Assembly (NCBI RefSeq): GCF_900177715.1
Contig: NZ_FXWG01000001.1
Span: 620,001-684,000 of the forward strand
Reading direction: 5' to 3'
DNA length: 64,000 nucleotides
From: Altererythrobacter xiamenensis
GTDB taxonomy: Bacteria; Pseudomonadota; Alphaproteobacteria; Sphingomonadales; Sphingomonadaceae
The stretch's first letter is position 1; each line of letters starts with the position of its first letter. Both the position numbers and the translations under genes were made by a program. Below, piece by piece: positions 1 through 64,000 of this stretch. The notes below the pieces were generated by a model. The model was not told the origin of the DNA. It saw only the letters and a list, made by a program, of their open reading frames with translations, and made no database searches.

Positions 1-679
1 GAGGCGGGAGGAAGTCGCGGATCTCCATCCACTCGAGCGTGACGCCGAGCATCGCCGACACCCGGTCGAGCGCGCTGTCGAGCGTCATCACCGGACGGTC
101 CGACACGTGATAGATGCGCGGTGCCGTGCGCGCCTTGACCTGGCCATAGGCCTGGATCAGCGCATAGCTATCGCACTTCCATTGCGTCTTGCGGTCGATA
201 CGCAGACCCTCGGGCGCGCCGCGCAGGAAGATGTCGCGTCCGATCCGGTCGCGCCCCATCAGGCGTGCCGCCGCTTCCCGCATCGCGCCGAGCCTTTGCA
301 GACGAAGCTGCAGGCGCAGGGCAAGCTCTTCGGGGCTCGGGTCCTCTTGCTCTTCCTTCGGCAGCAGCAGCGAGGATTTGAGGTACGCGAGCCATGCCGC
401 CATCACGAGATAATCGGCGGCGAGCTCGAGCCGCAGCGCCTCGGCCCGCTCGATATAGGTCAGGTACTGGTCGACCAGAGCAAGGATCGAGATCTGCCTG
501 AGGTCGACCTTCTGGCGGCGCGCGAGATCGAGCAGCAGGTCGAGCGGCCCCTCCCACCCGTCGAGTTCGAGGTAGAGAGCCTTGTCCTCGCCTGCATTGC
601 TTGCGGGGCCTTCCCAGCTTTCTTCCGGATCGCTTACCGCATCGGCATCGAACATCAGGCCATCGTCGCTCATGCTCAT
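1..679 (-). CDS. scpA: Segregation and condensation protein A, C-terminus cut off by window edge
   Basis: ScpA is the kleisin subunit of the SMC-ScpA-ScpB complex that organises and segregates the chromosome. Reading the minus strand from the ATG at 679 gives an open frame to the window edge (226 codons). After an acidic lead of about 35 residues comes the N-terminal kleisin pattern LDGWEGPLDLLLDLARRQKV, then QISILALVDQYL and a LAADYLVMAAWLAYLKSSLLL helix pair. Its ATG overlaps the nagZ stop (ATGA), so the two are probably translationally coupled. scpB would be expected just outside the window to the left. Two ATGs lie six bases apart (679 and 673); I took the outer one. The family assignment is firm; the C-terminal winged helix is not visible here. 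Confidence 0.9.
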   Translation of the reverse strand, partial: MSMSDDGLMFDADAVSDPEESWEGPASNAGEDKALYLELDGWEGPLDLLLDLARRQKVDLRQISILALVDQYLTYIERAEALRLELAADYLVMAAWLAYLKSSLLLPKEEQEDPSPEELALRLQLRLQRLGAMREAAARLMGRDRIGRDIFLRGAPEGLRIDRKTQWKCDSYALIQAYGQVKARTAPRIYHVSDRPVMTLDSALDRVSAMLGVTLEWMEIRDFLPP

Positions 680-1695
680 GCGGGTTCACCCGTCAGCGCG
701 AGCAGCGCGTCACGCTTGGCCAGAAGCGCGCTTTTCTCGTCGCTCTCTTCGCGGATCGCGGTTCCGGCAAGCGCGGCGTCGAGACGCGCGGCGGTCTTGG
801 CGGACATTGCGGGAAGCACATCGGCGATCCCCTTCATGTCATCCATCTTCGCCCAGCAATTGAGGATGAGATCGCATCCTGCCGCATGAGCGCGCGCCGA
901 GCGTTCGGGAATGGTGCCGTCGAGCGCTTCCATATCGATGTCATCGGTCAGCAGCAGCCCATCGAAGCCGATGCGCTCACGAATGATCGTTTCGATGATG
1001 AAGGGCGAAAGCGTCGCCGGATTCTCTTCGTCCCACGCCGTGAAAAGCAGGTGCCCGGTCATGCCGATCGGCGCATGGTTGAGCGTGCGGAACGGCGCGA
1101 GATCGGCCTCGAGTTCTTCTTCGCTGGCCGTGACGCGCGGCATTTCCTTGTGGCTGTCGCACTGGCTGCGGCCATGGCCGGGCATATGCTTGATGCAGCC
1201 GGTGACGCCGCCTTTGGCCAAGCCGTCGAGGATGGCGCGCCCGATCGCGGCGACCTGCATCGGATCGCTGCCCAGCGCGCGGTCGCCGATCACGTCATGC
1301 GCGCCCTCTCGCCGCACATCGAGCGGCGGGTGGTAATCGACGGTGATGCCCATTTCCGACAGCTCGAGCGCCATTGCATGGGCATTGACCCGCGCCGCTT
1401 CGATCGCGCTAGCCGGAGCAATCCGATAGAGATGGTCAAAGGCCTCGCCGCTCGGAAAATCGCTCCAGTGCGGTGGGCGCAGCCGGGCGACCCGCCCGCC
1501 CTCCTGGTCGATCGAGACAAGCAGTCGGTCGCGCCCGTGGAGAGCGCGCAATTCGTCGGTCAGGCGGCGCAGCTGCTCGCGATTGTCGCAATTGCGCGCG
1601 AACAGGATGTAGCCCGCAGGATCGGCATCGCTGAAGAAAGCGCGCTCCTCCGCGCTCAGCTCCAGTCCTGCAATCCCGAAAATGGCCGGTGTCAT
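676..1695 (-). CDS. nagZ: Beta-N-acetylhexosaminidase NagZ (glycoside hydrolase family 3)
   Basis: NagZ removes N-acetylglucosamine from anhydromuramyl peptides in the cytoplasm during peptidoglycan recycling. The product (339 aa) opens with MTPAIFGIAGLELSAEERAF. It carries the GH3 patterns SIDQEGGRVARL and CIKHMPGHGRSQCDSHKEMP; the latter holds the Lys-His and Asp-His pairs typical of NagZ. Further on, LLTDDIDMEAL contains the likely nucleophile Asp. Length matches the family (about 340 aa). The open frame extends upstream to a TTG at 1731, but NagZ proteins begin at the MTPAIFGIAG position, so I chose 1695. It lies between a SPOR gene and scpA, an order common in alphaproteobacteria. Confidence 0.94.
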   Translation of the reverse strand: MTPAIFGIAGLELSAEERAFFSDADPAGYILFARNCDNREQLRRLTDELRALHGRDRLLVSIDQEGGRVARLRPPHWSDFPSGEAFDHLYRIAPASAIEAARVNAHAMALELSEMGITVDYHPPLDVRREGAHDVIGDRALGSDPMQVAAIGRAILDGLAKGGVTGCIKHMPGHGRSQCDSHKEMPRVTASEEELEADLAPFRTLNHAPIGMTGHLLFTAWDEENPATLSPFIIETIIRERIGFDGLLLTDDIDMEALDGTIPERSARAHAAGCDLILNCWAKMDDMKGIADVLPAMSAKTAARLDAALAGTAIREESDEKSALLAKRDALLALTGEPA

Positions 1696-1815
1696 GGTTT
1701 GAAAAATCGCAGCAAAGACTCCTGGCGGCAAGCGGAGATCCCCCCCAAGTGGGGGAAAAGGCCGCGTTTTCGGGCCATTTTACCCTGTTTTCGCCTGATT
1801 TAGCCCGATTTGGGA

Positions 1816-2520
1816 CTAGTTCTTCACCTGGCAGGCCACGCCGTCGTCCTTGAGGCGACTGCACAGCGAGCGCGCCCCCGCCAGATCGCCTGCCAGCGCC
1901 TGAAGGCGATAGACGGTGCCGATATCGGCCTGCCCCTTCACGATCCTGTGTCCCACGCCATTCAGGACATCGGTCTGACCGCGCAGGGTAGCCCAGCCGG
2001 TCTGCGCATCGGCGCGGCTGCTGTAGGCACCGACCTGGACCGCAACACCGGCGGTTTCGGTGATCTTCTCATTTGTCGTATCGCCGGAAGACTCGCCCGC
2101 ACCCTCACTGGTCGAGCGCGTCGCGATCGAGGGCCTTGCGGTCTCGGTCATCTTCGAACCCGAGGCTTCCCCTGCCTTGAGCCGCCCTTCACGGGTCTTG
2201 CCCTCGCCCACACCGGGCGCGACATCGCCGGTCCCTGCGAACTCCTTGCCGCCAGGGTCGTCAGGGCGGGTCTTGTAGGGCGTTTCGGGCGCGGCAATCG
2301 TACTGCCGTCGGCCATGGGAGCATCGCCCGAGCCGCGGTTGTTCCACCACCACAGGCCGCCGACGACGACCAGCGCCGTGATCAGCAGGAGACCAAGCGC
2401 AAACGCCACGATCTGCGCCGTGTCGAAGCCGCCTTCCTCTTCCTGCTCGTCAGATTCGAGCCAGGGCAGGCTTTCGTCCTCGCTCAGCGCGAGTTCGCCA
2501 TCGTCCTGCGTTGCTGCCAT
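1816..2520 (-). CDS. SPOR-domain single-pass membrane protein
   Basis: This 234-aa protein has an acidic cytoplasmic N-terminus (residues 1-34), one transmembrane helix (about 36-58, VAFALGLLLITALVVVGGLW), a long low-complexity periplasmic linker and a C-terminal SPOR fold. The SPOR part (about 160-234) begins AVQVGAYSSRADAQTGW and ends CQVKN. SPOR domains bind glycan strands stripped of peptide at the division site, so a role in septal peptidoglycan is likely; the specific partner cannot be told from sequence. It starts 43 bases after argS and lies 120 bases upstream of nagZ, in a probable argS-SPOR-nagZ-scpA operon. The gap to nagZ contains a short C5/G5 hairpin near 1742-1755. Confidence 0.85.
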   Translation of the reverse strand: MAATQDDGELALSEDESLPWLESDEQEEEGGFDTAQIVAFALGLLLITALVVVGGLWWWNNRGSGDAPMADGSTIAAPETPYKTRPDDPGGKEFAGTGDVAPGVGEGKTREGRLKAGEASGSKMTETARPSIATRSTSEGAGESSGDTTNEKITETAGVAVQVGAYSSRADAQTGWATLRGQTDVLNGVGHRIVKGQADIGTVYRLQALAGDLAGARSLCSRLKDDGVACQVKN

Positions 2521-2563
2521 CGCTCAATCCTTCCAACCGCGCCGAATGGGCGCGCCTGCCATG

Positions 2564-4327
2564 CTACATGCTTTCCACGGCTTCCACGCCAAGAATGCGT
2601 AAGCCGTTGCGGATAACTTGCCCTAACTGCGCCGCGAGGAAAAGACGCGCAGCGCTCAAATCGCGGTTCTGTGCCACGATGAAGCGTTTTTCGGTCTCGC
2701 TCCGGCCCAGAGTGTAGAATGCGTGAAGTTCGCTCGCGAGATCATAGAGATAGAAGGCGATGCGGTGCGGTTCGCGCGCCTTTGCCGCTGCCTCGATCTC
2801 GCGCGGGAATTGCGCCGCGCGCCTGATCAGCGCCAGCTCTTCTTCCCCGAGCAGGTCGAGATGGTCGGCAGACGGCTGGATGCCCTCTTCCTCGGCCGCC
2901 TTTTTCAGCGTCGAGGCTATCCGCGCATGGGCATATTGCACGTAGAAGACGGGGTTGTCCTTCGACGCTTCGACCACCTTGGCGAAGTCGAATTCCATCT
3001 GCGCTTCGGGTTTGCGGGTCAGCATGGTGAAGCGCACCACGTCCTTGCCCACTTCGTTCACGACATCGGCGAGCGTGACGAAAGTGCCCGAACGCTTGGA
3101 CATCTTTACCGGCTCGCCGCCGCGCATCAATTGTACCATCTGGACCAGCTTCACGTCGAAGGGGATGCCCTTGCCCTGCCCCTCGGATAGCGCCGCCACC
3201 GCAGCCTTGATCCGCTTGACCGTGCCGGCATGGTCGGCGCCCCAGATGTCGATCAGCTCGTCGGCATCGGCGGCCTTCTGCATGTGATAGGCGAGGTCGG
3301 CACCGAAATAGGTCCAGCTGCCGTTCGATTTCTTGATCGGGCGGTCCTGATCGTCACCGAACTTTGTGGAGCGGAACAGCGGCAGTTCGACCGGCTCCCA
3401 ATCCTCGGGCGGCGCCTTGCCCTTCGGCGCCTCGAGCACGCCGTCATAGACGAGGTCATGCGCGCGCAGCCACGCCTCGGCCTCGTCAGGCTTGCCAGCA
3501 GCATGGAGCGCGGCTTCGGACGAAAAGAGATCGTGATGGATGCCGAGCAGGGCGAGATCGGCCTTGATCAGTTCCATCATCTGCTCGACCGCCTCGGCAC
3601 GGAAAATCGGCAGCCATTCCTCTTCAGGCTCGTCCTTGAACCTGTCGCCCAGTCCCTTGGCCAGATATTCGCCGACCGGGATCAGGTAGTCGCCGGGATA
3701 AAGCCCCTCGGGGATTTCGCCGATGTCCTCGCCCAGCGCTTCGCGGTAGCGAAGGTGAGCCGAGCGCGCGAGCACGTCGACCTGACCGCCCGCATCGTTG
3801 ATGTAATATTCGCGGGTGACTGAGTGGCCCGCCGCTTCAAGCAGGCTGGAAAGCGCATCGCCGACGACTGCACCGCGGCAGTGGCCCATGTGCATCGGAC
3901 CGGTCGGATTGGCCGAGACATACTCGACATTGACCGTGCGCCCCGCCCCCATGTCCGAACGGCCATAGGCGTCCCCTGCCGAGGCAATTACCCCCAGCTC
4001 TTCCAGCCAGGCTGCAGGATCGAGCCGCAGGTTGATGAAGCCCGGCCCGGCGATTTCCGCACTGGCGATGCTCGGATCGGCTTCGAGTTTCTCGACGATC
4101 TTCCCGGCAAGCTCGCGCGGATTGGTCTTGGCCTGCTTCGCCAGCACCATCGCGGCATTGGTCGCCAGATCGCCGTGCGAGGCATCGCGCGGCGGCTCCA
4201 CCGTTACGTTGGTGCGCGGCGCGTCGGGCGGCAACACGCCCTCCATTTCGAGAGCGGCCAGCGCAGCGTCGATCCGCTCCGCATAGATAGCGTAAAGCGT
4301 CTGTGTTTCGGACTTGGTTTCGGACAT
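2564..4327 (-). CDS. argS: Arginine--tRNA ligase
   Basis: Class I aminoacyl-tRNA synthetase charging tRNA-Arg, 587 aa. The N-terminal Arg-tRNA synthetase domain is followed by the catalytic signature [20 protein letters not shown], which is the HIGH motif as HMGH. A KMSK motif follows ([20 protein letters not shown]), and the C-terminal DALR anticodon-binding domain ends with [19 protein letters not shown]. The open frame allows a start nine codons upstream at 4354; I chose the ATG at 4327 (MSETKSETQ) because family members start close to the conserved N-terminal helix. It heads the probable argS-SPOR-nagZ-scpA operon. Confidence 0.96.
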
Positions 4328-4398
4328 AGGCGCGCGCCTAGCCGAATCCGTCAAAATCGCAAGGTTTCACCGCCTGTATGGCGGTAATTCGCGCCAGC

Positions 4399-5049
4399 TC
4401 AGCGGGTGACGTTGTAGGCGAGCTGCTGCTCGGTCAGCTGGAAACCGACGAGAAGCTCGAAACTGGTGCGCTGGATGGCTGCACGAACCTGGGGATCGGA
4501 TAGCGGATCGAGCGCCGCGTCAGGATCGCCCGGCTCACGCTTGCGCGTAATCCGTTCCTGGATATCCGCCGGAAGGGTCGCTTCCGAACGGGTAATGTAG
4601 GAGCTGGTTTGCGCGCTCGCCTGTGCCCGCTCGGCACCATCGGCAAAATTGATCGTGACCTGGCCGATACGCTTGGCCTGCACGGCCGTGCCTCCGCGCA
4701 CGACGGTCGAGAAAAACGGCAGCGTGACCTGCCGTGCACCGCGGGTGTCGGTGCGGCGGGCGAGCACATCGAAACTCGCTGCGGTGTAGACCTTTTCTCC
4801 AGTCTCGTCACAGGTGTGACGCAGATTGGTCATCGAAGCGACAACGTCGATATTGTCCGCAGTCGGAGCGCCCGCGCTGCGGAACAGCGTCACATCGCCG
4901 GTGTAATCGGGAATGCCCACATCGGGGCAGGAAGAAAGGACTGCCGTAATGCCGACGCCCTGGTCGATGACCAATTCGCCTTCTCTCGAACACCCTGCGA
5001 GGGCTGCGGCGAGGGTGATCGCGGAAAAGATGCGGGTACGCGGGCTCAT
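4399..5049 (-). CDS. Putative lipoprotein of unknown function
   Basis: The 216-aa product starts with a lipoprotein signal peptide: positively charged MSPRTR, a hydrophobic stretch and the lipobox LAAALAGC, with the acylated cysteine at residue 20. The mature part has three further cysteines (SSCPDVGIP, LRHTCDE and the lipid Cys) and no domain I recognise. It is mostly beta-type sequence and ends QLTEQQLAYNVTR. An AAGGA element precedes the ATG at 5049 with long spacing. It diverges from ispH (91 bases between starts) and lies upstream of argS on the same strand. Probably an envelope lipoprotein conserved in sphingomonads; function unknown. Confidence 0.75.
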   Translation of the reverse strand: MSPRTRIFSAITLAAALAGCSREGELVIDQGVGITAVLSSCPDVGIPDYTGDVTLFRSAGAPTADNIDVVASMTNLRHTCDETGEKVYTAASFDVLARRTDTRGARQVTLPFFSTVVRGGTAVQAKRIGQVTINFADGAERAQASAQTSSYITRSEATLPADIQERITRKREPGDPDAALDPLSDPQVRAAIQRTSFELLVGFQLTEQQLAYNVTR

Positions 5050-5140
5050 GCAGTGTCGATCCTTCGAATTCCTTGGCGCTCATCGAAAAGCGTGCGTCAC
5101 GCCCTAGCGGCGCGCGCCGCAAAGCGCTAGAGGGCGGCGC

Positions 5141-6133
5141 ATGAACGCACCCTTGCACACCGTCAAGACCAGCCCGGACGGCAGCGAAGCGACCGAACGT
5201 CCGGGCCTGACCCTGCTTATCGCCGCGCCGCGCGGTTTCTGCGCCGGCGTCGACCGCGCGATCGAGATCGTCGAGAGATCGCTCGAGCGATATGGCGCGC
5301 CGGTTTATGTGCGTCACGAGATCGTCCACAATAAATATGTCGTCGACGCATTGAAGGCGCAGGGTGCGATCTTCGTCGAGGAACTGGACGAGGTGCCCGA
5401 CGACGCGCCGGTTGTCTTCAGCGCTCACGGCGTGCCGAAATCGGTTCCTGCCGAAGCAGAGCGGCGCAACATGATCTATGTCGATGCAACCTGCCCGCTG
5501 GTGAGCAAGGTCCACCGCCAGGCCGAACGCCAGATCGAGAAGGGTCAGCACATCATCTTCATCGGCCACGCCGGTCATCCGGAAGTGATCGGCACGATGG
5601 GGCAGGTAGACGAGGGTGACATAACCCTGGTCGAAACGGTCGAGGACGTCGCCACTCTTTCCTTTTCGCAGGAAGACGACCTGTCCTATCTCACCCAGAC
5701 AACGCTCTCGGTCGACGATACCGCAGAGATCATTGCCGCGCTGGAAGAGCGCTATCCGCAGATCGTCGGCCCCAAGGCGGAAGACATCTGCTACGCGACT
5801 TCCAACCGCCAGGCCGCGGTCAAGATCATCGCGCCCGGCAGCGACCTGGTGCTGGTGATCGGTGCGCCCAATTCCTCCAATTCGCTGAGGCTTGTCGAAG
5901 TGGCCGAACGGCTCGGCACGAACGCCCGGCTGATTCAGCGCGCAGACGACATCGATCCGGCATGGCTCGAAGGTATCGGCACAATCGGGCTGACGGCTGG
6001 CGCCTCCGCACCGGAAAAGCTGGTTCGCGAAGTCGTCGAAAAGCTCGCCGAATGGCGCGAAGTGACCGAGCAGACGATCACCGCGGCCGAAGAGAAGATG
6101 GTTTTCAAGCTGCCTCGCCAGCTGACCGAATAA
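5141..6133 (+). CDS. ispH: 4-hydroxy-3-methylbut-2-enyl diphosphate reductase
   Basis: IspH performs the last step of the MEP isoprenoid pathway, reducing HMBPP to IPP and DMAPP with a [4Fe-4S] cluster. The 330-aa protein has the three cluster cysteines at residues 34 ([13 protein letters not shown]), 118 (DATCPLV) and 217 ([11 protein letters not shown]). It also has the conserved [16 protein letters not shown] and IGHAGHPEV segments and the substrate-binding GAPNSSNS. The N-terminus is extended by about 24 residues before the core begins. It opens an ispH-thrB-rnhA run, with 18 bases to the next start, an order common in alphaproteobacteria. Confidence 0.97.
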
Positions 6134-6151
6134 GCGAGGCGGCAGGCAGGC

Positions 6152-7147
6152 GTGGCGGTCTACACCCATCTCGGCGCAGAAGAGCTCACCGCGCTGATTG
6201 CGCAGTATGATGTCGGCGAGCTGGTCTCGGCCAAGGGGATTGCCGAGGGTGTTTCCAACTCCAACTGGCTGATCGAGACCACCGGCTCCGATAGCGCCAG
6301 TTCGGACGGCAGGGGCGCGCGCTTCATCCTGACCATGTACGAGCGGCGCATCGAGCTATCAGACCTGCCCTTCTTCCTCGGCCTGCTCGACCATCTTTCC
6401 GAACGCGATTGCCCCGTCCCGCGCACGATTCACGACCTGGAGGGCGCGGCCTATCGCCTGCTCGACGGCAAGGCGATCGCGCTGATCGAATATCTTCCCG
6501 GCGTATCGGTCGATCATCCGACTCCGGGGCAGGCCCGCGCGGTGGGCGAAGCGCTCGCGCAGATGCACGCCGCCTCGCAGGATTTCGGTCAGACTCGCGC
6601 AAATGGGCTCGACATAGAGGGATCGCGCCGGATGCTCGCAGAATGCGGCACCCCGGCTCTGGCTTCGATCGATCCCGCCCTGCCGAAATCTCTCGAGATC
6701 GCCGCGCGTCTGAGCGAGGACTGGCCGCAGGACCTGCCGCGCGCCATCTGCCACACCGACCTTTTCCCGGACAACGTCCTGATGCTCGGGGACCAGGTCA
6801 CGGGCATGATCGATTTCTATTTCGCCTGCGAAGACGCCATGGCCTACGACCTCGCCGTCACCCACGCTGCCTGGTGTTTCGACCGGACCGGAGAGCAGTT
6901 CTCGCAAGACATCGGCGCGGCGCTGATCGAGGGCTATGAAAGCCTGCGCAAACTCGAACCGCGCGAACGCGAGTGCCTGCCGATCCTCGCGCAAGGTGCA
7001 TGCATGCGCTTCATCGCGAGCCGCGCCGAAGACTGGATCGAAACGCCCGCCGACGCGCTCGTCACCCGCAAGGACCCGATGGATTTCGTCCGGCGGTTGT
7101 CCTTTTACGGGAAAGCGGGCTCATCCGCCTTTGCGCCAAGCCGATAG
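6152..7147 (+). CDS. thrB: Homoserine kinase, aminoglycoside-phosphotransferase-fold type
   Basis: This 331-aa protein phosphorylates homoserine for threonine synthesis. It belongs to the APH/choline-kinase-like class rather than the GHMP class of E. coli ThrB. Seen: GISEGVSN-like nucleotide loop ([15 protein letters not shown]), the Brenner-type catalytic loop [14 protein letters not shown], and the metal-binding [11 protein letters not shown]. The start is GTG at 6152, preceded by a GGCAGGCAGG ribosome-binding stretch; no in-frame ATG fits the conserved [13 protein letters not shown]-terminus. It lies between ispH and rnhA with short gaps (18 and 19 bases), so co-transcription is likely. 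Confidence 0.93.
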
Positions 7148-7166
7148 GCTGGCAAAGGCTGACGCG

Positions 7167-7616
7167 ATGAAACAGGTCGAAATCTTCACCGACGGCGCCT
7201 GCAAGGGCAATCCCGGTCCCGGCGGCTGGGGCGCCATCCTGCGCATGGGCCGCCACGAGAAGGAACTGTCGGGCGGAGAGGCGGAGACGACCAACAACCG
7301 CATGGAAATGACCGCAGTGATCCGGGCGCTCGATGCCCTGATCGAACCGTGCCGGGTCGAGCTCTATTCGGACAGCAAATATGTGATCGACGGGATTACC
7401 AAGTGGGTCCACGGCTGGCGCAAGCGCGGCTGGGTCAATGCCAGCAAGAAGCCGGTCAAGAATGCCGATCTATGGCACGACCTGATCGAAGCGGTCGCGC
7501 GGCATGAAATCGACTGGCATTGGGTGAAGGGCCACAACGGGCACCCTGAAAACGAGCGGGTCGACCAGCTTGCGAGCGACGAGGCTGAGGCCTTCGCCCG
7601 CGGCGAAAGGGCCTGA
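7167..7616 (+). CDS. rnhA: Ribonuclease HI
   Basis: RNase HI cuts the RNA strand of RNA-DNA hybrids, removing primers and R-loops. The 149-aa product begins [20 protein letters not shown] and has the acidic catalytic residues D9, E47 (NNRMEM), D69 (YSDSKYV) and the late Asp in NERVDQLA, plus the basic handle HGWRKRGW and the conserved His in VKGHNGH. The frame is open far upstream, into thrB, but the ATG at 7167 gives the standard protein. It is the last gene of the ispH-thrB-rnhA run and is followed by a bidirectional terminator. Confidence 0.97.
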
Positions 7617-7642
7617 ACGCCAGCCCGCTTCCGCAAACGAAA

Positions 7643-7667
7643 AGGCCGGACCATCGCGGCCCGGCCT
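7643..7667. terminator. Bidirectional intrinsic terminator between rnhA and the DUF1508 gene
   Basis: A 7-bp perfect stem AGGCCGG/CCGGCCT encloses an 11-base loop. On the minus strand the stem is followed by CCTTTTCGTTT, a good T-tract for the DUF1508 gene; on the plus strand by GTTATT, weaker, for rnhA. It sits in the gap between convergent genes. Confidence 0.75.
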
Positions 7668-7692
7668 GTTATTCGTGTCCGATCGCAATCGA

Positions 7693-7869
7693 TCAGTAGT
7701 TGTCGACGATCTCCGCGTTCGGGCCGTTTTTCAGCACCGAGTTGATCGCGTTCTTGGCGCTCGCCTTGGAACTGTAGCCCTCAGTCCACCAGATCGTTTC
7801 CGAATTGTAGATGAAGTACGAAACGAACTCGCCCTTCTTGTTCTTCCGGATTTCGAAGCGATGCGCCAT
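7693..7869 (-). CDS. DUF1508 (YegP-like) small protein
   Basis: A 58-aa protein, MAHRFEIRKNKKGEF then a YFIYNSETIWWTEGYSSKASAKNAINSVLKN segment, which is a single DUF1508/YegP repeat (family members often carry two). YegP-type proteins are small alpha/beta proteins of unclear function. The start at 7869 is fixed by an excellent ribosome-binding site, GGAGGATCAATT, directly before the ATG; the open frame extends 12 codons further upstream without such a site. It is a monocistronic gene convergent with rnhA. Confidence 0.85.
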   Translation of the reverse strand: MAHRFEIRKNKKGEFVSYFIYNSETIWWTEGYSSKASAKNAINSVLKNGPNAEIVDNY

Positions 7870-7928
7870 AATTGATCCTCCATTTCGATTGCGTCCGTAT
7901 CGCACCCTAAGCAGGCGAAACGAAAAAT

Positions 7929-9023
7929 CTAGCTGAACCGTGTGGGAAAGTAGGATTCCGCGTCAATTTTACATGTCATCGTATCGCGCGGCAGGTCGAA
8001 CAACAATTGCGAGGCAAGCCGAGCCGCGGCAGGCGCAGTCTGGATTCCGTAGCCCCCCTGGCCAGAGAACCAGAAGAATTCCTCTACCGCGGGATCATAC
8101 CCGTACACCGGCAGACGATCGGGAGAAAAGCTCCTCAGTCCCGCCCATTTGCGTTCGACCGCCAGCACGTTCCAGTCGGTCACGTTCTGTAGCCGGTCAA
8201 TCGCCAGCGCAACGTCGAGTTCTTCGGGCGCCGCATCGGTCGGCTCGCTCGGCGTCTCGTCATGCGGGCTGAGCCAGACCTTCCCGTTCTCCGGCTTGAA
8301 ATAGAAGCCGCCTGAGATATCGAGACAGAGCGGCAAATCGTCGCTTGGTGCCGGATCGCAGCGTAATTGCACGACGGTCCGGCGGTAGGGCTGGATTCCG
8401 CACGGCTTCGCCCCCGCCATCGTGGCCAGACCGTCTGCCCATGCACCCGCCGCATTGACCAGCTTGCGAGCGCGAACCGTCCGGCCATCGGCAAGGTCGA
8501 GCCGCCATTCGGTTTCGCGTTCGATACTGACTACCTTTGCCCTGCACTGGATCTCCGTGCCGCTCGCCCGCGCGCGCGCCAGATAATGCGCATGAAGGCC
8601 AGCCACATCGATATCGGCGCAGCGCCCCTGCCAGATCGCGCGGTCCCACTCGGGTTTGAGGCCCGGAACCTTCACCAGCAACTCGGCCCGATCGATCCGC
8701 GAGAACCGAGCCCCGGTACCAGCAAATCGCGCAAAGAAGTCGTCGATCTTCGCTTCGTCTTCCTCGCGCGCGAGATAGAGCGAACCGCGCGGGGTCAGGA
8801 AACCATTTTCGCGCAGATAGTCGCCTGAAGCACTGGTCAGGGGCACGATCTCCGGCCCGCCATAACATTCTTCCCAGAACGCCGCCGAACGCCCGGTCGC
8901 ATGATAGCCGGGCATGTCCTCCGCCTCGAGCACGATCACGCTTGCACGCTCGCCGATCTCGGCCGCGAGGCTGGCCCCGGCCATCCCGGCGCCGACAATG
9001 GCAACGTCGTATATATCGTTCAC
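7929..9023 (-). CDS. FAD-dependent amine/amino-acid oxidoreductase (DAO family)
   Basis: The 364-aa protein has the dinucleotide-binding motif VAIVGAGMAGASLAAEIGE at residues 7-25 and the DAO-family ATGRSAAFWEE segment. It also has the mid-protein KLVNAAGAWADGLA and the C-terminal FAD-contact motif GLRSFSPDRLPVYGYDP followed by FFWFSGQGGYGIQTAPAA. This layout resembles FAD-dependent D-arginine/D-amino-acid dehydrogenases more than sarcosine oxidases, but the substrate is not decided by sequence. The start overlaps the stop of the upstream hydrolase gene by ATGA, indicating translational coupling. Confidence 0.85.
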   Translation of the reverse strand: MNDIYDVAIVGAGMAGASLAAEIGERASVIVLEAEDMPGYHATGRSAAFWEECYGGPEIVPLTSASGDYLRENGFLTPRGSLYLAREEDEAKIDDFFARFAGTGARFSRIDRAELLVKVPGLKPEWDRAIWQGRCADIDVAGLHAHYLARARASGTEIQCRAKVVSIERETEWRLDLADGRTVRARKLVNAAGAWADGLATMAGAKPCGIQPYRRTVVQLRCDPAPSDDLPLCLDISGGFYFKPENGKVWLSPHDETPSEPTDAAPEELDVALAIDRLQNVTDWNVLAVERKWAGLRSFSPDRLPVYGYDPAVEEFFWFSGQGGYGIQTAPAAARLASQLLFDLPRDTMTCKIDAESYFPTRFS

Positions 9024-9991
9024 GCTGCAGCGCTCTCCGCTGGCGGCACGACGCGGTCTAGAAACTCGGCAATCGCATCCATCGCGCGGTCGCGCACGGG
9101 ATCGACCTCGCGCAGGATCTCATGGCTGGCCTCGTTGCCGAAGGAAACCAGTTCTCCATTGGGGAGGCGGTTTGCAGCTTCTTCGATCGCCTCCATCGAA
9201 ACCAGCTTGTCGTTCGACGTGCCGATCAGCAAAATCGGCGTCGTGATCGCCTCCAGCTTTCCAGGCGCGAAAAGGCTCCGCATCGAAGCATAGGCGCGTT
9301 CGATCCAGCCCCAGCTGCCCGGCCCCATGACGAGTTCGGGGCGGTGCTCCCGCCACCATAGTTCATCCTCGTAGCGGTCTTCGTCGTGGGTCAGCAGCGA
9401 CTTGCGCGCCGCCGGAACTTCGCCCGGCTTTTCGCTCCACTTCCATGCCGGGCGGGCCGGATCGCCAAATCGCAGCATCAGGCGCGCTGCGGCATGGCCG
9501 ATTGCGGCGGGGATACGTCCGACGAAGCCGAGCATGGGTGCCGATAGAAAGAGAGCGTCGGGATCGACGGCCCTTTCCATCAGCGCGCGCAACACCAGAT
9601 GGCCACCCATCGAATGACCGGCAAGCACATGGGGACCGGGCGTATCTGCCTTCCAGGACTGCCAGAGATGCCCCAGATCGGAGACCCAATCGCCGAAATC
9701 CTCTATGTGGCCGGTAACCTTGTCCTTGCCGAGACGACCGGAACCGGCCTGCCCGCGCCAGTCGGCCGCAGTCACCCTCCAGCCGGCGCGATGCCACTGC
9801 TCGAGGCTTTCGAGATACTTCTCGTAATTGTCGCCCCGCCCGGGGAGAAACAGGATCGATCCGCGCGGGCGCGCACCCGTACCGGCAGCTCCCGGCCAGT
9901 CGATCCGCCTCAGCTCATGTCCGTCGCTCGCACGCCAGATCGTCTCGTTCGCATGCGGAGGAATTGCACGGCGGTCGATCGCTAGCGTCAC
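9020..9991 (-). CDS. Alpha/beta hydrolase, lysophospholipase (PldB-like) family
   Basis: The protein has the serine-lipase layout of monoacylglycerol-lipase/PldB proteins. An early glycine-rich FLPGRGDNYEKYLESLEQWH is followed by DWRGQAGSGR, and the nucleophile elbow is GHSMGGHLVL. The late Asp is in LLIGTSNDKLVS and the catalytic His in GNEASHEILRE. The likely substrate is a lysophospholipid or acylglycerol. The start is uncertain: the frame is open to a TTG at 10072, a strong GGAGG near 10020 sits before a rare ATT codon, and the first ordinary start after it is the GTG at 9991, which I used. It overlaps the FAD oxidase gene downstream by four bases and diverges from cpaA. Confidence 0.8.
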   Translation of the reverse strand: MTLAIDRRAIPPHANETIWRASDGHELRRIDWPGAAGTGARPRGSILFLPGRGDNYEKYLESLEQWHRAGWRVTAADWRGQAGSGRLGKDKVTGHIEDFGDWVSDLGHLWQSWKADTPGPHVLAGHSMGGHLVLRALMERAVDPDALFLSAPMLGFVGRIPAAIGHAAARLMLRFGDPARPAWKWSEKPGEVPAARKSLLTHDEDRYEDELWWREHRPELVMGPGSWGWIERAYASMRSLFAPGKLEAITTPILLIGTSNDKLVSMEAIEEAANRLPNGELVSFGNEASHEILREVDPVRDRAMDAIAEFLDRVVPPAESAAA

Positions 9992-10091
9992 GGTCTCGCT
10001 GGTATCACTAATGTCACGCCTCCGAGACTGGTTACTTTTTGGTAAGTGATAATCTGTAGCACCGGTTTTCAAGGGGATCCTTGGGGGCCAG

Positions 10092-10583
10092 ATGCAAACC
10101 GAATATTTTCACTACGGACTGCTCGTCTGCTTGGCAATCGCGCTGCTTGTCGCAGCCTTTACCGACATTCGCCGCAGGCAGATCGACAACTGGCTCAATG
10201 CCGGAATCGCACTCGCTGCGCCGCTTTACTGGTGGGCCAGCGGGCTGTCGCTCTATCCCGGCGTCGCGCTGCAACTGGCCATCGCCGTGGGTGCTTTCGC
10301 GGTGCTGGCCGGGCTTTTCGCAATGAAGATGATGGGCGGCGGCGACGTCAAATTGCTCACTGCCCTTGCCCTGTGGGTTCCGCCCGTACCGTTTCTCCAG
10401 CTGCTCATCGTCATGGCGCTGGTCGGCGGGGTGCTGACGATCGTCATGGGTGCCTGGCACTTCATGAAGCGCCAGCGCGACCGGCTTGCCGTGCCTTACG
10501 GGGTCGCCATCGCCATCGGCGGTCTTTGGGTGCTCGGAACTCAATTGATGCCCGACGCTGCCAAGGCAGCCGGAGTGCAGTGA
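10092..10583 (+). CDS. cpaA: Prepilin peptidase CpaA/TadV
   Basis: A polytopic inner-membrane aspartic protease that trims Flp-type prepilin leader peptides. The 163-aa protein has about four to five hydrophobic helices and both catalytic aspartates in family context: AAFTDIRRRQIDNWLN (about residue 25) and MMGGGDVKLLTALALW (about residue 84). Start ATG at 10092 follows GGGGGCC. It is the first gene of the tad/cpa operon. Its promoter is not clear; a GATAAT at 10048-10053 could be a -10 element but I see no convincing -35. Confidence 0.92.
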   Translation: MQTEYFHYGLLVCLAIALLVAAFTDIRRRQIDNWLNAGIALAAPLYWWASGLSLYPGVALQLAIAVGAFAVLAGLFAMKMMGGGDVKLLTALALWVPPVPFLQLLIVMALVGGVLTIVMGAWHFMKRQRDRLAVPYGVAIAIGGLWVLGTQLMPDAAKAAGVQ

Positions 10584-10670
10584 ACCTGATTTTAACCAGT
10601 CCGGTCTTAAGGACTGAAACCATACTTGCCCGACTACCAACAGGGCCGACACGAGGGGGCTAGAATAGCC

Positions 10671-11765
10671 ATGGATAGGAAGAAGCTGGTTTTGCTGCTG
10701 GGTGCGCTGGTCATCGCGATCGGCACCGCATTGGCAGCGCGTAGCATGTTTGCAGGCGCTTCGGCCCCGCAGGCTGAGGCGGCTCCGGTTCCGGAAGGAC
10801 CCAAGGTACTGGTTGCAAACCGTGCCCTGCCTGCCGGTACCATCGTCACTGCGGATGCGATCGGCTTCCAGCAATGGCCCGAAGAGCTCGTCCAGGACGC
10901 CTACTTCATCGATGGCGAATCGGACATCACCCAGCTGATGGGTACCGTGGTGCGCCATCCGGTCACTGCCGGTGAGCCTGTCACGCAGGGCTCGCTCGTC
11001 GCACCTGGCGATCGCGGCTTCCTTGCAGCTGCTCTCGGCCCGGGCATGCGCGCCGTCACCGTTCCGGTTTCGGCCAAGACCGGCGTTGCCGGCTTCGTCT
11101 TCCCGGGTGACCGCGTCGACCTCGTGCTGACGCAGACCGTCAAGGGCGACGACGGCCAGTCGCTGAAGGCTGCAGAAACCGTACTTCGTAACCTTCGCGT
11201 GCTGGCGACCGACCAGTCGACCACGCAGAAGACCAACGAACAGGGCAAGACCGTCGTTCGCACCTTCCGCACCGTGACGCTCGAAGTCACACCGAAGATT
11301 GCGGAAAAGGTTGCCGTGGCGCAGACCATCGGCACGCTCAGCCTCGCGCTGCGCTCGATCGCCGACAACCAGGTCGAGCTCGAGAAGGCAATCGCTTCGG
11401 GTGACGTCGTAATCCCCGAAGGCGCATCGCCCGAGGAAGAGGAAGACCTCATCCGCACCGCCATGAGCCGTCCGATCGACAAGGGTACGACCTATTCGAC
11501 CGGTGGTGACGTGTCCCGCTTCCAGCGCAGCTCGATGCCGCGCCAGGGCAGCGCACCGCGTCCGAGCGCTCCTGCCATGGGCGTTCCTGCCCAGCGTGGC
11601 GGCACGCCGGTCTATCGCGGTCCGTCGGTCCGTGTGACCCGCGGCAAGAGCACCACCGAAGTTCCGGTCGGCAGCGGAGCAGGCGCTTTCCTGAGCCTGC
11701 AGGCACAGGGCGTCTCCGAAGCCGGTCAGACGGTTCCGGCCGTCACCAGCGCGATCGTGCGCTGA
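10671..11765 (+). CDS. cpaB: Flp pilus assembly protein CpaB/RcpC
   Basis: CpaB is a periplasmic, membrane-anchored protein that supports the secretin of the tad pilus. The 364-aa product begins MDRKKLVLLLGALVIAIGTA (single N-terminal helix). It then carries a SAF-type domain, VLVANRALPAGTIVTADAI, followed by VPVSAKTGVAGFVFPGDRVDL typical of RcpC/CpaB. The C-terminal third is Pro/Gly/Arg rich and probably disordered. I chose the ATG at 10671 rather than the TTG at 10626 because the hydrophobic leader starts there and GAGGGGG lies upstream. It is followed after 11 bases by cpaC. Confidence 0.93.
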   Translation: MDRKKLVLLLGALVIAIGTALAARSMFAGASAPQAEAAPVPEGPKVLVANRALPAGTIVTADAIGFQQWPEELVQDAYFIDGESDITQLMGTVVRHPVTAGEPVTQGSLVAPGDRGFLAAALGPGMRAVTVPVSAKTGVAGFVFPGDRVDLVLTQTVKGDDGQSLKAAETVLRNLRVLATDQSTTQKTNEQGKTVVRTFRTVTLEVTPKIAEKVAVAQTIGTLSLALRSIADNQVELEKAIASGDVVIPEGASPEEEEDLIRTAMSRPIDKGTTYSTGGDVSRFQRSSMPRQGSAPRPSAPAMGVPAQRGGTPVYRGPSVRVTRGKSTTEVPVGSGAGAFLSLQAQGVSEAGQTVPAVTSAIVR

Positions 11766-11776
11766 GGGGAAGAGCG

Positions 11777-13450
11777 ATGAGCATCACGAACAACCGATCG
11801 CACGCTTTTCCTGCAACAGGGATCAAAACGAGGGGCAAACCAATGAAACGCCGCCTGACTGCAAAACTGCTGCTTGCCAGCCTGGCCATCGCGCCGCTCG
11901 CAAGCGTGCCAATGGGCACCGCCACGGCGCAATCCGTGCGCAGCCCGGCCCAGGACATCGTCCTGTCGATCGGACGCGGCGAACTCGTCACCGTGCCTGG
12001 CTCGATGGCAGACGTTTTCATCGCCAATGACGCGATCGCCGATGTGCAGATCAAGTCGCAGCGCCAGCTCTATGTGTTCGGCAAGGCCGGTGGTCAGACC
12101 ACCATCTATGCCAGCAACAGCCGCGGCGACGTGATCTGGTCGGCCAATATCCGCGTCGGCTCCAACATCGACAGCATCGACCAGATGCTCGCACTGGCCA
12201 TGCCCGAAGCGAAGATCGGTGTTGCGACCATGGGTTCGAACACCATCCTGCTGACCGGCACGGTTGCCGCCCCTGAAGATGCAGCCGAGGCAGAGCGCCT
12301 TGTCGCAGCCTTCGTCGGTGACGGTGCCAATGTCATCAGCCGCCTGAAAATGGCGACGCCGCTGCAGGTCAACCTGCAGGTGAAGTTCGCCGAAGTCAGC
12401 CGCTCGCTGGTGCGCGATATCGGCGGCAGCCTGCAGTCGATCGACGCCGGCAGCGGCTTCCGCTTCGGTGTGGGCACCGGCCGCCAGACGGTTACGGGTG
12501 ACTACACTGTCGGTGGCCCTCTGGGCGTTGGCAACAACATCCAGAACCCGACCACGCAGGTCTTCAACCCGCTGACCGGCCAGGTCGAAACCATTGCCGG
12601 ACCGGGTGTTCGCACCACCGGCAACGGCACCACGCTGGGTGCTGCCGGCCGCTTCCTCGGCCTCGACCTGCTCGGCGCACTCGACCTCGCAGAACGCGAT
12701 GGCCTGGTGACCACGCTGTCGCAGCCCAACCTGACCGCGCTTTCGGGCGAAACCGCCAACTTCCTTGCCGGCGGCGAATTCCCGATCCCGATCAGCCAGG
12801 GCCTCGGTGCAACCGCGGTCGAGTATCGCAAGTTCGGTGTGAGCCTCGCTTACACGCCGACGGTGCTCGCCAACGGTCGCATCTCGATCCGCGTGCTGCC
12901 GGAAGTCTCCGAACTTTCGAGCCAGGGCGCTGTCACGATCAACGGCTTCCAGATCCCTGCCCTTACGATCCGTCGCGCAGAAACGACGATCGAGCTGGGC
13001 TCGGGCCAGAGCTTCATGATCGCAGGCCTGATGAGCAACAACGCACAGAACACGATCGACAAGGCACCGGGTGCTGGCGACGTTCCGATCCTGGGCAATC
13101 TGTTCCGCTCGAAGAACTTCCGTCGCGGCGAAACCGAACTCGTCATCGTGGTTACGCCTTATCTGGTGAAGCCGGTCGATGCGAAGGACATCAAGCTGCC
13201 GACCGATGGCTACCAGTCGCAGACTCTCCTGCAGGGCTTCCTCGGCTATCAGAACCATGACGGCATTTCGGGTGCAGAACGCCCGGGCCCGACGGCAACC
13301 GACCAGGATGCCCCGGCTCCTGCGGTGAGCGGTATCGATCCGGCCGCAATCGCTCCGGCAGGCCAGTCGAAGCCCGACCGCCGTGCCAAGTCCAACACTC
13401 GCAAGAATGATCGGCAGGCCAAGGCGGCCAAGCCCGGCTTCAGCTTCTAA
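11777..13450 (+). CDS. cpaC: Outer-membrane secretin CpaC/RcpA of the tad pilus
   Basis: This 557-aa type II/III secretin forms the outer-membrane channel of the Flp pilus. A signal peptide (residues 23-52, MKRRLTAKLLLASLAIAPLA onward, cleavage near ATAQ) is followed by the N0-like domain DIVLSIGRGELVTVPGSM and a BON-type segment. The secretin domain includes VNLQVKFAEVSRSLVRDIG and the C-terminal GDVPILGNLFRSKNFRRGETELVIVVTPYLV. The tail after about residue 500 is Pro/Lys rich. Two starts are possible, 11777 and 11843, each preceded by GAGGGG at seven-base spacing; the shorter form has the more canonical signal peptide. Confidence 0.94.
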   Translation: MSITNNRSHAFPATGIKTRGKPMKRRLTAKLLLASLAIAPLASVPMGTATAQSVRSPAQDIVLSIGRGELVTVPGSMADVFIANDAIADVQIKSQRQLYVFGKAGGQTTIYASNSRGDVIWSANIRVGSNIDSIDQMLALAMPEAKIGVATMGSNTILLTGTVAAPEDAAEAERLVAAFVGDGANVISRLKMATPLQVNLQVKFAEVSRSLVRDIGGSLQSIDAGSGFRFGVGTGRQTVTGDYTVGGPLGVGNNIQNPTTQVFNPLTGQVETIAGPGVRTTGNGTTLGAAGRFLGLDLLGALDLAERDGLVTTLSQPNLTALSGETANFLAGGEFPIPISQGLGATAVEYRKFGVSLAYTPTVLANGRISIRVLPEVSELSSQGAVTINGFQIPALTIRRAETTIELGSGQSFMIAGLMSNNAQNTIDKAPGAGDVPILGNLFRSKNFRRGETELVIVVTPYLVKPVDAKDIKLPTDGYQSQTLLQGFLGYQNHDGISGAERPGPTATDQDAPAPAVSGIDPAAIAPAGQSKPDRRAKSNTRKNDRQAKAAKPGFSF

Positions 13451-13464
13451 TCGGAAAGGTGAGA

Positions 13465-14118
13465 ATGATGACCTTTGCAAAACACAGCAAGCTGGCCAAG
13501 GCGCCCGCGATCGCCCTCGCCGTTTCCCTCGGTCTCGTGCTGAGTGGATGTGGCGGCATGCCGACCAACCGCAGCCTCTACAGCACGAAGCAGCCGGTGG
13601 TCGAACGGACCAACTACACCTTCGATGTGCAGACCGGCCAGGGCGGGCTCGATATCTCGGAACGCCAGCGCCTCGCGGCCTGGTTCGACACGGTCGAGCT
13701 CGGCTATGGCGACCGCGTCACGATCGAGGATCCGATGTCGAGCGAAGCCACGCGTGACGCGGTAGCGGAACTCGCAGGCCGCCATGGTGTGCTGGTCAGC
13801 GACGTGGCTCCGGTTACAGAAGGATATGTCAATCCGGGCTTCGCCCGCGTCGTCCTGACCCGTTCGAAAGCGCACGTTCCGGGCTGCCCCGACTGGTCGG
13901 CTTCGTCGGACATGAACTACAACAATGCGACCAGCCCGGGTTACGGATGCTCGGTCAACAGCAACATGGCCGCGATGGTCGCCAACCCGCAGGATCTTCT
14001 CGAAGGTCAGGAGGGCACGGGCGAGACCGTGATCATGAGCTCCACCAAAGCCATCGACAGCTATCGCGAGCAGGCACCCAGCGGTGCCGGCGGCCTCAAG
14101 AAATCGGGAGGGAACTAA
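13465..14118 (+). CDS. cpaD: Pilus assembly lipoprotein CpaD
   Basis: A 217-aa outer-membrane-associated lipoprotein of the tad system, proposed to help secretin assembly. The leader ends with the lipobox VLSGCGG. The mature part has CpaD features: VERTNYTFDVQT, a LDISERQRLAAWF segment similar to peptidoglycan-binding OmpA-like helices, and the cysteine-bearing VPGCPDWS and GYGCSVNSNMAAMVANPQDLL. Three starts are close (GTG 13459, ATG 13465, ATG 13468); GGAAAGG at 13453 favours one of the ATGs. It starts 14 bases after cpaC and ends three bases before cpaE. Confidence 0.9.
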   Translation: MMTFAKHSKLAKAPAIALAVSLGLVLSGCGGMPTNRSLYSTKQPVVERTNYTFDVQTGQGGLDISERQRLAAWFDTVELGYGDRVTIEDPMSSEATRDAVAELAGRHGVLVSDVAPVTEGYVNPGFARVVLTRSKAHVPGCPDWSASSDMNYNNATSPGYGCSVNSNMAAMVANPQDLLEGQEGTGETVIMSSTKAIDSYREQAPSGAGGLKKSGGN

Positions 14119-14121
14119 GTC

Positions 14122-15408
14122 ATGAACGCGCCCTGGAAATCCGGAATGCCCGGTAACCGAGATCCATTTGCCGCCTATATCTGCGACGATGCCGCGCTCG
14201 ACGTACTGCGTCCGGTCGTCATCGAACTCGGCTGGCAGCCCGAAAAGTGCAACAAGGGCGGTCTGCGCAATGCGATCCAGTCGCTGAGCGTCAGCGCCAG
14301 CCCTTCGATCCTGGTAGTCGATCTGTCGGAAAGCGGCGACCCGCTCAACGACATCAACGCCCTTGCCGAGGTTTGCGAACCCGGCACGGTGGTGATCGCG
14401 ATCGGCCAGGTCAACGATGTCCGCCTTTACCGGGATCTGCTCTCGAGCGGCATTCACGACTACCTGCTGAAGCCGCTTTCGGCCGGCCAGCTTCGCGATG
14501 CGCTGAACGCGGCCCAGACCGTGTTTACCGCACCCAAGAACGCTGACGGTGAGGCGACCAAGCGTCACATTTCGACCGCGGTCGTCGGTACGCGTGGCGG
14601 TGTCGGCGCCTCGACGCTGGCAACTTCGCTCTCGTGGCTGTTCAGTGAAGAGCACAAGGCACCGACGGCACTGCTCGACCTCGACGTCCACTTCGGGACC
14701 GGCGCCCTCGCGCTCGATCTCGAGCCGGGCCGCGGCCTGACCGACGCGATCGACAATCCGAGCCGCATCGACGGCCTGTTCATCGAACGCGCCATGATCC
14801 GTGCGAACGACAACCTGTCGATCCTTTCTGCAGAAGCGCCGATCAACGCGCCGCTGATGACCGATGGCGCGGCTTTCGTCCAGCTGGAGGAAGAGTTCCG
14901 CCAGGCGTTCGAAATGACCGTGGTCGATCTGCCGCGCAACATGCTGATCAATTTCCCGCATGTGCTGGCGGATGTTAATCTCATCCTCCTCACGACGGAA
15001 ATGACACTTGCTTCTGCTCGTGACGCGATCCGCATCATCAGCTGGCTGAAGACCAATGCCGCGCATGCGCACATCATGGTCGTTGCCAACAAGGTGCAGG
15101 CTGGTGTCGCAGAGATCAGCAAGGCCGATTTCGAAGCCTCGATCGAACACAAGATCGATTTCTCGATTCCATACGACATCAAGGCTGCAGCCAATGCCGC
15201 CAAGATGGGCCAGGTGTTCGTCGAAGCGAACCGTTCGAGCAAGGCGACTTCGGTCATCAAGCAGATCGGCGAACGCGTGATGGGCGCGAGCGAGGAAAAC
15301 CTCGCCAATAGCGAACCCGAGAAGAAATCGCTGCTCGGCGGCTTCGATCTGAAATCGCTCCTCGCGAAAAAAGAAAAGAGCGCACCGGTCAGGGAAACGG
15401 CCGAATAA
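14122..15408 (+). CDS. cpaE: Pilus localisation ATPase-like protein CpaE/TadZ
   Basis: CpaE/TadZ is a MinD/ParA-related protein that places the pilus machine at the pole. The 428-aa product has an N-terminal receiver-like domain (about residues 12-125) and a MinD-like domain starting near 150 with AVVGTRGGVGASTLATSLSW. The Walker A reads GGVGAS, with Ala where ParA ATPases have the invariant Lys; this is a known trait of CpaE proteins, so catalytic activity is doubtful. LLDLDVHFGTGALALDLEPG and VVDLPRNML follow. The C-terminal tail is Lys/Glu rich. The next gene in most tad loci is the ATPase cpaF; here a hairpin and tadB follow. Confidence 0.92.
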   Translation: MNAPWKSGMPGNRDPFAAYICDDAALDVLRPVVIELGWQPEKCNKGGLRNAIQSLSVSASPSILVVDLSESGDPLNDINALAEVCEPGTVVIAIGQVNDVRLYRDLLSSGIHDYLLKPLSAGQLRDALNAAQTVFTAPKNADGEATKRHISTAVVGTRGGVGASTLATSLSWLFSEEHKAPTALLDLDVHFGTGALALDLEPGRGLTDAIDNPSRIDGLFIERAMIRANDNLSILSAEAPINAPLMTDGAAFVQLEEEFRQAFEMTVVDLPRNMLINFPHVLADVNLILLTTEMTLASARDAIRIISWLKTNAAHAHIMVVANKVQAGVAEISKADFEASIEHKIDFSIPYDIKAAANAAKMGQVFVEANRSSKATSVIKQIGERVMGASEENLANSEPEKKSLLGGFDLKSLLAKKEKSAPVRETAE

Positions 15409-15422
15409 GGGTCGTGAACCAA

Positions 15423-15458
15423 GGGCCATCCGGAGCAAAACGCGGTTTCGGATGGCCC
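15423..15458 (+). other. Perfect inverted repeat in the cpaE-tadB gap
   Basis: A 10-bp perfect stem, GGGCCATCCG at 15423-15432 and CGGATGGCCC at 15449-15458, encloses a 16-base loop. No T-run follows, so it is not a standard terminator. It could slow polymerase, protect upstream mRNA from 3' exonucleases, or mark a deletion scar. It occupies most of the 96-base gap between cpaE and tadB, where cpaF is usually encoded. Confidence 0.6.
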
Positions 15459-15504
15459 CCACGATCAAATCCAACGAGTTGAAACGGAAAGGCGGGACAA
15501 TCCA

Positions 15505-16476
15505 ATGAGCACCATACAGCTCCTGCTAATCGTCGGCGTCATTTTCGGCGTACTGGTGGTCGGCTTTGTCCTGATGTCGGGTCCGTCGCCTGCCAAGGAA
15601 AGCCAGCGTCGCCTCCAGGCGGTTCGCTTCCGGCATTCCGAAAGCACCGACACCAAGGTTGAATCGCAGCTCAAGAAGGCGATCGCCGCGCGCAAGCCCA
15701 AGGCACACAAGGTCGCGGGCTCAAGTTCGCGTATCGAAGCGCTCGAGATGCGTCTCGACCGGACCGGCAAGGGCTGGACGCTGCAGCAATATGCCTATGC
15801 CTCGCTCGGCCTCGCGCTGTTCGTTGCGGTCATCCTGTTCCTGCGCACCGGCTCGCTCGGACTGTCGCTCGGCGTCGGCCTGTTCGTCGGCGCAGGTCTC
15901 CCGCACTTCGTGGTCGGCTACTTCATCAAGAAGCGGACTAACGCCTTCAACGTGAAATTCCCTGACGGGATCGAACTGCTCGTGCGTGGTCTGCGTTCGG
16001 GTCTGCCTGTTACCGAAACGCTCGCCGTGGTGGCCCAGGAAGTCCCCGGCCCTGTCGGCGAGGAATTCAAGGGCATCGTCGAGCGCATCAAGATCGGCCG
16101 CACCATGGAGGAATCGCTCCAGGAAACGGCCGACCGTCTCGGGATCCCCGAGTTCAACTTCTTCTGCATCACTCTGGCGATCCAGCGCGAAACCGGTGGT
16201 AACCTCGCCGAGACGCTGTCCAACCTTGCCGACGTGCTGCGCAAGCGCGCACAGATGAAGCTCAAGATCCGCGCGATGAGTTCGGAATCGAAAGCCTCGG
16301 CCTATATCGTCGGCGCGCTGCCGTTCATCGTCTTCTTCATGATCTGGTGGATCAACCCGTCCTACATCGGCGGCTTCTTCACCGACGATCGCCTGATCGT
16401 CGCCGGTCTGGGCGGCATGGTCTGGATGTCGATCGGCGGCTTCATCATGGCCAAGATGGTCAGCTTCGAAATCTGA
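15505..16476 (+). CDS. tadB: Tad pilus inner-membrane platform protein TadB (T2SS F family)
   Basis: One of the two polytopic platform proteins of the Flp pilus. The 323-aa protein has an N-terminal helix (residues 5-25), a basic cytoplasmic stretch, a helix pair near 100-135, and the T2SSF core. The core includes FPDGIELLVRGLRSGLPVTETLAVVAQEVPGPVGEEF and GIPEFNFFCITLAIQRETGGNLAETLSNLADVLRKR. Two C-terminal helices end at KMVSFEI. It starts with ATG at 15505 behind AAGGCGGGA. It requires a cytoplasmic ATPase (CpaF/TadA), which is not encoded in this locus. tadC follows after 20 bases. Confidence 0.93.
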   Translation: MSTIQLLLIVGVIFGVLVVGFVLMSGPSPAKESQRRLQAVRFRHSESTDTKVESQLKKAIAARKPKAHKVAGSSSRIEALEMRLDRTGKGWTLQQYAYASLGLALFVAVILFLRTGSLGLSLGVGLFVGAGLPHFVVGYFIKKRTNAFNVKFPDGIELLVRGLRSGLPVTETLAVVAQEVPGPVGEEFKGIVERIKIGRTMEESLQETADRLGIPEFNFFCITLAIQRETGGNLAETLSNLADVLRKRAQMKLKIRAMSSESKASAYIVGALPFIVFFMIWWINPSYIGGFFTDDRLIVAGLGGMVWMSIGGFIMAKMVSFEI

Positions 16477-16496
16477 GCGAGGGATAGGAAAGACAC

Positions 16497-17498
16497 ATGA
16501 ATTCTCCCGGACCCACGCTACTCGGCTTCGACGTCATCCTCGTCGGCTCGCTTCTGGCTGGCCTGGCTGCGATGGCGATGATGTTCGCGATCTACACCGC
16601 GGTCACCATCAAGGACCCGATGGCGAAGCGCGTGAAATCGCTCAACGACCGCCGCGAGGAACTCAAGGCAGGTATCATCACCTCGACCGCGAAAAAGCGC
16701 GCCAGTCTGGTGCGCCGGACGGACAAGACCGACAAGGTGAAGCAACAGCTGGAAGGGATGAAGGTTCTCCAGGAGAGCCAGATTGCCGACGTCCAGCAAA
16801 AGCTTGCCCATGCCGGCTATCGCAACAAGGAACTCGCCGTTTTCGTGATCGGTGCGCGCCTCGTCCTTCCAATCGTGTTCGGCATCATCGGCGTGCTGAT
16901 GATCTACGTCATCGATTATTTCCCGGACTGGGGCGGCGTGAAACGCGTCGGCGCGCTCGGTGCCCTGCTTTTCGCAGGCTACAAGGGCCCGGAAATCTTC
17001 CTGAAGAACAAGGCCAGCAAACGTACCGACGAAATCCGCAAGGGCCTGCCTGACGCGCTCGACCTGCTGGTCATCTGCGCCGAGGCCGGTCTGACCGTCG
17101 ATGCCGCCTTCAACCGGGTCGCCAAGGAACTGGGGCGCGCCTATCCGGAACTGGGTGACGAGTTCGCCCTGACCGCGATCGAGCTGTCCTTCCTCAACGA
17201 ACGCAAGAAGGCTTTCGATAATCTCGCCTATCGCGTCGATCTGGAAGCGGTGCGCGGCGTCGTCACCACCATGATCCAGACGGAACGTTACGGTACACCG
17301 CTAGCATCCGCACTGCGCGTGCTTTCGGCAGAGTTCCGTAACGAACGCATGATGCGCGCCGAGGAAAAGGCAGCGCGTCTCCCGGCGATCATGACCGTGC
17401 CGCTGATCATGTTCATTCTGCCGGTGCTGTTCATCGTCATTCTCGGTCCGGCGGCCTGTTCGATCTCGGACGCCTTCGCAGCCAAGCCGGGTCGCTGA
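16497..17498 (+). CDS. tadC: Tad pilus inner-membrane platform protein TadC (T2SS F family)
   Basis: Second platform protein, 333 aa. It has an N-terminal helix (about 12-38), a basic linker, a helix pair near 110-150, and the F-family domain with GLPDALDLLVICAEAGLTVDAAFNRVAKELGRAYPELGDE and VTTMIQTERYGTPLASALRVLSAEFRNERMMRAEEKAARLP. A terminal hydrophobic helix follows (MTVPLIMFILPVLFIVILGP). It is the last gene of the operon. TadD and the TadE/TadG minor pilins, which often follow, are absent; the next gene is on the other strand after a terminator. Confidence 0.93.
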   Translation: MNSPGPTLLGFDVILVGSLLAGLAAMAMMFAIYTAVTIKDPMAKRVKSLNDRREELKAGIITSTAKKRASLVRRTDKTDKVKQQLEGMKVLQESQIADVQQKLAHAGYRNKELAVFVIGARLVLPIVFGIIGVLMIYVIDYFPDWGGVKRVGALGALLFAGYKGPEIFLKNKASKRTDEIRKGLPDALDLLVICAEAGLTVDAAFNRVAKELGRAYPELGDEFALTAIELSFLNERKKAFDNLAYRVDLEAVRGVVTTMIQTERYGTPLASALRVLSAEFRNERMMRAEEKAARLPAIMTVPLIMFILPVLFIVILGPAACSISDAFAAKPGR

Positions 17499-17530
17499 CA
17501 AGCGAGCCGAACAAGCTCGACGCAAAAAGA

Positions 17531-17562
17531 AAGGCCGGGCCGCCCACAAGCGGTCCGGCCTT
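17531..17562. terminator. Bidirectional intrinsic terminator between tadC and the MarR gene
   Basis: Stem AAGGCCGGGCCGC at 17531-17543 pairs with GCGGTCCGGCCTT at 17550-17562, with one mismatch and a six-base loop. On the minus strand it is followed by TCTTTTTGCG (for the MarR gene), on the plus strand by CTGCTTTC (for tadC). Confidence 0.8.
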
Positions 17563-17589
17563 CTGCTTTCAGGGCAACATTGACGCAGG

Positions 17590-18084
17590 TCAGCCGGAGG
17601 GTTCGGCCATCGATTCCACTTTCGTGAACACGCGCGCCATCAGTTCGCGGAACGTGCCACGCTCTTCTTCGTCGAGCACTTCGAAAATCGTTTCCTCGAT
17701 ATCGAGCGCCATCGGCATGATCTCGCTATGGACCGCCCGCCCCTCTTCGGTAAGCTCGAGCAGGTGCGAACGCCCGTCCTGAGCATTCGGCTGGCGATGA
17801 ACGAGCCCCCTGTCCTCCAGCACCCTGCAGGCGCGGTTGACCGCGACCTTGTCCATCAGGGTCGAGCGGGCAAGCGCGCGCTGGGTAAGCGCTCCGGCAT
17901 CGCCCAGCACCGCCATCACGCGCCATTCGGTAATCTTGAGCCCGAAGCGCACGCGATATCGCTGTGCGATCAGGCTGCTCACCGCATTGGACGTGATTGA
18001 AAGTTGGTAGGGCAAAAAGTTGGCCAGTTGCCCCGCACCCGGTACCGCCCCCGCGCTCCCGCCTGTCTTGCTTCTATCGTTCAT
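17590..18084 (-). CDS. MarR-family transcriptional regulator
   Basis: A 164-aa winged-helix regulator. After a Gly/Ser-rich lead, the dimerisation helix FLPYQLSITSNAVSSLIAQRY is followed by ITEWRVMAVLGDAGALTQRALA, the recognition helix region STLMDKVAVNRACRVLEDRG and the wing LVHRQPNAQDGRSHLLELTEEG. The ligand is unknown. The start at 18084 (MNDRSK) is preferred over an upstream alternative at 18120. It lies 92 bases downstream of the crotonase gene on the same strand. MarR proteins in this setting often respond to aromatic or acyl-CoA compounds and repress the neighbouring degradation genes; that link is inference. Confidence 0.85.
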   Translation of the reverse strand: MNDRSKTGGSAGAVPGAGQLANFLPYQLSITSNAVSSLIAQRYRVRFGLKITEWRVMAVLGDAGALTQRALARSTLMDKVAVNRACRVLEDRGLVHRQPNAQDGRSHLLELTEEGRAVHSEIMPMALDIEETIFEVLDEEERGTFRELMARVFTKVESMAEPSG

Positions 18085-18176
18085 GGGACGCGATCTTAAG
18101 CGGAGCCGCCCGCTTGGCAAGCCAAAGCCATGACCCAGGTCAGCCCAAGGTCATGGATTGGCTCGACAAAGCCGCG

Positions 18177-19049
18177 TCAGCGGTATTCGGGCTCGTCCCA
18201 CCAGGGATAGAAATCGGGCATGTCTTTCGAAACCGTGTCCGGGTATTCGGGTGCGCGTTTCTCGAGAAAACTCGCGATCCCCTCCTTGGCATCGGCCGAG
18301 CGGGACAAGCGATAGATTGCCTTGCTGTCGACGCGGTGCGCGTCCATCGGATGATCGCCCGAGGGAAGCCGCCACATCATCGCACGGGTCATCGCGACAG
18401 ACACGGCACTGGTGTTGTCGGCGATCTCGCGGGCAATGCCGCGCGCGACATCCATGAGTTCGCCCTGGGCATGGATCGAGCGGACGAGGCCGCCTTCCTT
18501 TGCTTCGGAAGCGTCGAAGATCCGCCCTGTGTAGCACCACTCGAGCGCCTGTTGCACGCCAACGAGCCGCGGCAAGAACCAGCTCGAACATGCTTCGGGC
18601 ACGATACCGCGCCGCGCAAATACAAAACCGTAGCGCGCATTATCGGATGCAAGCCGAATATCCATCGCCAGCTGCATGGTTATGCCAACACCCACGGCTA
18701 CGCCGTTGCAGGCGGCGATCAACGGCTTGGTGCTATCGAACAGCCGCAGGGTCAGTCGTCCTCCCCCGTCGCGCACACGTTCGTCGGACAGGTCGTCGAC
18801 CGGGTTAGGATCTGAGAAGACATGCCCTCCGCCCTCGGGCGTCAGGTCCGCGCCGGCACAGAACGCGCGATCACCGGAACCGGTAAAGATCACCGCACGC
18901 ACGCTGTCATCCGCATCGATATCGTCCATCGCCGCGATGATCTCGTCCATCATCGTGCGGGTAAAGGCGTTCATCTTGTCCGGCCGGTTGAGCGTGATGG
19001 TCGCAATGCCATCGGCCTTGTCGACGAGAATCTGGGTGTAATCGGCCAA
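18177..19049 (-). CDS. Enoyl-CoA hydratase/isomerase (crotonase family)
   Basis: The 290-aa protein follows the crotonase layout: ITLNRPDKMNAFTRTMMDEI, the first oxyanion segment GDRAFCAGADLTPEG, and the second, ACNGVAVGVGITMQLAMDIRLAS. The acidic position of the second catalytic Glu is in RRGIVPEACSSWFLPRLVG. The tail from about residue 255 (EKRAPEYPDTVSKDMPDFYPWW) is longer than in minimal hydratases. It probably hydrates or isomerises an enoyl-CoA. The start is TTG at 19049, seven bases after GGAGAG, with no ATG near the conserved N-terminus. An intrinsic terminator separates it from the SDR gene upstream, so it likely has its own promoter. Confidence 0.87.
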   Translation of the reverse strand: MADYTQILVDKADGIATITLNRPDKMNAFTRTMMDEIIAAMDDIDADDSVRAVIFTGSGDRAFCAGADLTPEGGGHVFSDPNPVDDLSDERVRDGGGRLTLRLFDSTKPLIAACNGVAVGVGITMQLAMDIRLASDNARYGFVFARRGIVPEACSSWFLPRLVGVQQALEWCYTGRIFDASEAKEGGLVRSIHAQGELMDVARGIAREIADNTSAVSVAMTRAMMWRLPSGDHPMDAHRVDSKAIYRLSRSADAKEGIASFLEKRAPEYPDTVSKDMPDFYPWWDEPEYR

Positions 19050-19078
19050 TTTATCTCTCCCGGTTGTGGAAATGAAAA

Positions 19079-19098
19079 GGGCGGCTCGCCGGCCGCCC
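19079..19098 (-). terminator. Intrinsic terminator after the thiolase-SDR operon
   Basis: A 7-bp GC stem (GGGCGGC/GCCGCCC) with a six-base loop is followed on the minus strand by TTTTCATTT. It lies between the SDR stop and the crotonase start. Confidence 0.75.
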
Positions 19099-19115
19099 TT
19101 CCCTGGTTGATCTGC

Positions 19116-19901
19116 TTAGCGCGGGGCCATCCGGATCCCGCCGTCGAGGCGCACGTCCTCGCCGTTGAAATAGCCGGTTTCGATCATGCACATGGCGAGC
19201 TTGGCGTATTCCTCCGGCACGCCGAGGCGCTTGGGGAACGGGACCGAAGCAGCCAGCGCGTCGCGCACGTTCTGCGGCGCAGCGGCGAGCAGCGGGGTGT
19301 CGAAGATACCGGGCAGGATCGTGTTGACGCGGATGCCTTCGTTCATGAGGTCGCGCGCGATCGGGAGCGTCATGCCGATGACACCGGCCTTCGATGCCGA
19401 ATAGGCGGCCTGGCCGATCTGGCCGTCTTCGCCCGCCACCGAAGCGGTGTTGACGATAGCGCCACGATCACCGTCTTCGCTCAGCGGGTCGAGCGTGAGC
19501 ATGCCGGCAGCCGACTTGGCGATGCAGCGGAAGGTGCCGATCAGGTTGACCTGGATGACGAAATCGAACGCGCTGATGGGGAAGTGCTTGATGCTGCCGT
19601 CTTCCTTGCTGCGGCTGGCGGTCTTGATCGCATTGCCGATGCCGGCGCAGTTGACGAGGATGCGTTCCTGGCCGTGAGCCTCGCGAGCCTTGGCAAAACC
19701 TGCATCGACATCATCGTCGCTGGTTACGTTGACCTTGCAGAAGACGCCGCCGATCTCGGCAGCCATCGCTTCGCCCTTTTCCTCGTTCATGTCGAAGATG
19801 GCGACCTTGGCGCCCTTGGCTGCGAGTGCGCGTGCGGTCGCGGCACCGAGGCCCGATGCGCCGCCGGTGACGACCGCGGGAGTGTTGGCTGATACTTCCA
19901 T
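19116..19901 (-). CDS. SDR-family 3-hydroxyacyl-CoA dehydrogenase (HSD10-like)
   Basis: A 261-aa short-chain dehydrogenase with the NAD-binding TGGASGLGAATARALAAKG near the N-terminus and VAIFDMNEEKG, where the Asp after the second strand points to NAD. It also has the LVNCAGIGNA motif, catalytic Ser in IVNTASVAGEDG and YxxxK in AAYSASKAGV. The SKEDGSIKHFPISAFDFVIQVNLIGTF segment and the GYFNGEDVRLDGGIRM end resemble type II 3-hydroxyacyl-CoA dehydrogenases. The ATG at 19901 sits nine bases after GAGGAA; a GTG three codons upstream is too close to that site. It is 30 bases downstream of the thiolase gene, so the pair likely performs the last two steps of beta-oxidation. Confidence 0.88.
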   Translation of the reverse strand: MEVSANTPAVVTGGASGLGAATARALAAKGAKVAIFDMNEEKGEAMAAEIGGVFCKVNVTSDDDVDAGFAKAREAHGQERILVNCAGIGNAIKTASRSKEDGSIKHFPISAFDFVIQVNLIGTFRCIAKSAAGMLTLDPLSEDGDRGAIVNTASVAGEDGQIGQAAYSASKAGVIGMTLPIARDLMNEGIRVNTILPGIFDTPLLAAAPQNVRDALAASVPFPKRLGVPEEYAKLAMCMIETGYFNGEDVRLDGGIRMAPR

Positions 19902-19931
19902 TGTGTTCACTTCCTCTTTGAATACAGATGC

Positions 19932-21104
19932 TTAAACGGATTCGACGATGGTGACGTTGGCGACGCCGCCGCCTTCGCACATCGTCTGAAGACCGAACTT
20001 CTTGTTGTGACGCTTGAGCGCATGAACCAGCGTCGCCATCAGCTTGGTGCCCGATGCGCCGAGCGGGTGGCCGAGCGCGATAGCGCCGCCGTGAACGTTG
20101 AGCTTGTCGGGATCGGCACCAGTGTGCTTGAGCCAAGCCAGCGGGACCGGCGCGAAAGCCTCGTTGACCTCGTAAAGGTCGATGTCGCCGATTTTCATGC
20201 CGGCGCGTTCGAGCGCCTTGTCGGTTGCGAACAGCGGTTCTTCCAGCATGATTACCGGATCGCCTGCGGTAACGGTCAGGTTGCGAATGCGCGCCATCGG
20301 CGTGAGGTTGTGGCGTTTCAGCGTCTCTTCGTTGACGACCAGAACGGCAGATGATCCGTCGCAGATCTGGCTCGCGGAAGCCGCGGTGATCTTGCCTTCG
20401 GGGCTGAGCAGCTTGACGCCAGCGATGCCTTCGAGCGTCGCGTCGAAGCGAATACCCTCGTCCACCGTGTGCATCTCGGTGCCTTCGGGCGTTTCGATCT
20501 CGATCGGGACGATTTCATTCTCGAATGCGCCGCTTTCGGTCGCCTTGATCGCTCGCATGTGGCTTTCGAGCGCGAAGCTGTCGAGCTGCGCCTTGGTGAA
20601 GCCGTGCTTCTCCGCGATCATCTCGGCACCCATGAACTGGCTGAACTGGATGCCGGGGAACTTCTCTTCGAGACCCGGTGACTTGTAGTGACCCAGGCCC
20701 TCTTTCATGTGGAGGGTGGCGTTGGAGCCCATCGGTACGCGGGTCATGCTTTCGACGCCGCTGGCGATGACCGCGTCCTGCGTGCCGCTCATTACGGCCT
20801 GCGCTGCGAACTGGATTGCCTGCTGCGAGGAACCGCACTGGCGATCGATCGTAACCGCCGGCGTCGACTGCGGCAGGTGCTTGGAGGCGAGCACGCCCAT
20901 GCGCCCGACCTGCATCGCCTGCTCGCCCGCCTGGCTGACGCAGCCGGTGACCACATCGTCGATGGCATTGGGGTCGATGCCGCTGCGCTCGACGATCGCA
21001 TCGAGCGATGCGGCCAGCAAATCAACCGGGTGAACTCCGGCAAGGCGACCGCCACGGCGCCCCCCTGCGGTACGGACTGCTTCGACGATATAGGCGTCTG
21101 CCAT
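19932..21104 (-). CDS. Acetyl-CoA C-acyltransferase (thiolase)
   Basis: The 390-aa thiolase cleaves 3-ketoacyl-CoA or condenses acetyl-CoA. It begins MADAYIVEAVRTAGGRRGG. The nucleophile is C90 in TIDRQCGSSQQAIQFAAQA; the catalytic His lies in NVHGGAIALGHPLGASG, and the second Cys in QTMCEGGGVANVTIVE. Degradative thiolases in this class often accompany an SDR dehydrogenase, as here. The ATG at 21104 is preceded by AAGGAG at good spacing. It is the first gene of the thiolase-SDR transcript, ended by the hairpin at 19079-19098, and diverges from the oxygenase gene at 21268. Confidence 0.93.
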   Translation of the reverse strand: MADAYIVEAVRTAGGRRGGRLAGVHPVDLLAASLDAIVERSGIDPNAIDDVVTGCVSQAGEQAMQVGRMGVLASKHLPQSTPAVTIDRQCGSSQQAIQFAAQAVMSGTQDAVIASGVESMTRVPMGSNATLHMKEGLGHYKSPGLEEKFPGIQFSQFMGAEMIAEKHGFTKAQLDSFALESHMRAIKATESGAFENEIVPIEIETPEGTEMHTVDEGIRFDATLEGIAGVKLLSPEGKITAASASQICDGSSAVLVVNEETLKRHNLTPMARIRNLTVTAGDPVIMLEEPLFATDKALERAGMKIGDIDLYEVNEAFAPVPLAWLKHTGADPDKLNVHGGAIALGHPLGASGTKLMATLVHALKRHNKKFGLQTMCEGGGVANVTIVESV

Positions 21105-21267
21105 GGCGATTCTCCTTAGCCTGTATGGTTTGGGAGTGGCCTAAGCAGGGGCTTCGAGCGGGTCAACTCACTTATATACCTATGTGGCGCGGGGATCGTT
21201 ATAGTGTGGTGCGCCCAGGGCGTGCCGCTTGCCTGAGATTGCCGCGCGGCATAAAGTCTGCACGAAT

Positions 21268-22011
21268 ATGACGAAGAAGCTTTTCGAGATTAATCCAGAC
21301 CTGGACAGGGCCGCGCTGGCCCGGCGTTTTGCCGAACATACGCGCGTGCAGGTCCGCGATTTCCTGACCCGCGAGACGGCAGAGGAAATCCGCATGATCT
21401 TGTCGCAGGCAACGCCCTGGGGCCTTGCCATGCAGGCCGATGGTTCAGGTTTCGAAGGGCCGCAGCAAATCCTCCCACAGGATATGCGGTCGCCGGACGG
21501 TCAACAACGCGCACAGGCCATCGGTCAGGCGACGCAGGATGCAGCGGCCCGCGGTGACTACGCCTTTCGCTTCGCCCAATATCCTATTCTTCAGGCGGTG
21601 CAGGAAAACTGGTCCCCCGACAGTCCGCATGAATTACTGCTGGAATACATCAACGCACCCGAGTTTCTGCAGTTGGCGCGCGACATCACCGGTTTCGACG
21701 ATCTGGTGAAGGCGGATGGGCAGGCCACCCTCTTTGCCAAACAACAATTCCTCGGCCGCCACATCGACAGCCACGTCGCAGAAGGCTGGAAGGTCGCCTA
21801 TGTCATGAACTTCGCGGTCGATGACTGGCATCCCGACTGGGGCGGCTATCTCCAGTTCCTCGACGAGGAGGGCGACATCGTCGAGGGGTTCCGGCCACGC
21901 TTCAACGCGCTGAACCTGTTCGCGGTGCCGCAGGCGCACTCGGTGTCATTCGTCGCGCCGTTCGCACCTGTCGGACGCTATGCCATCACCGGCTGGCTGC
22001 GCGACCGGTGA
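21268..22011 (+). CDS. 2-oxoglutarate/Fe(II) oxygenase, OGFOD1/Tpa1-like prolyl hydroxylase type
   Basis: The 247-aa protein has a jelly-roll oxygenase core with the iron ligands H165 and D167 (GRHIDSHVAEGWKVAYVMNF) and distal H224 (VPQAHSVSFV), and the 2-oxoglutarate Arg at R237 (GRYAITGWLRDR). The order, with H-x-D followed by a WGGYLQF strand, resembles eukaryotic OGFOD1/Tpa1 and bacterial prolyl hydroxylases that modify translation proteins; the true substrate is unknown. The start at 21268 has no strong ribosome-binding site, but the frame upstream only offers a TTG at 21229. Its stop overlaps the GTG of the next gene (GTGA), implying translational coupling. Confidence 0.82.
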   Translation: MTKKLFEINPDLDRAALARRFAEHTRVQVRDFLTRETAEEIRMILSQATPWGLAMQADGSGFEGPQQILPQDMRSPDGQQRAQAIGQATQDAAARGDYAFRFAQYPILQAVQENWSPDSPHELLLEYINAPEFLQLARDITGFDDLVKADGQATLFAKQQFLGRHIDSHVAEGWKVAYVMNFAVDDWHPDWGGYLQFLDEEGDIVEGFRPRFNALNLFAVPQAHSVSFVAPFAPVGRYAITGWLRDR

Positions 22012-23690
22012 TCCCCAAGGACGTCTCGGACGCAATCAACAGTGCCCGCGCCATGGCCCAGAAGGGTGATCTTTCCAGCGCGCGGGAACTGCTTTCGCGC
22101 ACGCTCGAGGTTCATCCGGCACAACCGCCCCTCGCCAACACGGCGGGGAACCTGGCAATGCGGGCGGGCGACCTCAATGCGGCGGAGCGGCTGTTTGCTC
22201 AGGCTGCGCAGCTTGAGCCGGGCAGCGCCGAATACGCGATAAACCACGCCATCGCGCTGCAACGCCTAGGCCGGTCTGCAGAGGCCATCTCGGCCCTCAC
22301 TCCAATTGAAGAAGCTGGTCGCAAACTGCCGAAATATTGCAATGTCAGGGCTGCATGCGAACGCGAGCGGGACAATCTGGATCAGGCCCGCAAGTGGTAC
22401 GAGCTGTCGCTTTCGGCAGATCGCCAGAATGCCAGGGCGCTGCATGGTCGAGCCAGAGTAGCCATCGAAAGCGCTGAGCCCGATGCACGCACACGTTTCG
22501 ATCACGCCTTGGCAGTCAATCCTACCGAGCCGGACTTGTGGCTGGGGAAAGCGCAAGCGCTCGACGTCGAAGGAGAGGTGCAAGGCGCAAGATCGATCGC
22601 CGAGCAGTTGGTGCAACAGGCGCCCGGCTGGGCGGATGGATTGAAGTTTCTCGCGCAATTGAAGCTCGGCGCGGGAGAGGAAGACTTCACCGAGCACTAC
22701 CGCAATGCGGTCGAGCGTGTGCCCGACGCACCTGCTATCTGGCTCGACTGGATAGGCCTTTTGGGCGGGCTCGACCACGATGCGCAAGCGACCGAGGTCG
22801 CCGCGGAGGCACGGCGCAAGTTCCCGTCCGAACCGCTTTTTGCGCTCCTCGAGGCCATTCATGCAGGTGCGGCAGGCGACGACGATAGAGCTGAGGCAAT
22901 ATTTGCAAACGTGTCGCTTGGCGACGTCAATCGCCGGGTTCACGAAGCGCGCCATCGTATCCGGCGCGGAGAATACGAGCGCGCAGAGGTCCTTTTGAAC
23001 AACGCTATCGAAAGCGATCGATCGAACATCGCGGCGTGGGCGCTAACGGGGATCGTATGGAGACTGACGGGAAATCCGCGCGGCGACTGGCTTCATCTGC
23101 AGGATAATCTCTTTCGCCAGCTTCCGCTCGAGGCCGACGCAGGTGTTCTCGAGGCAGCCATCCCGCTTCTGCACAGGCTGCACGACAACAGCCCGCTGCC
23201 GCTCAGCCAATCGCTCCGTGGTGGCACACAGACCCGTGGGCGCCTCTTCGCGCGAACCGAGCCCGAACTGCGACGCCTTCACCGGGCTATCCTCGAAACG
23301 CTGAAACGATACCAAAGCGAACTACCGGAGAAGGAAGTCGAGCACCCGCTATTGAGGCATCGAGACGAGATTTGGCGCCTGGAGGGATCGTGGTCGGTGC
23401 GGCTGAGCGGCGGCGGAGACTACCACACCTCGCACATTCACCCACAGGGCGTTGTATCCTCTGCGCTCTATGTCGAGCGTTCAGGCGAAGAGGAAAGCGA
23501 GCCTCATGCTGGCTGGCTTGAGATCGGCCGTCCCCCGCCCGATTTGCGGTTGGATCTGGAACCGCTGGCGGTCCTCCCGCCAAAACCTGGCCACCTCACC
23601 CTTTTTCCAAGCACACTCTATCATGGCACGAGGTCATTTGCCGCAGGTCGGCGGATGACGGTTGCATTCGATGTCGTGCCGGAGGATTAG
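22008..23690 (+). CDS. TPR protein with C-terminal putative 2OG-Fe(II) oxygenase domain
   Basis: The 560-aa protein has N-terminal helical repeats of TPR type (residues 1 to about 340, for example GDLSSARELLSRTLEVHP and GDLNAAERLFAQAAQLEPGS). A C-terminal jelly-roll domain has candidate iron ligands in GGGDYHTSHIHPQG (H476, H478 region) and a distal His in STLYHGTRSF (H539), followed by Arg548/549. This matches the layout of putative 2OG-Fe(II) oxygenases fused to TPRs. The TPRs probably hold a protein substrate. The start is GTG at 22008 inside the previous gene's stop. The methyltransferase gene starts six bases after its stop. Confidence 0.82.
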   Translation: MIPKDVSDAINSARAMAQKGDLSSARELLSRTLEVHPAQPPLANTAGNLAMRAGDLNAAERLFAQAAQLEPGSAEYAINHAIALQRLGRSAEAISALTPIEEAGRKLPKYCNVRAACERERDNLDQARKWYELSLSADRQNARALHGRARVAIESAEPDARTRFDHALAVNPTEPDLWLGKAQALDVEGEVQGARSIAEQLVQQAPGWADGLKFLAQLKLGAGEEDFTEHYRNAVERVPDAPAIWLDWIGLLGGLDHDAQATEVAAEARRKFPSEPLFALLEAIHAGAAGDDDRAEAIFANVSLGDVNRRVHEARHRIRRGEYERAEVLLNNAIESDRSNIAAWALTGIVWRLTGNPRGDWLHLQDNLFRQLPLEADAGVLEAAIPLLHRLHDNSPLPLSQSLRGGTQTRGRLFARTEPELRRLHRAILETLKRYQSELPEKEVEHPLLRHRDEIWRLEGSWSVRLSGGGDYHTSHIHPQGVVSSALYVERSGEEESEPHAGWLEIGRPPPDLRLDLEPLAVLPPKPGHLTLFPSTLYHGTRSFAAGRRMTVAFDVVPED

Positions 23691-23696
23691 GGGCGC

Positions 23697-24605
23697 ATGA
23701 CCGGAGAGCACGCTAAATCCTGGAACGATTTCTGGGCGCAAAGCAAGTCTAGCGGACAGGGCTGCCTGCCTGCAGCGGGTTACGAACAAATCGACGCTGC
23801 ACAGAAAGCCCGATGGGTCGACCTCGCGAAGCAATTGCCAAGAAACGCGCGAGTGCTTGATCTGGCGACCGGAAATGGTCTGGTCATGCGCTGGATGCTC
23901 GGCGAGCGTCGCGACCTCAAGTTGACCGGTGTGGATCTCGCCCCTGTTTTGCCACCGTCTCCCAAGGGTACAAAAACACGCGCTGGCGTGCCGATGGAGG
24001 AACTGCCCTTCCCGGACGACCGCTTTCACGCCGTGGTGAGCCAATTCGGCTTCGAATATGGCGATACAGCCAAGGTCGCCGAGGAAGCGGCACGGGTCCT
24101 CGGCAAGGGCGGTACACTGGCCATCCTGACCCACAGGCAGGATGGACCGATCCTGGCCCACAATCTCAAGCGTCGCGAACAGATCCGCTGGGCGATCGAC
24201 GAGAAGAACTTACCGGACATCGCGCGGAAAAGTCTTCAGCTTCGCGGGCGCGGTATCTTCACGATCCCGACAGCAATACAGCAGGCACCCGAAGAAGGCG
24301 CCCGACTACATGGGCCGCAATCGGCCGCCTGGGAAATTGCCGAAGCTTTGCGCCAGACGCTGGCGATGAGCAGACACGATCATCCTGCGAATGTCGCCCG
24401 ACTGATCGATACGATGGTTTTCCATGCCCGCAACGAGCTCGGCCGGATCGCCTCGCTTGAGGCAGCCTGCGCCACCACGGCTGATGAGGAACGGTTCACG
24501 GCAGCAATCGAGGCCGCGGGCTTCGAGCCCACCGGAATCGAGCCGGTTCTGGAAAAGGGCCGCGCAACACGTTTCGCGGACTTCCGGACCTATCGGCTGA
24601 GCTGA
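23697..24605 (+). CDS. Class I SAM-dependent methyltransferase
   Basis: A 302-aa methyltransferase with motif I ARVLDLATGNGLVMRWML (about residues 50-67), the acidic end of strand 2 in LTGVDLAP, and motif II/III region LPFPDDRFHAVVSQFGFEYGD followed by ARVLGKGGTLAILTHR. This is the methyltransferase-11 type; no substrate domain is recognisable. The C-terminus (GFEPTGIEPVLEKGRATRFADFRTYRLS) is a typical cap. A strong GGAGGATTAGGGGCGC precedes the ATG. It closes a three-gene plus-strand run with the two oxygenases, suggesting that it acts on the same product or pathway; that is inference. Confidence 0.86.
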   Translation: MTGEHAKSWNDFWAQSKSSGQGCLPAAGYEQIDAAQKARWVDLAKQLPRNARVLDLATGNGLVMRWMLGERRDLKLTGVDLAPVLPPSPKGTKTRAGVPMEELPFPDDRFHAVVSQFGFEYGDTAKVAEEAARVLGKGGTLAILTHRQDGPILAHNLKRREQIRWAIDEKNLPDIARKSLQLRGRGIFTIPTAIQQAPEEGARLHGPQSAAWEIAEALRQTLAMSRHDHPANVARLIDTMVFHARNELGRIASLEAACATTADEERFTAAIEAAGFEPTGIEPVLEKGRATRFADFRTYRLS

Positions 24606-24787
24606 CGAACCCCAGCGTGGCGGCACAAGCCGCTCTTCACGCTATGCCGCATCGAAGAAATTACGTTCGCAGAAGGCGCTCCTGCCCCGTGGCCAGCCGG
24701 ATCAGGTAGGGCTTGAGGGACGGTTTCGCAAAACCGCGCGATCGACAGTCCCTCTGCGGTACAGAATAGGCTTCTGACAAAGCAAAA

Positions 24788-24813
24788 GGGCGGCGGACCG
24801 AAGTCCACCGCCC
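24788..24813 (-). terminator. Intrinsic terminator of the TonB-dependent receptor gene
   Basis: GGGCGGCGGA and TCCACCGCCC form a 10-bp stem with one mismatch and a six-base loop. On the minus strand it is followed by TTTTGCTTTG, 30 bases after the receptor stop. It may also stop transcription from the methyltransferase gene on the plus strand. The remainder of the 238-base gap (24606-24843) shows no gene. Confidence 0.8.
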
Positions 24814-24843
24814 CCTTGTCTGCTGTTTCGCAGGACTGCGTTC

Positions 24844-27822
24844 TTAGAACTTGAACGAAGCCGAAGCGAAGTAGCGGCGACCAAGCACGTCGTAAGTGCT
24901 CGGATAGGTGTTGGCCTGTTCCTGGTTGTCACCAAGGAGCAGCGAGTTCGGACGGTTGGTCACATAAAGACCATCCGCGTCGAACGTCGGGGTCCCCGGC
25001 AGCTTGTCCAGGAGGTTGTTGACGCCGAGGCCGAGTTCGAAGTTTTCGGTCACTGCAAACGAGAACGACAGGTCGAACAGGTCATAGGAGTCGATCTTGC
25101 CGATACCGTTGAAGCTTTCCCATTCTTCGATGGTCAGAACCGACTCGTCATCCTTGATCGAGCTGAGGTGACGCCAGCGGAGCGACGTCGTCAGCGGACC
25201 GTCGATCCAGCTCAGACGGCTCGTCCACTTGTACTTCGCCTGCGGCTCGCCACAAGTCAGACCGAAGCGGCCAGCGCAATCATACGGAGTTGCAAGCGGA
25301 TCTTCCTGAACTTCGAAGGAGTCCGTGTAGGTTCCCAGGAAGCTGAAGTTGATACGCGAGTCACCCTGATCCGTCAGCAGCGAGAACGGTACGTTCGAGC
25401 TGTAGTTGACTTCAAGGTCGACACCGGTCGTGCTGAACGTCGCAATGTTCTGCGAGCCAAGGAACGGCGGATTCGCTGTGGTGAACGAACCAGTGGTTTC
25501 GTCACGAGTACCGATGAACGGTGCACAGAAGCTCGAACCCAGATCCTGGACCTGATTGAAGCAGAGATCGAACTGACGCTGCAGCGAGACCGTGCTGATC
25601 GCATTGTCCACGGTGATATCGAAGTAGTCAGCCGTGATCGTCAGCCCCGGAATGAAGCTCGGCTGAAGAACGACACCAACAGTCCAACTGTCCGAAGTTT
25701 CTTCCGAAAGGTTCGGGTTACCACCGAACAATGCCGGGATCTGGGCATTGATCTGCAGGTCGGGATTGCCAATTGCGCCAGTCGGAACGCCGTTCGCTGC
25801 ACAAAGGGCGTTCAATGTCGCATTCGTGCCTGCTGCTGCAGTCGAACACGGGTCGGTCGCACCGGGGAAGCCGATAGCGCTTCCCTGGAACAGTTCAGCG
25901 ATGTTCGGTGCACGAACAGCGCGCTGATACTGGCCACGCAGGGTGATGTCCGGAACAGGCTGGAACTTGACGCCGCCGGCATAGGCCCAGACACCGCCGA
26001 CCGTGTCGAGCGAGTAGTCGGAGTAGCGAGCCTTACCGTCCAGTTCGAGCGACATCCCACCGAAATCGATTGGAATGTTCAATTCGGCGAAGACGTCCTT
26101 CACATTGTAGGAGCCTTCGGTCGGATCACCAGCGTTGAAGCCGATCACGTCACCCGAAGACAAAGCAGTGTCAGGAATGAATTGCGCAGCGACACCGCGA
26201 TATTCCGCACCGATAGCAAAACCGATGGGGCTGGAGGTTTCGGTAACGGCAAAGTCGCCAAACGTGCCGGAAATCGTGGCATTAGCGACTTCGAGAGTCG
26301 AAATGTCACCATTCTGGGCCTGGATCGTGATGGCATCCACCATCTCTGGCGTCAGCGTGCCCGGACCAAAGACATTGATCGGGGTGCCGGTACCGTCGAG
26401 TCCAGCCTGGAAGGCCGAACGCGACACGTTACCGGCCTGGATGTTGGCATTGCGGGTGCGCGCATAGAAGTAGTGCGCATCGTACTGCATGTAATCGTTG
26501 ATCGGCCCCGTCACGCCGCCGAGCACGCGGAATGCGTTACGTTCGTCGAGCGAGTTACGACGGCCGGTTTCGATCACGCGGCGCTGAATGAACGTGCTGA
26601 CCACGCCCAGTTCTGCGGCTGCGAGAGGCGCAAGACCGTTTGCAACGCGCAGAGCACTTGCAGCTGCTTCGTTCGCGTCGAGCTGCTGGAACTCGGCGAA
26701 GGTAGCGGCATCGACGAACGGCTGAATGGTAGCCAGATCGACGTTGAACGTGCCGGTTACCGGGGTAGCAGCAAGCTCCTGAGCCACGCGGTTATTCACA
26801 TAGGCGACTTCGGTGTAGAAGCTGTGGCCATCGCTGAATTCGTAATCAGCATAACCACCCATCAGGTAACGTTCCTGCGGAAGCTGCAGGTAGTTGACCG
26901 GAGCATAGTTGTAGGTTTCGCCGTTGCGAGCCTGAGCAACGCTTGCCGTCGGGAAGATGGCATCGTCGATCGTAAGACCAGCAGCGAGCGGAGCGGTGTT
27001 GCCGTCTTCGTCGATCGCAACCGTGCCCGGGGTGTTCACACGACCATAGGGAACGGTCGAAGAACCGAACGCCTGAAGATCGTCGCCGAAGGTTTCTGCG
27101 CCGACTGCCACGTTCGAGAAGGCGCGATCACCCTGGAAAACAGACGAACGGTTGTAGTATTCGGCGAATACGGTCGCGCTACCGCGACCATCATCGAAAG
27201 ACGTGCCGATAGCACCGTGGATCTGGTAGCTTTCGCCGTCACCGCGATCGGTGATTGCGTACTGGCCGCCCAGTTCGACGCCGTCGACTTGACGAAGACG
27301 GAAGTTGACGACACCGGCCATAGCGTCCGAACCGTAAACAGCCGAAGCACCACCCGTCACAACGTCGACAGTGTCGATCAGGAAGTTAGGGATGGTGTTG
27401 AGGTCGACCACCTGGCTGACATCATAGAACATCCAGCGGCGGCCGTTGACAAGAACAAGGTTACGGTTGGTGCCGAGACCGCGAAGGTTCAGCGTAGCAG
27501 TACCGTTACCCGGGTTGTTCGAGAACGAAGTCGTACCCGGAACGACCTGCGGCAGCGTGTTGACGACGTTTTCGACGTTGACCGCACCCGATAGGGTGAA
27601 CTCTTCGTCGGTGACGACAGCGATCGGCGCTGCGGTTTCAACGTTGCGACGCGCGATACGCGAACCGGTTACGACGATGGTCTGACCAAGTTCAGCATCA
27701 TCAGGTTCAGCCTGCAGCGCGGGCTCGTTATCTTCGTCTTGCGCGTAAACAGGCGTGGCGATCATGGCACCGGCCATTACCGTCCCCGCCAGCAGCGAAG
27801 CCTTGTTAAATCGAGTGGACAT
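24844..27822 (-). CDS. TonB-dependent outer-membrane receptor
   Basis: A 992-aa receptor of the sphingomonad TonB-dependent class. It has a signal peptide, MSTRFNKASLLAGTVMAGAM up to ATPVYAQ (cleavage near 27), and an acidic N-terminal segment. A TonB box-like GQTIVVTGSRI follows. The plug domain (about 60-170) has NLRGLGTNRNLVLVNGRRW and VDVVTGGASAVYGSDAMAGVVNF. A 22-strand-type beta-barrel ends with RYFASASFKF, whose terminal Phe is the Bam signal. The substrate is unknown; sphingomonad receptors of this group often take up oligosaccharides or peptides. I chose the ATG at 27822, preceded by AAGGGGATTGGA, over one at 27861. Confidence 0.92.
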   Translation of the reverse strand: MSTRFNKASLLAGTVMAGAMIATPVYAQDEDNEPALQAEPDDAELGQTIVVTGSRIARRNVETAAPIAVVTDEEFTLSGAVNVENVVNTLPQVVPGTTSFSNNPGNGTATLNLRGLGTNRNLVLVNGRRWMFYDVSQVVDLNTIPNFLIDTVDVVTGGASAVYGSDAMAGVVNFRLRQVDGVELGGQYAITDRGDGESYQIHGAIGTSFDDGRGSATVFAEYYNRSSVFQGDRAFSNVAVGAETFGDDLQAFGSSTVPYGRVNTPGTVAIDEDGNTAPLAAGLTIDDAIFPTASVAQARNGETYNYAPVNYLQLPQERYLMGGYADYEFSDGHSFYTEVAYVNNRVAQELAATPVTGTFNVDLATIQPFVDAATFAEFQQLDANEAAASALRVANGLAPLAAAELGVVSTFIQRRVIETGRRNSLDERNAFRVLGGVTGPINDYMQYDAHYFYARTRNANIQAGNVSRSAFQAGLDGTGTPINVFGPGTLTPEMVDAITIQAQNGDISTLEVANATISGTFGDFAVTETSSPIGFAIGAEYRGVAAQFIPDTALSSGDVIGFNAGDPTEGSYNVKDVFAELNIPIDFGGMSLELDGKARYSDYSLDTVGGVWAYAGGVKFQPVPDITLRGQYQRAVRAPNIAELFQGSAIGFPGATDPCSTAAAGTNATLNALCAANGVPTGAIGNPDLQINAQIPALFGGNPNLSEETSDSWTVGVVLQPSFIPGLTITADYFDITVDNAISTVSLQRQFDLCFNQVQDLGSSFCAPFIGTRDETTGSFTTANPPFLGSQNIATFSTTGVDLEVNYSSNVPFSLLTDQGDSRINFSFLGTYTDSFEVQEDPLATPYDCAGRFGLTCGEPQAKYKWTSRLSWIDGPLTTSLRWRHLSSIKDDESVLTIEEWESFNGIGKIDSYDLFDLSFSFAVTENFELGLGVNNLLDKLPGTPTFDADGLYVTNRPNSLLLGDNQEQANTYPSTYDVLGRRYFASASFKF

Positions 27823-28046
27823 TCCAATCCCCTTAAAAGTGAGCGCCATCACAGCGCACATGCGAATTCATAAACTCCGGGCTTTGACCCGAATGATGCG
27901 CGTCTAGGCCAACGATGGTTACGACTGCAACGTATGGCGGGCTGCAAAACGCCGTATCTCGGCGAGTGTGGCATTCCTGTTACAGTTGGCCGGGCTGCCT
28001 GTTTATGCGAGCAGAACCTCAGCAAATCCCTCGTAAGGACTCGGAA

Positions 28047-28562
28047 ATGAAACGCTTCACGACCTGCGCCGCCGCTTCGCTGGCATTCGCATTCCCGGCT
28101 AACGCAACCGCGCAGGATAGCGCCGCCGATCCCGATCATCTGGAAGAGTTGCAGCGATGCCAGATAATCTCGGACGACGGCGCACGTCTGGCCTGTTTCG
28201 ACGCCGCAGTCGGCGGCATGGTTGCCGCCAGCGAGGCGGGTGAGGTTCAGGTCGTCAAGAAAGAAGAAGTGGAGCAAACCCGTCGCGGACTGTTCGGTTT
28301 CACCATGCCGAAGATTGGGTTCCTCGGCGGGGACGGGGAAGAGATGAAACTTCTTCAGTCCACTATCACCGGGGTGCGGAGCATCCGCCGCGGTTACATC
28401 TTGACCATCGAAGAAGGAAGCGTGTGGCAGTTAAGTGGTGTTCCTTCGCGATTGCGTCCGCCGAAAGTTGGCGATGATGTGGAGTTCAAGAAAGCGGCGC
28501 TAGGCTCCTATTTTGTCCGGATTAATGGGCAGATAGGTGTAAAAGGAACACGGATCCAATAA
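28047..28562 (+). CDS. Exported protein with a DDGARLxCFD motif, function unknown
   Basis: The 171-aa protein has a signal peptide (MKRFTTCAAASLAFAFPANA, cleavage near ATAQ). A short cysteine motif follows, LQRCQIISDDGARLACFDAA (two Cys 14 residues apart), a pattern seen in diverse periplasmic proteins of proteobacteria including VasI/TagO-type proteins. The C-terminal half (about 95-171) is beta-rich: ITGVRSIRRGYILTIEEGSVWQL and GSYFVRINGQIGVKGTRIQ. Start ATG at 28047 follows TAAGGA; the frame extends upstream but the signal peptide fixes the start. It lies between two receptor genes, divergent from the first and 341 bases before the second. No function is assigned. Confidence 0.8.
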   Translation: MKRFTTCAAASLAFAFPANATAQDSAADPDHLEELQRCQIISDDGARLACFDAAVGGMVAASEAGEVQVVKKEEVEQTRRGLFGFTMPKIGFLGGDGEEMKLLQSTITGVRSIRRGYILTIEEGSVWQLSGVPSRLRPPKVGDDVEFKKAALGSYFVRINGQIGVKGTRIQ

Positions 28563-28903
28563 GGCCGGGCAGGTCCGTCGGGTGTTCGCTTGGCAGTGAG
28601 CAACAGCCGTCCATCAAGAGATGATGACGCGCGCACCCACCAACTCCAACTCTTCCGCAAGACCACGATCGCTCAGCGAATCGAGGCAACCGATCAGACC
28701 GAAAAACGTTTGCGACGAAATATCTGCAGCCCCGTTCGCCTGCAGATTGGTCGAAGATTACACATTTGTTGCATTTGGGTAACGCCCTGAAGTTCAATTC
28801 CTGCGAAGGGGCGTAAAACTGAGCGAGCGACTTGCTTGGCGGCTTCGAGATTGCTTTTAGAGCGAAAGGTGCCGGTAGTTTCCGGACCACAAAGGGGACT
28901 GAA
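28563..28903 (+). promoter_or_regulatory. 341-base leader region upstream of the second TonB-dependent receptor
   Basis: No supported gene lies here. It holds a GTTGCATTTGGGTAAC stretch (28768-28783), which shares GTTGCATTT with the palindrome in the clpB promoter, and the receptor ribosome-binding site AAAGGGGACT just before the ATG at 28904. I could not place a -35/-10 pair with confidence. Confidence 0.35.
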
Positions 28904-31900
28904 ATGACGAAAACTCACAACGCCACCAGGCTGGGTGGTCGCGCGGCGCTTTTTGCAAGCGCCGGAATTGCAGCCATGGCCCTCTCTACACCTGCACTCG
29001 CGCAGGATGAGGATGAGACGGTCGAGGTCGCCGCAGAAGAAGATGGCGTCGAATCGCCAACCGAACCCGCGATGATCATCGTGTCGGGCTCGCGCATCGC
29101 GCGTCCGAACCTCGATTCGCCGGTTCCGCTGACCGCGGTCACCGCTGAAGAGCTTACCGCACAGGGCGATATCTCGCTCGGTGATGCTCTTAACGACCTT
29201 CCTTCGCTGCGCAGCACTTTCAGCCAGGGTAACTCCACCCGCTTCATCGGTACGGCAGGCCTTAACCTGCTCGACCTTCGCGGCCTCGGCACCAGCCGTA
29301 CGCTGGTCCTCGTGAACGGCAGGCGCCACGTAACCGCGCTGCCGGGCGACTACATCGTCGACGTCAACACCATTCCTGTTGACCTGCTCGAGCGCGTCGA
29401 CGTCGTGACCGGCGGTAACTCCGCAATTTACGGTTCGGACGCTGTCGCCGGTGTCGTGAACTTCATCCTGCGTCGCGATTTCGACGGTCTTGCCGTTCGC
29501 GGTCAGGCCGGCATCTCCTCGCGCGGCGATCGTGCGACACGCTTCCTGTCGGCAACCTACGGCAAGAACTTCGGTGACGGTCGCGGCAACATTGCCGTTT
29601 CGGGTGAATACGCGAAGTCCGATCCGCTCTATTTCCGTGAGCGCGATGGTCTGACCGGCGCCTACAGCGGTCGCTGCCAGTACAACGTTGTCAGCGACAG
29701 CCAGGCAGACGAAGGGCCCTTCGGCACCGACGGCATCACCGACCTTGAGCCGGTCTGCGGTGTCCGCAACGGCTTCATTTCCGACGGCGGCACGGTCGGC
29801 GGCCTCGGTGGCGGCCAGTATCTGCGCTTCGCAAGCGACGGGACTCTGTTCGTCGATGTTCCCGACCAGGTTCTTCCGTTCTCGGGCAACGACATCGGTA
29901 CGGAAGGTTCGACCCTTCGCAACACCGGTCAGCTCGCTGCAGGTCTTGAGCGCTATACCGCGAACCTGCTTGCCAGCTTCGAAGTCAGTGAAGCGTTCCG
30001 CCCGTTCGTCGAAGCGAAATACGTTCACGTCGAAGCCATCCAGGAAGGTCAGCCGAGCTTCTTCGTCGGTGGGCCAACCTTCGTGGGCGGCAATCCGCTG
30101 TTCTGCGACAACGCGTTCCTGAACAACAGCGCACTGGCGACGCTGCAGAGCTTCGGCCTGTGTTCGGCAGGACGTACCAACACCCAGACCATTCCGCTGA
30201 CCCGCTTCAACGTCGACTTCGGCGGCCGTGGCGAGTTGCAGGATCGCGACACCTATCGCATTGTCGCTGGTATCGAAGGTACGTTCAACACGGACTGGAA
30301 CTACGAGCTGTCGCTCAACTACGGCCGTCTCGAAACCGATCTGCGGTCGCTCAACAACCTCGTGTCGTTTGACCTTGATGGCAACCCGGCTGGCTTCAAC
30401 CTCGCTGCAGATGCAGTGCTGGATGCAAGCGGAAACCCGGCCTGCCGCATCAATACCGATGCGGATCCGACGAACGATGATCCCGCCTGTGTTCCGATCA
30501 ACCTGTTCGGGTTCGGTGCACCGAGCCAGGAAGCACTCGCCTACATCAACACGACCGGTCGTCGTATGGAAGAGGCAGAGCAGTTCGTCGCTCTGGCAAC
30601 GGTCGCTGGTGACCTTTCGCAGCTCTTCGAACTGCCGGGTGGCCCCGTCGGCTTCGCTCTGGGCGCTGAGTATCGCGAAGAAACCGCTTACAGCGAATGG
30701 GACGAACTCGTCGCAAGCGGCGGTACCTTCCTCAATGCGATCCAGCCGTTCAATCCACCCAAGCTGACCGTCAAGGAAGCTTTCGGCGAAGTTCGGATTC
30801 CGATCCTTGCCGACCTGCCGTTCGCGCATGAGTTGACCGTCAGTGCCGCAGGCCGCGTCTCTGACTACAACACGGCAACGGGTACGGTTTACGCGTACAA
30901 CATCAACGGTAGCTACGCTCCGATCCCGGACATTCGCTTCCGCGCCGGCTACGCGACTTCGGTCCGTGCACCGACGCAAAGCGACCTGTTCTCGCCCGGT
31001 TCGCAGAACTTCGCGTTCATTGCCGACCCGTGTGACCAGCAGACCGGTGCGATCAACAACAACCCGAACCGTGCAGCCAACTGTGCTGCTGCCGGAGTTC
31101 CGACTACTGCGGATGCCGCGCTTGTCGCTGCTTGCGCCGGCACGTCGTTCCCGGTTGCTCTGGGTGATCCTTACACCAACTGTACGGCTCGGACCTCGTC
31201 GACCTCTTTCCTCTCGGGTGGTAACCCCACTCTCACCGAGGAAAAGGGCAAGTCGCTGACCATCGGTGTCGTGATCGAGCCGAGCTTCATTCCGGGGCTC
31301 AGCCTGACCGCTGACTACTACAACATCGAGATCGAAGATCAGATCGCGGTTCTCGGTGCACAGACGATCATCAACAACTGCTATAGCTCGCCCTCGGGCC
31401 TGAACAATCAGTACTGTGCGACGGTCAATCGTACGGGAACTGGTCTGTTCGATCCCAACCAGGCGGTTATTTCGGGCGGCATCAACTTCGCTTCGCGCGA
31501 AACCGAAGGTGTCGATATCGATCTGCAGTACCGTCGTACGTTCGACAACGGCGATCGTCTGACGTTCCGTGCAATCGCAACGCACCTCATCAAGCTCGAC
31601 TTCTTTGAGGATCCGACTGCTCCGAACAACCCGAACCGCGTCAAGAGCGAAAAGGGTGACCCGGATTGGGCGGCTTCGGTCAACCTGGCGTACGACTTCG
31701 GTAATTTCGAAGTCGGTTACTCGGCTCGTTACCTCTCTGCGATGTACAAGAGCGCATATGAGAACGCCAATTCGTATCGCGGCATCTGCCCGACCTCGGG
31801 CGTCGTGGGCTTCTCCGGCGGTACCTGTACCCCGGGCGAACTTACGATCCTCGATCCGGCCAACGCCGACCAGTACGAAGATCCGAAGTTCGGTTCCGAG

Positions 31901-32074
31901 ATCTACCACAACCTGCGTCTGACCTTCACGGCAGCCGAAGACTTCGACTTCTATGTCGGCGTCGACAACTTCACCGACAACAAGCCGCCGTTCGGCGAGC
32001 TTGGTACCGGTGGCGGCGATCCGTGGGAAATCTTCGGACGTTACTTCTACGCTGGTTTCTCGATCGACATGTAA
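28904..32074 (+). CDS. TonB-dependent outer-membrane receptor
   Basis: A 1056-aa receptor related to the one at 24844. The signal peptide runs from MTKTHNATRLGGRAALFASA to cleavage near residue 33 (PALAQ). An acidic linker follows, then a TonB box-like MIIVSGSRIARPNLDSPVPL. The plug contains LNLLDLRGLGTSRTLVLVNG and VDVVTGGNSAIYGSDAVAGVVNF. The barrel includes several Cys-containing loops (for example NCAAAGVPTTADAALVAACAG) and closes with WEIFGRYFYAGFSIDM, ending in Met rather than Phe. The start at 28904 is fixed by the signal peptide and AAAGGGGACT. A strong terminator follows at 32121. Substrate unknown. Confidence 0.92.
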   Translation: MTKTHNATRLGGRAALFASAGIAAMALSTPALAQDEDETVEVAAEEDGVESPTEPAMIIVSGSRIARPNLDSPVPLTAVTAEELTAQGDISLGDALNDLPSLRSTFSQGNSTRFIGTAGLNLLDLRGLGTSRTLVLVNGRRHVTALPGDYIVDVNTIPVDLLERVDVVTGGNSAIYGSDAVAGVVNFILRRDFDGLAVRGQAGISSRGDRATRFLSATYGKNFGDGRGNIAVSGEYAKSDPLYFRERDGLTGAYSGRCQYNVVSDSQADEGPFGTDGITDLEPVCGVRNGFISDGGTVGGLGGGQYLRFASDGTLFVDVPDQVLPFSGNDIGTEGSTLRNTGQLAAGLERYTANLLASFEVSEAFRPFVEAKYVHVEAIQEGQPSFFVGGPTFVGGNPLFCDNAFLNNSALATLQSFGLCSAGRTNTQTIPLTRFNVDFGGRGELQDRDTYRIVAGIEGTFNTDWNYELSLNYGRLETDLRSLNNLVSFDLDGNPAGFNLAADAVLDASGNPACRINTDADPTNDDPACVPINLFGFGAPSQEALAYINTTGRRMEEAEQFVALATVAGDLSQLFELPGGPVGFALGAEYREETAYSEWDELVASGGTFLNAIQPFNPPKLTVKEAFGEVRIPILADLPFAHELTVSAAGRVSDYNTATGTVYAYNINGSYAPIPDIRFRAGYATSVRAPTQSDLFSPGSQNFAFIADPCDQQTGAINNNPNRAANCAAAGVPTTADAALVAACAGTSFPVALGDPYTNCTARTSSTSFLSGGNPTLTEEKGKSLTIGVVIEPSFIPGLSLTADYYNIEIEDQIAVLGAQTIINNCYSSPSGLNNQYCATVNRTGTGLFDPNQAVISGGINFASRETEGVDIDLQYRRTFDNGDRLTFRAIATHLIKLDFFEDPTAPNNPNRVKSEKGDPDWAASVNLAYDFGNFEVGYSARYLSAMYKSAYENANSYRGICPTSGVVGFSGGTCTPGELTILDPANADQYEDPKFGSEIYHNLRLTFTAAEDFDFYVGVDNFTDNKPPFGELGTGGGDPWEIFGRYFYAGFSIDM

Positions 32075-32120
32075 ATGTCGGGTTCGGGGGGCTTCGCTCC
32101 TCTCGAAAGACCAAAAAGAA

Positions 32121-32144
32121 AGGGCCCCGGGAAACCGGGGCCCT
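32121..32144. terminator. Strong bidirectional terminator between receptor and clpB
   Basis: A 10-bp perfect stem AGGGCCCCGG/CCGGGGCCCT closes a GAAA tetraloop and is followed by TTTTTCG on the plus strand and by TTCTTTTTGG on the minus strand. It serves the receptor gene and clpB, which converge here. Confidence 0.93.
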
Positions 32145-32207
32145 TTTTCGTTGGGTGCTCGCTCTGATAACCGGCGCTCCGCGGGAACGCCCGACGGACT
32201 TTACGAC

Positions 32208-34784
32208 TCAGGCGACGGTCATCTTGAGCTCGCCATCGCCCTCTTCGATTTGCACCGTGCTGCCGTCGGGTACCTCGCCCTCCAAAATCATCTCGGCGAG
32301 CGGATCCTGCACGTAGCGCTGGACAGCGCGCTTCAAGGGCCGTGCGCCATAGACCGGATCGTAACCCACCCGGCCAAGCCAGCGCAGCGCTGCATCGCTG
32401 AGGTCAAGCGTGATCTTTCGATCCTTGAGCAGCTTTTGCACGCGCCCGACCTGGATCTCGACGATCGGGGCCATGTGCTCTTGCCCAAGGCGGTGGAACA
32501 GGATGATTTCGTCCAGGCGGTTGAGGAACTCGGGGCGGAAATGTCCGCGCACCACGTCCATCACCTGCGGCTCGACATCTTCGACCTTCTGATCGTCGGT
32601 CATCTGGCTGAGATACTGGCTGCCGAGGTTCGAAGTCAGGATGATCAGCGTGTTCGAGAAGTCGACCACCCTCCCCTGCCCATCGGTCAGGCGCCCGTCG
32701 TCGAGCACCTGCAGCAGCACGTTGAATACGTCCCCATGCGCCTTCTCGACCTCGTCGAACAGCACGACCTGATAGGGCCTGCGCCGCACGGCTTCGGTCA
32801 GGACGCCGCCTTCCTCATAGCCGACATAGCCCGGAGGCGCGCCGATCAGGCGGGCGACCGCGTGCTTCTCCATGAACTCCGACATGTCGATGCGGACCAT
32901 CGCCTGGTCGTCGTCGAACAGGAACGCGGCGAGCGCCTTGGTCAGCTCGGTCTTGCCGACGCCCGTCGGGCCGAGGAAGAGGAAGCTGCCGAGCGGACGG
33001 TTCGGGTCCTGCAGGCCGGCACGCGCACGGCGCACCGCCTTCGACACGGCTTCGATCGCCTGTGACTGGCCGATCACCCGCTTTCCGAGAATCTCCTCCA
33101 TCTGCAGCAGCTTCTCACGCTCACCTTCGAGCATCTTGTCGATCGGGATACCGGTCCAGCGGCTGACGACAGAGGCGATATCCTCTTCGGTCACTTCCTC
33201 GCGCAGCAGCGCGTTTTCGGACTGCGCGCGAGCCGCCTCGAGTTGTTTTTCGAGCTCGGGAATCTTGCCGTAAGAAAGCTCTCCCGCCTTGGCGAGATCG
33301 CCTTCGCGTTGAGCCTGCTCCAGTTCGAGCCGTGCTGCGTCCAGATCTTCCTTGATGCGGCTTTCGGCGTGGATCTTGTCACGCTCGTTCTGCCAGCGCG
33401 TCGTCAGTTCGGAAGACTGCTGTTCGAGCTCGGCCAGTTCCTTGCGCAGGGCCTGAAGGCGATCCTTCGAGGCATCGTCCGATTCCTTGCTGAGCGCGGA
33501 TTCCTCGATCTTGAGCTGGATGATCCGGCGATCGAGGCTCTCGATTTCCTCGGGCTTCGATTCGACTTCCATGCGGATCCTGCTGGCGGCCTCGTCCATG
33601 AGGTCGATCGCCTTGTCCGGCAGGAAGCGGTTCTGGATGTAGCGGTTCGAAAGCTGCGCGGCGGCGACGAGTGCGTTGTCGGTGATGTTCACACCGTGGT
33701 GCAGCTCGTATTTTTCCTTGATGCCGCGCAGGATGCTGATCGTGTCTTCCACACTCGGTTCTTCGATGAAGACCGGCTGGAAGCGCCGCTGCAATGCGGG
33801 GTCTTTCTCGACGTACTTCTGGTACTCGTCGAGCGTGGTTGCACCGATACAGTGCAGCTCGCCGCGGCTCAGCGCAGGTTTGAGCAGGTTGGAGGCATCC
33901 ATGCTGCCTTCGGACGCACCGGCGCCGATCAGCGTGTGCATCTCGTCAATGAACAGGATGATCTGCCCGTCCGAGCCCTTTACCTCGTCGAGCACGGACT
34001 TGAGCCGCTCCTCGAACTCGCCGCGATACTTCGCGCCAGCGATCAGCGCCCCCATGTCGAGTGACATGAGGGTGCGGCCCTTGAGGCTGTCGGGCACGTC
34101 GCCATTGGCGATGCGCAGCGCAAGCCCTTCGGCGATCGCGGTCTTACCCGTGCCGGGTTCGCCGATCAGGGCCGGGTTGTTCTTGGTCCGCCGGGCGAGG
34201 ATCTGGATCGTGCGACGGATTTCCTCGTCGCGGCCGATGACAGGGTCGAGCTTGCCCTCGCGCGCCGCCTCGGTCAGGTCGCGCGCGAACTTCTTCATCG
34301 CGTCATAGGCATTCTCGGCACTGGCAGTGTCCGCCGTGCGGCCGCCGCGCAGTTCGTTGATCGCGGCGTTCAGCGATTGCGGCGTGATGCTTGCAGCTTT
34401 GAGCGCCTCTCCTGCCTTGCCCGACGATGCGGCAAGCGCGGTGAGGATACGTTCGACCGGCACGTAGCTGTCGCCCGCCTTCTCCGCCATCTGTTCGGCC
34501 TGATCGAGTATGCGCACGGCATCATTGTCGAGACCCGGGGTCGCCTGCGCGCCGCCGCCGGAAACGGCGGGGATCTTGGCAAGCTCCTGATCGACCGCAT
34601 CGACCGCGAGCATCGGCGTGCCGCCTGCGCGCTGGATCAGGCCCGCGGCCATGCCTTCCTCGTCTTCGAGCAGTGCCTTGAGCAGGTGGAGCGGCGTAAT
34701 CCGCTGGTGGTTCATGCGGATGGCAACGGTTTGCGCGCTCTGCAGGAAACCCTTGGCGCGATCGGTGAATTTTTCGAGATTCAT
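32208..34784 (-). CDS. clpB: ATP-dependent disaggregase ClpB
   Basis: ClpB is the hexameric AAA+ chaperone that pulls proteins out of aggregates together with DnaK. The 858-aa product has the N-terminal Clp repeat domain (1-145), AAA1 with Walker A GEPGTGKT at 208-215 and Walker B ILFIDEMH, and the coiled-coil M domain (about 400-520, Glu/Lys/Arg-rich heptads). AAA2 has GPTGVGKT near residue 605, and the C-terminus ends ELKMTVA. The [10 protein letters not shown] pore-loop region is intact. Length matches the family. A heat-shock-type promoter candidate lies 30 bases upstream of the ATG. Confidence 0.97.
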
Positions 34785-34813
34785 CGGAATTCCCTCATTG
34801 AATTACCCACTCG

Positions 34814-34841
34814 ATATGGTGTTGCATTTTGGCAACACAAG
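34814..34841 (-). promoter_or_regulatory. Candidate RpoH (sigma-32) promoter of clpB
   Basis: On the minus strand, CTTG (34841-34838), an 18-base spacer and CCATAT (34819-34814) match the alphaproteobacterial RpoH pattern of CTTG, 17-18 bases and CYTAT-like. The -10 ends about 30 bases before the clpB ATG. This is a pattern match only; the spacer carries a palindrome described separately. Confidence 0.6.
34819..34838. repeat. Inverted repeat within the clpB promoter spacer
   Basis: GTGTTGC at 34819-34825 and GCAACAC at 34832-34838 are perfect inverted repeats separated by ATTTTG. The palindrome fills the spacer of the candidate heat-shock promoter, so it could be an operator. It does not match the CIRCE element. 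Confidence 0.6.
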
Positions 34842-34930
34842 CCCTGACCCCGAGAAATATTCGAGGTGTGTTACTCGGATATAGGGGTGGCTCGCAAACT
34901 TGCGAGGGTCTGGATCAAACTGGCCGAAAT

Positions 34931-36385
34931 TTATTCGGCTGCGATACCCTCAAGGCCAGGGACCATAACCGTCCGTCCGCCGCCGAACTCCTCGCGCACG
35001 ACGACCAACCCCTGCCGCTCGAGATGGCCGAGCAGACGGCGGATGCGACCGGGCGAGCTGGTGCCATAGGCGCGCGCCAATGCCTCCTCGTCGAGGGTCG
35101 TTTCGCCCGCATGGGCGGTCTTGGCGATCACGAAGAACGGCCCGAGCAGATCGTCCTCGACCTGCGCGGACAGCGCGATGATCCGCGCCCGCGTTTCCTC
35201 GTCCAGTTCGCCCAGTCCGTTGGCGGCTTCGGCGAAGCGGCGGCGGAAGGATCCAATGTCGGGCATCGGGCCGATGATCCGTTCGCGGCGGCAGCGGGTA
35301 AGGAAGGTCTGATACTGCGCGCTGGCGGACTGGAACGCCGCGCCCTCTTCTGCCGCGAGACCCACGATGATCGCGTCGATCCGCTCCGTGACCTCCGAAT
35401 GATCGACGGGTTCGGCGGGCGCTTCCACCTGGCGTTCCTCCGCAGTGGCGATGCTCTGCTCCACCTCTTCCACGCGCGGCCTTGGCGGAGCGGGCGGCGG
35501 CGGCGCGGCTTGCGCGACTTCTTCGGCGAGACCGCCGGTCAGCAGCGCCTCCATGTCGGCGGGCGCGGTTTCGGGAAGTGCCATCAACCCTTCGGCGCGC
35601 GCCTTCAGCCCCGACTTTACCGGACCGATCTTCACCGCCACAGGCAGACGCGTGATCGCAGGGCCGAGCGCGAGGAAATTGCCGCGCTCCAGCTCACGGA
35701 TACGCTCGGCCTGGCGGCGCTCCATGCCGAGCAGGTCGGCCGCGCGCACCATGTCGATATCGAGAAAGGTGCGCCCCATCAGGAAGTTCGAAGCTTCCGC
35801 TGCGACGTTCTTCGCCAGTTTCGCCAGCCGCTGCGTCGCGACGATCCCGGCCAGCCCGCGCTTGCGCCCGCGGCACATCAGGTTGGTCATCGCCGAGAGC
35901 GTCATCCGGCGCGTATCCTCGGCGATCTCGCCTGCGACGGACGGCGCGAACATCTGCGCCTCGTCGACCACGACGAGCGCGGGATACCAATGCTCGCGCG
36001 GGGCATCGAACAGCGCGTTGATGAACTGGGCAGCGCAGCGGATCTGTTGCTCGACCTCAAGCCCCTCCAGCGCCAGCACGACAGAGGCGCGGTGCTCGCG
36101 GATGCGGCGGGCGAGGCCCTCGATCTCGGGCGGCGAATAGGCGGCACCGTCGATCACCACATGGCCGAACGGTTCGGCAAGCGAGGTAAAGTCGCCCTCC
36201 GGATCGATTACCACCTGCTGGACCATCTTGGCGCTCTCTTCGAGCAAGCGGCGCAAGAGGTGTGACTTGCCGCTGCCCGAATTGCCCTGGACGAGCAGAC
36301 GGGTCGCGAGAAGCTCCTCGATATCGAACTCGACCGGTTTGCCGGTCGAATCATGGCCGATGGTGATGCTGGCTGTCACAGTCAC
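34931..36385 (-). CDS. HerA/FtsK-like P-loop ATPase (DUF87 type)
   Basis: A 484-aa protein with Walker A GNSGSGKS at about 34-41, Walker B in YPALVVVDEAQMFAPSV (about 130-145), and the sensor region GLAGIVATQRLAKLAKNVAAEASNFLMGRTFLD. The C-terminal half has a Pro/Ala-rich linker and a helical domain that ends with a winged-helix-like RIRRLLGHLERQGLVVVREE. This matches bacterial HerA-like helicases/ATPases with an ATP-binding domain of DUF87 type; no NurA nuclease gene is next to it. The start is uncertain: GTG at 36385 or 36379, neither with a strong ribosome-binding site. It lies upstream of clpB on the same strand, 146 bases apart. Confidence 0.75.
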   Translation of the reverse strand: MTVTASITIGHDSTGKPVEFDIEELLATRLLVQGNSGSGKSHLLRRLLEESAKMVQQVVIDPEGDFTSLAEPFGHVVIDGAAYSPPEIEGLARRIREHRASVVLALEGLEVEQQIRCAAQFINALFDAPREHWYPALVVVDEAQMFAPSVAGEIAEDTRRMTLSAMTNLMCRGRKRGLAGIVATQRLAKLAKNVAAEASNFLMGRTFLDIDMVRAADLLGMERRQAERIRELERGNFLALGPAITRLPVAVKIGPVKSGLKARAEGLMALPETAPADMEALLTGGLAEEVAQAAPPPPAPPRPRVEEVEQSIATAEERQVEAPAEPVDHSEVTERIDAIIVGLAAEEGAAFQSASAQYQTFLTRCRRERIIGPMPDIGSFRRRFAEAANGLGELDEETRARIIALSAQVEDDLLGPFFVIAKTAHAGETTLDEEALARAYGTSSPGRIRRLLGHLERQGLVVVREEFGGGRTVMVPGLEGIAAE

Positions 36386-36526
36386 ATGGCTAGCGAGCCG
36401 GATGCCGTTAACGAAAGAGGCAGGCGAAGGTTTTGCCCAATCCGCTTGCATCCATCCATTTGAAAAAGCCCGTTTGCATGCGGTCGAAACGCCAGCTAAC
36501 TCCTGCGCCCAAGAGGAGAGTTTCGA

Positions 36527-38749
36527 ATGACAAAGTGGTTGGGGCGCATCGGGTTTGCGCTGCTTGTTCTCGTGGTGGGCGCGTTCATCGCACTGGCGAC
36601 CTGGGAGCCATTCTTCGCACGCGAGGGGCAGGCCCCGGACACGGCGCGCAGCTATACCGCAGAGATCATTCGCGACGATTACGGCGTCCCGCATATCTAC
36701 GGCGAAAGTGATGCCGACGTCGCCTATGGCGTTGCGATCGCGCATTCGGAGGACGATTTCTCCACCTTGCAGGATGTCGCAGCTATGGCGCGCGGACGCT
36801 ATGGCGCGATCGCGGGGCAGGACGGCGCGGCGATCGACTATGTCTATCACCTGCTTGACGCCCGCGGCACCGCCGAGCGTCACTATCCAAGCCTGCCCGC
36901 CGATACCCGCGCTTTGTTCGAAGCCTATGCCGCAGGTCTCAACCAATATGCCGAAGAGCATCCCGGAGAGATCAAGCTCGACCGCCTGTTCCCGCTCGAC
37001 GGGACCGACATTGCCGCCGGTTTTGCGCTGCGCCAGCCGTTCTTCTTCGGCCTCAACAATGTCATCCAGCCGCTGGTCGAGGGCAAACCGCTCCGCCGCG
37101 AGTTCGGCCCCGACATTCCCGGCTTCCCGCGCAATGCGAACGGTGACGTGATCGCCGAAAGCTCCGATGAAACCGAGGAAGTGGCCTATTCGCCTTTGGG
37201 CAAGGATGCGGAGCTGGCCGGCTCGAACGCCTTTGCCGTCGCGCCCGAAAAATCGGGTGGCCCGACCGTCCTCGTCTCCAATTCGCATCAGCCCCTGCGC
37301 GGTCAGGTCGCGTGGTACGAGCTGGTGGTCGAGAGCGAAGAAGGCTGGCATTATGCCGGCGCAAACTTCCCCGGATCGCCCTTCCCCTTCCTCGGCCACA
37401 ACCGCGACCTTGGCTGGACGAACACCGTCAACCGCCCCGACATGGTCGATGTCTACAAGCTCGAGATGGACGACACGGACGAGCGCTACATGCTCGATGG
37501 CGAGTGGCGCGATCTCGAGGTGAAGGAGGTCACCCTGCCGGTCAGGCTTGGCCCGATCACCCTGCCCATCCGGCGGACGGTCTATCGCAGTGTCCACGGC
37601 CCGGTGATCAAGAACGACCAGGGCTATTTCGCGATCCGTTACGGCGGAATCGACAATTTGGGCCAGCTCGACGCCTATTACCGGCTCAACAAGGCGAGCA
37701 CGCTGGAGGAATGGCAGACGCAGCTGGCGCGCATGGATGTGCCGAGCACGAACTTCATCTATGCCGACAAGGCGGGCAACATCGCCTATGTCTACAACGC
37801 GGCTATCCCCGACCGCCCGGCCGAGGTTGATGGCGAACGTGTCAACTGGCGCGGAATCCTCCCGGGCAACCGCAGCGACCTGATCTGGAACGGCGCGGTC
37901 GAATATGCGGAGATTCCCAAGCTGGTGAATCCGTCCTCGGGCTGGCTCTACAATTCGAATAACGAGCCTTACACGGCTGCCGGTGCTGCCGATGATCTCG
38001 ACCCCGAAGACTTCGCGCCGGAACTCGGGATCGAGCTCAAGCAGACCAACCGTTCGCGCCGCGCCTGGAAGCTGCTGAGCCAGACCGAGGTGATCGACCG
38101 CGAGAACCTGCGGCGGATCAAGTACGACACCGCCTATGCCCGCGAAGGCTATGTTGCAGACCTGTGGGACGGACTCGAAGCGCTCGACGTCTCGGATGAC
38201 GAAGCGCTTTCAGAAGCGCGCGACCTGCTGCTGGGCTGGGATTTCACTGCCGACAACAAGGGGCCGGCCGATGCGCTGGCGCTGCTGATGATCAAGGAGT
38301 TCATGTCGGCCGAATACCAGAACAAGCTCGAGACGCCCGACATTCGCGCAAGCCTGGCCGAGCATACAGCCCACCTGAGGGAGCACTTCGGACGGATCGA
38401 TCCGCCGATGTCGAACCTGCTGCGGCTGCGCCAGGGCGAGGTCGACCTGCCGCTGGATGGCGGCTCGGACACGCTGCGCGCCTCCACCACCTGGAACATC
38501 GACGAGGACGGACGCCTGAGCCTCGTCCATGGCGACAGCTTCATCCAGTGGGTCGAGTGGCTTCCCGGGGAGCGCGTGCGCTCGCAATCGATCCAGCCAT
38601 TCGGTGCGGCCACCACCCGCCCCGACAGCCCGCATTACACCGACCAGATGAAGCTGTTCGTCGAGCACAAGCTGAAACCGGTCTATTTCTGGCGCGAAGA
38701 TGTGCTCGCCAATGCCAAGAGCCGGAAAGTGGTGACGAACGCGCGCTGA
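36527..38749 (+). CDS. Penicillin-acylase-family Ntn hydrolase (amide or acyl-homoserine-lactone acylase type)
   Basis: A 740-aa precursor with an N-terminal membrane/signal helix (about 7-25). The alpha subunit region begins IIRDDYGVPHIYGESDADVAYG. The autoprocessing junction is AGSNAFAVAP, giving Ser233 as the new N-terminal nucleophile, and the beta subunit continues with VLVSNSHQPLRGQVAWYE and GSPFPFLGHNRDLGWTNTVN. Family members cleave amide bonds, including penicillins and acyl-homoserine lactones; the substrate is not predictable. A strong GAGGAGAG precedes the ATG. The M16 peptidase gene follows after 43 bases, suggesting that both serve periplasmic turnover. Confidence 0.87.
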   Translation: MTKWLGRIGFALLVLVVGAFIALATWEPFFAREGQAPDTARSYTAEIIRDDYGVPHIYGESDADVAYGVAIAHSEDDFSTLQDVAAMARGRYGAIAGQDGAAIDYVYHLLDARGTAERHYPSLPADTRALFEAYAAGLNQYAEEHPGEIKLDRLFPLDGTDIAAGFALRQPFFFGLNNVIQPLVEGKPLRREFGPDIPGFPRNANGDVIAESSDETEEVAYSPLGKDAELAGSNAFAVAPEKSGGPTVLVSNSHQPLRGQVAWYELVVESEEGWHYAGANFPGSPFPFLGHNRDLGWTNTVNRPDMVDVYKLEMDDTDERYMLDGEWRDLEVKEVTLPVRLGPITLPIRRTVYRSVHGPVIKNDQGYFAIRYGGIDNLGQLDAYYRLNKASTLEEWQTQLARMDVPSTNFIYADKAGNIAYVYNAAIPDRPAEVDGERVNWRGILPGNRSDLIWNGAVEYAEIPKLVNPSSGWLYNSNNEPYTAAGAADDLDPEDFAPELGIELKQTNRSRRAWKLLSQTEVIDRENLRRIKYDTAYAREGYVADLWDGLEALDVSDDEALSEARDLLLGWDFTADNKGPADALALLMIKEFMSAEYQNKLETPDIRASLAEHTAHLREHFGRIDPPMSNLLRLRQGEVDLPLDGGSDTLRASTTWNIDEDGRLSLVHGDSFIQWVEWLPGERVRSQSIQPFGAATTRPDSPHYTDQMKLFVEHKLKPVYFWREDVLANAKSRKVVTNAR

Positions 38750-38792
38750 ACAGCCTACCCATCCGATCAGAGACAAACCCCGGAGTATCTGC

Positions 38793-41672
38793 ATGAAGCT
38801 TCATCTCGTGGCGACCAGTGCCATCGCCCTCGTCGTATCGGCCTGCACCAGTATGGGCGATGCGCCGCTCGTCACCACCGCGCCGGCAACGGAGATAGCG
38901 ACAGAAGAGGCGGCGGATGCGACAGGCCTCTCCGCGCTCGTCGACAAGGTCGATATTCCCTATGAGAGCTTCACGCTCGACAACGGCCTCACCGTCATCG
39001 TCCACACCGACCGCAAGGCACCGATCGTCGGGGTGACGACTTACTATCGCGTCGGTTCGAAGCACGAACCGCGCGGCCGCACCGGCTTTGCCCACCTGTT
39101 CGAGCACCTGATGTTCGGCGGCAGCGAGAACGTCGAGAATTTCGACATTCCGCTGGAGGCGGCAGGATCGACCTCCACCAATGGCTCGACCAATTTCGAC
39201 CGCACCAATTATGTCGAGACTGTCCCGACCGGCGCGCTCGACCTCGCGCTCATGATGGAAAGCGACCGGATGGGCTATCTGCTGGGCGCAATCAGCCAGG
39301 AGAAGCTCGATAAGCAGCGCGGCGTCGTCCAGAACGAGAAGCGGCAGGGCGACAACCAGCCCTATGGCCTCACCTTCTATACACTGCTCGAAGGCCTGTT
39401 TCCGGTCGGCCACCCCTATCGCCACTCGACCATCGGTTCGATGGCCGATCTCGATGCGGCTAGCCTCACCGATGTGCGCAACTGGTTCATCAAGAACTAC
39501 GCGCCCAACAACGTCGTCCTCTCATTGACGGGAGACATCGATGCGGCAACCGCGCGCCCGATGGTCGAACGCTGGTTCGGCGACATACCGGGCGGCCCCG
39601 AAGTGGAAGAGGTCAAGGCCGATCCGGTCACTCTCGCTTCCGACAAGACCCGCGAGCTGATCGACCAGGTCCCGCAGACGCGCGTCTACCGCGCCTGGAC
39701 CGGGCCCGGACTCAACCATCCCGATGCCGTGCCGCTCGATATCGGCATGAGCGTGCTCGGTGGGCTGGCGAGTTCGCGGCTCGATAATGTGCTGGTGCGC
39801 GACGAACAGCTGGCCACTTCGGTCAGCGCTTATAACTGGCAGTCGGAAGACGTCGCGATCCTCATCGCGCAGATGGATATCAAGCCCGGCGTGGACCGCG
39901 CAGCGGCCGAAAAGCGACTCGATGAAGTCATCGCGCAGATGGTCGCCGAAGGCCCGACAGAGGCCGAAGTGGCACGGGCTTCGACCAGTCTCGTCTCAAG
40001 CCAGATCGACGGGCTCGAGCGGGTCGGCGGCTTCGGCGGCAAGGGTTCGACGCTTGCCGAAGGGCTGCTCTATTCGGACGATCCGGCATTCTACAAGCAA
40101 GCGCTGACGCAGGTCGCGGCGTTGTCGCCCGCACAGGTTTCCGCGGCGATGGAACGTTGGCTCTCGCGTCCGGTCTACAAGCTTGCGATCGTTCCGGGAG
40201 AGCGCGTCGAAAGCGGCGCCGACATGGGCGGCTGGGGCGATGAGGGCACGGTCCCCGCGCCACAGCCCGATGCAAAGGAGCCGATCGAAATCACCCGTAC
40301 CGGCCCGCCGCGCGATCTGCCCGAGCCGGAAGACGTCGGCCCGCTGACCTTTCCCACAGTGGAGCGCGCGACGCTCTCTAACGGCATTTCCGTCACCCTC
40401 GCCCGCCGCACCGCCGTGCCCAAGCTCGTCGTCTCGATGCAGTTCGACGCTGGCTATTCGGCTGACGGGTCGGAGCGCGCGGGCACGCAGTCGCTGATGA
40501 TGGACCTTCTCGAAGAAGGCACCACCAGCCGCAGCGCGGTCGAGATCGCCGAAGAGCAGGAGCGCCTCGGTGCCTCGATCGGAACGGGAACCTCGCTCGA
40601 CACGAGCTCTGTCACGATGAACACGCTGACCTCCAATCTCGCGCCATCGCTGGCGCTGATGGCGGATATCGTCCGCAACCCGGCCTTTGCGGAAGGGGAA
40701 GTTCAGCGCGTGCGGGACCAGCGTCTTGCCGAGATCGCGCAGCAGCTTTCCTCGCCCGGTGGCCTCGCGGGCCGCACTCTTCGCCCGATCATCTTCGGTG
40801 AGGATCACCCCTATGGCACGGTCGGCAGCCTCGGCACCGTGCCAGTGGTCGAGGCGATCGGGCCAGCGGCGCTCCGCAGCGAGCATCAGCGCTGGATCCG
40901 CCCTGACAATGCCGAGATCTTCGCGGTCGGCGATATTACCATGCCCGCGCTCAGGCAGCAGCTGGAAGCGGCGTTCGGCAATTGGCAGGCGGGCGCAGGC
41001 GCGGCACCGGTCAAATCGCTCGACACAGCGCTGCCCGACGCAACCACTCGTGTCGTCGTGATCGACCGGCCCAATTCGCCGCAGTCGGTGATCTATGCCG
41101 GACGCGTGCTGCCGCTCAACGGTCCGACACCGGGGCTGGAAGCGCTCGAACTTGCCAATGAAGTGCTCGGCAATGGCTTCCTCAGCCGTCTCAACATGAT
41201 CATCCGTGAGGAGAAGGGCTGGAGTTATGGCGCCCGCAGCAGCGTGGATGCGCCCGCTGGCCCGCGCCTGTTCACCATCAGCACCGCAGTCCAGTCCGAC
41301 CGTACGGCGGATTCGATCCGGCTGATCCTCGATACCGCGCGCGAGTTTGCAGATGGCACGCGTTCTGTCGACGAGACGGAGTTCACCCGCGTCACCGACG
41401 GCAACATTCGCGGGCTTCCCAACCGCTTCGAAACCAACTCGCAGGTGCTGCGCGCCATCGTCGAAAACGACCAGCTCGGCCGGCCGGATGATTACTATAC
41501 CAATCTGCCTGCAACCTACCGCGCGATCGACACAGCGGCGATCGATGCCGCCGCCGCGCGCTATCTCGGCCCCGACAATCTCACCATCGTGGTGGTCGGA
41601 GACCGCAGCGAAATCGATGCGCAGCTCGAAACGCTCGACCTGCCGATCGAAGTGCGGGAACTCTCGGAATGA
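38793..41672 (+). CDS. M16-family zinc metallopeptidase, putative lipoprotein
   Basis: A 959-aa insulinase-type peptidase with two M16 halves. The leader MKLHLVATSAIALVVSACTS ends in a lipobox with Cys18. The first half has the inverted zinc motif HLFEH (H101, E104, H105) and the downstream Glu in QRGVVQNEKRQGDN. The second half (from about 525, VERATLSNGISVTLARR) lacks the zinc motif and is probably structural, as is usual in this family. The C-terminal segments INWNEEKGWSYG-like (MIIREEKGWSYGARSS) and ETEFTRVTDGNIRGLPNRFET are typical. It probably degrades peptides in the periplasm. CGGAG lies before the ATG at 38793. Confidence 0.92.
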   Translation: MKLHLVATSAIALVVSACTSMGDAPLVTTAPATEIATEEAADATGLSALVDKVDIPYESFTLDNGLTVIVHTDRKAPIVGVTTYYRVGSKHEPRGRTGFAHLFEHLMFGGSENVENFDIPLEAAGSTSTNGSTNFDRTNYVETVPTGALDLALMMESDRMGYLLGAISQEKLDKQRGVVQNEKRQGDNQPYGLTFYTLLEGLFPVGHPYRHSTIGSMADLDAASLTDVRNWFIKNYAPNNVVLSLTGDIDAATARPMVERWFGDIPGGPEVEEVKADPVTLASDKTRELIDQVPQTRVYRAWTGPGLNHPDAVPLDIGMSVLGGLASSRLDNVLVRDEQLATSVSAYNWQSEDVAILIAQMDIKPGVDRAAAEKRLDEVIAQMVAEGPTEAEVARASTSLVSSQIDGLERVGGFGGKGSTLAEGLLYSDDPAFYKQALTQVAALSPAQVSAAMERWLSRPVYKLAIVPGERVESGADMGGWGDEGTVPAPQPDAKEPIEITRTGPPRDLPEPEDVGPLTFPTVERATLSNGISVTLARRTAVPKLVVSMQFDAGYSADGSERAGTQSLMMDLLEEGTTSRSAVEIAEEQERLGASIGTGTSLDTSSVTMNTLTSNLAPSLALMADIVRNPAFAEGEVQRVRDQRLAEIAQQLSSPGGLAGRTLRPIIFGEDHPYGTVGSLGTVPVVEAIGPAALRSEHQRWIRPDNAEIFAVGDITMPALRQQLEAAFGNWQAGAGAAPVKSLDTALPDATTRVVVIDRPNSPQSVIYAGRVLPLNGPTPGLEALELANEVLGNGFLSRLNMIIREEKGWSYGARSSVDAPAGPRLFTISTAVQSDRTADSIRLILDTAREFADGTRSVDETEFTRVTDGNIRGLPNRFETNSQVLRAIVENDQLGRPDDYYTNLPATYRAIDTAAIDAAAARYLGPDNLTIVVVGDRSEIDAQLETLDLPIEVRELSE

Positions 41673-41735
41673 GCGCCTGTTGACAATAATGTAAGCAGTG
41701 CCGACAAGCGGCGCATACCAACCAAGGAGAGTATT

Positions 41736-42041
41736 ATGTCAGTAGCCGGAACCTACGATACCGTCGTCAAGAGCCCGATGGGCGATCAGAAGGGCACCTT
41801 CACCGTGGTCCCTGGCGATGACGGCAACACCTTCACCGGCTCGATGGCTGGCGGCATGGGTTCGATGGACGTCGAAGACGGCAAGATCGACGGCAACACG
41901 CTGACCTGGAAGATGAACATGACGGTGCCGATGCCGATGACGCTCGATTGCGAAGCGACGGTCGCCGGCGACCAGCTGACGGGTAATGTCAATGCAGGCG
42001 CGTTCGGCGCGATGCCGCTGACCGGCGAACGCCAGGGCTGA
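41736..42041 (+). CDS. Small beta-rich protein of unknown function
   Basis: A 101-aa protein with no signal peptide: MSVAGTYDTVVKSPMGDQKG then repeated short strands with Gly turns (GNTFTGSMAGGMGSMDVEDG, GNTLTWKMNMTVPMPMTLDC, DQLTGNVNAGAFGAMPLTGE). The pattern suggests a single antiparallel beta-barrel. I do not recognise a named family. It has an ideal AAGGAGAG site six bases before the ATG and a perfect TTGACA at 41680-41685, although no good -10 follows at the right distance. A terminator follows, so it is probably monocistronic. Confidence 0.7.
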   Translation: MSVAGTYDTVVKSPMGDQKGTFTVVPGDDGNTFTGSMAGGMGSMDVEDGKIDGNTLTWKMNMTVPMPMTLDCEATVAGDQLTGNVNAGAFGAMPLTGERQG

Positions 42042-42067
42042 TAAGCCGATCAACCGAACAGATGAAG

Positions 42068-42091
42068 GGCCGCCGGAGCGATCCGGCGGCC
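42068..42091 (+). terminator. Intrinsic terminator of the small beta-rich protein gene
   Basis: A 10-bp perfect stem GGCCGCCGGA/TCCGGCGGCC with a GCGA loop is followed by TTTTGCTTT on the plus strand. Confidence 0.9.
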
Positions 42092-42103
42092 TTTTGCTTT
42101 GCG

Positions 42104-42559
42104 TCAGACGTGTTTGCGCACCGCCTGATAGGCCGCCGCCGCGACCGTGTTCGCTAGGTTCAATGAGCGCACTTTGTCAGAGCGCATCGGCAGGCTCACC
42201 ATCTGGTCGCGGTGCGGCTCGACTATCTCGGGCGGAAGCCCCTTGGTCTCGCGTCCGAACACGAGGTAGGCGTCCGCCGGATAGTCAGGCTCGTAGAAAG
42301 TGCGCGGCGCATATTCCTCGAACAGGAACATCTGGTCTTGGCGGGGGCTGCGCTCGGCGATGAAGGCATCCCAGTTTGCGAACTCGACCAGCCGGATGTG
42401 CGGCCAGTAGTCGAGGCCGGAGCGTTTTACCCGCTTGTCGTCGATCGCGAAGCCGAGCGGGTGGATCAGCACCAGCTCCATGTCGAGCGCGACGCAGGTG
42501 CGCCCCACCGCTCCGGTGTTGCCGGGTATCTCGGGGTGGACGAGGACGATGGAGGTCAT
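42104..42559 (-). CDS. trmL: tRNA (cytidine(34)-2'-O)-methyltransferase TrmL
   Basis: A 151-aa SPOUT methyltransferase that 2'-O-methylates the wobble base of leucine tRNAs. It shows the family's N-terminal IVLVHPEIPGNTGAVGRTCVAL. The knot-forming motifs are YLVFGRETKGLPPEIV and VRSLNLANTVAAAAYQAVRK. Length equals the family's single-domain form. It starts 10 bases after the gatB stop and is probably co-transcribed with gatB. Confidence 0.95.
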   Translation of the reverse strand: MTSIVLVHPEIPGNTGAVGRTCVALDMELVLIHPLGFAIDDKRVKRSGLDYWPHIRLVEFANWDAFIAERSPRQDQMFLFEEYAPRTFYEPDYPADAYLVFGRETKGLPPEIVEPHRDQMVSLPMRSDKVRSLNLANTVAAAAYQAVRKHV

Positions 42560-42569
42560 TGCGGGCGAA

Positions 42570-44066
<1,497 letters not shown>

Positions 44067-44097
44067 GATTTCTGCCGTATCTCTCGTTCTCGTGAGG

Positions 44098-44931
44098 TCA
44101 AGCCGCAGCGCGGCCGCCCTCGCAAACATACATGTAATTCGAAAGGCCCGGATAGCGGGCAAACTCGTCGACGACCCGATAGCCCAATGGCTCGAGGATT
44201 GCATCAACCTCTTGCCGCTGCTCGTCCTGAACCTCGATGAAAATTGCGGGCCGGCAGCGCGCGAGCGTTTCGGCGAGCCCGCGCAGCACGCGGACCTCCG
44301 CGCCCTCGGTATCGATCTTGATGAAGGTAGGCTTTTCGTCCGCGAGCATGGCATCGCCGGTGGCGAGCGCGATGTCCCCGCTGCCGTCGCTGATGGGGTC
44401 GAGCCGCGTTGCGCCAATGTTGTGCGGCGCGATCGCCCGCATGGAGCCGGTGCCCTGCGCGTCGGAGAGGCCCATTTGGTGGAAAGCGGAGGACCCTGAG
44501 AAGTCGTTGATCCGTAGGTTCATCGCGGTGAAGTCGGCGATCAGCGGATTGGGCTCGAAGGCGATGACCCGGTCCGCGCACAAGACCACGCCAGCGAAGA
44601 CCGCGTGATTGCCGATATTCGCGCCGACATCGACGAAGGTGCCGCCGGTGAAATGCCGCGCGATGATCGCAAGCTCTTCCGGCTCGTAAAACCGGCCCGC
44701 GATCAGTTCCTGCTGGATGATGTCATCCTCGTCCTGGATGAGGAAGCGGATGTCGCGCCCCTCATGCGTGAAGGTCGCGAGGCCGCAGCGGCGGAACTTC
44801 TCGGGCGAAGGCCCGCGCCATTCCGTGTTGAAACCGGTATAGCCACGCTCGCCCGGGTTTTTAAGCATGGTGACCTTGAGACCCAGCTTACCAAGGCCGA
44901 GTCGCGGCGGACGCAAAAGCCGCCGGATCAT
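44098..44931 (-). CDS. FkbM-family SAM-dependent methyltransferase
   Basis: A 277-aa methyltransferase with the FkbM domain: motif [18 protein letters not shown], the acidic residue in [13 protein letters not shown], and the FkbM signature [17 protein letters not shown]. Family members O-methylate sugars, polyketides or lipids; the substrate is not predictable. Start ATG at 44931 (MIRRLLRPP); the open frame continues upstream but into the chimeric fragment. It starts four bases after the stop of that fragment and ends 31 bases before gatB. No translation gene is normally found here, so it is an insertion into the gatCAB operon. Confidence 0.88.
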
Positions 44932-44936
44932 TGCGT

Positions 44937-44992
44937 TACCACCACTTCTCCGCCTGCGCGGTGAAGCCTGCGCGCTGCTGAATCGCAAGGCC
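44937..44992 (-). repeat. gatA 3' end, copy in the chimeric minigene
   Basis: These 56 bases match 45478-45533 with seven differences by eye; five are synonymous and two change residues (E to Q, P to A). Direct orientation. Confidence 0.88.
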
Positions 44993-45043
44993 GATCAAGA
45001 CCTCCCATTGGCCCGTTGCGCCCTGGATGCGGTAAGTGCTCAT
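44989..45043 (-). repeat. gatB 5' end, copy in the chimeric minigene
   Basis: Partner of 44012-44066 in direct orientation; 53 of 55 bases identical by eye. Recombination between the two would remove 977 bases including the FkbM gene and leave VOC-gatB joined by ATGA. Confidence 0.9.
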
Positions 45044-45477
45044 TCCTTGTTTCCACTCAGTTCAGGCATGTGGACGACTTCGAACTTCATGCCGTCCGGC
45101 CCCGTGAAATAGACTGCGTAATAGCCGCCGATCGCAAACGGGAATTCGCCCGGTCCATCAAGGATGGTTCCGCCGTTCTTCCTTACGATATCAGCTATCG
45201 CGTCGACCTGCCGGTTGCTTTCGGCATTGAGCGCGAGATGATGTAGCCCCGGCGCATAGACATCAAAAGTCTGGTCGGCGAATTCACCTTTCGCCTGCCA
45301 GATGTTGATGCCGATCTGCGTCTTAGGGTTGAGATGCATGGCAAGGCGGGTACCAGCATATTCACCCCGCTCGCGGTAGGTGAAACCAAGCGCGTCGAGG
45401 AGTGGCTCGAAGAAGCACAACGCCTCGTCCAGATTGCTGACGGTGATCGCCACATGGTTGATCGTGCCGCTGGTCAC
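45040..45477 (-). CDS. VOC (glyoxalase/dioxygenase fold) protein inserted between gatA and gatB
   Basis: A 145-aa vicinal-oxygen-chelate protein: MTSGTINHVAITVSNLDEAL (His near the first metal-ligand position), YAPGLHHLALNAESNRQVDA (second His), and FTGPDGMKFEVVHMPEL with a Glu at the usual fourth position. It could be a metal enzyme such as a glyoxalase-like lyase, but the substrate is unknown. The start is GTG at 45477, sharing the last base of the gatA stop (TAGTG). Its stop overlaps the ATG of the chimeric minigene. Like the FkbM gene, it is an insert within the gatCAB operon. Confidence 0.85.
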   Translation of the reverse strand: MTSGTINHVAITVSNLDEALCFFEPLLDALGFTYRERGEYAGTRLAMHLNPKTQIGINIWQAKGEFADQTFDVYAPGLHHLALNAESNRQVDAIADIVRKNGGTILDGPGEFPFAIGGYYAVYFTGPDGMKFEVVHMPELSGNKE

Positions 45478-46958
45478 TACCACCACTTCTCCGGCTGCGC
45501 GGTGAAACCGGCACGCTGCTCGATCGCGAGGCCCGCATTGAGCACGCCCTGCTCGTCGAACGGCTTTCCGACCAGCTGCAGGCCGAGCGGCAGCCCGTCC
45601 GAATTGGTCATCGCAGGCACGCTCATTGCCGGGAGGCCAGCCAGCGAGGCCGGCACGGCGAACACGTCGTTCAGATACATCGTCAACGGGTCTTCGGAGA
45701 GCGATCCCAGCGGGAACGAGGCGGTCGGCGTCGTCGGAGCGAGGATCACGTCGCATTCCGCCCAGGCATTTTCGAAGTCACGCGCGACCAGTGCCCGCAC
45801 CTTCTGCGCCTGGTTGTAATAGGCATCGTAGAAGCCCGCCGAGAGCACATAGGTACCGATCAGCACGCGGCGCTTCACCTCGTCGCCAAAGCCCTCTTCG
45901 CGGGTAGCGGCATACATGTCCTGCAGGCCTGCGCCTTCGGGCAGATCGCGCAATCCGTAACGCACGCCGTCATAGCGCGCGAGGTTGGAGGACGCCTCGG
46001 CAGGCGCGATGATGTAATAGGCGGGCAGCGCGTATTTCGTATGCGGCAGCGAGATATCGACGATCTCCGCTCCAGCATCGCGCAGCCATTCCTTGCCCTG
46101 CTCCCAGCTCTTGAGGATTTCCTCGTCGGTGCCGTCCATGCGGTATTCGCGCGGAATGCCGACCTTCTTGCCCTTGAGATCGGCGGAAAGCCCTGCTTCC
46201 CAATCGGGCACGTCCATCTGGAGCGAAGTCGAATCCTTGGGGTCGAAACCGGCCATCGCCTCGAGCATGATCGCGCAATCTTCGACACTGCGCGCCATCG
46301 GGCCCGCCTGGTCGAGGCTGCTGGCGAAGGCGACGACGCCCCAGCGCGAACAGCGGCCATAGGTCGGCTTGATCCCGCAAATGCCGGTGAATGCGGCAGG
46401 CTGGCGGATCGATCCGCCGGTGTCGGTGCCGGTCGCGGCGGGTGCGATGCGCGCCGATACGGCCGAGGACGAACCGCCCGAGGAACCGCCCGGGCTCATC
46501 GCGGCGTTCGAGCCTTCCTTCCGCCACGGCGAATTGACGTTGCCGAAATAGGAGGTCTCGTTGGAGGAGCCCATCGCGAACTGGTCGAGATTGAGCTTGC
46601 CCAGCATGCCCGCGCCTGCATCCCACAGGTTCTGCGACACGGTGCTTTCGTACTGCGGCTTGAACCCTTCGAGGATGTGGCTGGCGGCAGTGGTCTGCAC
46701 GCCATGCGTCGCGAACAGATCCTTCATGCCGATCGGCACACCGGCCATCTTGCCAAGCGTCTCGCCAGCGGCGCGCGCGGCGTCGGTCTTCTCGGCCGCG
46801 GCGATCGCGTGGTCGGGTGTGGTGACGATGAAGGCGTTGAGGTCGGCTGCGGCAGCAACGGCGGCGTTGAAGGCCTCGGCGACTTCCTTGGCGGTAAAGT
46901 CCCCGCCCGCGACACCGTCACGGATTTCCTTGACGCCGAGTTCGGTCAGATTGGTCAT
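45477..46958 (-). CDS. gatA: Aspartyl/glutamyl-tRNA amidotransferase subunit A
   Basis: GatA is the amidase subunit that releases ammonia from glutamine. The 493-aa protein has the Lys-Ser-Ser triad of amidase signature enzymes: K79 (PIGMKDLF), cis-Ser near 159 ([15 protein letters not shown]) and nucleophile Ser near 183 ([14 protein letters not shown]). The C-terminus reads [16 protein letters not shown]. It overlaps gatC in TAATG. Its 3' 56 bases are repeated downstream in the chimeric minigene. The neighbouring gene is a VOC protein rather than gatB. Confidence 0.97.
45478..45533 (-). repeat. gatA 3' end, copy in the intact gene
   Basis: Partner of 44937-44992; 49 of 56 bases identical by eye, direct orientation. 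Recombination between the two would remove about 541 bases including the VOC gene. Confidence 0.88.
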
Positions 46959-47260
46959 TATTCGATCACCTTCGGCACGCCGAAGAAGCCGTGTTCGGCC
47001 ACCGGCGCATTGGCGAGAATGTCTTCACGGCGGTTGCCGCCGGTCTTGGGGTCGGCATCTACCTCGTCCGTGCGCAGGCGCAGCGTGTTGGGGATGACGG
47101 CGGTCATCGGTTCGACCTGGGAGGTATCGACCTCGCCCAGCTGTTCGACCCATTCGAGGATATTGTTGAGCTCGGGCGCCATGCGGTCGAGCTCTTCCTC
47201 GGTCATCTTGATGCGTGCCAACGCGGCGATTTTCGCCACGGCAGCCCTGTCGATTGACAT
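46958..47260 (-). CDS. gatC: Aspartyl/glutamyl-tRNA amidotransferase subunit C
   Basis: A 100-aa subunit that bridges GatA and GatB. It begins [20 protein letters not shown], then [20 protein letters not shown] and the conserved VEPMTAV segment. The extended C-terminus contains [20 protein letters not shown]-like sequence and [11 protein letters not shown]. Length is standard. It is the first gene of the gat operon and overlaps gatA in TAATG. AAAGG lies nine bases before the ATG. Confidence 0.96.
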
Positions 47261-47282
47261 CGTTGCTACCTTTGCTTTGCGA

Positions 47283-47849
47283 TTACTGGCCCTGCGGCGG
47301 GGCGCCCTGCCCCATGGCCGCGCCGTTTTGCTGCATCATCTGCTGCAGCATGCCGAGACGGCGCTGGAAATCTTCCTCGCTCATGAAATCGACCACTTCC
47401 AGTTCGAAGGTGAGATCGGAACCCGGCGGGATCGGCGAACCGGCCTGGGGGGCATCGCCATATGCCTTCTCGGCGGGGATGAAGATTTCGTACTTCCCGC
47501 CCTTTCGAACACGCTGAAGCGCCTCGAAGAAGCCTTCGATGGTGGCACCTTCGGTGATCGGGAAGGGATTGCCTTCCGGGAAAATGCCCGGAATCGGCAG
47601 CGGCACATCCTGCGAACGGTCGAACTCGCTGCCATCGGGAAGCGTGCCGACATATTTGACGAAAACCACGTCACCGATTTCGGGGGTGGGGCCGCTGCCC
47701 TCCACCAGCGTATTCACTTCGATTCCCTTGGGCACCGCGGCCCAGGCGATCCCGCCTGCCAGCAGGATCGCGACGATTACGCCGATCCAGAGTTTGGTGA
47801 GCGAGCCCTTTTCGATGGGCTGGAGCGGAACACGGGTGACTTCGGCCAT
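47283..47849 (-). CDS. FKBP-type peptidyl-prolyl cis-trans isomerase, membrane-anchored
   Basis: A 188-aa protein with a short cytoplasmic N-terminus, one helix (about 20-38, [19 protein letters not shown]) and a periplasmic FKBP domain. The domain has [49 protein letters not shown], and the closing FELEVVDF strand. The C-terminal tail (from about 165) is Gln/Met-rich. It catalyses proline isomerisation during protein folding in the periplasm. It sits between rpsU and gatC on the same strand, 22 bases before gatC, so it may be the first gene of the gat transcript. Confidence 0.92.
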
Positions 47850-47904
47850 GGAGGAATTGTCCTGAAAGCTGTTCTGCGAAAATCCGGTATCGCCACAAGC
47901 AAAA

Positions 47905-47927
47905 GGGCGCGGAATCGATCCGCGCCC
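47905..47927 (-). terminator. Intrinsic terminator of rpsU
   Basis: A 9-bp perfect stem (GGGCGCGGA/TCCGCGCCC) with an ATCGA loop is followed on the minus strand by TTTTGCTTG, 54 bases after the rpsU stop. Confidence 0.88.
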
Positions 47928-47980
47928 TGATGGCTTATCGTGAAGGTGCGTTCAAGCGGATTTCCGCCTGAATAGACGGC

Positions 47981-48187
47981 TTACTTGATGCCGTCGCGCT
48001 CCATACGCTTGCGCTCGAGCTTGCGAGCACGGCGAACGGCCGCAGCCTTTTCACGGGCGCGCTTTTCGCTCGGCTTTTCGTAATGCCGGCGCAGCTTCAT
48101 TTCGCGATATACGCCTTCGCGCTGCAGCTTCTTCTTGAGCGCGCGGAGAGCCTGGTCGACGTTGTTATCGCGAACGATTATCTGCAT
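47981..48187 (-). CDS. rpsU: 30S ribosomal protein S21
   Basis: The 68-aa bS21 protein, [20 protein letters not shown] then [40 protein letters not shown], highly basic. It helps position the Shine-Dalgarno helix on the small subunit. Standard length. Start ATG at 48187 after AGGA. It is monocistronic with its own terminator. The 227 bases upstream, to crcB on the other strand, hold no gene. Confidence 0.97.
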
Positions 48188-48414
48188 AAAGTCCTACACC
48201 TCACTACAAAGGAACAGAGCCCGCCTCAAAACGCGGGTTGCGCCTCGAATAAATCAAAGAGAAAAGTGCCGAATCCGCAAGCGGTCGGCTCAATCAGGGG
48301 CGCACATAGCGAGAATGGGGGGGCTTGGCAACCCTTGGGACACGCCCCCGGCCCGGACAAATCGCGATGAGACGGTGCTAGGCAGCGCGGGCTTGCATCG
48401 CTAAGAGGCCGCCC

Positions 48415-48828
48415 ATGTCCGCGATTTCCCCCATTGCCGCAAGTCTCCACGTCGCCGCCGGCGGCGCTGTGGGTGCCGTGCTGCGCTACCAGCTGGGGCG
48501 CGGGATGACCCATTGGCTCGGCCCGCAGGTCGTGACCGCCTTTCCCTGGGCGACGCTTGCCGTCAACGTCATCGGCAGTCTTGCCATGGGACTCGTTGCC
48601 GGATGGCTGGCCCGCCACGGCGGTGCGGATGGTGAAAACGTGCGGCTCTTCGCCGCAGTCGGCCTGCTGGGCGGCTTCACCACCTTCAGCGCCTTCAGCC
48701 TCGAACTGATGGTTCTGATCGAGCGCGGCCAGCCTGCGACCGCACTGGGCTATGCGCTCGTCTCGGTGCTGGCGGGGCTGACAGCGCTCTATATCGGGCT
48801 GATCGTCATGAGGCTTACCACCGCATGA
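48415..48828 (+). CDS. crcB: Fluoride ion channel CrcB/Fluc
   Basis: A 137-aa four-helix protein that exports fluoride. It shows AAGGAVGAVLRYQLGRGMTH, FPWATLAVNVIGSLAMGLVAG and GLLGGFTTFSAFSLELMVLIERG, the last being the pore signature with conserved Phe residues. Length is typical. No fluoride-riboswitch pattern is visible upstream. Its stop overlaps the next gene (ATGA), the first of four such overlaps in this run. Confidence 0.95.
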   Translation: MSAISPIAASLHVAAGGAVGAVLRYQLGRGMTHWLGPQVVTAFPWATLAVNVIGSLAMGLVAGWLARHGGADGENVRLFAAVGLLGGFTTFSAFSLELMVLIERGQPATALGYALVSVLAGLTALYIGLIVMRLTTA

Positions 48829-50027
48829 GCAAGCAGCCATCCAACGAAGTGCGCCAGTTCACGGTCTCGGACGACGATGACGGCATCCGGCTCGACCGCT
48901 GGTTCAAGCGCAACCTGCCGCAGATCGGCTTCGGCACCGTCTCGAAATGGGCGCGCACCGGTCAGATTCGCGTCGATGGCGGGCGGGTGAAGCCCGACGA
49001 TCGCCTTGCAGCCGGACAGGTGCTGCGCGTGCCGCCGGGCGGCGAGCAGTCCGGGAAGAAGACGAAGCCGCGCCGCGAGCTCTCTCCGCAAGAGATCGAG
49101 GAAGCACGGGCGATGGTCATCAAGGAGACCAGGAGCGCGATCGTGCTCAACAAGCCGCCGGGCCTCGCGACCCAGGGTGGCAGCAAGACTTTCAAACATG
49201 TCGACGGGTTGCTCGATGCCTTTGTCGAGGATGATGACGATCCGCGCCCGCGCCTCGTCCACCGGCTCGACAAGGATACCTCGGGCGTGCTGCTGGTGGC
49301 GCGCACCCCGGGTAGCGCGGCTAGCTATTCGAAGCGATTCTCGGGGCGCAGCGCGCGCAAGATCTACTGGGCGCTGGTGGTCGGAGTACCCGACATCCGC
49401 GAAGGCACGATCGACGCGCCGCTCGCCAAGCAGCCGGGCACCGGCGGCGAGAAGATGCATGTGGACGAGGAAGGCGGCCAGCGCGCCGTCACCCGTTACC
49501 GCGTGGTCGAAACTGCCGGAAAGCGCGCGGCGTGGGTCGAGCTCGAACCGCTCACCGGCCGCACGCACCAGCTGCGCGTGCATCTTGCCGCGATCGGCCA
49601 CCCCATCGTGGGCGATGGAAAATACGGCGGGCAGGATGCTTTCCTGACCGGCAGCGTCAGCCGCAAGATGCACCTTCACGCCCGGCGCCTCGTGATCCCG
49701 CAGCCGGCGGAAGGCGGCAAACCGGGCGGCAAGCTGGACGTGACGGCAGATCTGCCCGAGCATTTTGCAGGCACCATGGAGCACCTCGGCTTCGACCTCA
49801 GCCTGAGCGATGCCGCTCCGCTCAAGGGCGATGAAGCGCCCGAGCGGACCAAGGCCGAGAAGAAGCAGGCGGCAAAGGCCCATGCCAAGCAATACCGCAA
49901 GTCGCGGCGCGGCGAGCGGCGGACCCGCACGATCTCGAAGTCCTCGACCAAGAGCGCGCCGAAGGGCAAGCTCGGCAAGAAATCGGGCGGCAAACTCGCG
50001 AAGAAACCGAAGAAGGGCGGCAAGTGA
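48825..50027 (+). CDS. RluA-family pseudouridine synthase with Lys-rich C-terminal extension
   Basis: The 400-aa enzyme isomerises uridines in large-subunit rRNA or tRNA. It has an S4 RNA-binding domain (about 20-68, IRLDRWFKRNLPQIGFGTVS) and the catalytic motif VHRLDKDTSGVLLVART with D149. LEPLTGRTHQLRVHLAAIGHPI is also present. Order and spacing fit RluC/RluD-type enzymes; I cannot choose between them. From about residue 340 to 400 comes a highly basic tail (QAAKAHAKQYRKSRRGERR, then repeated GKLGKKSGGKL), which probably helps bind RNA. Its start overlaps crcB (ATGA). Confidence 0.88.
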   Translation: MSKQPSNEVRQFTVSDDDDGIRLDRWFKRNLPQIGFGTVSKWARTGQIRVDGGRVKPDDRLAAGQVLRVPPGGEQSGKKTKPRRELSPQEIEEARAMVIKETRSAIVLNKPPGLATQGGSKTFKHVDGLLDAFVEDDDDPRPRLVHRLDKDTSGVLLVARTPGSAASYSKRFSGRSARKIYWALVVGVPDIREGTIDAPLAKQPGTGGEKMHVDEEGGQRAVTRYRVVETAGKRAAWVELEPLTGRTHQLRVHLAAIGHPIVGDGKYGGQDAFLTGSVSRKMHLHARRLVIPQPAEGGKPGGKLDVTADLPEHFAGTMEHLGFDLSLSDAAPLKGDEAPERTKAEKKQAAKAHAKQYRKSRRGERRTRTISKSSTKSAPKGKLGKKSGGKLAKKPKKGGK

Positions 50028-50671
50028 CCCGGCTCGCGGTGTTCGATTGCGACGGAACGCTGGTCGACGGCCAGGCGAGCGTGTGCAACGCCATGCGCGA
50101 TGCTTTCGAAGGGGCGGGAAAGCCCTGCCCCGATCTGAACGAAGTGCGCCGCATCGTCGGCCTCAGCCTGCCCGTCGCGATCCGCAGCCTGGCACCAGAT
50201 CTCGAGCCTGACGAGAATGCGCGCATCGTCGCCGCCTACAAAGAATCGTTCTTCGCCCAGCGGCAGCAGGGCCTCGTTCACGAGCCGCTTTATGACGGTA
50301 TGGCCGAGCTGCTCCATCGCCTGCACGATGGCGGATGGAAGCTGGCCGTAGCTACCGGCAAGTCCGACAGAGGGCTGCATGCCTGCCTCGACCAGCACGG
50401 GATAAAGGGCCTGTTCGTATCTCTCCAGACCGCCGACCGCCACCCGTCCAAGCCGCATCCCGCGATGCTGGAAGCGGCGCTGTTCGAAGCCGGCGCAACG
50501 CCCGAGCAATCGGTGATGATCGGCGATACGAGTTTCGACATGATCATGGCGACCGACGCCAATGTCCGCGCACTGGGCGTGGCCTGGGGTTATCATTCTC
50601 CGGATGAGCTGCACGAAACCGGCGCGGTCGGTGTCGCCAATACCATGGAAGAGCTGGAGGCGCTGCTATGA
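50024..50671 (+). CDS. HAD-superfamily phosphatase, phosphoglycolate-phosphatase-like
   Basis: A 215-aa haloacid-dehalogenase-type hydrolase with the nucleophile motif FDCDGTLVDG (D8 and D10), AVATGKSDRGLHACLDQHGI, a Lys in SKPHPAMLEAAL, and the acidic GDTSFDMIMATDANVRALG. Cap type is C1, like phosphoglycolate phosphatases, but the substrate is not known. GTG start overlaps the upstream stop (GTGA). It lies between the RluA-type enzyme and a small membrane protein in an overlapping run. Confidence 0.87.
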   Translation: MTRLAVFDCDGTLVDGQASVCNAMRDAFEGAGKPCPDLNEVRRIVGLSLPVAIRSLAPDLEPDENARIVAAYKESFFAQRQQGLVHEPLYDGMAELLHRLHDGGWKLAVATGKSDRGLHACLDQHGIKGLFVSLQTADRHPSKPHPAMLEAALFEAGATPEQSVMIGDTSFDMIMATDANVRALGVAWGYHSPDELHETGAVGVANTMEELEALL

Positions 50672-50910
50672 CCGCGCCCGAAGACGAACGCGCGCGGCGC
50701 GGTTTCATCGCGCTCAATGCGGTGCGCATCGCCAGCATCATGGCGGTGCTCGCGGGCATCGTCATCAGCCAGAGGGCCGGCGGACTGATCCAGTATGCCG
50801 GAATGGCGCTCGCCTTCGGCGGTCTCGCCGCATTCTTCTTCGTGCCCAAGAGGCTCGCGCGGCGCTGGCGCAGTCCGGACGAGGGCAACTCGGGGGGCAG
50901 ACCCGAGTGA
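50668..50910 (+). CDS. Small two-helix membrane protein of unknown function
   Basis: An 80-aa protein with two predicted transmembrane helices: about 16-35 (NAVRIASIMAVLAGIVISQ) and about 40-60 (LIQYAGMALAFGGLAAFFFV), followed by a basic, cytoplasmic RLARRWRSPDEG tail. No domain is recognised. It overlaps the upstream HAD gene (ATGA) and the downstream ATP12 gene (GTGA), so it is probably made in step with them. A link to F-type ATP synthase assembly is suggested only by the ATP12 neighbour. Confidence 0.7.
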   Translation: MTAPEDERARRGFIALNAVRIASIMAVLAGIVISQRAGGLIQYAGMALAFGGLAAFFFVPKRLARRWRSPDEGNSGGRPE

Positions 50911-51602
50911 AAAGATTCTACGACGAAGTCGCTGTCATCCAGGTCGACGACGGGTGGCAGGTGACGCTCGACGGGCGCGGCCTGCGCACGGTCAATCGCG
51001 GCCACCAGATCGTGCCGACGCGCGCGCTCGCCGATATGCTGGCTGAGGAATGGGCGCGGCAGGGCGAAGATATCGATCCGCGCAGCTTCCGCTTTCGCGA
51101 CCAGACCGACTACGCGATCGACATGGTGGCCAAGGAACGCGCAGAGACGATCGACAAGTTGCTCGCCTATGCGGAAACCGACACGCTGTGCTTCCGCGCC
51201 GAGCCCGAGGACGCGCTCTATCGCAAGCAGCTGGAGGTGTGGGAGCCTTTGGTCGGCGACATCGAGACGCGCCACGGCATCACCCTCACCCGCACGAGCG
51301 GCGTGATCCATCGCCCGCATGCACCAGAAAGCGTGGATGCGCTCCGACAGACGCTCGATACGTTCGACGCCTTCACGCTGGCCGGCCTTCTGACGATGGC
51401 TTCGCTGTCGGCCTCGCTTTGCATTGCGCTTTCCGCGCTCGAGGACAATGCCGATCCCGATGCGCTATGGAACGCGGCAAGCCTCGAAGAAGAATGGCAG
51501 GCCGATCTGTGGGGCCGCGACAGTGAAGCAGAGCAATACCGCGCAAAGAAGCGCGAGGATTTCACGGCTGCATTCGAATGGACGCGCGCCGCGCGCGCCT
51601 AG
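50907..51602 (+). CDS. ATP12-family F1-ATPase assembly chaperone
   Basis: A 231-aa homologue of mitochondrial ATP12, which binds the alpha subunit of F1-ATP synthase during assembly. Seen: VKRFYDEVAVIQVDDGWQVTLDGRGLRT near the N-terminus, LADMLAEEWARQGEDIDPRSF, and TDTLCFRAEPEDALYRKQLEVWEPL. The closing half contains LAGLLTMASLSASLCIALSAL and LEEEWQADLWG. Start is GTG at 50907 inside the stop of the small membrane protein. The frame continues upstream to 50562 but that part overlaps other genes. Typical of alphaproteobacteria. Confidence 0.92.
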   Translation: MKRFYDEVAVIQVDDGWQVTLDGRGLRTVNRGHQIVPTRALADMLAEEWARQGEDIDPRSFRFRDQTDYAIDMVAKERAETIDKLLAYAETDTLCFRAEPEDALYRKQLEVWEPLVGDIETRHGITLTRTSGVIHRPHAPESVDALRQTLDTFDAFTLAGLLTMASLSASLCIALSALEDNADPDALWNAASLEEEWQADLWGRDSEAEQYRAKKREDFTAAFEWTRAARA

Positions 51603-51622
51603 CGTGAATTACTGGACTCGCC

Positions 51623-52216
51623 CTATTCGGCGAGCCAGTCCGCCACCTGGCGCGCCACCTCGTTCGCCGCGCGGTTGAGCGCATCGCCGACCGGCTCGGC
51701 CTCTACCGGAAAACCGGTTTCGGTCGCTTCGAAGCGCCGCGTTTCCACCGTACCGCCGGGGCCCTGCTTGATCGCGTCATAGCGCACCACGACCGATGCG
51801 CTTCCCACGTCATAACCGAAAGTGCGCAGCGTGCCGCGCAGGTGGTTCTCGGTGAAGAGGCTGGGATCATCGCCATCGATGACCAGCGTATCGCCGCGGG
51901 CCCTGATCGTTTCGGCCAGCAAACGGCGGAACAGCCGCGCCGGCTTCTCGACCCAGACCGCGTCTTCGACATAGGCGAGCTCGGTCCCGGTAACGCGCAC
52001 AGGCACGCGCAGCACGTCGATCTCCGCCGGAACCTGCGGCTCGTGCACGGCAAGGGCGCTCTCGCGCGTGCCGCTCATCACCGCACCCGCTGGCGCGCTT
52101 GCTTCGGCGGTGAGGTTAAGCAGCCGGTCGGGCGGTTCGGACCCGAGACTGACGCATCCGGCCAGCGCGAAGGCCGGAGCCAGCACCGCAAGCTTCATCG
52201 CGTTTCCGGCATTCAT
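51623..52216 (-). CDS. ABC-type transport auxiliary lipoprotein (PqiC/MlaC-associated type)
   Basis: A 197-aa lipoprotein with signal MNAGNAMKLAVLAPAFALAGC (lipid Cys in the LAGC box) and the ABC_trans_aux-type domain: PPDRLLNLTAEA, VHEPQVPAEIDVLRVPVRV, TELAYVEDAVWVEKPARLFRRLLAETI. A later FGYDVGSASVVVRYDAI segment is also typical. It is expected at the outer membrane as part of an Mce-type lipid transport system. Two starts are possible, 52216 (with AGAGGG upstream) and 52231, whose ATG overlaps the stop of the MlaD gene (ATGA). Confidence 0.85.
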   Translation of the reverse strand: MNAGNAMKLAVLAPAFALAGCVSLGSEPPDRLLNLTAEASAPAGAVMSGTRESALAVHEPQVPAEIDVLRVPVRVTGTELAYVEDAVWVEKPARLFRRLLAETIRARGDTLVIDGDDPSLFTENHLRGTLRTFGYDVGSASVVVRYDAIKQGPGGTVETRRFEATETGFPVEAEPVGDALNRAANEVARQVADWLAE

Positions 52217-52227
52217 GGCGAGCCCTC

Positions 52228-53175
52228 TCATGGCTTGTAGTCCGGCAGGCTCTGCCCCTTGAGCAGGCTTCCGGCTCCCTGGTTTTCAAGTTTCTCGGTG
52301 ACGTTGCGCAGCGCCTTGCTGGTCGCGCGCAGGTCCTGCAGCGTGGCCTCGGCTGCCGGCAATGTGCTGTCGGTCAACTGGCGCGCGGCAGGCCGCGTAT
52401 CCTCGAGCGTCGCCGAAAGCGATTTCGCCGCGTCATTGGCCGACTTCAGCGTGGCGCGCAGTTCGACCGCGAGCGACTGCCCTTCCTTGTTGAGGAGGTC
52501 GTCGGTCGATCCCATGACCTTCTCGAACTGGTCGAGCGCCTCGCCCGCTTCGCGCAGCGTGTTCTGCAATTCGGACAGCGTGCCTTCGATCTGCGGGGCT
52601 GCATCTGCAAGGCCGGCAGTCATTTCGTTGGTGTTCTGAAGGATGCCTTCGATCGCGGTCTGGTTATCCTCGTCCAGCAATTCGGTCAGCCGCTCGGTCA
52701 GAGTCGCGAGGCGTTCGAGCAGCAGCGGTGCATTGGCGAGGATCTCGCCGAAGCCGCCGGGCTTGGGCGGGATGACCGGCGCGCCTTCGGGGCAGGCGGT
52801 GGTGTCGCAGGTGATCGGCGGCGCATCCTTGCGCGCACCGTCGAGCAGGATGGTCGAAACGCCGGTGAAGCTTGCCTGGACGGTCGCCGTGGTCCCGACG
52901 AGCATCGGCACGCCTTCGCGCACCTTCACCCGCACGCGGACGAACTCGGGGTCTTTCTCCCAAAGCTGGATATCGCTCACCTGTCCGACAGGGACCCCGG
53001 CAAAAGACACCTCGGACCCGTTGGCGAGGCCCGAAACCGACTGCTTGAAAAAGATGTCGTATTCGTTCTGGTCGCCCTGACCCAGCCGCGCGAGCCAGAC
53101 GATAAAGAGCGCCAGCAAGGCGAGCAGGACGAGGGTAACCGCCCCCACCCAGATATGATTGGCCCGTGTTTCCAT
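52228..53175 (-). CDS. Mce/MlaD-family lipid transport substrate-binding protein
   Basis: A 315-aa protein with an N-terminal helix (about 9-30, VGAVTLVLLALLALFIVWLA) and one MCE domain (about 38-130, NEYDIFFKQSVSGLANGSEVSFAGVPVG and TVQASFTGVSTILLDGARKD). A long helical C-terminal part (about 170-300) has heptad-like repeats (LATLTERLTELLDEDNQTAI). The insert ITCDTTACPEG has two cysteines. Mce proteins form rings or tubes that move phospholipids. It lies between the lipoprotein gene and the ATPase gene in an operon; a separate mlaC-type gene is not present. Confidence 0.92.
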   Translation of the reverse strand: METRANHIWVGAVTLVLLALLALFIVWLARLGQGDQNEYDIFFKQSVSGLANGSEVSFAGVPVGQVSDIQLWEKDPEFVRVRVKVREGVPMLVGTTATVQASFTGVSTILLDGARKDAPPITCDTTACPEGAPVIPPKPGGFGEILANAPLLLERLATLTERLTELLDEDNQTAIEGILQNTNEMTAGLADAAPQIEGTLSELQNTLREAGEALDQFEKVMGSTDDLLNKEGQSLAVELRATLKSANDAAKSLSATLEDTRPAARQLTDSTLPAAEATLQDLRATSKALRNVTEKLENQGAGSLLKGQSLPDYKP

Positions 53176-53213
53176 TCCGTCTCTCTATGCCCGCCTGACT
53201 GCCTGCTTGTCCA

Positions 53214-54059
53214 TCATGTTGATTTTGCTCGCTCGCGCTCGCGGCTGGCGAGCACGGCGCGACCGCGCGGACCGTTGAAATATTCATCGATCCACGGATG
53301 GTCGGTTTCGAGCAGCTCGGGAATTGTGCCGACCGCGATGACCTTCTTGTCGGCCAGCACCGCAACCCGGTCGCAGATCTCGTAGAGCGTGTCGAGGTCG
53401 TGGGTGATGAGAAAGACCGTCAGGCCCAGCGTTTCCTGCAATTCCTTGGTCAGCGAATCGAATTTCGCCGCACCGATCGGGTCGAGGCCGGCGGTCGGCT
53501 CGTCGAGGAACAGGAGCTCGGGATCGAGCGCCAGCGCGCGGGCAAGGCCGGCGCGTTTCTTCATCCCGCCGGACAGTTCCGACGGATATTTGCTCACCGC
53601 ATCTTCGGGCAGGCCGGACAGCAGCACCTTGTAGCGCGCAATTTCCCGGCGCAATTCGTCATCGATATCGGGATAGAACTGCTTCAGCGGCACTTCGACA
53701 TTCTCGCCCACGGTCAGGGTCGAGAACAACGCGCCGCCCTGGAACAGGACGCCCCATCGGTTACGCACACCGATATGCTCGTCGGGGTCGGCGCCGGTGA
53801 TGGACTTGCCGAACACTTCGACGTCTCCCGCCGCCACCCCCTGGAGGCCGATGATCGCGCGCATCAGTACGGATTTGCCGGTGCCGGAACCGCCGACCAC
53901 GCCGATGATTTCGCCGCGCCTGACCTCGAGGTCGAGATCGTCATGCACGACATGTTCGCCGAACTGCGTGCGCAGCCCGCTGACGACGATCGGATAATCG
54001 CCGCGAAACCGCTCGTGCCGGCCAGGCTGCTGCTGGTCCTGATGGTCGTGTTCGCTCAT
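53214..54059 (-). CDS. Mla-type ABC transporter ATP-binding protein
   Basis: A 281-aa ABC ATPase with Walker A GGSGTGKS (about 56-63), a Q-loop in WGVLFQGGALFSTL, the signature LSGGMKKRAGLARAL, Walker B LLFLDEPTAGLDPIG, and the switch ITHDLDTL. The GxIxIVGGSGTGKS form and the sequence ERIGV-like VRNRWGVLFQGGALFSTLTVGENV are typical of MlaF. It powers lipid transport with the permease encoded just upstream. The gene lies seven bases from the permease stop. Confidence 0.94.
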   Translation of the reverse strand: MSEHDHQDQQQPGRHERFRGDYPIVVSGLRTQFGEHVVHDDLDLEVRRGEIIGVVGGSGTGKSVLMRAIIGLQGVAAGDVEVFGKSITGADPDEHIGVRNRWGVLFQGGALFSTLTVGENVEVPLKQFYPDIDDELRREIARYKVLLSGLPEDAVSKYPSELSGGMKKRAGLARALALDPELLFLDEPTAGLDPIGAAKFDSLTKELQETLGLTVFLITHDLDTLYEICDRVAVLADKKVIAVGTIPELLETDHPWIDEYFNGPRGRAVLASRERERAKST

Positions 54060-54065
54060 CGCCCC

Positions 54066-55178
54066 TCAGCCCCAGCCAATCTCGGTGAAGAACACCGCGA
54101 AGAAGGCGTCGAGCACGATCACGGCAAAGATGGCCGAGACCACCGCCAGTGTCGTGCGCAGGCCGACTTCTTCCGAATTACCTTGCACCTGCATGCCGTG
54201 ATAGCAGCCTGCCAGCGCGACGATCAGGCCGAAAACCGGCGCTTTGACGAGGCCCACCCACAGGTCATAGGTCGGGACGACGTCCTTGATCCGTTCGAGG
54301 AACGTCCAGAATGGAATGCCGAGCATCAGGTCGCCCACGACCGCGCCGCCGATGATCGCGATAACCGAGGAATAGAAGCCAAGCAGGATCATCATGAAGG
54401 TGCAGGCGAGGATGCGCGGGATCACCAGCGCCTCGATCGGCGAGATCCCGATAGTCCGCATCGCGTCGACTTCCTCGGTCAGCTTCATCGTGCCGATCTG
54501 CGCGGCAAAGGCGCTGCCCGAGCGGCCGGCGACCATGATCGCGGTCATCAAGACACCGAGTTCGCGCAAGGTGATCCGGCCGACGAGATTGATCGTCAGC
54601 GTCTCGGCACCGAATTGCGCAAGCTGCACCGCGCCCTGTTGCGCGATGACGATGCCGATGAGAAAGCTCATCAGGCCGATGATCGGAAGCGCCGATACAC
54701 CGACCAGTTCCAGCTGGTGCACCAGCGCTTTCACGCGAAACCGGCGCGGATGTCTGATCAGGCTGGCAAAGGCGACGAGGATACTGCCGAGAAAGCCGAG
54801 AACGCCGAGGATGCCTTGCCAGGCATTGCCGACCTTCACGCCCATCGCCTGTGGCACGCGGATCCAGAAAGGCTCTCGCGGTGCGGTCAGCTCGGCGTCT
54901 TCGCCCATGCCCTGAATGGCATCGAGCAGTCGGCGGGCGCGTTCGCTGGCGCCGACGATCTTGGCATCATGCTCGGATGCAAGCTTGCAGGCGACCCATG
55001 CACCGACCGTATCGATCTCCGAAACCTGCGAGAGATCGATTTCGTCGAAGCTCTCGTCGAGCCGGTCGAGATCCTGGTCGATCTCGCCCACGGTCGACAC
55101 CAGATACGGCCCGACAAGGCTCAGACGCGCTGTGCCTTTATCATTGCTTTCGAGGGAAAATTGGGCCCCATCATCCAT
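54066..55178 (-). CDS. Mla-type lipid transport permease with N-terminal STAS domain
   Basis: A 370-aa permease of the MlaE family. An N-terminal STAS domain (about 1-95, LSLVGPYLVSTVGEIDQDLD and EIDLSQVSEIDTVGAWVACK) is followed by the transmembrane core with VVSALPIIGLMSFL-like sequence. The family signature region is ITLRELGVLMTAIMVAGRSGSAFAAQIGTMKLTEEVDAMRTIGI. MlaE permeases with a fused STAS domain substitute for the separate MlaB protein of E. coli. It is the first gene of the operon MlaE-MlaF-MlaD-lipoprotein. It diverges from valS. Confidence 0.94.
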   Translation of the reverse strand: MDDGAQFSLESNDKGTARLSLVGPYLVSTVGEIDQDLDRLDESFDEIDLSQVSEIDTVGAWVACKLASEHDAKIVGASERARRLLDAIQGMGEDAELTAPREPFWIRVPQAMGVKVGNAWQGILGVLGFLGSILVAFASLIRHPRRFRVKALVHQLELVGVSALPIIGLMSFLIGIVIAQQGAVQLAQFGAETLTINLVGRITLRELGVLMTAIMVAGRSGSAFAAQIGTMKLTEEVDAMRTIGISPIEALVIPRILACTFMMILLGFYSSVIAIIGGAVVGDLMLGIPFWTFLERIKDVVPTYDLWVGLVKAPVFGLIVALAGCYHGMQVQGNSEEVGLRTTLAVVSAIFAVIVLDAFFAVFFTEIGWG

Positions 55179-55263
55179 AGCGCCTCGCTATGCGGGCAAA
55201 TGCGCGCCATCACAAGCTTGCAATCGCCATGTTGCGCTGCAACGCGCTCGCTGGCATGGGGTT

Positions 55264-55280
55264 GGCCCGATTTTCGGGCC
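55264..55280. repeat. Inverted repeat in the valS leader
   Basis: GGCCCGA at 55264-55270 and TCGGGCC at 55274-55280 form a perfect 7-bp stem with a TTT loop, 47 bases before the valS start. It lies between the divergent mlaE-type and valS genes. No other sign of regulation was found. Confidence 0.45.
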
Positions 55281-55326
55281 CTGCCACCGCCCGGCATTCA
55301 AGCGTTAGCGAGCCAGTAAAAGCCCA

Positions 55327-58071
55327 ATGAACAAAGAACTGCCCACCACTTTCGACCCCGCGCAGATCGAAGCGCGCTGGTATTCCCATTGGGAAGACAA
55401 GGGTCTGTTCCGGCCGGAGCGCCCCGACGCCGAGCCGTTCACGATCGTGAACCCTCCGCCCAATGTAACCGGCAGCCTCCACATCGGCCATGCGCTCGAC
55501 AACACGCTGCAGGACATCGTGATCCGTTACGAGCGGCTGAAGGGCAAGGATGCGCTGTGGGTCGTGGGCACCGACCATGCGGGCATCGCGACGCAGATGG
55601 TGGTCGAGCGCCAGCTGGAAGAACGCCAGGACAAGCGCACGAATTATTCGCGCGAGGAGTTCATCGACAAGGTCTGGACCTGGAAGGCCGAAAGCGGCGG
55701 GCAGATCACCCGCCAGCTGCGCCGCCTCGGCTGTTCGATGGACTGGAGCCGCGAACAGTTCACGATGGACGAGCATTTCACCAAGGCGGTGCTCAAGGTC
55801 TTCGTCGATCTCTACAATGACGGGCTGATCTACCGCGACAAGCGGCTGGTGAACTGGGACCCCAAGCTCAAGACCGCGATTTCCGATCTCGAGGTCGAGC
55901 AGCAGACCATTCCAGGCCACTTCTGGCACTTCAAATATCCGCTCGCAGACGGCGTTACTCTCGACGACGGCCGCGACTATATCGAAGTCGCCACCACCCG
56001 TCCCGAGACCATGCTGGCCGACATGGCGGTGGCGGTGCATCCCGATGACGATCGCTACAAAAGCGTCGTCGGCAAGCATGTCGTCCTGCCGATCACCGGT
56101 CGCCGCATCCCGATCGTCGCCGACGAACACGCCGATCCCGAACTGGGCAGCGGCGCGGTGAAGATCACGCCGGGGCATGACTTCAACGACTTCGAAGTGG
56201 GCAAGCGCGCAGGAATTGCCCCTGCCGACATGCTCAACATGCTCGATGGCGAGGCTAACGTCTGCCAGACCGCCGACGGCCTGGTGCCGGATGAATACCT
56301 CGGCCTGCACCGTTTCCAGAGCGACGGTGTAGATGGCGCGCGCGAACTGGTCGTCCAGCGGCTCAAGGAACAGGGCTACCTTATCCCGCACGTGGCCAAG
56401 ACCAAGAAGGGCGAGGAAGTCGAGCACGACGCCGAGCCGCGCCAGATCGCAACGCCCTTCGGCGACCGCGGCGGCGTGGTGATCGAACCGTGGCTGACCG
56501 ACCAGTGGTATGTGAATGCCGAGGAACTGGCGAAACAGCCGATCGCGGCGGTCAAGTCCGGCGAAATCGAGATCGTCCCCAAGACATGGGAAAAGACCTT
56601 CTTCAACTGGATGGAGAACATCCAGCCGTGGTGTGTCAGTCGCCAGCTGTGGTGGGGCCACCGTATCCCGGCGTGGTATGCCGAAGACGGCAGCGTCTAT
56701 GTCGCCATGACCGAGGAAGAAGCGCAGGCGCAGGCTGGCGACGGCGTTGCCCTCACCCGCGACAATGACGTGCTCGACACGTGGTTCTCCTCCGCGCTCT
56801 GGCCCTTCGCCACGCTCGGCTGGCCCGAGGACACCGCGCTGCTCGAAAAGCATTACCCCAACGATCTGCTGATCTCGGGTTTCGACATCCTTTTCTTCTG
56901 GGATGCCCGCATGATGATGGCGGGGTATTACAACACCGATAAGGCGCCGTGGCCGCGCCTCTATCTCCACGGCCTCGTCCGTGCGGCAGACGGCGCGAAA
57001 ATGTCCAAGTCCAAGGGCAACGTCGTCGATCCGCTCGGCCTGATCGACCAGTATGGCGCCGACGCGCTGCGCTTCTTCATGGCGGCGATGGAAAGCCAGG
57101 GCCGCGACATCAAGATGGATGAAAAGCGGGTCGAAGGTTACCGCAACTTCGCCACCAAGCTCTGGAACGCGACCCGCTTCTGCCAGTCGAACGGCATCGG
57201 TGCCTCTGACACGATCAAGGCGCCCGAAGCGAGGCTCGCCGCGAACCAGTGGATCATCGGCGAGGTCCAGCAGACGGTCGAGGCGCTCGATACGGCCATG
57301 GCCGACCTGCGTTTCGATGCCGCCGCCAACACGATCTACCAGTTCACCTGGTCGCGCTTCTGCGACTGGTATCTCGAACTTATCAAGCCGGTTTTCGCCG
57401 GTGACGCGGACAGTCCGGCAGCGGTCGAAACCCGCGCAGTTGCCGGATGGGCGCTGGACCAGATCCTCGTCATGCTGCACCCCTTCATGCCCTTCATCAC
57501 CGAAGAGCTGTGGCATGCCCAAGCGACAAACAATGGGGGTGACAGGCCTTACGAGCTGATCCTCGCCAAATGGCCCGATCCGCGCGCCGAGGTATCAAAG
57601 GAAGCGACCGACGCGATAGACTGGGTGATCGACCTCACCACCAATGTCCGCAGCGCCAAGAACGAGCTCGGCATCGCGCCGGGTGCGAAGCTGGCGGCAT
57701 TCATCGCCAATCCCTCGGACGTCGCATCGCGCACGATCGAGCGCAGCAGCGCGGCGATCGAGCGCCTCGCCCGCCTGACGCCGGTCACCGTGGGCGAAGC
57801 GCCTGCCGGCCCCGCGATGCAGGTGACCGCTGGTTCGGATGTCTTCGTCGTACCGCTCGAAGGCGTGATCGACATCGATGCCGAGCGTGCCCGCCTCCAG
57901 AAGGCGCTCGAAGCATCGCAGAAGGAAGCCAAGTCACTCGAAGGCAGGCTCTCGAACGCCAACTTCGTCGAGCGGGCAAAGCCCGAAGCTGTCGAGAAGG
58001 CACGCGAAGACCACGCCCACCATTCGGGCGAGGTCGAGCGGCTGACTGCGGCACTGGCGCGGCTGGGGTAG
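55327..58071 (+). CDS. valS: Valine--tRNA ligase
   Basis: A 914-aa class I synthetase charging tRNA-Val. It has the HIGH motif in [20 protein letters not shown], the CP1 editing domain (about 190-400, containing [21 protein letters not shown] and the [17 protein letters not shown] segment), and KMSKS in [14 protein letters not shown]. The anticodon domain (about 620-780) precedes a C-terminal coiled coil, [20 protein letters not shown]. Length matches bacterial ValRS. A VOC gene starts four bases after its stop and may be co-transcribed. Confidence 0.97.
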
Positions 58072-58075
58072 AGCG

Positions 58076-58435
58076 ATGAAGCTCGATCATATGGTCGTGC
58101 TGGTTCGCTCGCTCGAGATGAGCCTGCCTTGGTACGCAGCGCTGCTCGGCCTGATCGGCTTTCAGAAAACGCGCGACCATGTTTGGGTGAGTGAAAATGG
58201 CCTCGCGATCGATCTCAAGCAAGCCAAGGCGGAGACGTCCGATTACGAACGCTACGCGCCCGGCCTCAACCATCTTGGTTTCACCGCGCCCGATGAAGCC
58301 GCGCTCGACGCGGTGCGTGCCGGCATGGCCGAAGCCGGTTTCGAAGTTCCCGACAAGCAGCGTTTCGGGGGCGAAACCGCGACATTCTTCCGCGATCCGG
58401 ACGGCATGCGCATCGAGGTCACGGTTTACAAATAG
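58076..58435 (+). CDS. VOC (glyoxalase-fold) protein
   Basis: A 119-aa protein: MKLDHMVVLVRSLEMSLPWY (His at the first metal position), YAPGLNHLGFTAPDEAAL (second His), and FFRDPDGMRIEVTVY (Glu). This is the pattern of small glyoxalase/bleomycin-resistance-type proteins; the activity is not known. It is unrelated in sequence detail to the VOC protein at 45040, though it shares the fold and the YAPGL-H segment. It starts four bases after valS. Confidence 0.83.
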   Translation: MKLDHMVVLVRSLEMSLPWYAALLGLIGFQKTRDHVWVSENGLAIDLKQAKAETSDYERYAPGLNHLGFTAPDEAALDAVRAGMAEAGFEVPDKQRFGGETATFFRDPDGMRIEVTVYK

Positions 58436-58539
58436 AACCGGGTCCGGATTTGCCGAGGTTGTCCCAGTTTCCTACGCCGCGCAAAAGTGGCAGACAGGCT
58501 GGATGAGCCAGTCTTTCGTCCCCGCCTTGCGTTGGATAA

Positions 58540-58627
58540 GTGTCAAGCCAGCCCAACAGGCATTTCCTTCGTCTTTTCAAAAGGATGACAGGATTTTCTC
58601 GCTTGACGGGGTGTCAAGAGTGTCAAG
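58540..58627 (+). repeat. Three GTGTCAAG motifs upstream of queE
   Basis: The octamer GTGTCAAG occurs at 58540-58547, 58611-58618 and 58620-58627. The last two copies are nine bases apart, start to start. A TTGACG at 58603-58608 next to them could be a -35 element with no good -10. The whole gap 58436-58642 holds no gene. Confidence 0.4.
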
Positions 58628-58642
58628 TTTGTTGGAATTGTC

Positions 58643-59377
58643 ATGCCGCTAGTTCTCGCCACCGACGACGCCGGCGGGCCTGAAATCTTCGCTTCGTTGC
58701 AAGGCGAAGGACCGAGCGCAGGCACACCGGTCGCCTTTGTGCGGCTCTCGCGCTGCAACCTCGCCTGCGTATGGTGCGACACCGCCTACACCTGGCATTT
58801 CGAGGGCGACGATCGCCCTCACCGCGACGAAACAACGTTCGATCGCAAAGCCAATCAGGTCACGCTGGATGTCGCGGACGTGGCCGAACGCATCGCCGCG
58901 CTGGGGCAGAAACGCCTCGTCATCACCGGCGGGGAGCCGCTGTTGCAGGGCCCGGCGCTCGCCGAGCTGGTCGATGCGCTTCCCGACATGGCGATCGAGA
59001 TCGAAACCAACGGGACGACGACCGCACCGGTGCGGCTCGATATCCGGGTCGATCAGTACAACGTCAGTCCCAAACTGGCGCACTCCGGCAATCCGGCGGA
59101 ACTGGCGCTTATCGACGAACGGCTCGACGCCTATGCGACCGACCCGCGCGCTTTCTTCAAGTTCGTGGTGGCCTCACCCGAAGACGTCGAAGAGGTGCTC
59201 GCGCTACATAGCCGCTATCGCTTCAGGCCAGGTCACGTGTTCCTGATGCCCGAAGGCACAGACAGCGCGACCCTGCGCAGCCGCGAAGAATGGCTCAGCG
59301 AAATATGCGTGAAGAAAGGTTTCCGCATGAGCGACCGGCTGCATATCCACCTCTATGGGGATACGCGTGGTACTTAA
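58643..59377 (+). CDS. queE: 7-carboxy-7-deazaguanine synthase
   Basis: A radical-SAM enzyme of queuosine synthesis, 244 aa. The cluster motif is CX3CX2C with C38, C42 and C45 (RCNLACVWCDTAYTWHF). SLQGEGPSAGTPVAFVRLS and VITGGEPLLQGPAL follow, then YNVSPKLAHSGNP. Length and motif order fit the family. Its TAA stop and the TAA of the minus-strand gene share TTAA, so the two genes overlap tail to tail by four bases. Confidence 0.94.
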   Translation: MPLVLATDDAGGPEIFASLQGEGPSAGTPVAFVRLSRCNLACVWCDTAYTWHFEGDDRPHRDETTFDRKANQVTLDVADVAERIAALGQKRLVITGGEPLLQGPALAELVDALPDMAIEIETNGTTTAPVRLDIRVDQYNVSPKLAHSGNPAELALIDERLDAYATDPRAFFKFVVASPEDVEEVLALHSRYRFRPGHVFLMPEGTDSATLRSREEWLSEICVKKGFRMSDRLHIHLYGDTRGT

Positions 59378-61158
59378 CCCTGACTCCGCCAGCGCTGGAC
59401 GACGCGTTCGACCGTCTCTTCCTCGCCGCCACCCTGGTTCCACAGCTCGACGAAGCTCGGGTCTTCCGACGCCGGACGCTTGTTTTCCTCGAGATTGTCG
59501 AAGGCGACGCGGATCGGAATGGCAACACCCTCGCCGCAGATGATGCACTCGCGGTTGCGGAGTGCGGGGATGGAGTCGAGGAAACCGCGCGCACCTTCCG
59601 GCATGGCGGCCTTCACGAAGGCCTGGTCGCGGTCGTTGTTGAGGCGCATCGAGATGATCGTGCCGCACTGCGACAGCACGCCTTCTGCCAGGTCGGACGG
59701 ACGCTGCGTAATGAGGCCGAGCGAGATACCGTATTTACGGCCTTCCTTGGCGATACGGCTGAGGATGCGGCCGACCGACGAGCCGTCCTCGTTGGCGGAA
59801 TTGGGCACGTAACGGTGCGCCTCTTCACAGACGAGCAGGATCGGCCGGGTCTTTTCCTCGCGGCCCCAGATTGCGAAGTCGAAGACGAGGCGGCTGAGCA
59901 CTGCGACCACGGTCGAGGTGATGTCCGACGGAACGCCCGAAACGTCGATGATCGAGATCGGCTTGCCTTGCCCCGGCATGCGGAACACGCGGCTGATGAA
60001 CTCGGTCATGGTGTCGCCCACCAGCATGCCGGAGAACATGAACTGGTAGCGCGGGTCACCCTTCACTTCCTCGAGCTTGTTCTTGATCCGCATGTAGGGC
60101 GCGGACGAAGTCGCCTTGTCGAGCTTGCCCATTTCGTCCTGGATGTTGTTCGACAGCTCGGAGAGCAGATAGGGAATCGGCGAGTCCACCGTTATCTTGC
60201 CCATCCCTTCGGCAAGGCGGTTCTTCTGGCGCGATTTCAGGAGGCACTTGGCAAGGATGTCGGCATCGACCTGGCGTTCGTTGCCGTCGCTGGTGAGTAG
60301 CACTTCGCAGTGTTCTTCGAAGTTCATCAGCCAGTAGGGCATCTGCAGGTTCGACACGTCGAGGATCATGCCGGTCTGGCGAAAGGCAGCCGAATATTCG
60401 CCGTGCGGGTCGACCATGACGATGTGACCGTCGGGCGCGGCCTGGCAGATGCGGTGGAGGATCAGCGCAGCACTGGTCGACTTACCGGTACCGGTCGAGC
60501 CGAGGAGGGCAAAGTGCTTGCCGAGCATGGCATCGACATAGAGGCCTGCGCGAATATCCTTGGTCGGATAAACCGTGCCGATTTCGACATTGGCGCGGCC
60601 ATCGCTGGCATAGACCTGTTTGAGGTCCGCGGTGGTCGCAGGATAGATCATTGCGCCCGGAATCGGATAGCGCGTCACACCGCGGCGGAAACCGTGGAGC
60701 TTGCCGGTGAGCTTTTCCTCGACCCCTTCACCGAGGAAGTCGATATTGGCGAGAATACCGCCATTGGGACGGCGGTCCTTGCGCTGGTTGCGCACACTGG
60801 CGAGCAGCCAGCTGTTGCCGACGCGGATCTTGATCTGGCTGCCGACCTGACCGGCGAGCGCAATCGATGGGTCGGCGTCTTCCATGCATTCGTTGAGGCG
60901 CTGCAGGTCAAGCGCGACCTGTGAGCCGGAACCCGCGATTTCGAGCACGACGCCGATCGGATGGGTGGCATTGTCGGAAGGTGCCTCGCCCTGCGGTTTC
61001 GCGGCTGGCGCCGGAGCCGGTTGCGGCCGTGCCTGCGGTGCGTGCTGAGCCGAGGGCTGCGCTGCTGCCGGTGCCTGTGCTGCCTGTGCGGGAGCAGGAT
61101 TGCCCTGCGGCGTAGCAGGTTTGAACTGGTCGAAATTCTGGTTGCCCATATCGGTCAT
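59374..61158 (-). CDS. HerA-like P-loop ATPase with Ala/Pro/Gln-rich N-terminus
   Basis: A 594-aa protein. The first 65 residues are low-complexity (Ala, Pro, Gln). A beta-barrel HAS-like domain follows (about 68-200, THPIGVVLEIAGSGSQVALD), then the P-loop GSTGTGKS at 220-227. Walker B is in ILLVCEEAHRYVPNS, and the closing ATPase motifs are LGLITQRPSDLAEGVLSQCGTIISMRLNND. This is the HerA type of DNA-translocating ATPase, though no nuclease gene is adjacent. GAGG lies six bases before the ATG at 61158. It is a second, distinct member of this superfamily in the window (see 34931). Confidence 0.85.
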   Translation of the reverse strand: MTDMGNQNFDQFKPATPQGNPAPAQAAQAPAAAQPSAQHAPQARPQPAPAPAAKPQGEAPSDNATHPIGVVLEIAGSGSQVALDLQRLNECMEDADPSIALAGQVGSQIKIRVGNSWLLASVRNQRKDRRPNGGILANIDFLGEGVEEKLTGKLHGFRRGVTRYPIPGAMIYPATTADLKQVYASDGRANVEIGTVYPTKDIRAGLYVDAMLGKHFALLGSTGTGKSTSAALILHRICQAAPDGHIVMVDPHGEYSAAFRQTGMILDVSNLQMPYWLMNFEEHCEVLLTSDGNERQVDADILAKCLLKSRQKNRLAEGMGKITVDSPIPYLLSELSNNIQDEMGKLDKATSSAPYMRIKNKLEEVKGDPRYQFMFSGMLVGDTMTEFISRVFRMPGQGKPISIIDVSGVPSDITSTVVAVLSRLVFDFAIWGREEKTRPILLVCEEAHRYVPNSANEDGSSVGRILSRIAKEGRKYGISLGLITQRPSDLAEGVLSQCGTIISMRLNNDRDQAFVKAAMPEGARGFLDSIPALRNRECIICGEGVAIPIRVAFDNLEENKRPASEDPSFVELWNQGGGEEETVERVVQRWRSQG

Positions 61159-61268
61159 CGTTGGCCTCAAGCCCCTTCCAAGAGAAGGCCGGGGCATAGG
61201 GGCAGGACGGTTAAAATCGCGTCAACGAAGGGGGCAATTCGATCGCGATTTGCGCCAATTCAGCCAGG

Positions 61269-62021
61269 TCAAAGCCGTGCGAACAGCCGCCCGGCTAGAA
61301 TGCCCATGCCCACTGAGAGGCAGACCGCGATGATGCCATAGATCAACGACCAACGCTGCGAGGCGACTTCGACAAACCGCTCGAAACCCACCTTGCGCAC
61401 TTCAACTTCTGCAATCGCCGAAGCGATGACGCGGCCGTTTGCGATGGCGAAGGTCTCTGCGGTGTAGCTCCCGGTGACGACGTTCGATGGAAGTGAAATA
61501 CGCGCCTGGTAGAGCACTTGTTCACTGATCCGCACACCGTTCATATCAACCTTGTAAAGACCGAGCCGTTGGCGCTGGTCGACGAGACCAGCGGCAAAGC
61601 GTCTCTGCTTCTCGGGTTCGATCTCACCAGAAGGAGAAAGCTGGATGAACTCGGTTCCCAGCTCATAGATCGCTGCGGTACGTTCATCGACGATCTCCTC
61701 GACCGGTCGGGACGAGGCCACCGCGAAGAAGGAAGGGGCCGATCGAAAGTCGGAGCTTTCGGCATTCATCCAGACGCCGAGGATCCGCTCCTTCTCGCGC
61801 ATGCGGATGGGTTCGGTCGGTCCCTTGAGCACGACGACAATATCGTATTCGCGCCCGCCCGCCCGCCCTGCAGGATCCAGGATCGCGCCATACAGAAGCA
61901 ATTCGGTTCCGGTGAAGCCCTGGCGCACCCGCACTTCGTCCTGCGACACTTCGGGCACGAGGATGGCTTCGCGCTGCCCCGACAACATGACCAGGGCGAG
62001 CAGGAGTAAAAGCCACCTCAT
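61269..62021 (-). CDS. TIGR02186-type membrane-anchored protein
   Basis: A 250-aa protein with a signal peptide (MRWLLLLLALVMLSGQREA), a mainly beta periplasmic part (VRVRQGFTGTELLLYGAILDP and YDIVVVLKGPTEPIRMREKER), and one C-terminal helix (about 222-242, LIYGIIAVCLSVGMGILAGRLF). The family is found beside TauE/SafE exporters and is of unknown function; the present neighbour fits. It starts inside the stop of the exporter gene (ATGA). Confidence 0.82.
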   Translation of the reverse strand: MRWLLLLLALVMLSGQREAILVPEVSQDEVRVRQGFTGTELLLYGAILDPAGRAGGREYDIVVVLKGPTEPIRMREKERILGVWMNAESSDFRSAPSFFAVASSRPVEEIVDERTAAIYELGTEFIQLSPSGEIEPEKQRRFAAGLVDQRQRLGLYKVDMNGVRISEQVLYQARISLPSNVVTGSYTAETFAIANGRVIASAIAEVEVRKVGFERFVEVASQRWSLIYGIIAVCLSVGMGILAGRLFARL

Positions 62022-62941
62022 AGCGGCGCCACGGTGTAAATCTCGTCCGGTTGCACGCCGAGCCCGAACAGCATGCGCGCCGCCACCACGAGCACGATCG
62101 CAGCAAGGATCAGACGCAGGATCTCGGGCCGCGCCTTGAGCGCGATCTGCGTCCCGAACTGCGCGCCCATGACCGAGCCCAGCAGCAGCAGCCCCGCCAG
62201 AACGATATCGACGGCCTTGGTGGTGAGCGCGTGCGTCATGGTGGTCACCATCGTCACGAACAGGATCTGGAACAGCGAAGTTCCAACCACAACATTGCCG
62301 CTCATCCCCAGGATATAAAGCATGGCCGGCACCAGGATGAAGCCACCGCCCACGCCCATCAGCATCGTCAATATGCCGACCAGCACGCCGAGGATCAGCG
62401 GCGCGAGAGGAGAAATATAGAGCCCTGAACGATAGAATCGCCAGCGCATCGGTAGCGCTGCGACAAGCGGGTGATGCCGCCGTTTGGGTGCGCTTCGCTT
62501 CTTTATCATGTCGGGCTTGATCGCTTCGAGCGCCTCGCGCAGCATCAGCGAGCCGATGGTTCCGAGCATGACGACGTAGAGAATGTTGATCACGACATCG
62601 ATCTGTCCGATCGACTGGAAAAAGCGGAAGAGCAAGGCCCCGATCATGGCGCCGAAAACGCCTCCGCCGACCATAACGGCGCCCATGCGATAATCGACCC
62701 CGCCACGCCTGCTGTGCGCAAACACGCCCGAAACGCTAGCGCCCGTGACCTGCGTTGCTGCCGAGGCGGCTGCCACGGTCGGAGGGATGCCGTAGAAGAT
62801 GAGCAGCGGTGTCGTCAGGAAACCGCCGCCAACGCCGAACAACCCGCTGAGAATACCGGTCAACCCGCCCAGCGCGACTATCAGCAGCCCGTTCACTGAC
62901 AGGTTTGCGATTGGCAAATAGACGGGCAGCCAGTCTTCCAT
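62018..62941 (-). CDS. TauE/SafE-family sulfite/sulfonate exporter
   Basis: A 307-aa polytopic protein with two homologous halves: LGGLTGILSGLFGVGGGFLTTPLLIFYGIPP (first) and ILGVLVGILTMLMGVGGGFILVPAMLYILGMS (second), the usual TauE repeats, plus a basic cytoplasmic loop (KRSAPKRRHH). It probably exports an anion such as sulfite or a sulfonate; the substrate is not determined. The overlap with the TIGR02186 gene suggests that they act together. Confidence 0.88.
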   Translation of the reverse strand: MEDWLPVYLPIANLSVNGLLIVALGGLTGILSGLFGVGGGFLTTPLLIFYGIPPTVAAASAATQVTGASVSGVFAHSRRGGVDYRMGAVMVGGGVFGAMIGALLFRFFQSIGQIDVVINILYVVMLGTIGSLMLREALEAIKPDMIKKRSAPKRRHHPLVAALPMRWRFYRSGLYISPLAPLILGVLVGILTMLMGVGGGFILVPAMLYILGMSGNVVVGTSLFQILFVTMVTTMTHALTTKAVDIVLAGLLLLGSVMGAQFGTQIALKARPEILRLILAAIVLVVAARMLFGLGVQPDEIYTVAPL

Positions 62942-62998
62942 GCACGAGGGCCTAGCCCAGCGCGTGACGGGATAAAAGCGCCTCTTCCCCGCCGACGC

Positions 62999-64000
62999 TT
63001 AAAAGCGTGTCGACAAGGTCACAGCGACACCGGAATCGGGCTGCGCGTCACCTGCAACCCGCTCGCGCCAATCGACCGAAAGCCGCGCAGGCGTCTCGCC
63101 GATGCTGAGATCGAGCCGCATGCTTGGCCCAAGATCGACCCGGCTGCTGCCCTTCTGAGCCCCCGCCCACGCGCCGCCGCCAAGGCTGACCTTGCCCTGA
63201 TCGAAAACGCCCAGATCGAAACCGCCGAGGCCGCGCAGGACATGAAGCTGTCCGTCAGCGAAAGCGGTTTCGCCTTCGCCGCCGACATAGCCCCCTTGGC
63301 CATAGACTTCGGCGCGTAGTCCTGCCGGAAGGGCGATTGGATCGAGCTCGGTGGTAACGAAAGCCGCCGGGCGGACCTCGGTGTCGCTCGAGTAGTGCGT
63401 CGCCCGGAGTTCCGCATGCGCACGCAGCGGGAGCCTTGCCAGTGGTCGGGCGGACAGGCCCGCGGCCACTTCGCTTTCACCGTTCGCCACCAGAGCCCTG
63501 TAGGCCCGCACGTAAGCCCGTGGATCGCGCGGGTTCGAAGGAGCCAGCCTATAGCGCAGGACGGCAGCAGCCTGGCTCGCGCCGTAAACGGGTGCGCGAC
63601 CCACAGTAGAGGAGACATTCTCCGAACCCTCGCGCCCGAAGGCCCAGGCGTCGAGCGACCAGCGATCGCGTTTGCGTGACTGCTCGGCCACTCGCGACGG
63701 CAATCGGGTCGGCGTGACCGCTTCCCCGTTCAGGCGATGTGGTGGCGGCAAATGCGCCATCGCTGCGGCCCACAGCAATTGATGGCCGACAGCGACTGAC
63801 GGTTCGACAGAGGGTCTCGCCGGTTCGAGCGGCATTTCGTTTGAAAGAGCAGCGGGTAGCTTTTGCCAATCCGCGTCGATGGAGACAGACGGCCTACCCA
63901 GCGGGCGATCCGTGAGCGCGGGCGCCTGGCGAGCTTCTACCTGCCTTTCAGAAAGTCGATCTTCCCGGATGGGGAAAGGCGATGGGTCCCGACCCTCAGC
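62999..64000 (-). CDS. Outer-membrane protein resembling the C-terminal domain of NfrA, N-terminus outside the window
   Basis: The minus-strand frame is open from the right edge to a stop at 62999 (333 codons). Repeated beta strands are visible: WSLDAWAFGREGSENVSSTVG, YGASQAAAVLRYRLAPSNPRDPRAYVR, LRAEVYGQGGYVGGEGETAF and LSVDWRERVAGDAQPDSGVAVTLSTRF. The final Phe and the strand pattern fit an outer-membrane beta-barrel. This layout resembles the C-terminal domain of phage N4 adsorption protein NfrA and related sphingomonad proteins; I recognise it by pattern only. An internal ATG at 63835 is unlikely to be the true start because coding sequence continues upstream. It ends 57 bases before the exporter start. 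Confidence 0.65.
   Translation of the reverse strand, partial: AEGRDPSPFPIREDRLSERQVEARQAPALTDRPLGRPSVSIDADWQKLPAALSNEMPLEPARPSVEPSVAVGHQLLWAAAMAHLPPPHRLNGEAVTPTRLPSRVAEQSRKRDRWSLDAWAFGREGSENVSSTVGRAPVYGASQAAAVLRYRLAPSNPRDPRAYVRAYRALVANGESEVAAGLSARPLARLPLRAHAELRATHYSSDTEVRPAAFVTTELDPIALPAGLRAEVYGQGGYVGGEGETAFADGQLHVLRGLGGFDLGVFDQGKVSLGGGAWAGAQKGSSRVDLGPSMRLDLSIGETPARLSVDWRERVAGDAQPDSGVAVTLSTRF

Follow-up and report, generated by a model that had tools for sequence, protein, structure and literature searches.

The role of 2OG oxygenases encoded beside TonB-dependent receptors is, to our knowledge, so far unclear. YbiX beside Fiu is one such oxygenase/receptor pair. The nearest parallel to the locus described here appears to be PiuC beside PiuA, in which a 2OG-Fe(II) oxygenase gene likewise adjoins a TonB-dependent receptor gene, although that pair presumably represents another oxygenase subfamily and another receptor type and includes neither a TPR oxygenase nor a methyltransferase. 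Mutations in PiuC are associated with siderophore-antibiotic resistance (PMC11878004). Among prolyl hydroxylases, OGFOD1/Tpa1 is described as having a second, C-terminal DSBH domain, and prolyl 3-hydroxylases (P3H) as having a Leu three positions ahead of the first His, where prolyl 4-hydroxylases (P4H) have Tyr (PMC4396695).

As in PiuC/PiuA, an oxygenase gene adjoins the gene of a TonB-dependent receptor in the window (the whole analysed stretch of 64,000 nucleotides from Altererythrobacter xiamenensis), and locus comparisons showed this arrangement to be conserved. The window contained the following features:

21268..22011, + strand: A, 2OG-Fe(II) oxygenase (open reading frame, Pfam, structure comparison)
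22008..23690, + strand: B, TPR and PF13759 oxygenase (open reading frame, Pfam, structure comparison)
23697..24605, + strand: C, class-I SAM methyltransferase (open reading frame, Pfam)
24844..27861, − strand: TBDR1, TonB-dependent receptor convergent to A-B (Pfam, locus comparison); conserved start probably at 27822
27508..27522, − strand: SNNPG codons in the TBDR1 plug, residues 114-118 of the 24844-27861 frame
28047..28562, + strand: F3, small protein, probably exported (start codon and export inferred)
28907..32074, + strand: TBDR2, second TonB-dependent receptor (Pfam)

The original prediction described a tightly packed run of two different 2OG-type oxygenases and a methyltransferase, and both the packing and the composition were confirmed. 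All three frames lie on the + strand, the A stop and the GTG start of B overlap in GTGA, six bases separate the TAG of B from the ATG of C, and Pfam matches and gene spacing supported the presence of all three enzymes in one operon. The two adjoining TonB-dependent receptors were also recovered by Pfam on the strands given above; regarded earlier as mere neighbours, they are the central feature of the locus. TBDR2 is a variable element of the thiolase-ClpB interval, a receptor-gene hot spot in related loci. F3, which often accompanies the receptor, is conserved, measures about 170-190 aa, has the core RR.LFGF..P and one invariant Pro (17/17 sequences), and matched no Pfam family.

The operon was conserved in related bacteria. 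Linkage was counted in the 80 loci with the highest similarity to B out of 287 relatives, a choice that favours orthologs; some of these loci lie in genomes that were also read separately under G numbers. A lay directly upstream of B in 70 of the 80, 68 of which ended in a convergent relative of TBDR1 (at least 40% identity), and B occurred without A in 10. These counts rest on tblastn because the gene caller missed several B genes. With script-picked start codons, spacing ranged from −19 to +31 nt between A and B (70 pairs) and from −35 to +35 nt between B and C (48 pairs); the retention of such tight spacing in related loci indicates that the packing is more than chance. Since C was present in just 48 of the 80 loci, it is optional, and only A-B and the receptor make up the constant unit. 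The expected linkage of the three genes thus held for A and B, but only in part for C. The A-B-receptor unit was kept beside thiolase, beside ClpB and at other places, and in G046 (a different family; locus L049) the gene order differed, with a TPR-sulfotransferase between the receptor and A. Thiolase/SDR/ECH beta-oxidation genes flanked A in many loci; they were rejected as functional partners because the unit is kept without them elsewhere. In many relatives, S9 peptidase genes adjoined the locus. Apart from A, B and TBDR1, joined in most cases by F3 or C, the loci read contained no constant gene family, most of their variable neighbours being unannotated. A full-text literature search, judged on titles and the starts of abstracts and covering subscription papers incompletely, returned no description of the cassette.

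Linkage to one receptor type was apparent within the genus, where A was patchy (17/37 genomes). Of these 37 genomes, 15 contained both A and TBDR1, 19 neither, two A only and one TBDR1 only (Fisher p 2e-7, relatedness ignored), and all three exceptions sit at contig ends. Across all loci collected, an NNPG motif occurred in 81 of 177 distinct receptor frames; A lay within 4.5 kb of 77 of these and further off in the locus for two, while two loci ended inside A. Contig ends cut off the linkage of the NNPG receptor and A in G048 and G010. Among the 96 receptor frames without NNPG, 14 had an A homolog within 4.5 kb, ten of them being second receptors beside an NNPG receptor in the same locus. Four loci had a non-NNPG receptor near A and showed no NNPG receptor: in L039 the contig stops within B, and L047, L060 and L164 hold a distant A homolog.

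In TBDR1 itself, the plug loop reads SNNPG, and its Pro117 was the residue best separating TBDR1-type receptors (64/64) from comparison receptors (0/19), a residue picked post hoc and within one clade. The comparison set included three receptors of similar divergence (37-42% identity) from G007 and G053, where the stretch read contained no A, and 16 of lower identity, seven of which were second receptors in loci containing A. Finding two prolines among the seven discriminating residues is no rare event (P about 0.11). The NNPG receptors seem to form a single orthologous clade, and Pro117 may be just a marker of that clade. TBDR1 did not reach the cut-off of any NCBIfam model listed, and the solved plugs nearest to its own were those of Cir and BtuB.

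Protein A matched PF13661 (59 bits) and PF13640 (45 bits) above the cut-offs and keeps the HxD...H of 2OG oxygenases. Its ligands H165, D167 and H224 were invariant in 51/51 sequences, as was R237, by analogy the putative 2OG-binding Arg. The proposed likeness to OGFOD1/Tpa1 was upheld, Tpa1 (3kt4) being the best solved structural match (Z 21.4, 194 residues, 2.2 Å); the two share the catalytic DSBH fold, HxD...H and the Leu of the P3H position, which in A is L162, three residues before the first His in 51/51 sequences. However, A, with 247 residues and one domain, lacks the second, C-terminal DSBH, is linked to an outer-membrane receptor and carries Trp174 in the column of the pocket-mouth Arg that prolyl hydroxylases conserve (Arg322 of PHD2), a column that was Trp in 40/51 and Arg in 11/51 sequences; A was not placed as a member of the OGFOD1/Tpa1 family. 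The residue after this column was Arg in 33 sequences, Lys in four (including A of the window) and Glu in six. PPHD, the Pseudomonas EF-Tu prolyl 4-hydroxylase, shares with A the fold of a bacterial prolyl hydroxylase with a single domain (4j25: Z 19.2, 179 residues, 3.1 Å), although the sequence match was marginal (E 0.064) and A has Leu162 where P4Hs have Tyr. Nearly as close in fold (Z 18-19) were PolD and PasI, enzymes of small-molecule pathways.

Protein B consists of a TPR superhelix (residues ~6-354) followed by an oxygenase domain (~355-559), with above-cut-off matches to several TPR families and to PF13759 (2OG-FeII_Oxy_5; positions 461-555, 62 bits against a curated cut-off of 27). 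Residues H473, H476, H478, H539 and R549 were invariant in 51/51 sequences, all of which carried the ligand motif H476-x-H478...H539 and not the canonical HX(D/E)...H. The iron ligands and Arg anticipated for an HxD...H enzyme are intact in A, whereas B carries HxH...H, a motif from which we propose a putative 3-His iron site. The HxHP of B is also found in the uncharacterised PF13759-like structures 2rg4 and 3bvc, whose oxygenase domains resemble that of B (Z 16.4 and 17.2, SHIHP motif), but whose chains of 216 and 212 aa are too short for its TPR superhelix; we know of no receptor link for either. AspH likewise combines TPRs with an oxygenase domain without the usual acidic ligand. However, B has His in the place of the acid, its whole-chain superposition with AspH was poor (TM 0.27-0.34), and its 22 Pfam matches at E 0.1 did not include PF05118, presumably the AspH oxygenase domain family. 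Protein C matched Methyltransf_11 (41 bits) and contains the class-I SAM motif VLDLATGNG, and a similar motif, by our own pattern, was present in 38 of 46 related C proteins.

The association of TPR enzymes with receptors was surveyed in fourteen genomes, selected because they come as one contig, and in the five contigs of the own genome; the survey loci of G012, G021, G022 and G063 had already been read before the count. A receptor lay within 2.5 kb of 10 of 11 long PF13759 frames (at least 500 aa), or of six of seven without the four that are the A-B cassette itself, shorter frames (5 of 15 hits, plus 2 of 3 in the own genome) being left out. Seven long frames besides that of the window were scanned, and six contained TPRs at E 1e-5 (L239 had none). 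Long sulfotransferases (at least 500 aa) had a receptor within 2.5 kb in 18 of 22 cases (18/20 with TPRs, 0/2 without), compared with 0/15 for shorter controls and 0/17 for all sulfotransferases not shown to carry TPRs. The controls were 15, mostly stronger, of the 23 sulfotransferase hits below 500 aa, a total including those of 445 and 480 aa that were placed in neither group; three shorter hits of the own genome were unused. No TPRs were detected in the 10 controls scanned, one of which (L258) matched nothing and is probably a wrong frame. Receptors were detected with a generic plug profile in place of an initial one that had overlooked other types of receptor; with it, the long sulfotransferases near a receptor rose from 7 to 18 of 22, and the control remained at 0/15. 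No general receptor rule for all PF13759 proteins of the class was found: of 40 more distant B-like loci, taken from roughly 50 domain-covering matches, only four (L179, L180 at 3.3 kb, L181 and L184) had a receptor in the stretch. Sister loci lacked C but held a TPR-sulfotransferase and a second B, indicating that one and the same receptor locus can take up different TPR tailoring enzymes.

The usual place of A-B(-C) beside one receptor type in related bacteria suggests that the three genes modify the TBDR1-type receptor or something handled by it, the chemistry being predicted from sequence. We propose that they form an accessory enzyme cassette dedicated to the adjacent TBDR1, perhaps modifying the receptor itself. 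In the cytoplasm, the TPR superhelix of B would hold a polypeptide for the enzymes to modify, most likely the receptor before export, with F3 as a second candidate substrate. With its P3H-type pocket, A would hydroxylate a proline, Pro117 of the SNNPG plug loop being the leading candidate; a second residue would be hydroxylated by B at its putative 3-His iron site, and C, where present, might add a methyl group. The enzymes may act one after the other on a single target, as the original prediction suggested. Such a modification could tune ligand binding or receptor maturation. Taken with all its steps, this proposal is tentative, and we hold it with slightly less than even confidence.

The same genomic linkage would be expected if TBDR1 imported a peptide, siderophore or other metabolite that A, B and C then modified in the cytoplasm. 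The S9 peptidase genes adjoining the locus and the close folds of the small-molecule oxygenases PolD and PasI are consistent with such ligand processing. However, no constant inner-membrane transporter was present in the loci read, where most variable neighbours are unannotated, the long TPR superhelix of B suits a polypeptide, and a sulfotransferase, as in the sister loci, adds a group and thus suits modification better than catabolism. We consider ligand processing rather unlikely. Quite improbable, in our view, is the tailoring of a self-made peptide or siderophore that is secreted and taken back through TBDR1. Receptors beside biosynthetic loci are a common arrangement, and hydroxylases, methyltransferases and sulfotransferases are typical tailoring enzymes, but the annotated genes included no core biosynthetic enzyme or exporter (most variable neighbours being unannotated), and F3, given its length and conservation, is unlike a short leader-core precursor.

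A linkage without joint function, in which the variable thiolase-ClpB receptor region happens to carry oxygenase genes, seems very unlikely: the interval is a receptor-gene hot spot and orthologous loci are non-independent, but the A-B-receptor unit also persists elsewhere in genomes, and TPR enzymes pair with receptors at other loci, in contrast to sulfotransferases not shown to carry TPRs. The ribosomal or EF-Tu target of the original prediction (uS12 or EF-Tu) did not survive as first choice and is the least probable of these readings, since A is patchy in the genus, tracks one receptor type, which indicates the receptor or its ligand, and lacks the second DSBH of OGFOD1/Tpa1, even though its closest folds include Tpa1/OGFOD1 (uS12) and PPHD (EF-Tu) and L162 is a P3H signature. 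Anti-phage defence was set aside as unlikely because the PADLOC matches were partial (A, 2OG, 38.6 bits; B, PrimPol, 13.7 bits; C, mad2 region, 33.9 bits).

For the receptor-directed cassette, a bolder generalisation is that Sphingomonadales customise their outer-membrane receptors through adjacent TPR-fused oxygenases and sulfotransferases that modify them before export, with A 3-hydroxylating Pro117, B (3-His) acting on a second residue and C methylating; in this complete form, the idea is rather improbable. If it were true, plug-loop modification would constitute a hidden layer of ligand specificity. With this cassette, environmental bacteria offer a system whose receptor is dedicated, whose candidate residue is defined and which lends itself to a simple test by mass spectrometry, and a rule pairing TPR enzymes with receptors would unite scattered 'TPR protein' and 'sulfotransferase' annotations in one testable class.

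The three-gene run put forward in the original prediction was confirmed by its coordinates and Pfam assignments, and a convergent TonB-dependent receptor (TBDR1) and a small companion gene (F3) follow it:

21268-22011, + strand: A, 2OG-Fe(II) oxygenase (PF13661/PF13640, above the curated Pfam cut-offs)
22008-23690, + strand: B, TPR repeats with a C-terminal PF13759 oxygenase domain (above the curated Pfam cut-offs)
23697-24605, + strand: C, SAM methyltransferase (Methyltransf_11, above the curated Pfam cut-off)
24844-27861, - strand: TBDR1
28047-28562, + strand: F3, small, probably exported protein (no Pfam or PADLOC family)

The NCBIfam search listed no family for A, and B and C matched families below threshold only. 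C is separated from the 3' end of TBDR1 by 238 bases, and a thiolase/SDR/enoyl-CoA hydratase/MarR group lies upstream of A and divergent from it. The neighbours at 14122-17498 and 36527-41672 were ordinary: a Tad-like pilus-assembly gene run and an M16-like peptidase (names from sequence), and a penicillin amidase family protein.

Gene order in relatives was assigned by tblastn in the best 80 of 287 loci from a profile scan of genome contigs with an alignment of B; by their titles, these were mostly Erythrobacteraceae and other Sphingomonadaceae. A stood immediately upstream of B in 70 of these 80 loci, as A-B-C followed by a convergent TBDR1 relative (48), A-B followed by convergent TBDR1 (20) or A-B with TBDR1 more distant (two). 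The proposed linkage thus held for A and B and included C in only the 48. B lacked a preceding A in the other ten loci, where a farther receptor in the same direction (five), F3 and then a receptor (four) or an adjoining S9 peptidase (one) was found. Six genomes (G001, G014 = L148, G016, G025 = L157, G034 and that of L154) had a locus without C in the order receptor, second B, TPR-sulfotransferase, F3, A, B, convergent receptor; Pfam was run on the G001 copies, and the first receptor of G034 lies beyond the contig. The left flank varied, being thiolase in most loci, ClpB in Sphingobium/Novosphingobium/Sphingomonas relatives and other genes in Aurantiacibacter and others. Between thiolase and ClpB (window 21105-32207), relatives have a variable receptor region, which may hold an S9 peptidase, further receptors or sulfotransferases. 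A second A paralog (ca. 30-35% identity, HxD...H intact) is divergent beside A in Sphingobium/Novosphingobium relatives (L124:3152-3880, L134:8276-9016, L139:8467-9195). In other families, A homologs were single or in tandem (L050:5078-7245, L058:9170-9883, L051:836-2291, L057:9268-9963), and in several such loci they are near genes clustering with acyl-CoA dehydrogenases. Some of these homologs have lost the HxD motif, suggesting pseudo-enzymes next to active copies.

Within the genus (37 genomes, the window's own included), A was counted at 58% identity or more, or as a fragment of at least 70%, and TBDR1 orthologs at 47% identity or more. A occurred in 17 genomes and TBDR1 in 16, both in 15 and neither in 19; G007 (43% receptor, no A) and G012 (distant A-like gene, 35%) were scored as neither. 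A was alone in G013, whose 4.4-kb contig stops within a piece of TBDR1 (L116), and in G023, whose contig stops in B, and TBDR1 was alone in G010, where the contig start truncates it.

Other TPR-fused enzymes were surveyed through all PF13469 and PF13759 matches in 13 further one-contig genomes and the window's own. A receptor lay within 2.5 kb of 10/11 PF13759 frames of at least 500 aa (6/7 once the four copies of the A-B(-C) cassette were excluded) and of 18/22 sulfotransferase frames of that length, counts that include orthologs and are hence not independent, so that binomial figures on them are descriptive only. A random gene is expected within 1.1 kb of one of the 32 receptors in the window's own genome about 7% of the time. 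Shorter sulfotransferases had no receptor anywhere in ca. 9 kb per side (0/15). By Pfam, all but two of the 22 long sulfotransferases carried TPRs; a receptor lay within 2.5 kb of 18 of these 20 and at 2.9 kb from one more, with none for L234, and the two without TPRs had none within 2.5 kb. Two TPR-sulfotransferases elsewhere in the window's own genome directly adjoin TonB-dependent receptors (L242:5098-10036, L243:6529-10724). F3 is recurrent beside the receptors of the cassette loci, with two copies in some loci, a conserved core (RR.LFGF..P) and an invariant Pro of its own.

The confident predicted structure of A (pLDDT 96.2) best matched the Tpa1 catalytic domain (Z 21.4, 194 residues, 2.2 A), then OGFOD1 (19.7), PPHD (19.2), PolD (18.8), and PasI and PHD2 (18.1), bearing out the suggested likeness to OGFOD1/Tpa1. 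The expected HxD...H and Arg (H165, D167, H224, R237) were present and invariant in 51 sequences. L162, three residues ahead of the first His, was also invariant and is shared with prolyl 3-hydroxylases, which one study describes as marked by Leu there, and prolyl 4-hydroxylases by Tyr (PMC4396695). The same study places an Arg at the pocket mouth of every prolyl hydroxylase; that column in A, by a weak alignment, holds Trp174, with Lys175 adjacent.

B was also confidently predicted (pLDDT 94.5), as a long TPR superhelix. Two best matches tied at Z 19.4: 6eou, the O-GlcNAc transferase TPR (338 residues, 10.3 A), and 9qhb, a designed TPR repeat (270 residues, 5.8 A). They show the fold of the model, not a function. 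The oxygenase domain matched 3bvc (Z 17.2, 180 residues, 3.6 A), 2rg4 (Z 16.4) and PHD2 (15.3), and Foldseek matched B to AspH (E 3e-10, TM only 0.27-0.34), which also combines TPRs with an oxygenase. Instead of the anticipated HxD...H, B carries H476-x-H478 ... H539 ... R549, invariant in 51 sequences, so His would stand in for the acid ligand, as in 2rg4 and 3bvc. AspH likewise has no acid ligand (PMC4543633).

On the receptor side, an SNNPG plug loop containing Pro117 was restricted to TBDR1-type receptors when 62 of these (61 and the window's), every one from an A-bearing locus, were aligned with 16 comparison receptors (nine from A-less loci, seven second receptors of A-bearing loci). With the receptors of G007, G053, G046 and G048 described below added, Pro117 was found in 64/64 TBDR1-type and 0/19 comparison receptors. 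The TBDR1-type group has 180 nearly invariant residues, of which only seven are nearly absent from the comparison group; two of the seven are Pro (117, 367), an outcome with a chance probability of about one in nine. In an alignment with BtuB, the loop corresponds to QNGGSG, an apical loop that faces the ligand. The loci gathered contained 177 distinct receptor frames, 81 of them with NNPG; A lay within 4.5 kb of 77 of these and farther off in L128 and L133, and loci L098 and L045 end inside A. Fourteen of the 96 frames without NNPG had an A homolog within 4.5 kb, ten of them sharing a locus with an NNPG receptor and four in loci where no such receptor was seen (L039, L047, L060, L164). Two close relatives in G007 and one in G053, each without an A in the surrounding sequence examined, lacked the Pro, whereas G046, which belongs to another family and has a different gene order, combined NNPG, A and B with a TPR-sulfotransferase. 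G048 had NNPG and B on a contig that stops inside B. This finding is post hoc, and the receptors seem to form a single clade, so Pro117 is a target for testing rather than evidence of modification.

An oxygenase adjoining a receptor has a precedent in PiuC beside PiuA, where the effect of PiuC mutation was identified in silico only, according to the authors (PMC11878004). The main rival explanation is that the cassette enzymes process a ligand. Modification of a receptor-tied polypeptide is favoured because no transporter or biosynthetic gene was constant in the loci and because B bears the long TPR superhelix. The original prediction, successive modification of one target, perhaps a translation protein such as a ribosomal protein or EF-Tu, was supported in part, with a TonB-dependent receptor replacing the translation target. 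The inferred function, in the least forced reading, is modification by A and B (and C) of a polypeptide tied to TBDR1; in the simplest case this would be the cytoplasmic precursor of the receptor, with F3 as a second candidate substrate.
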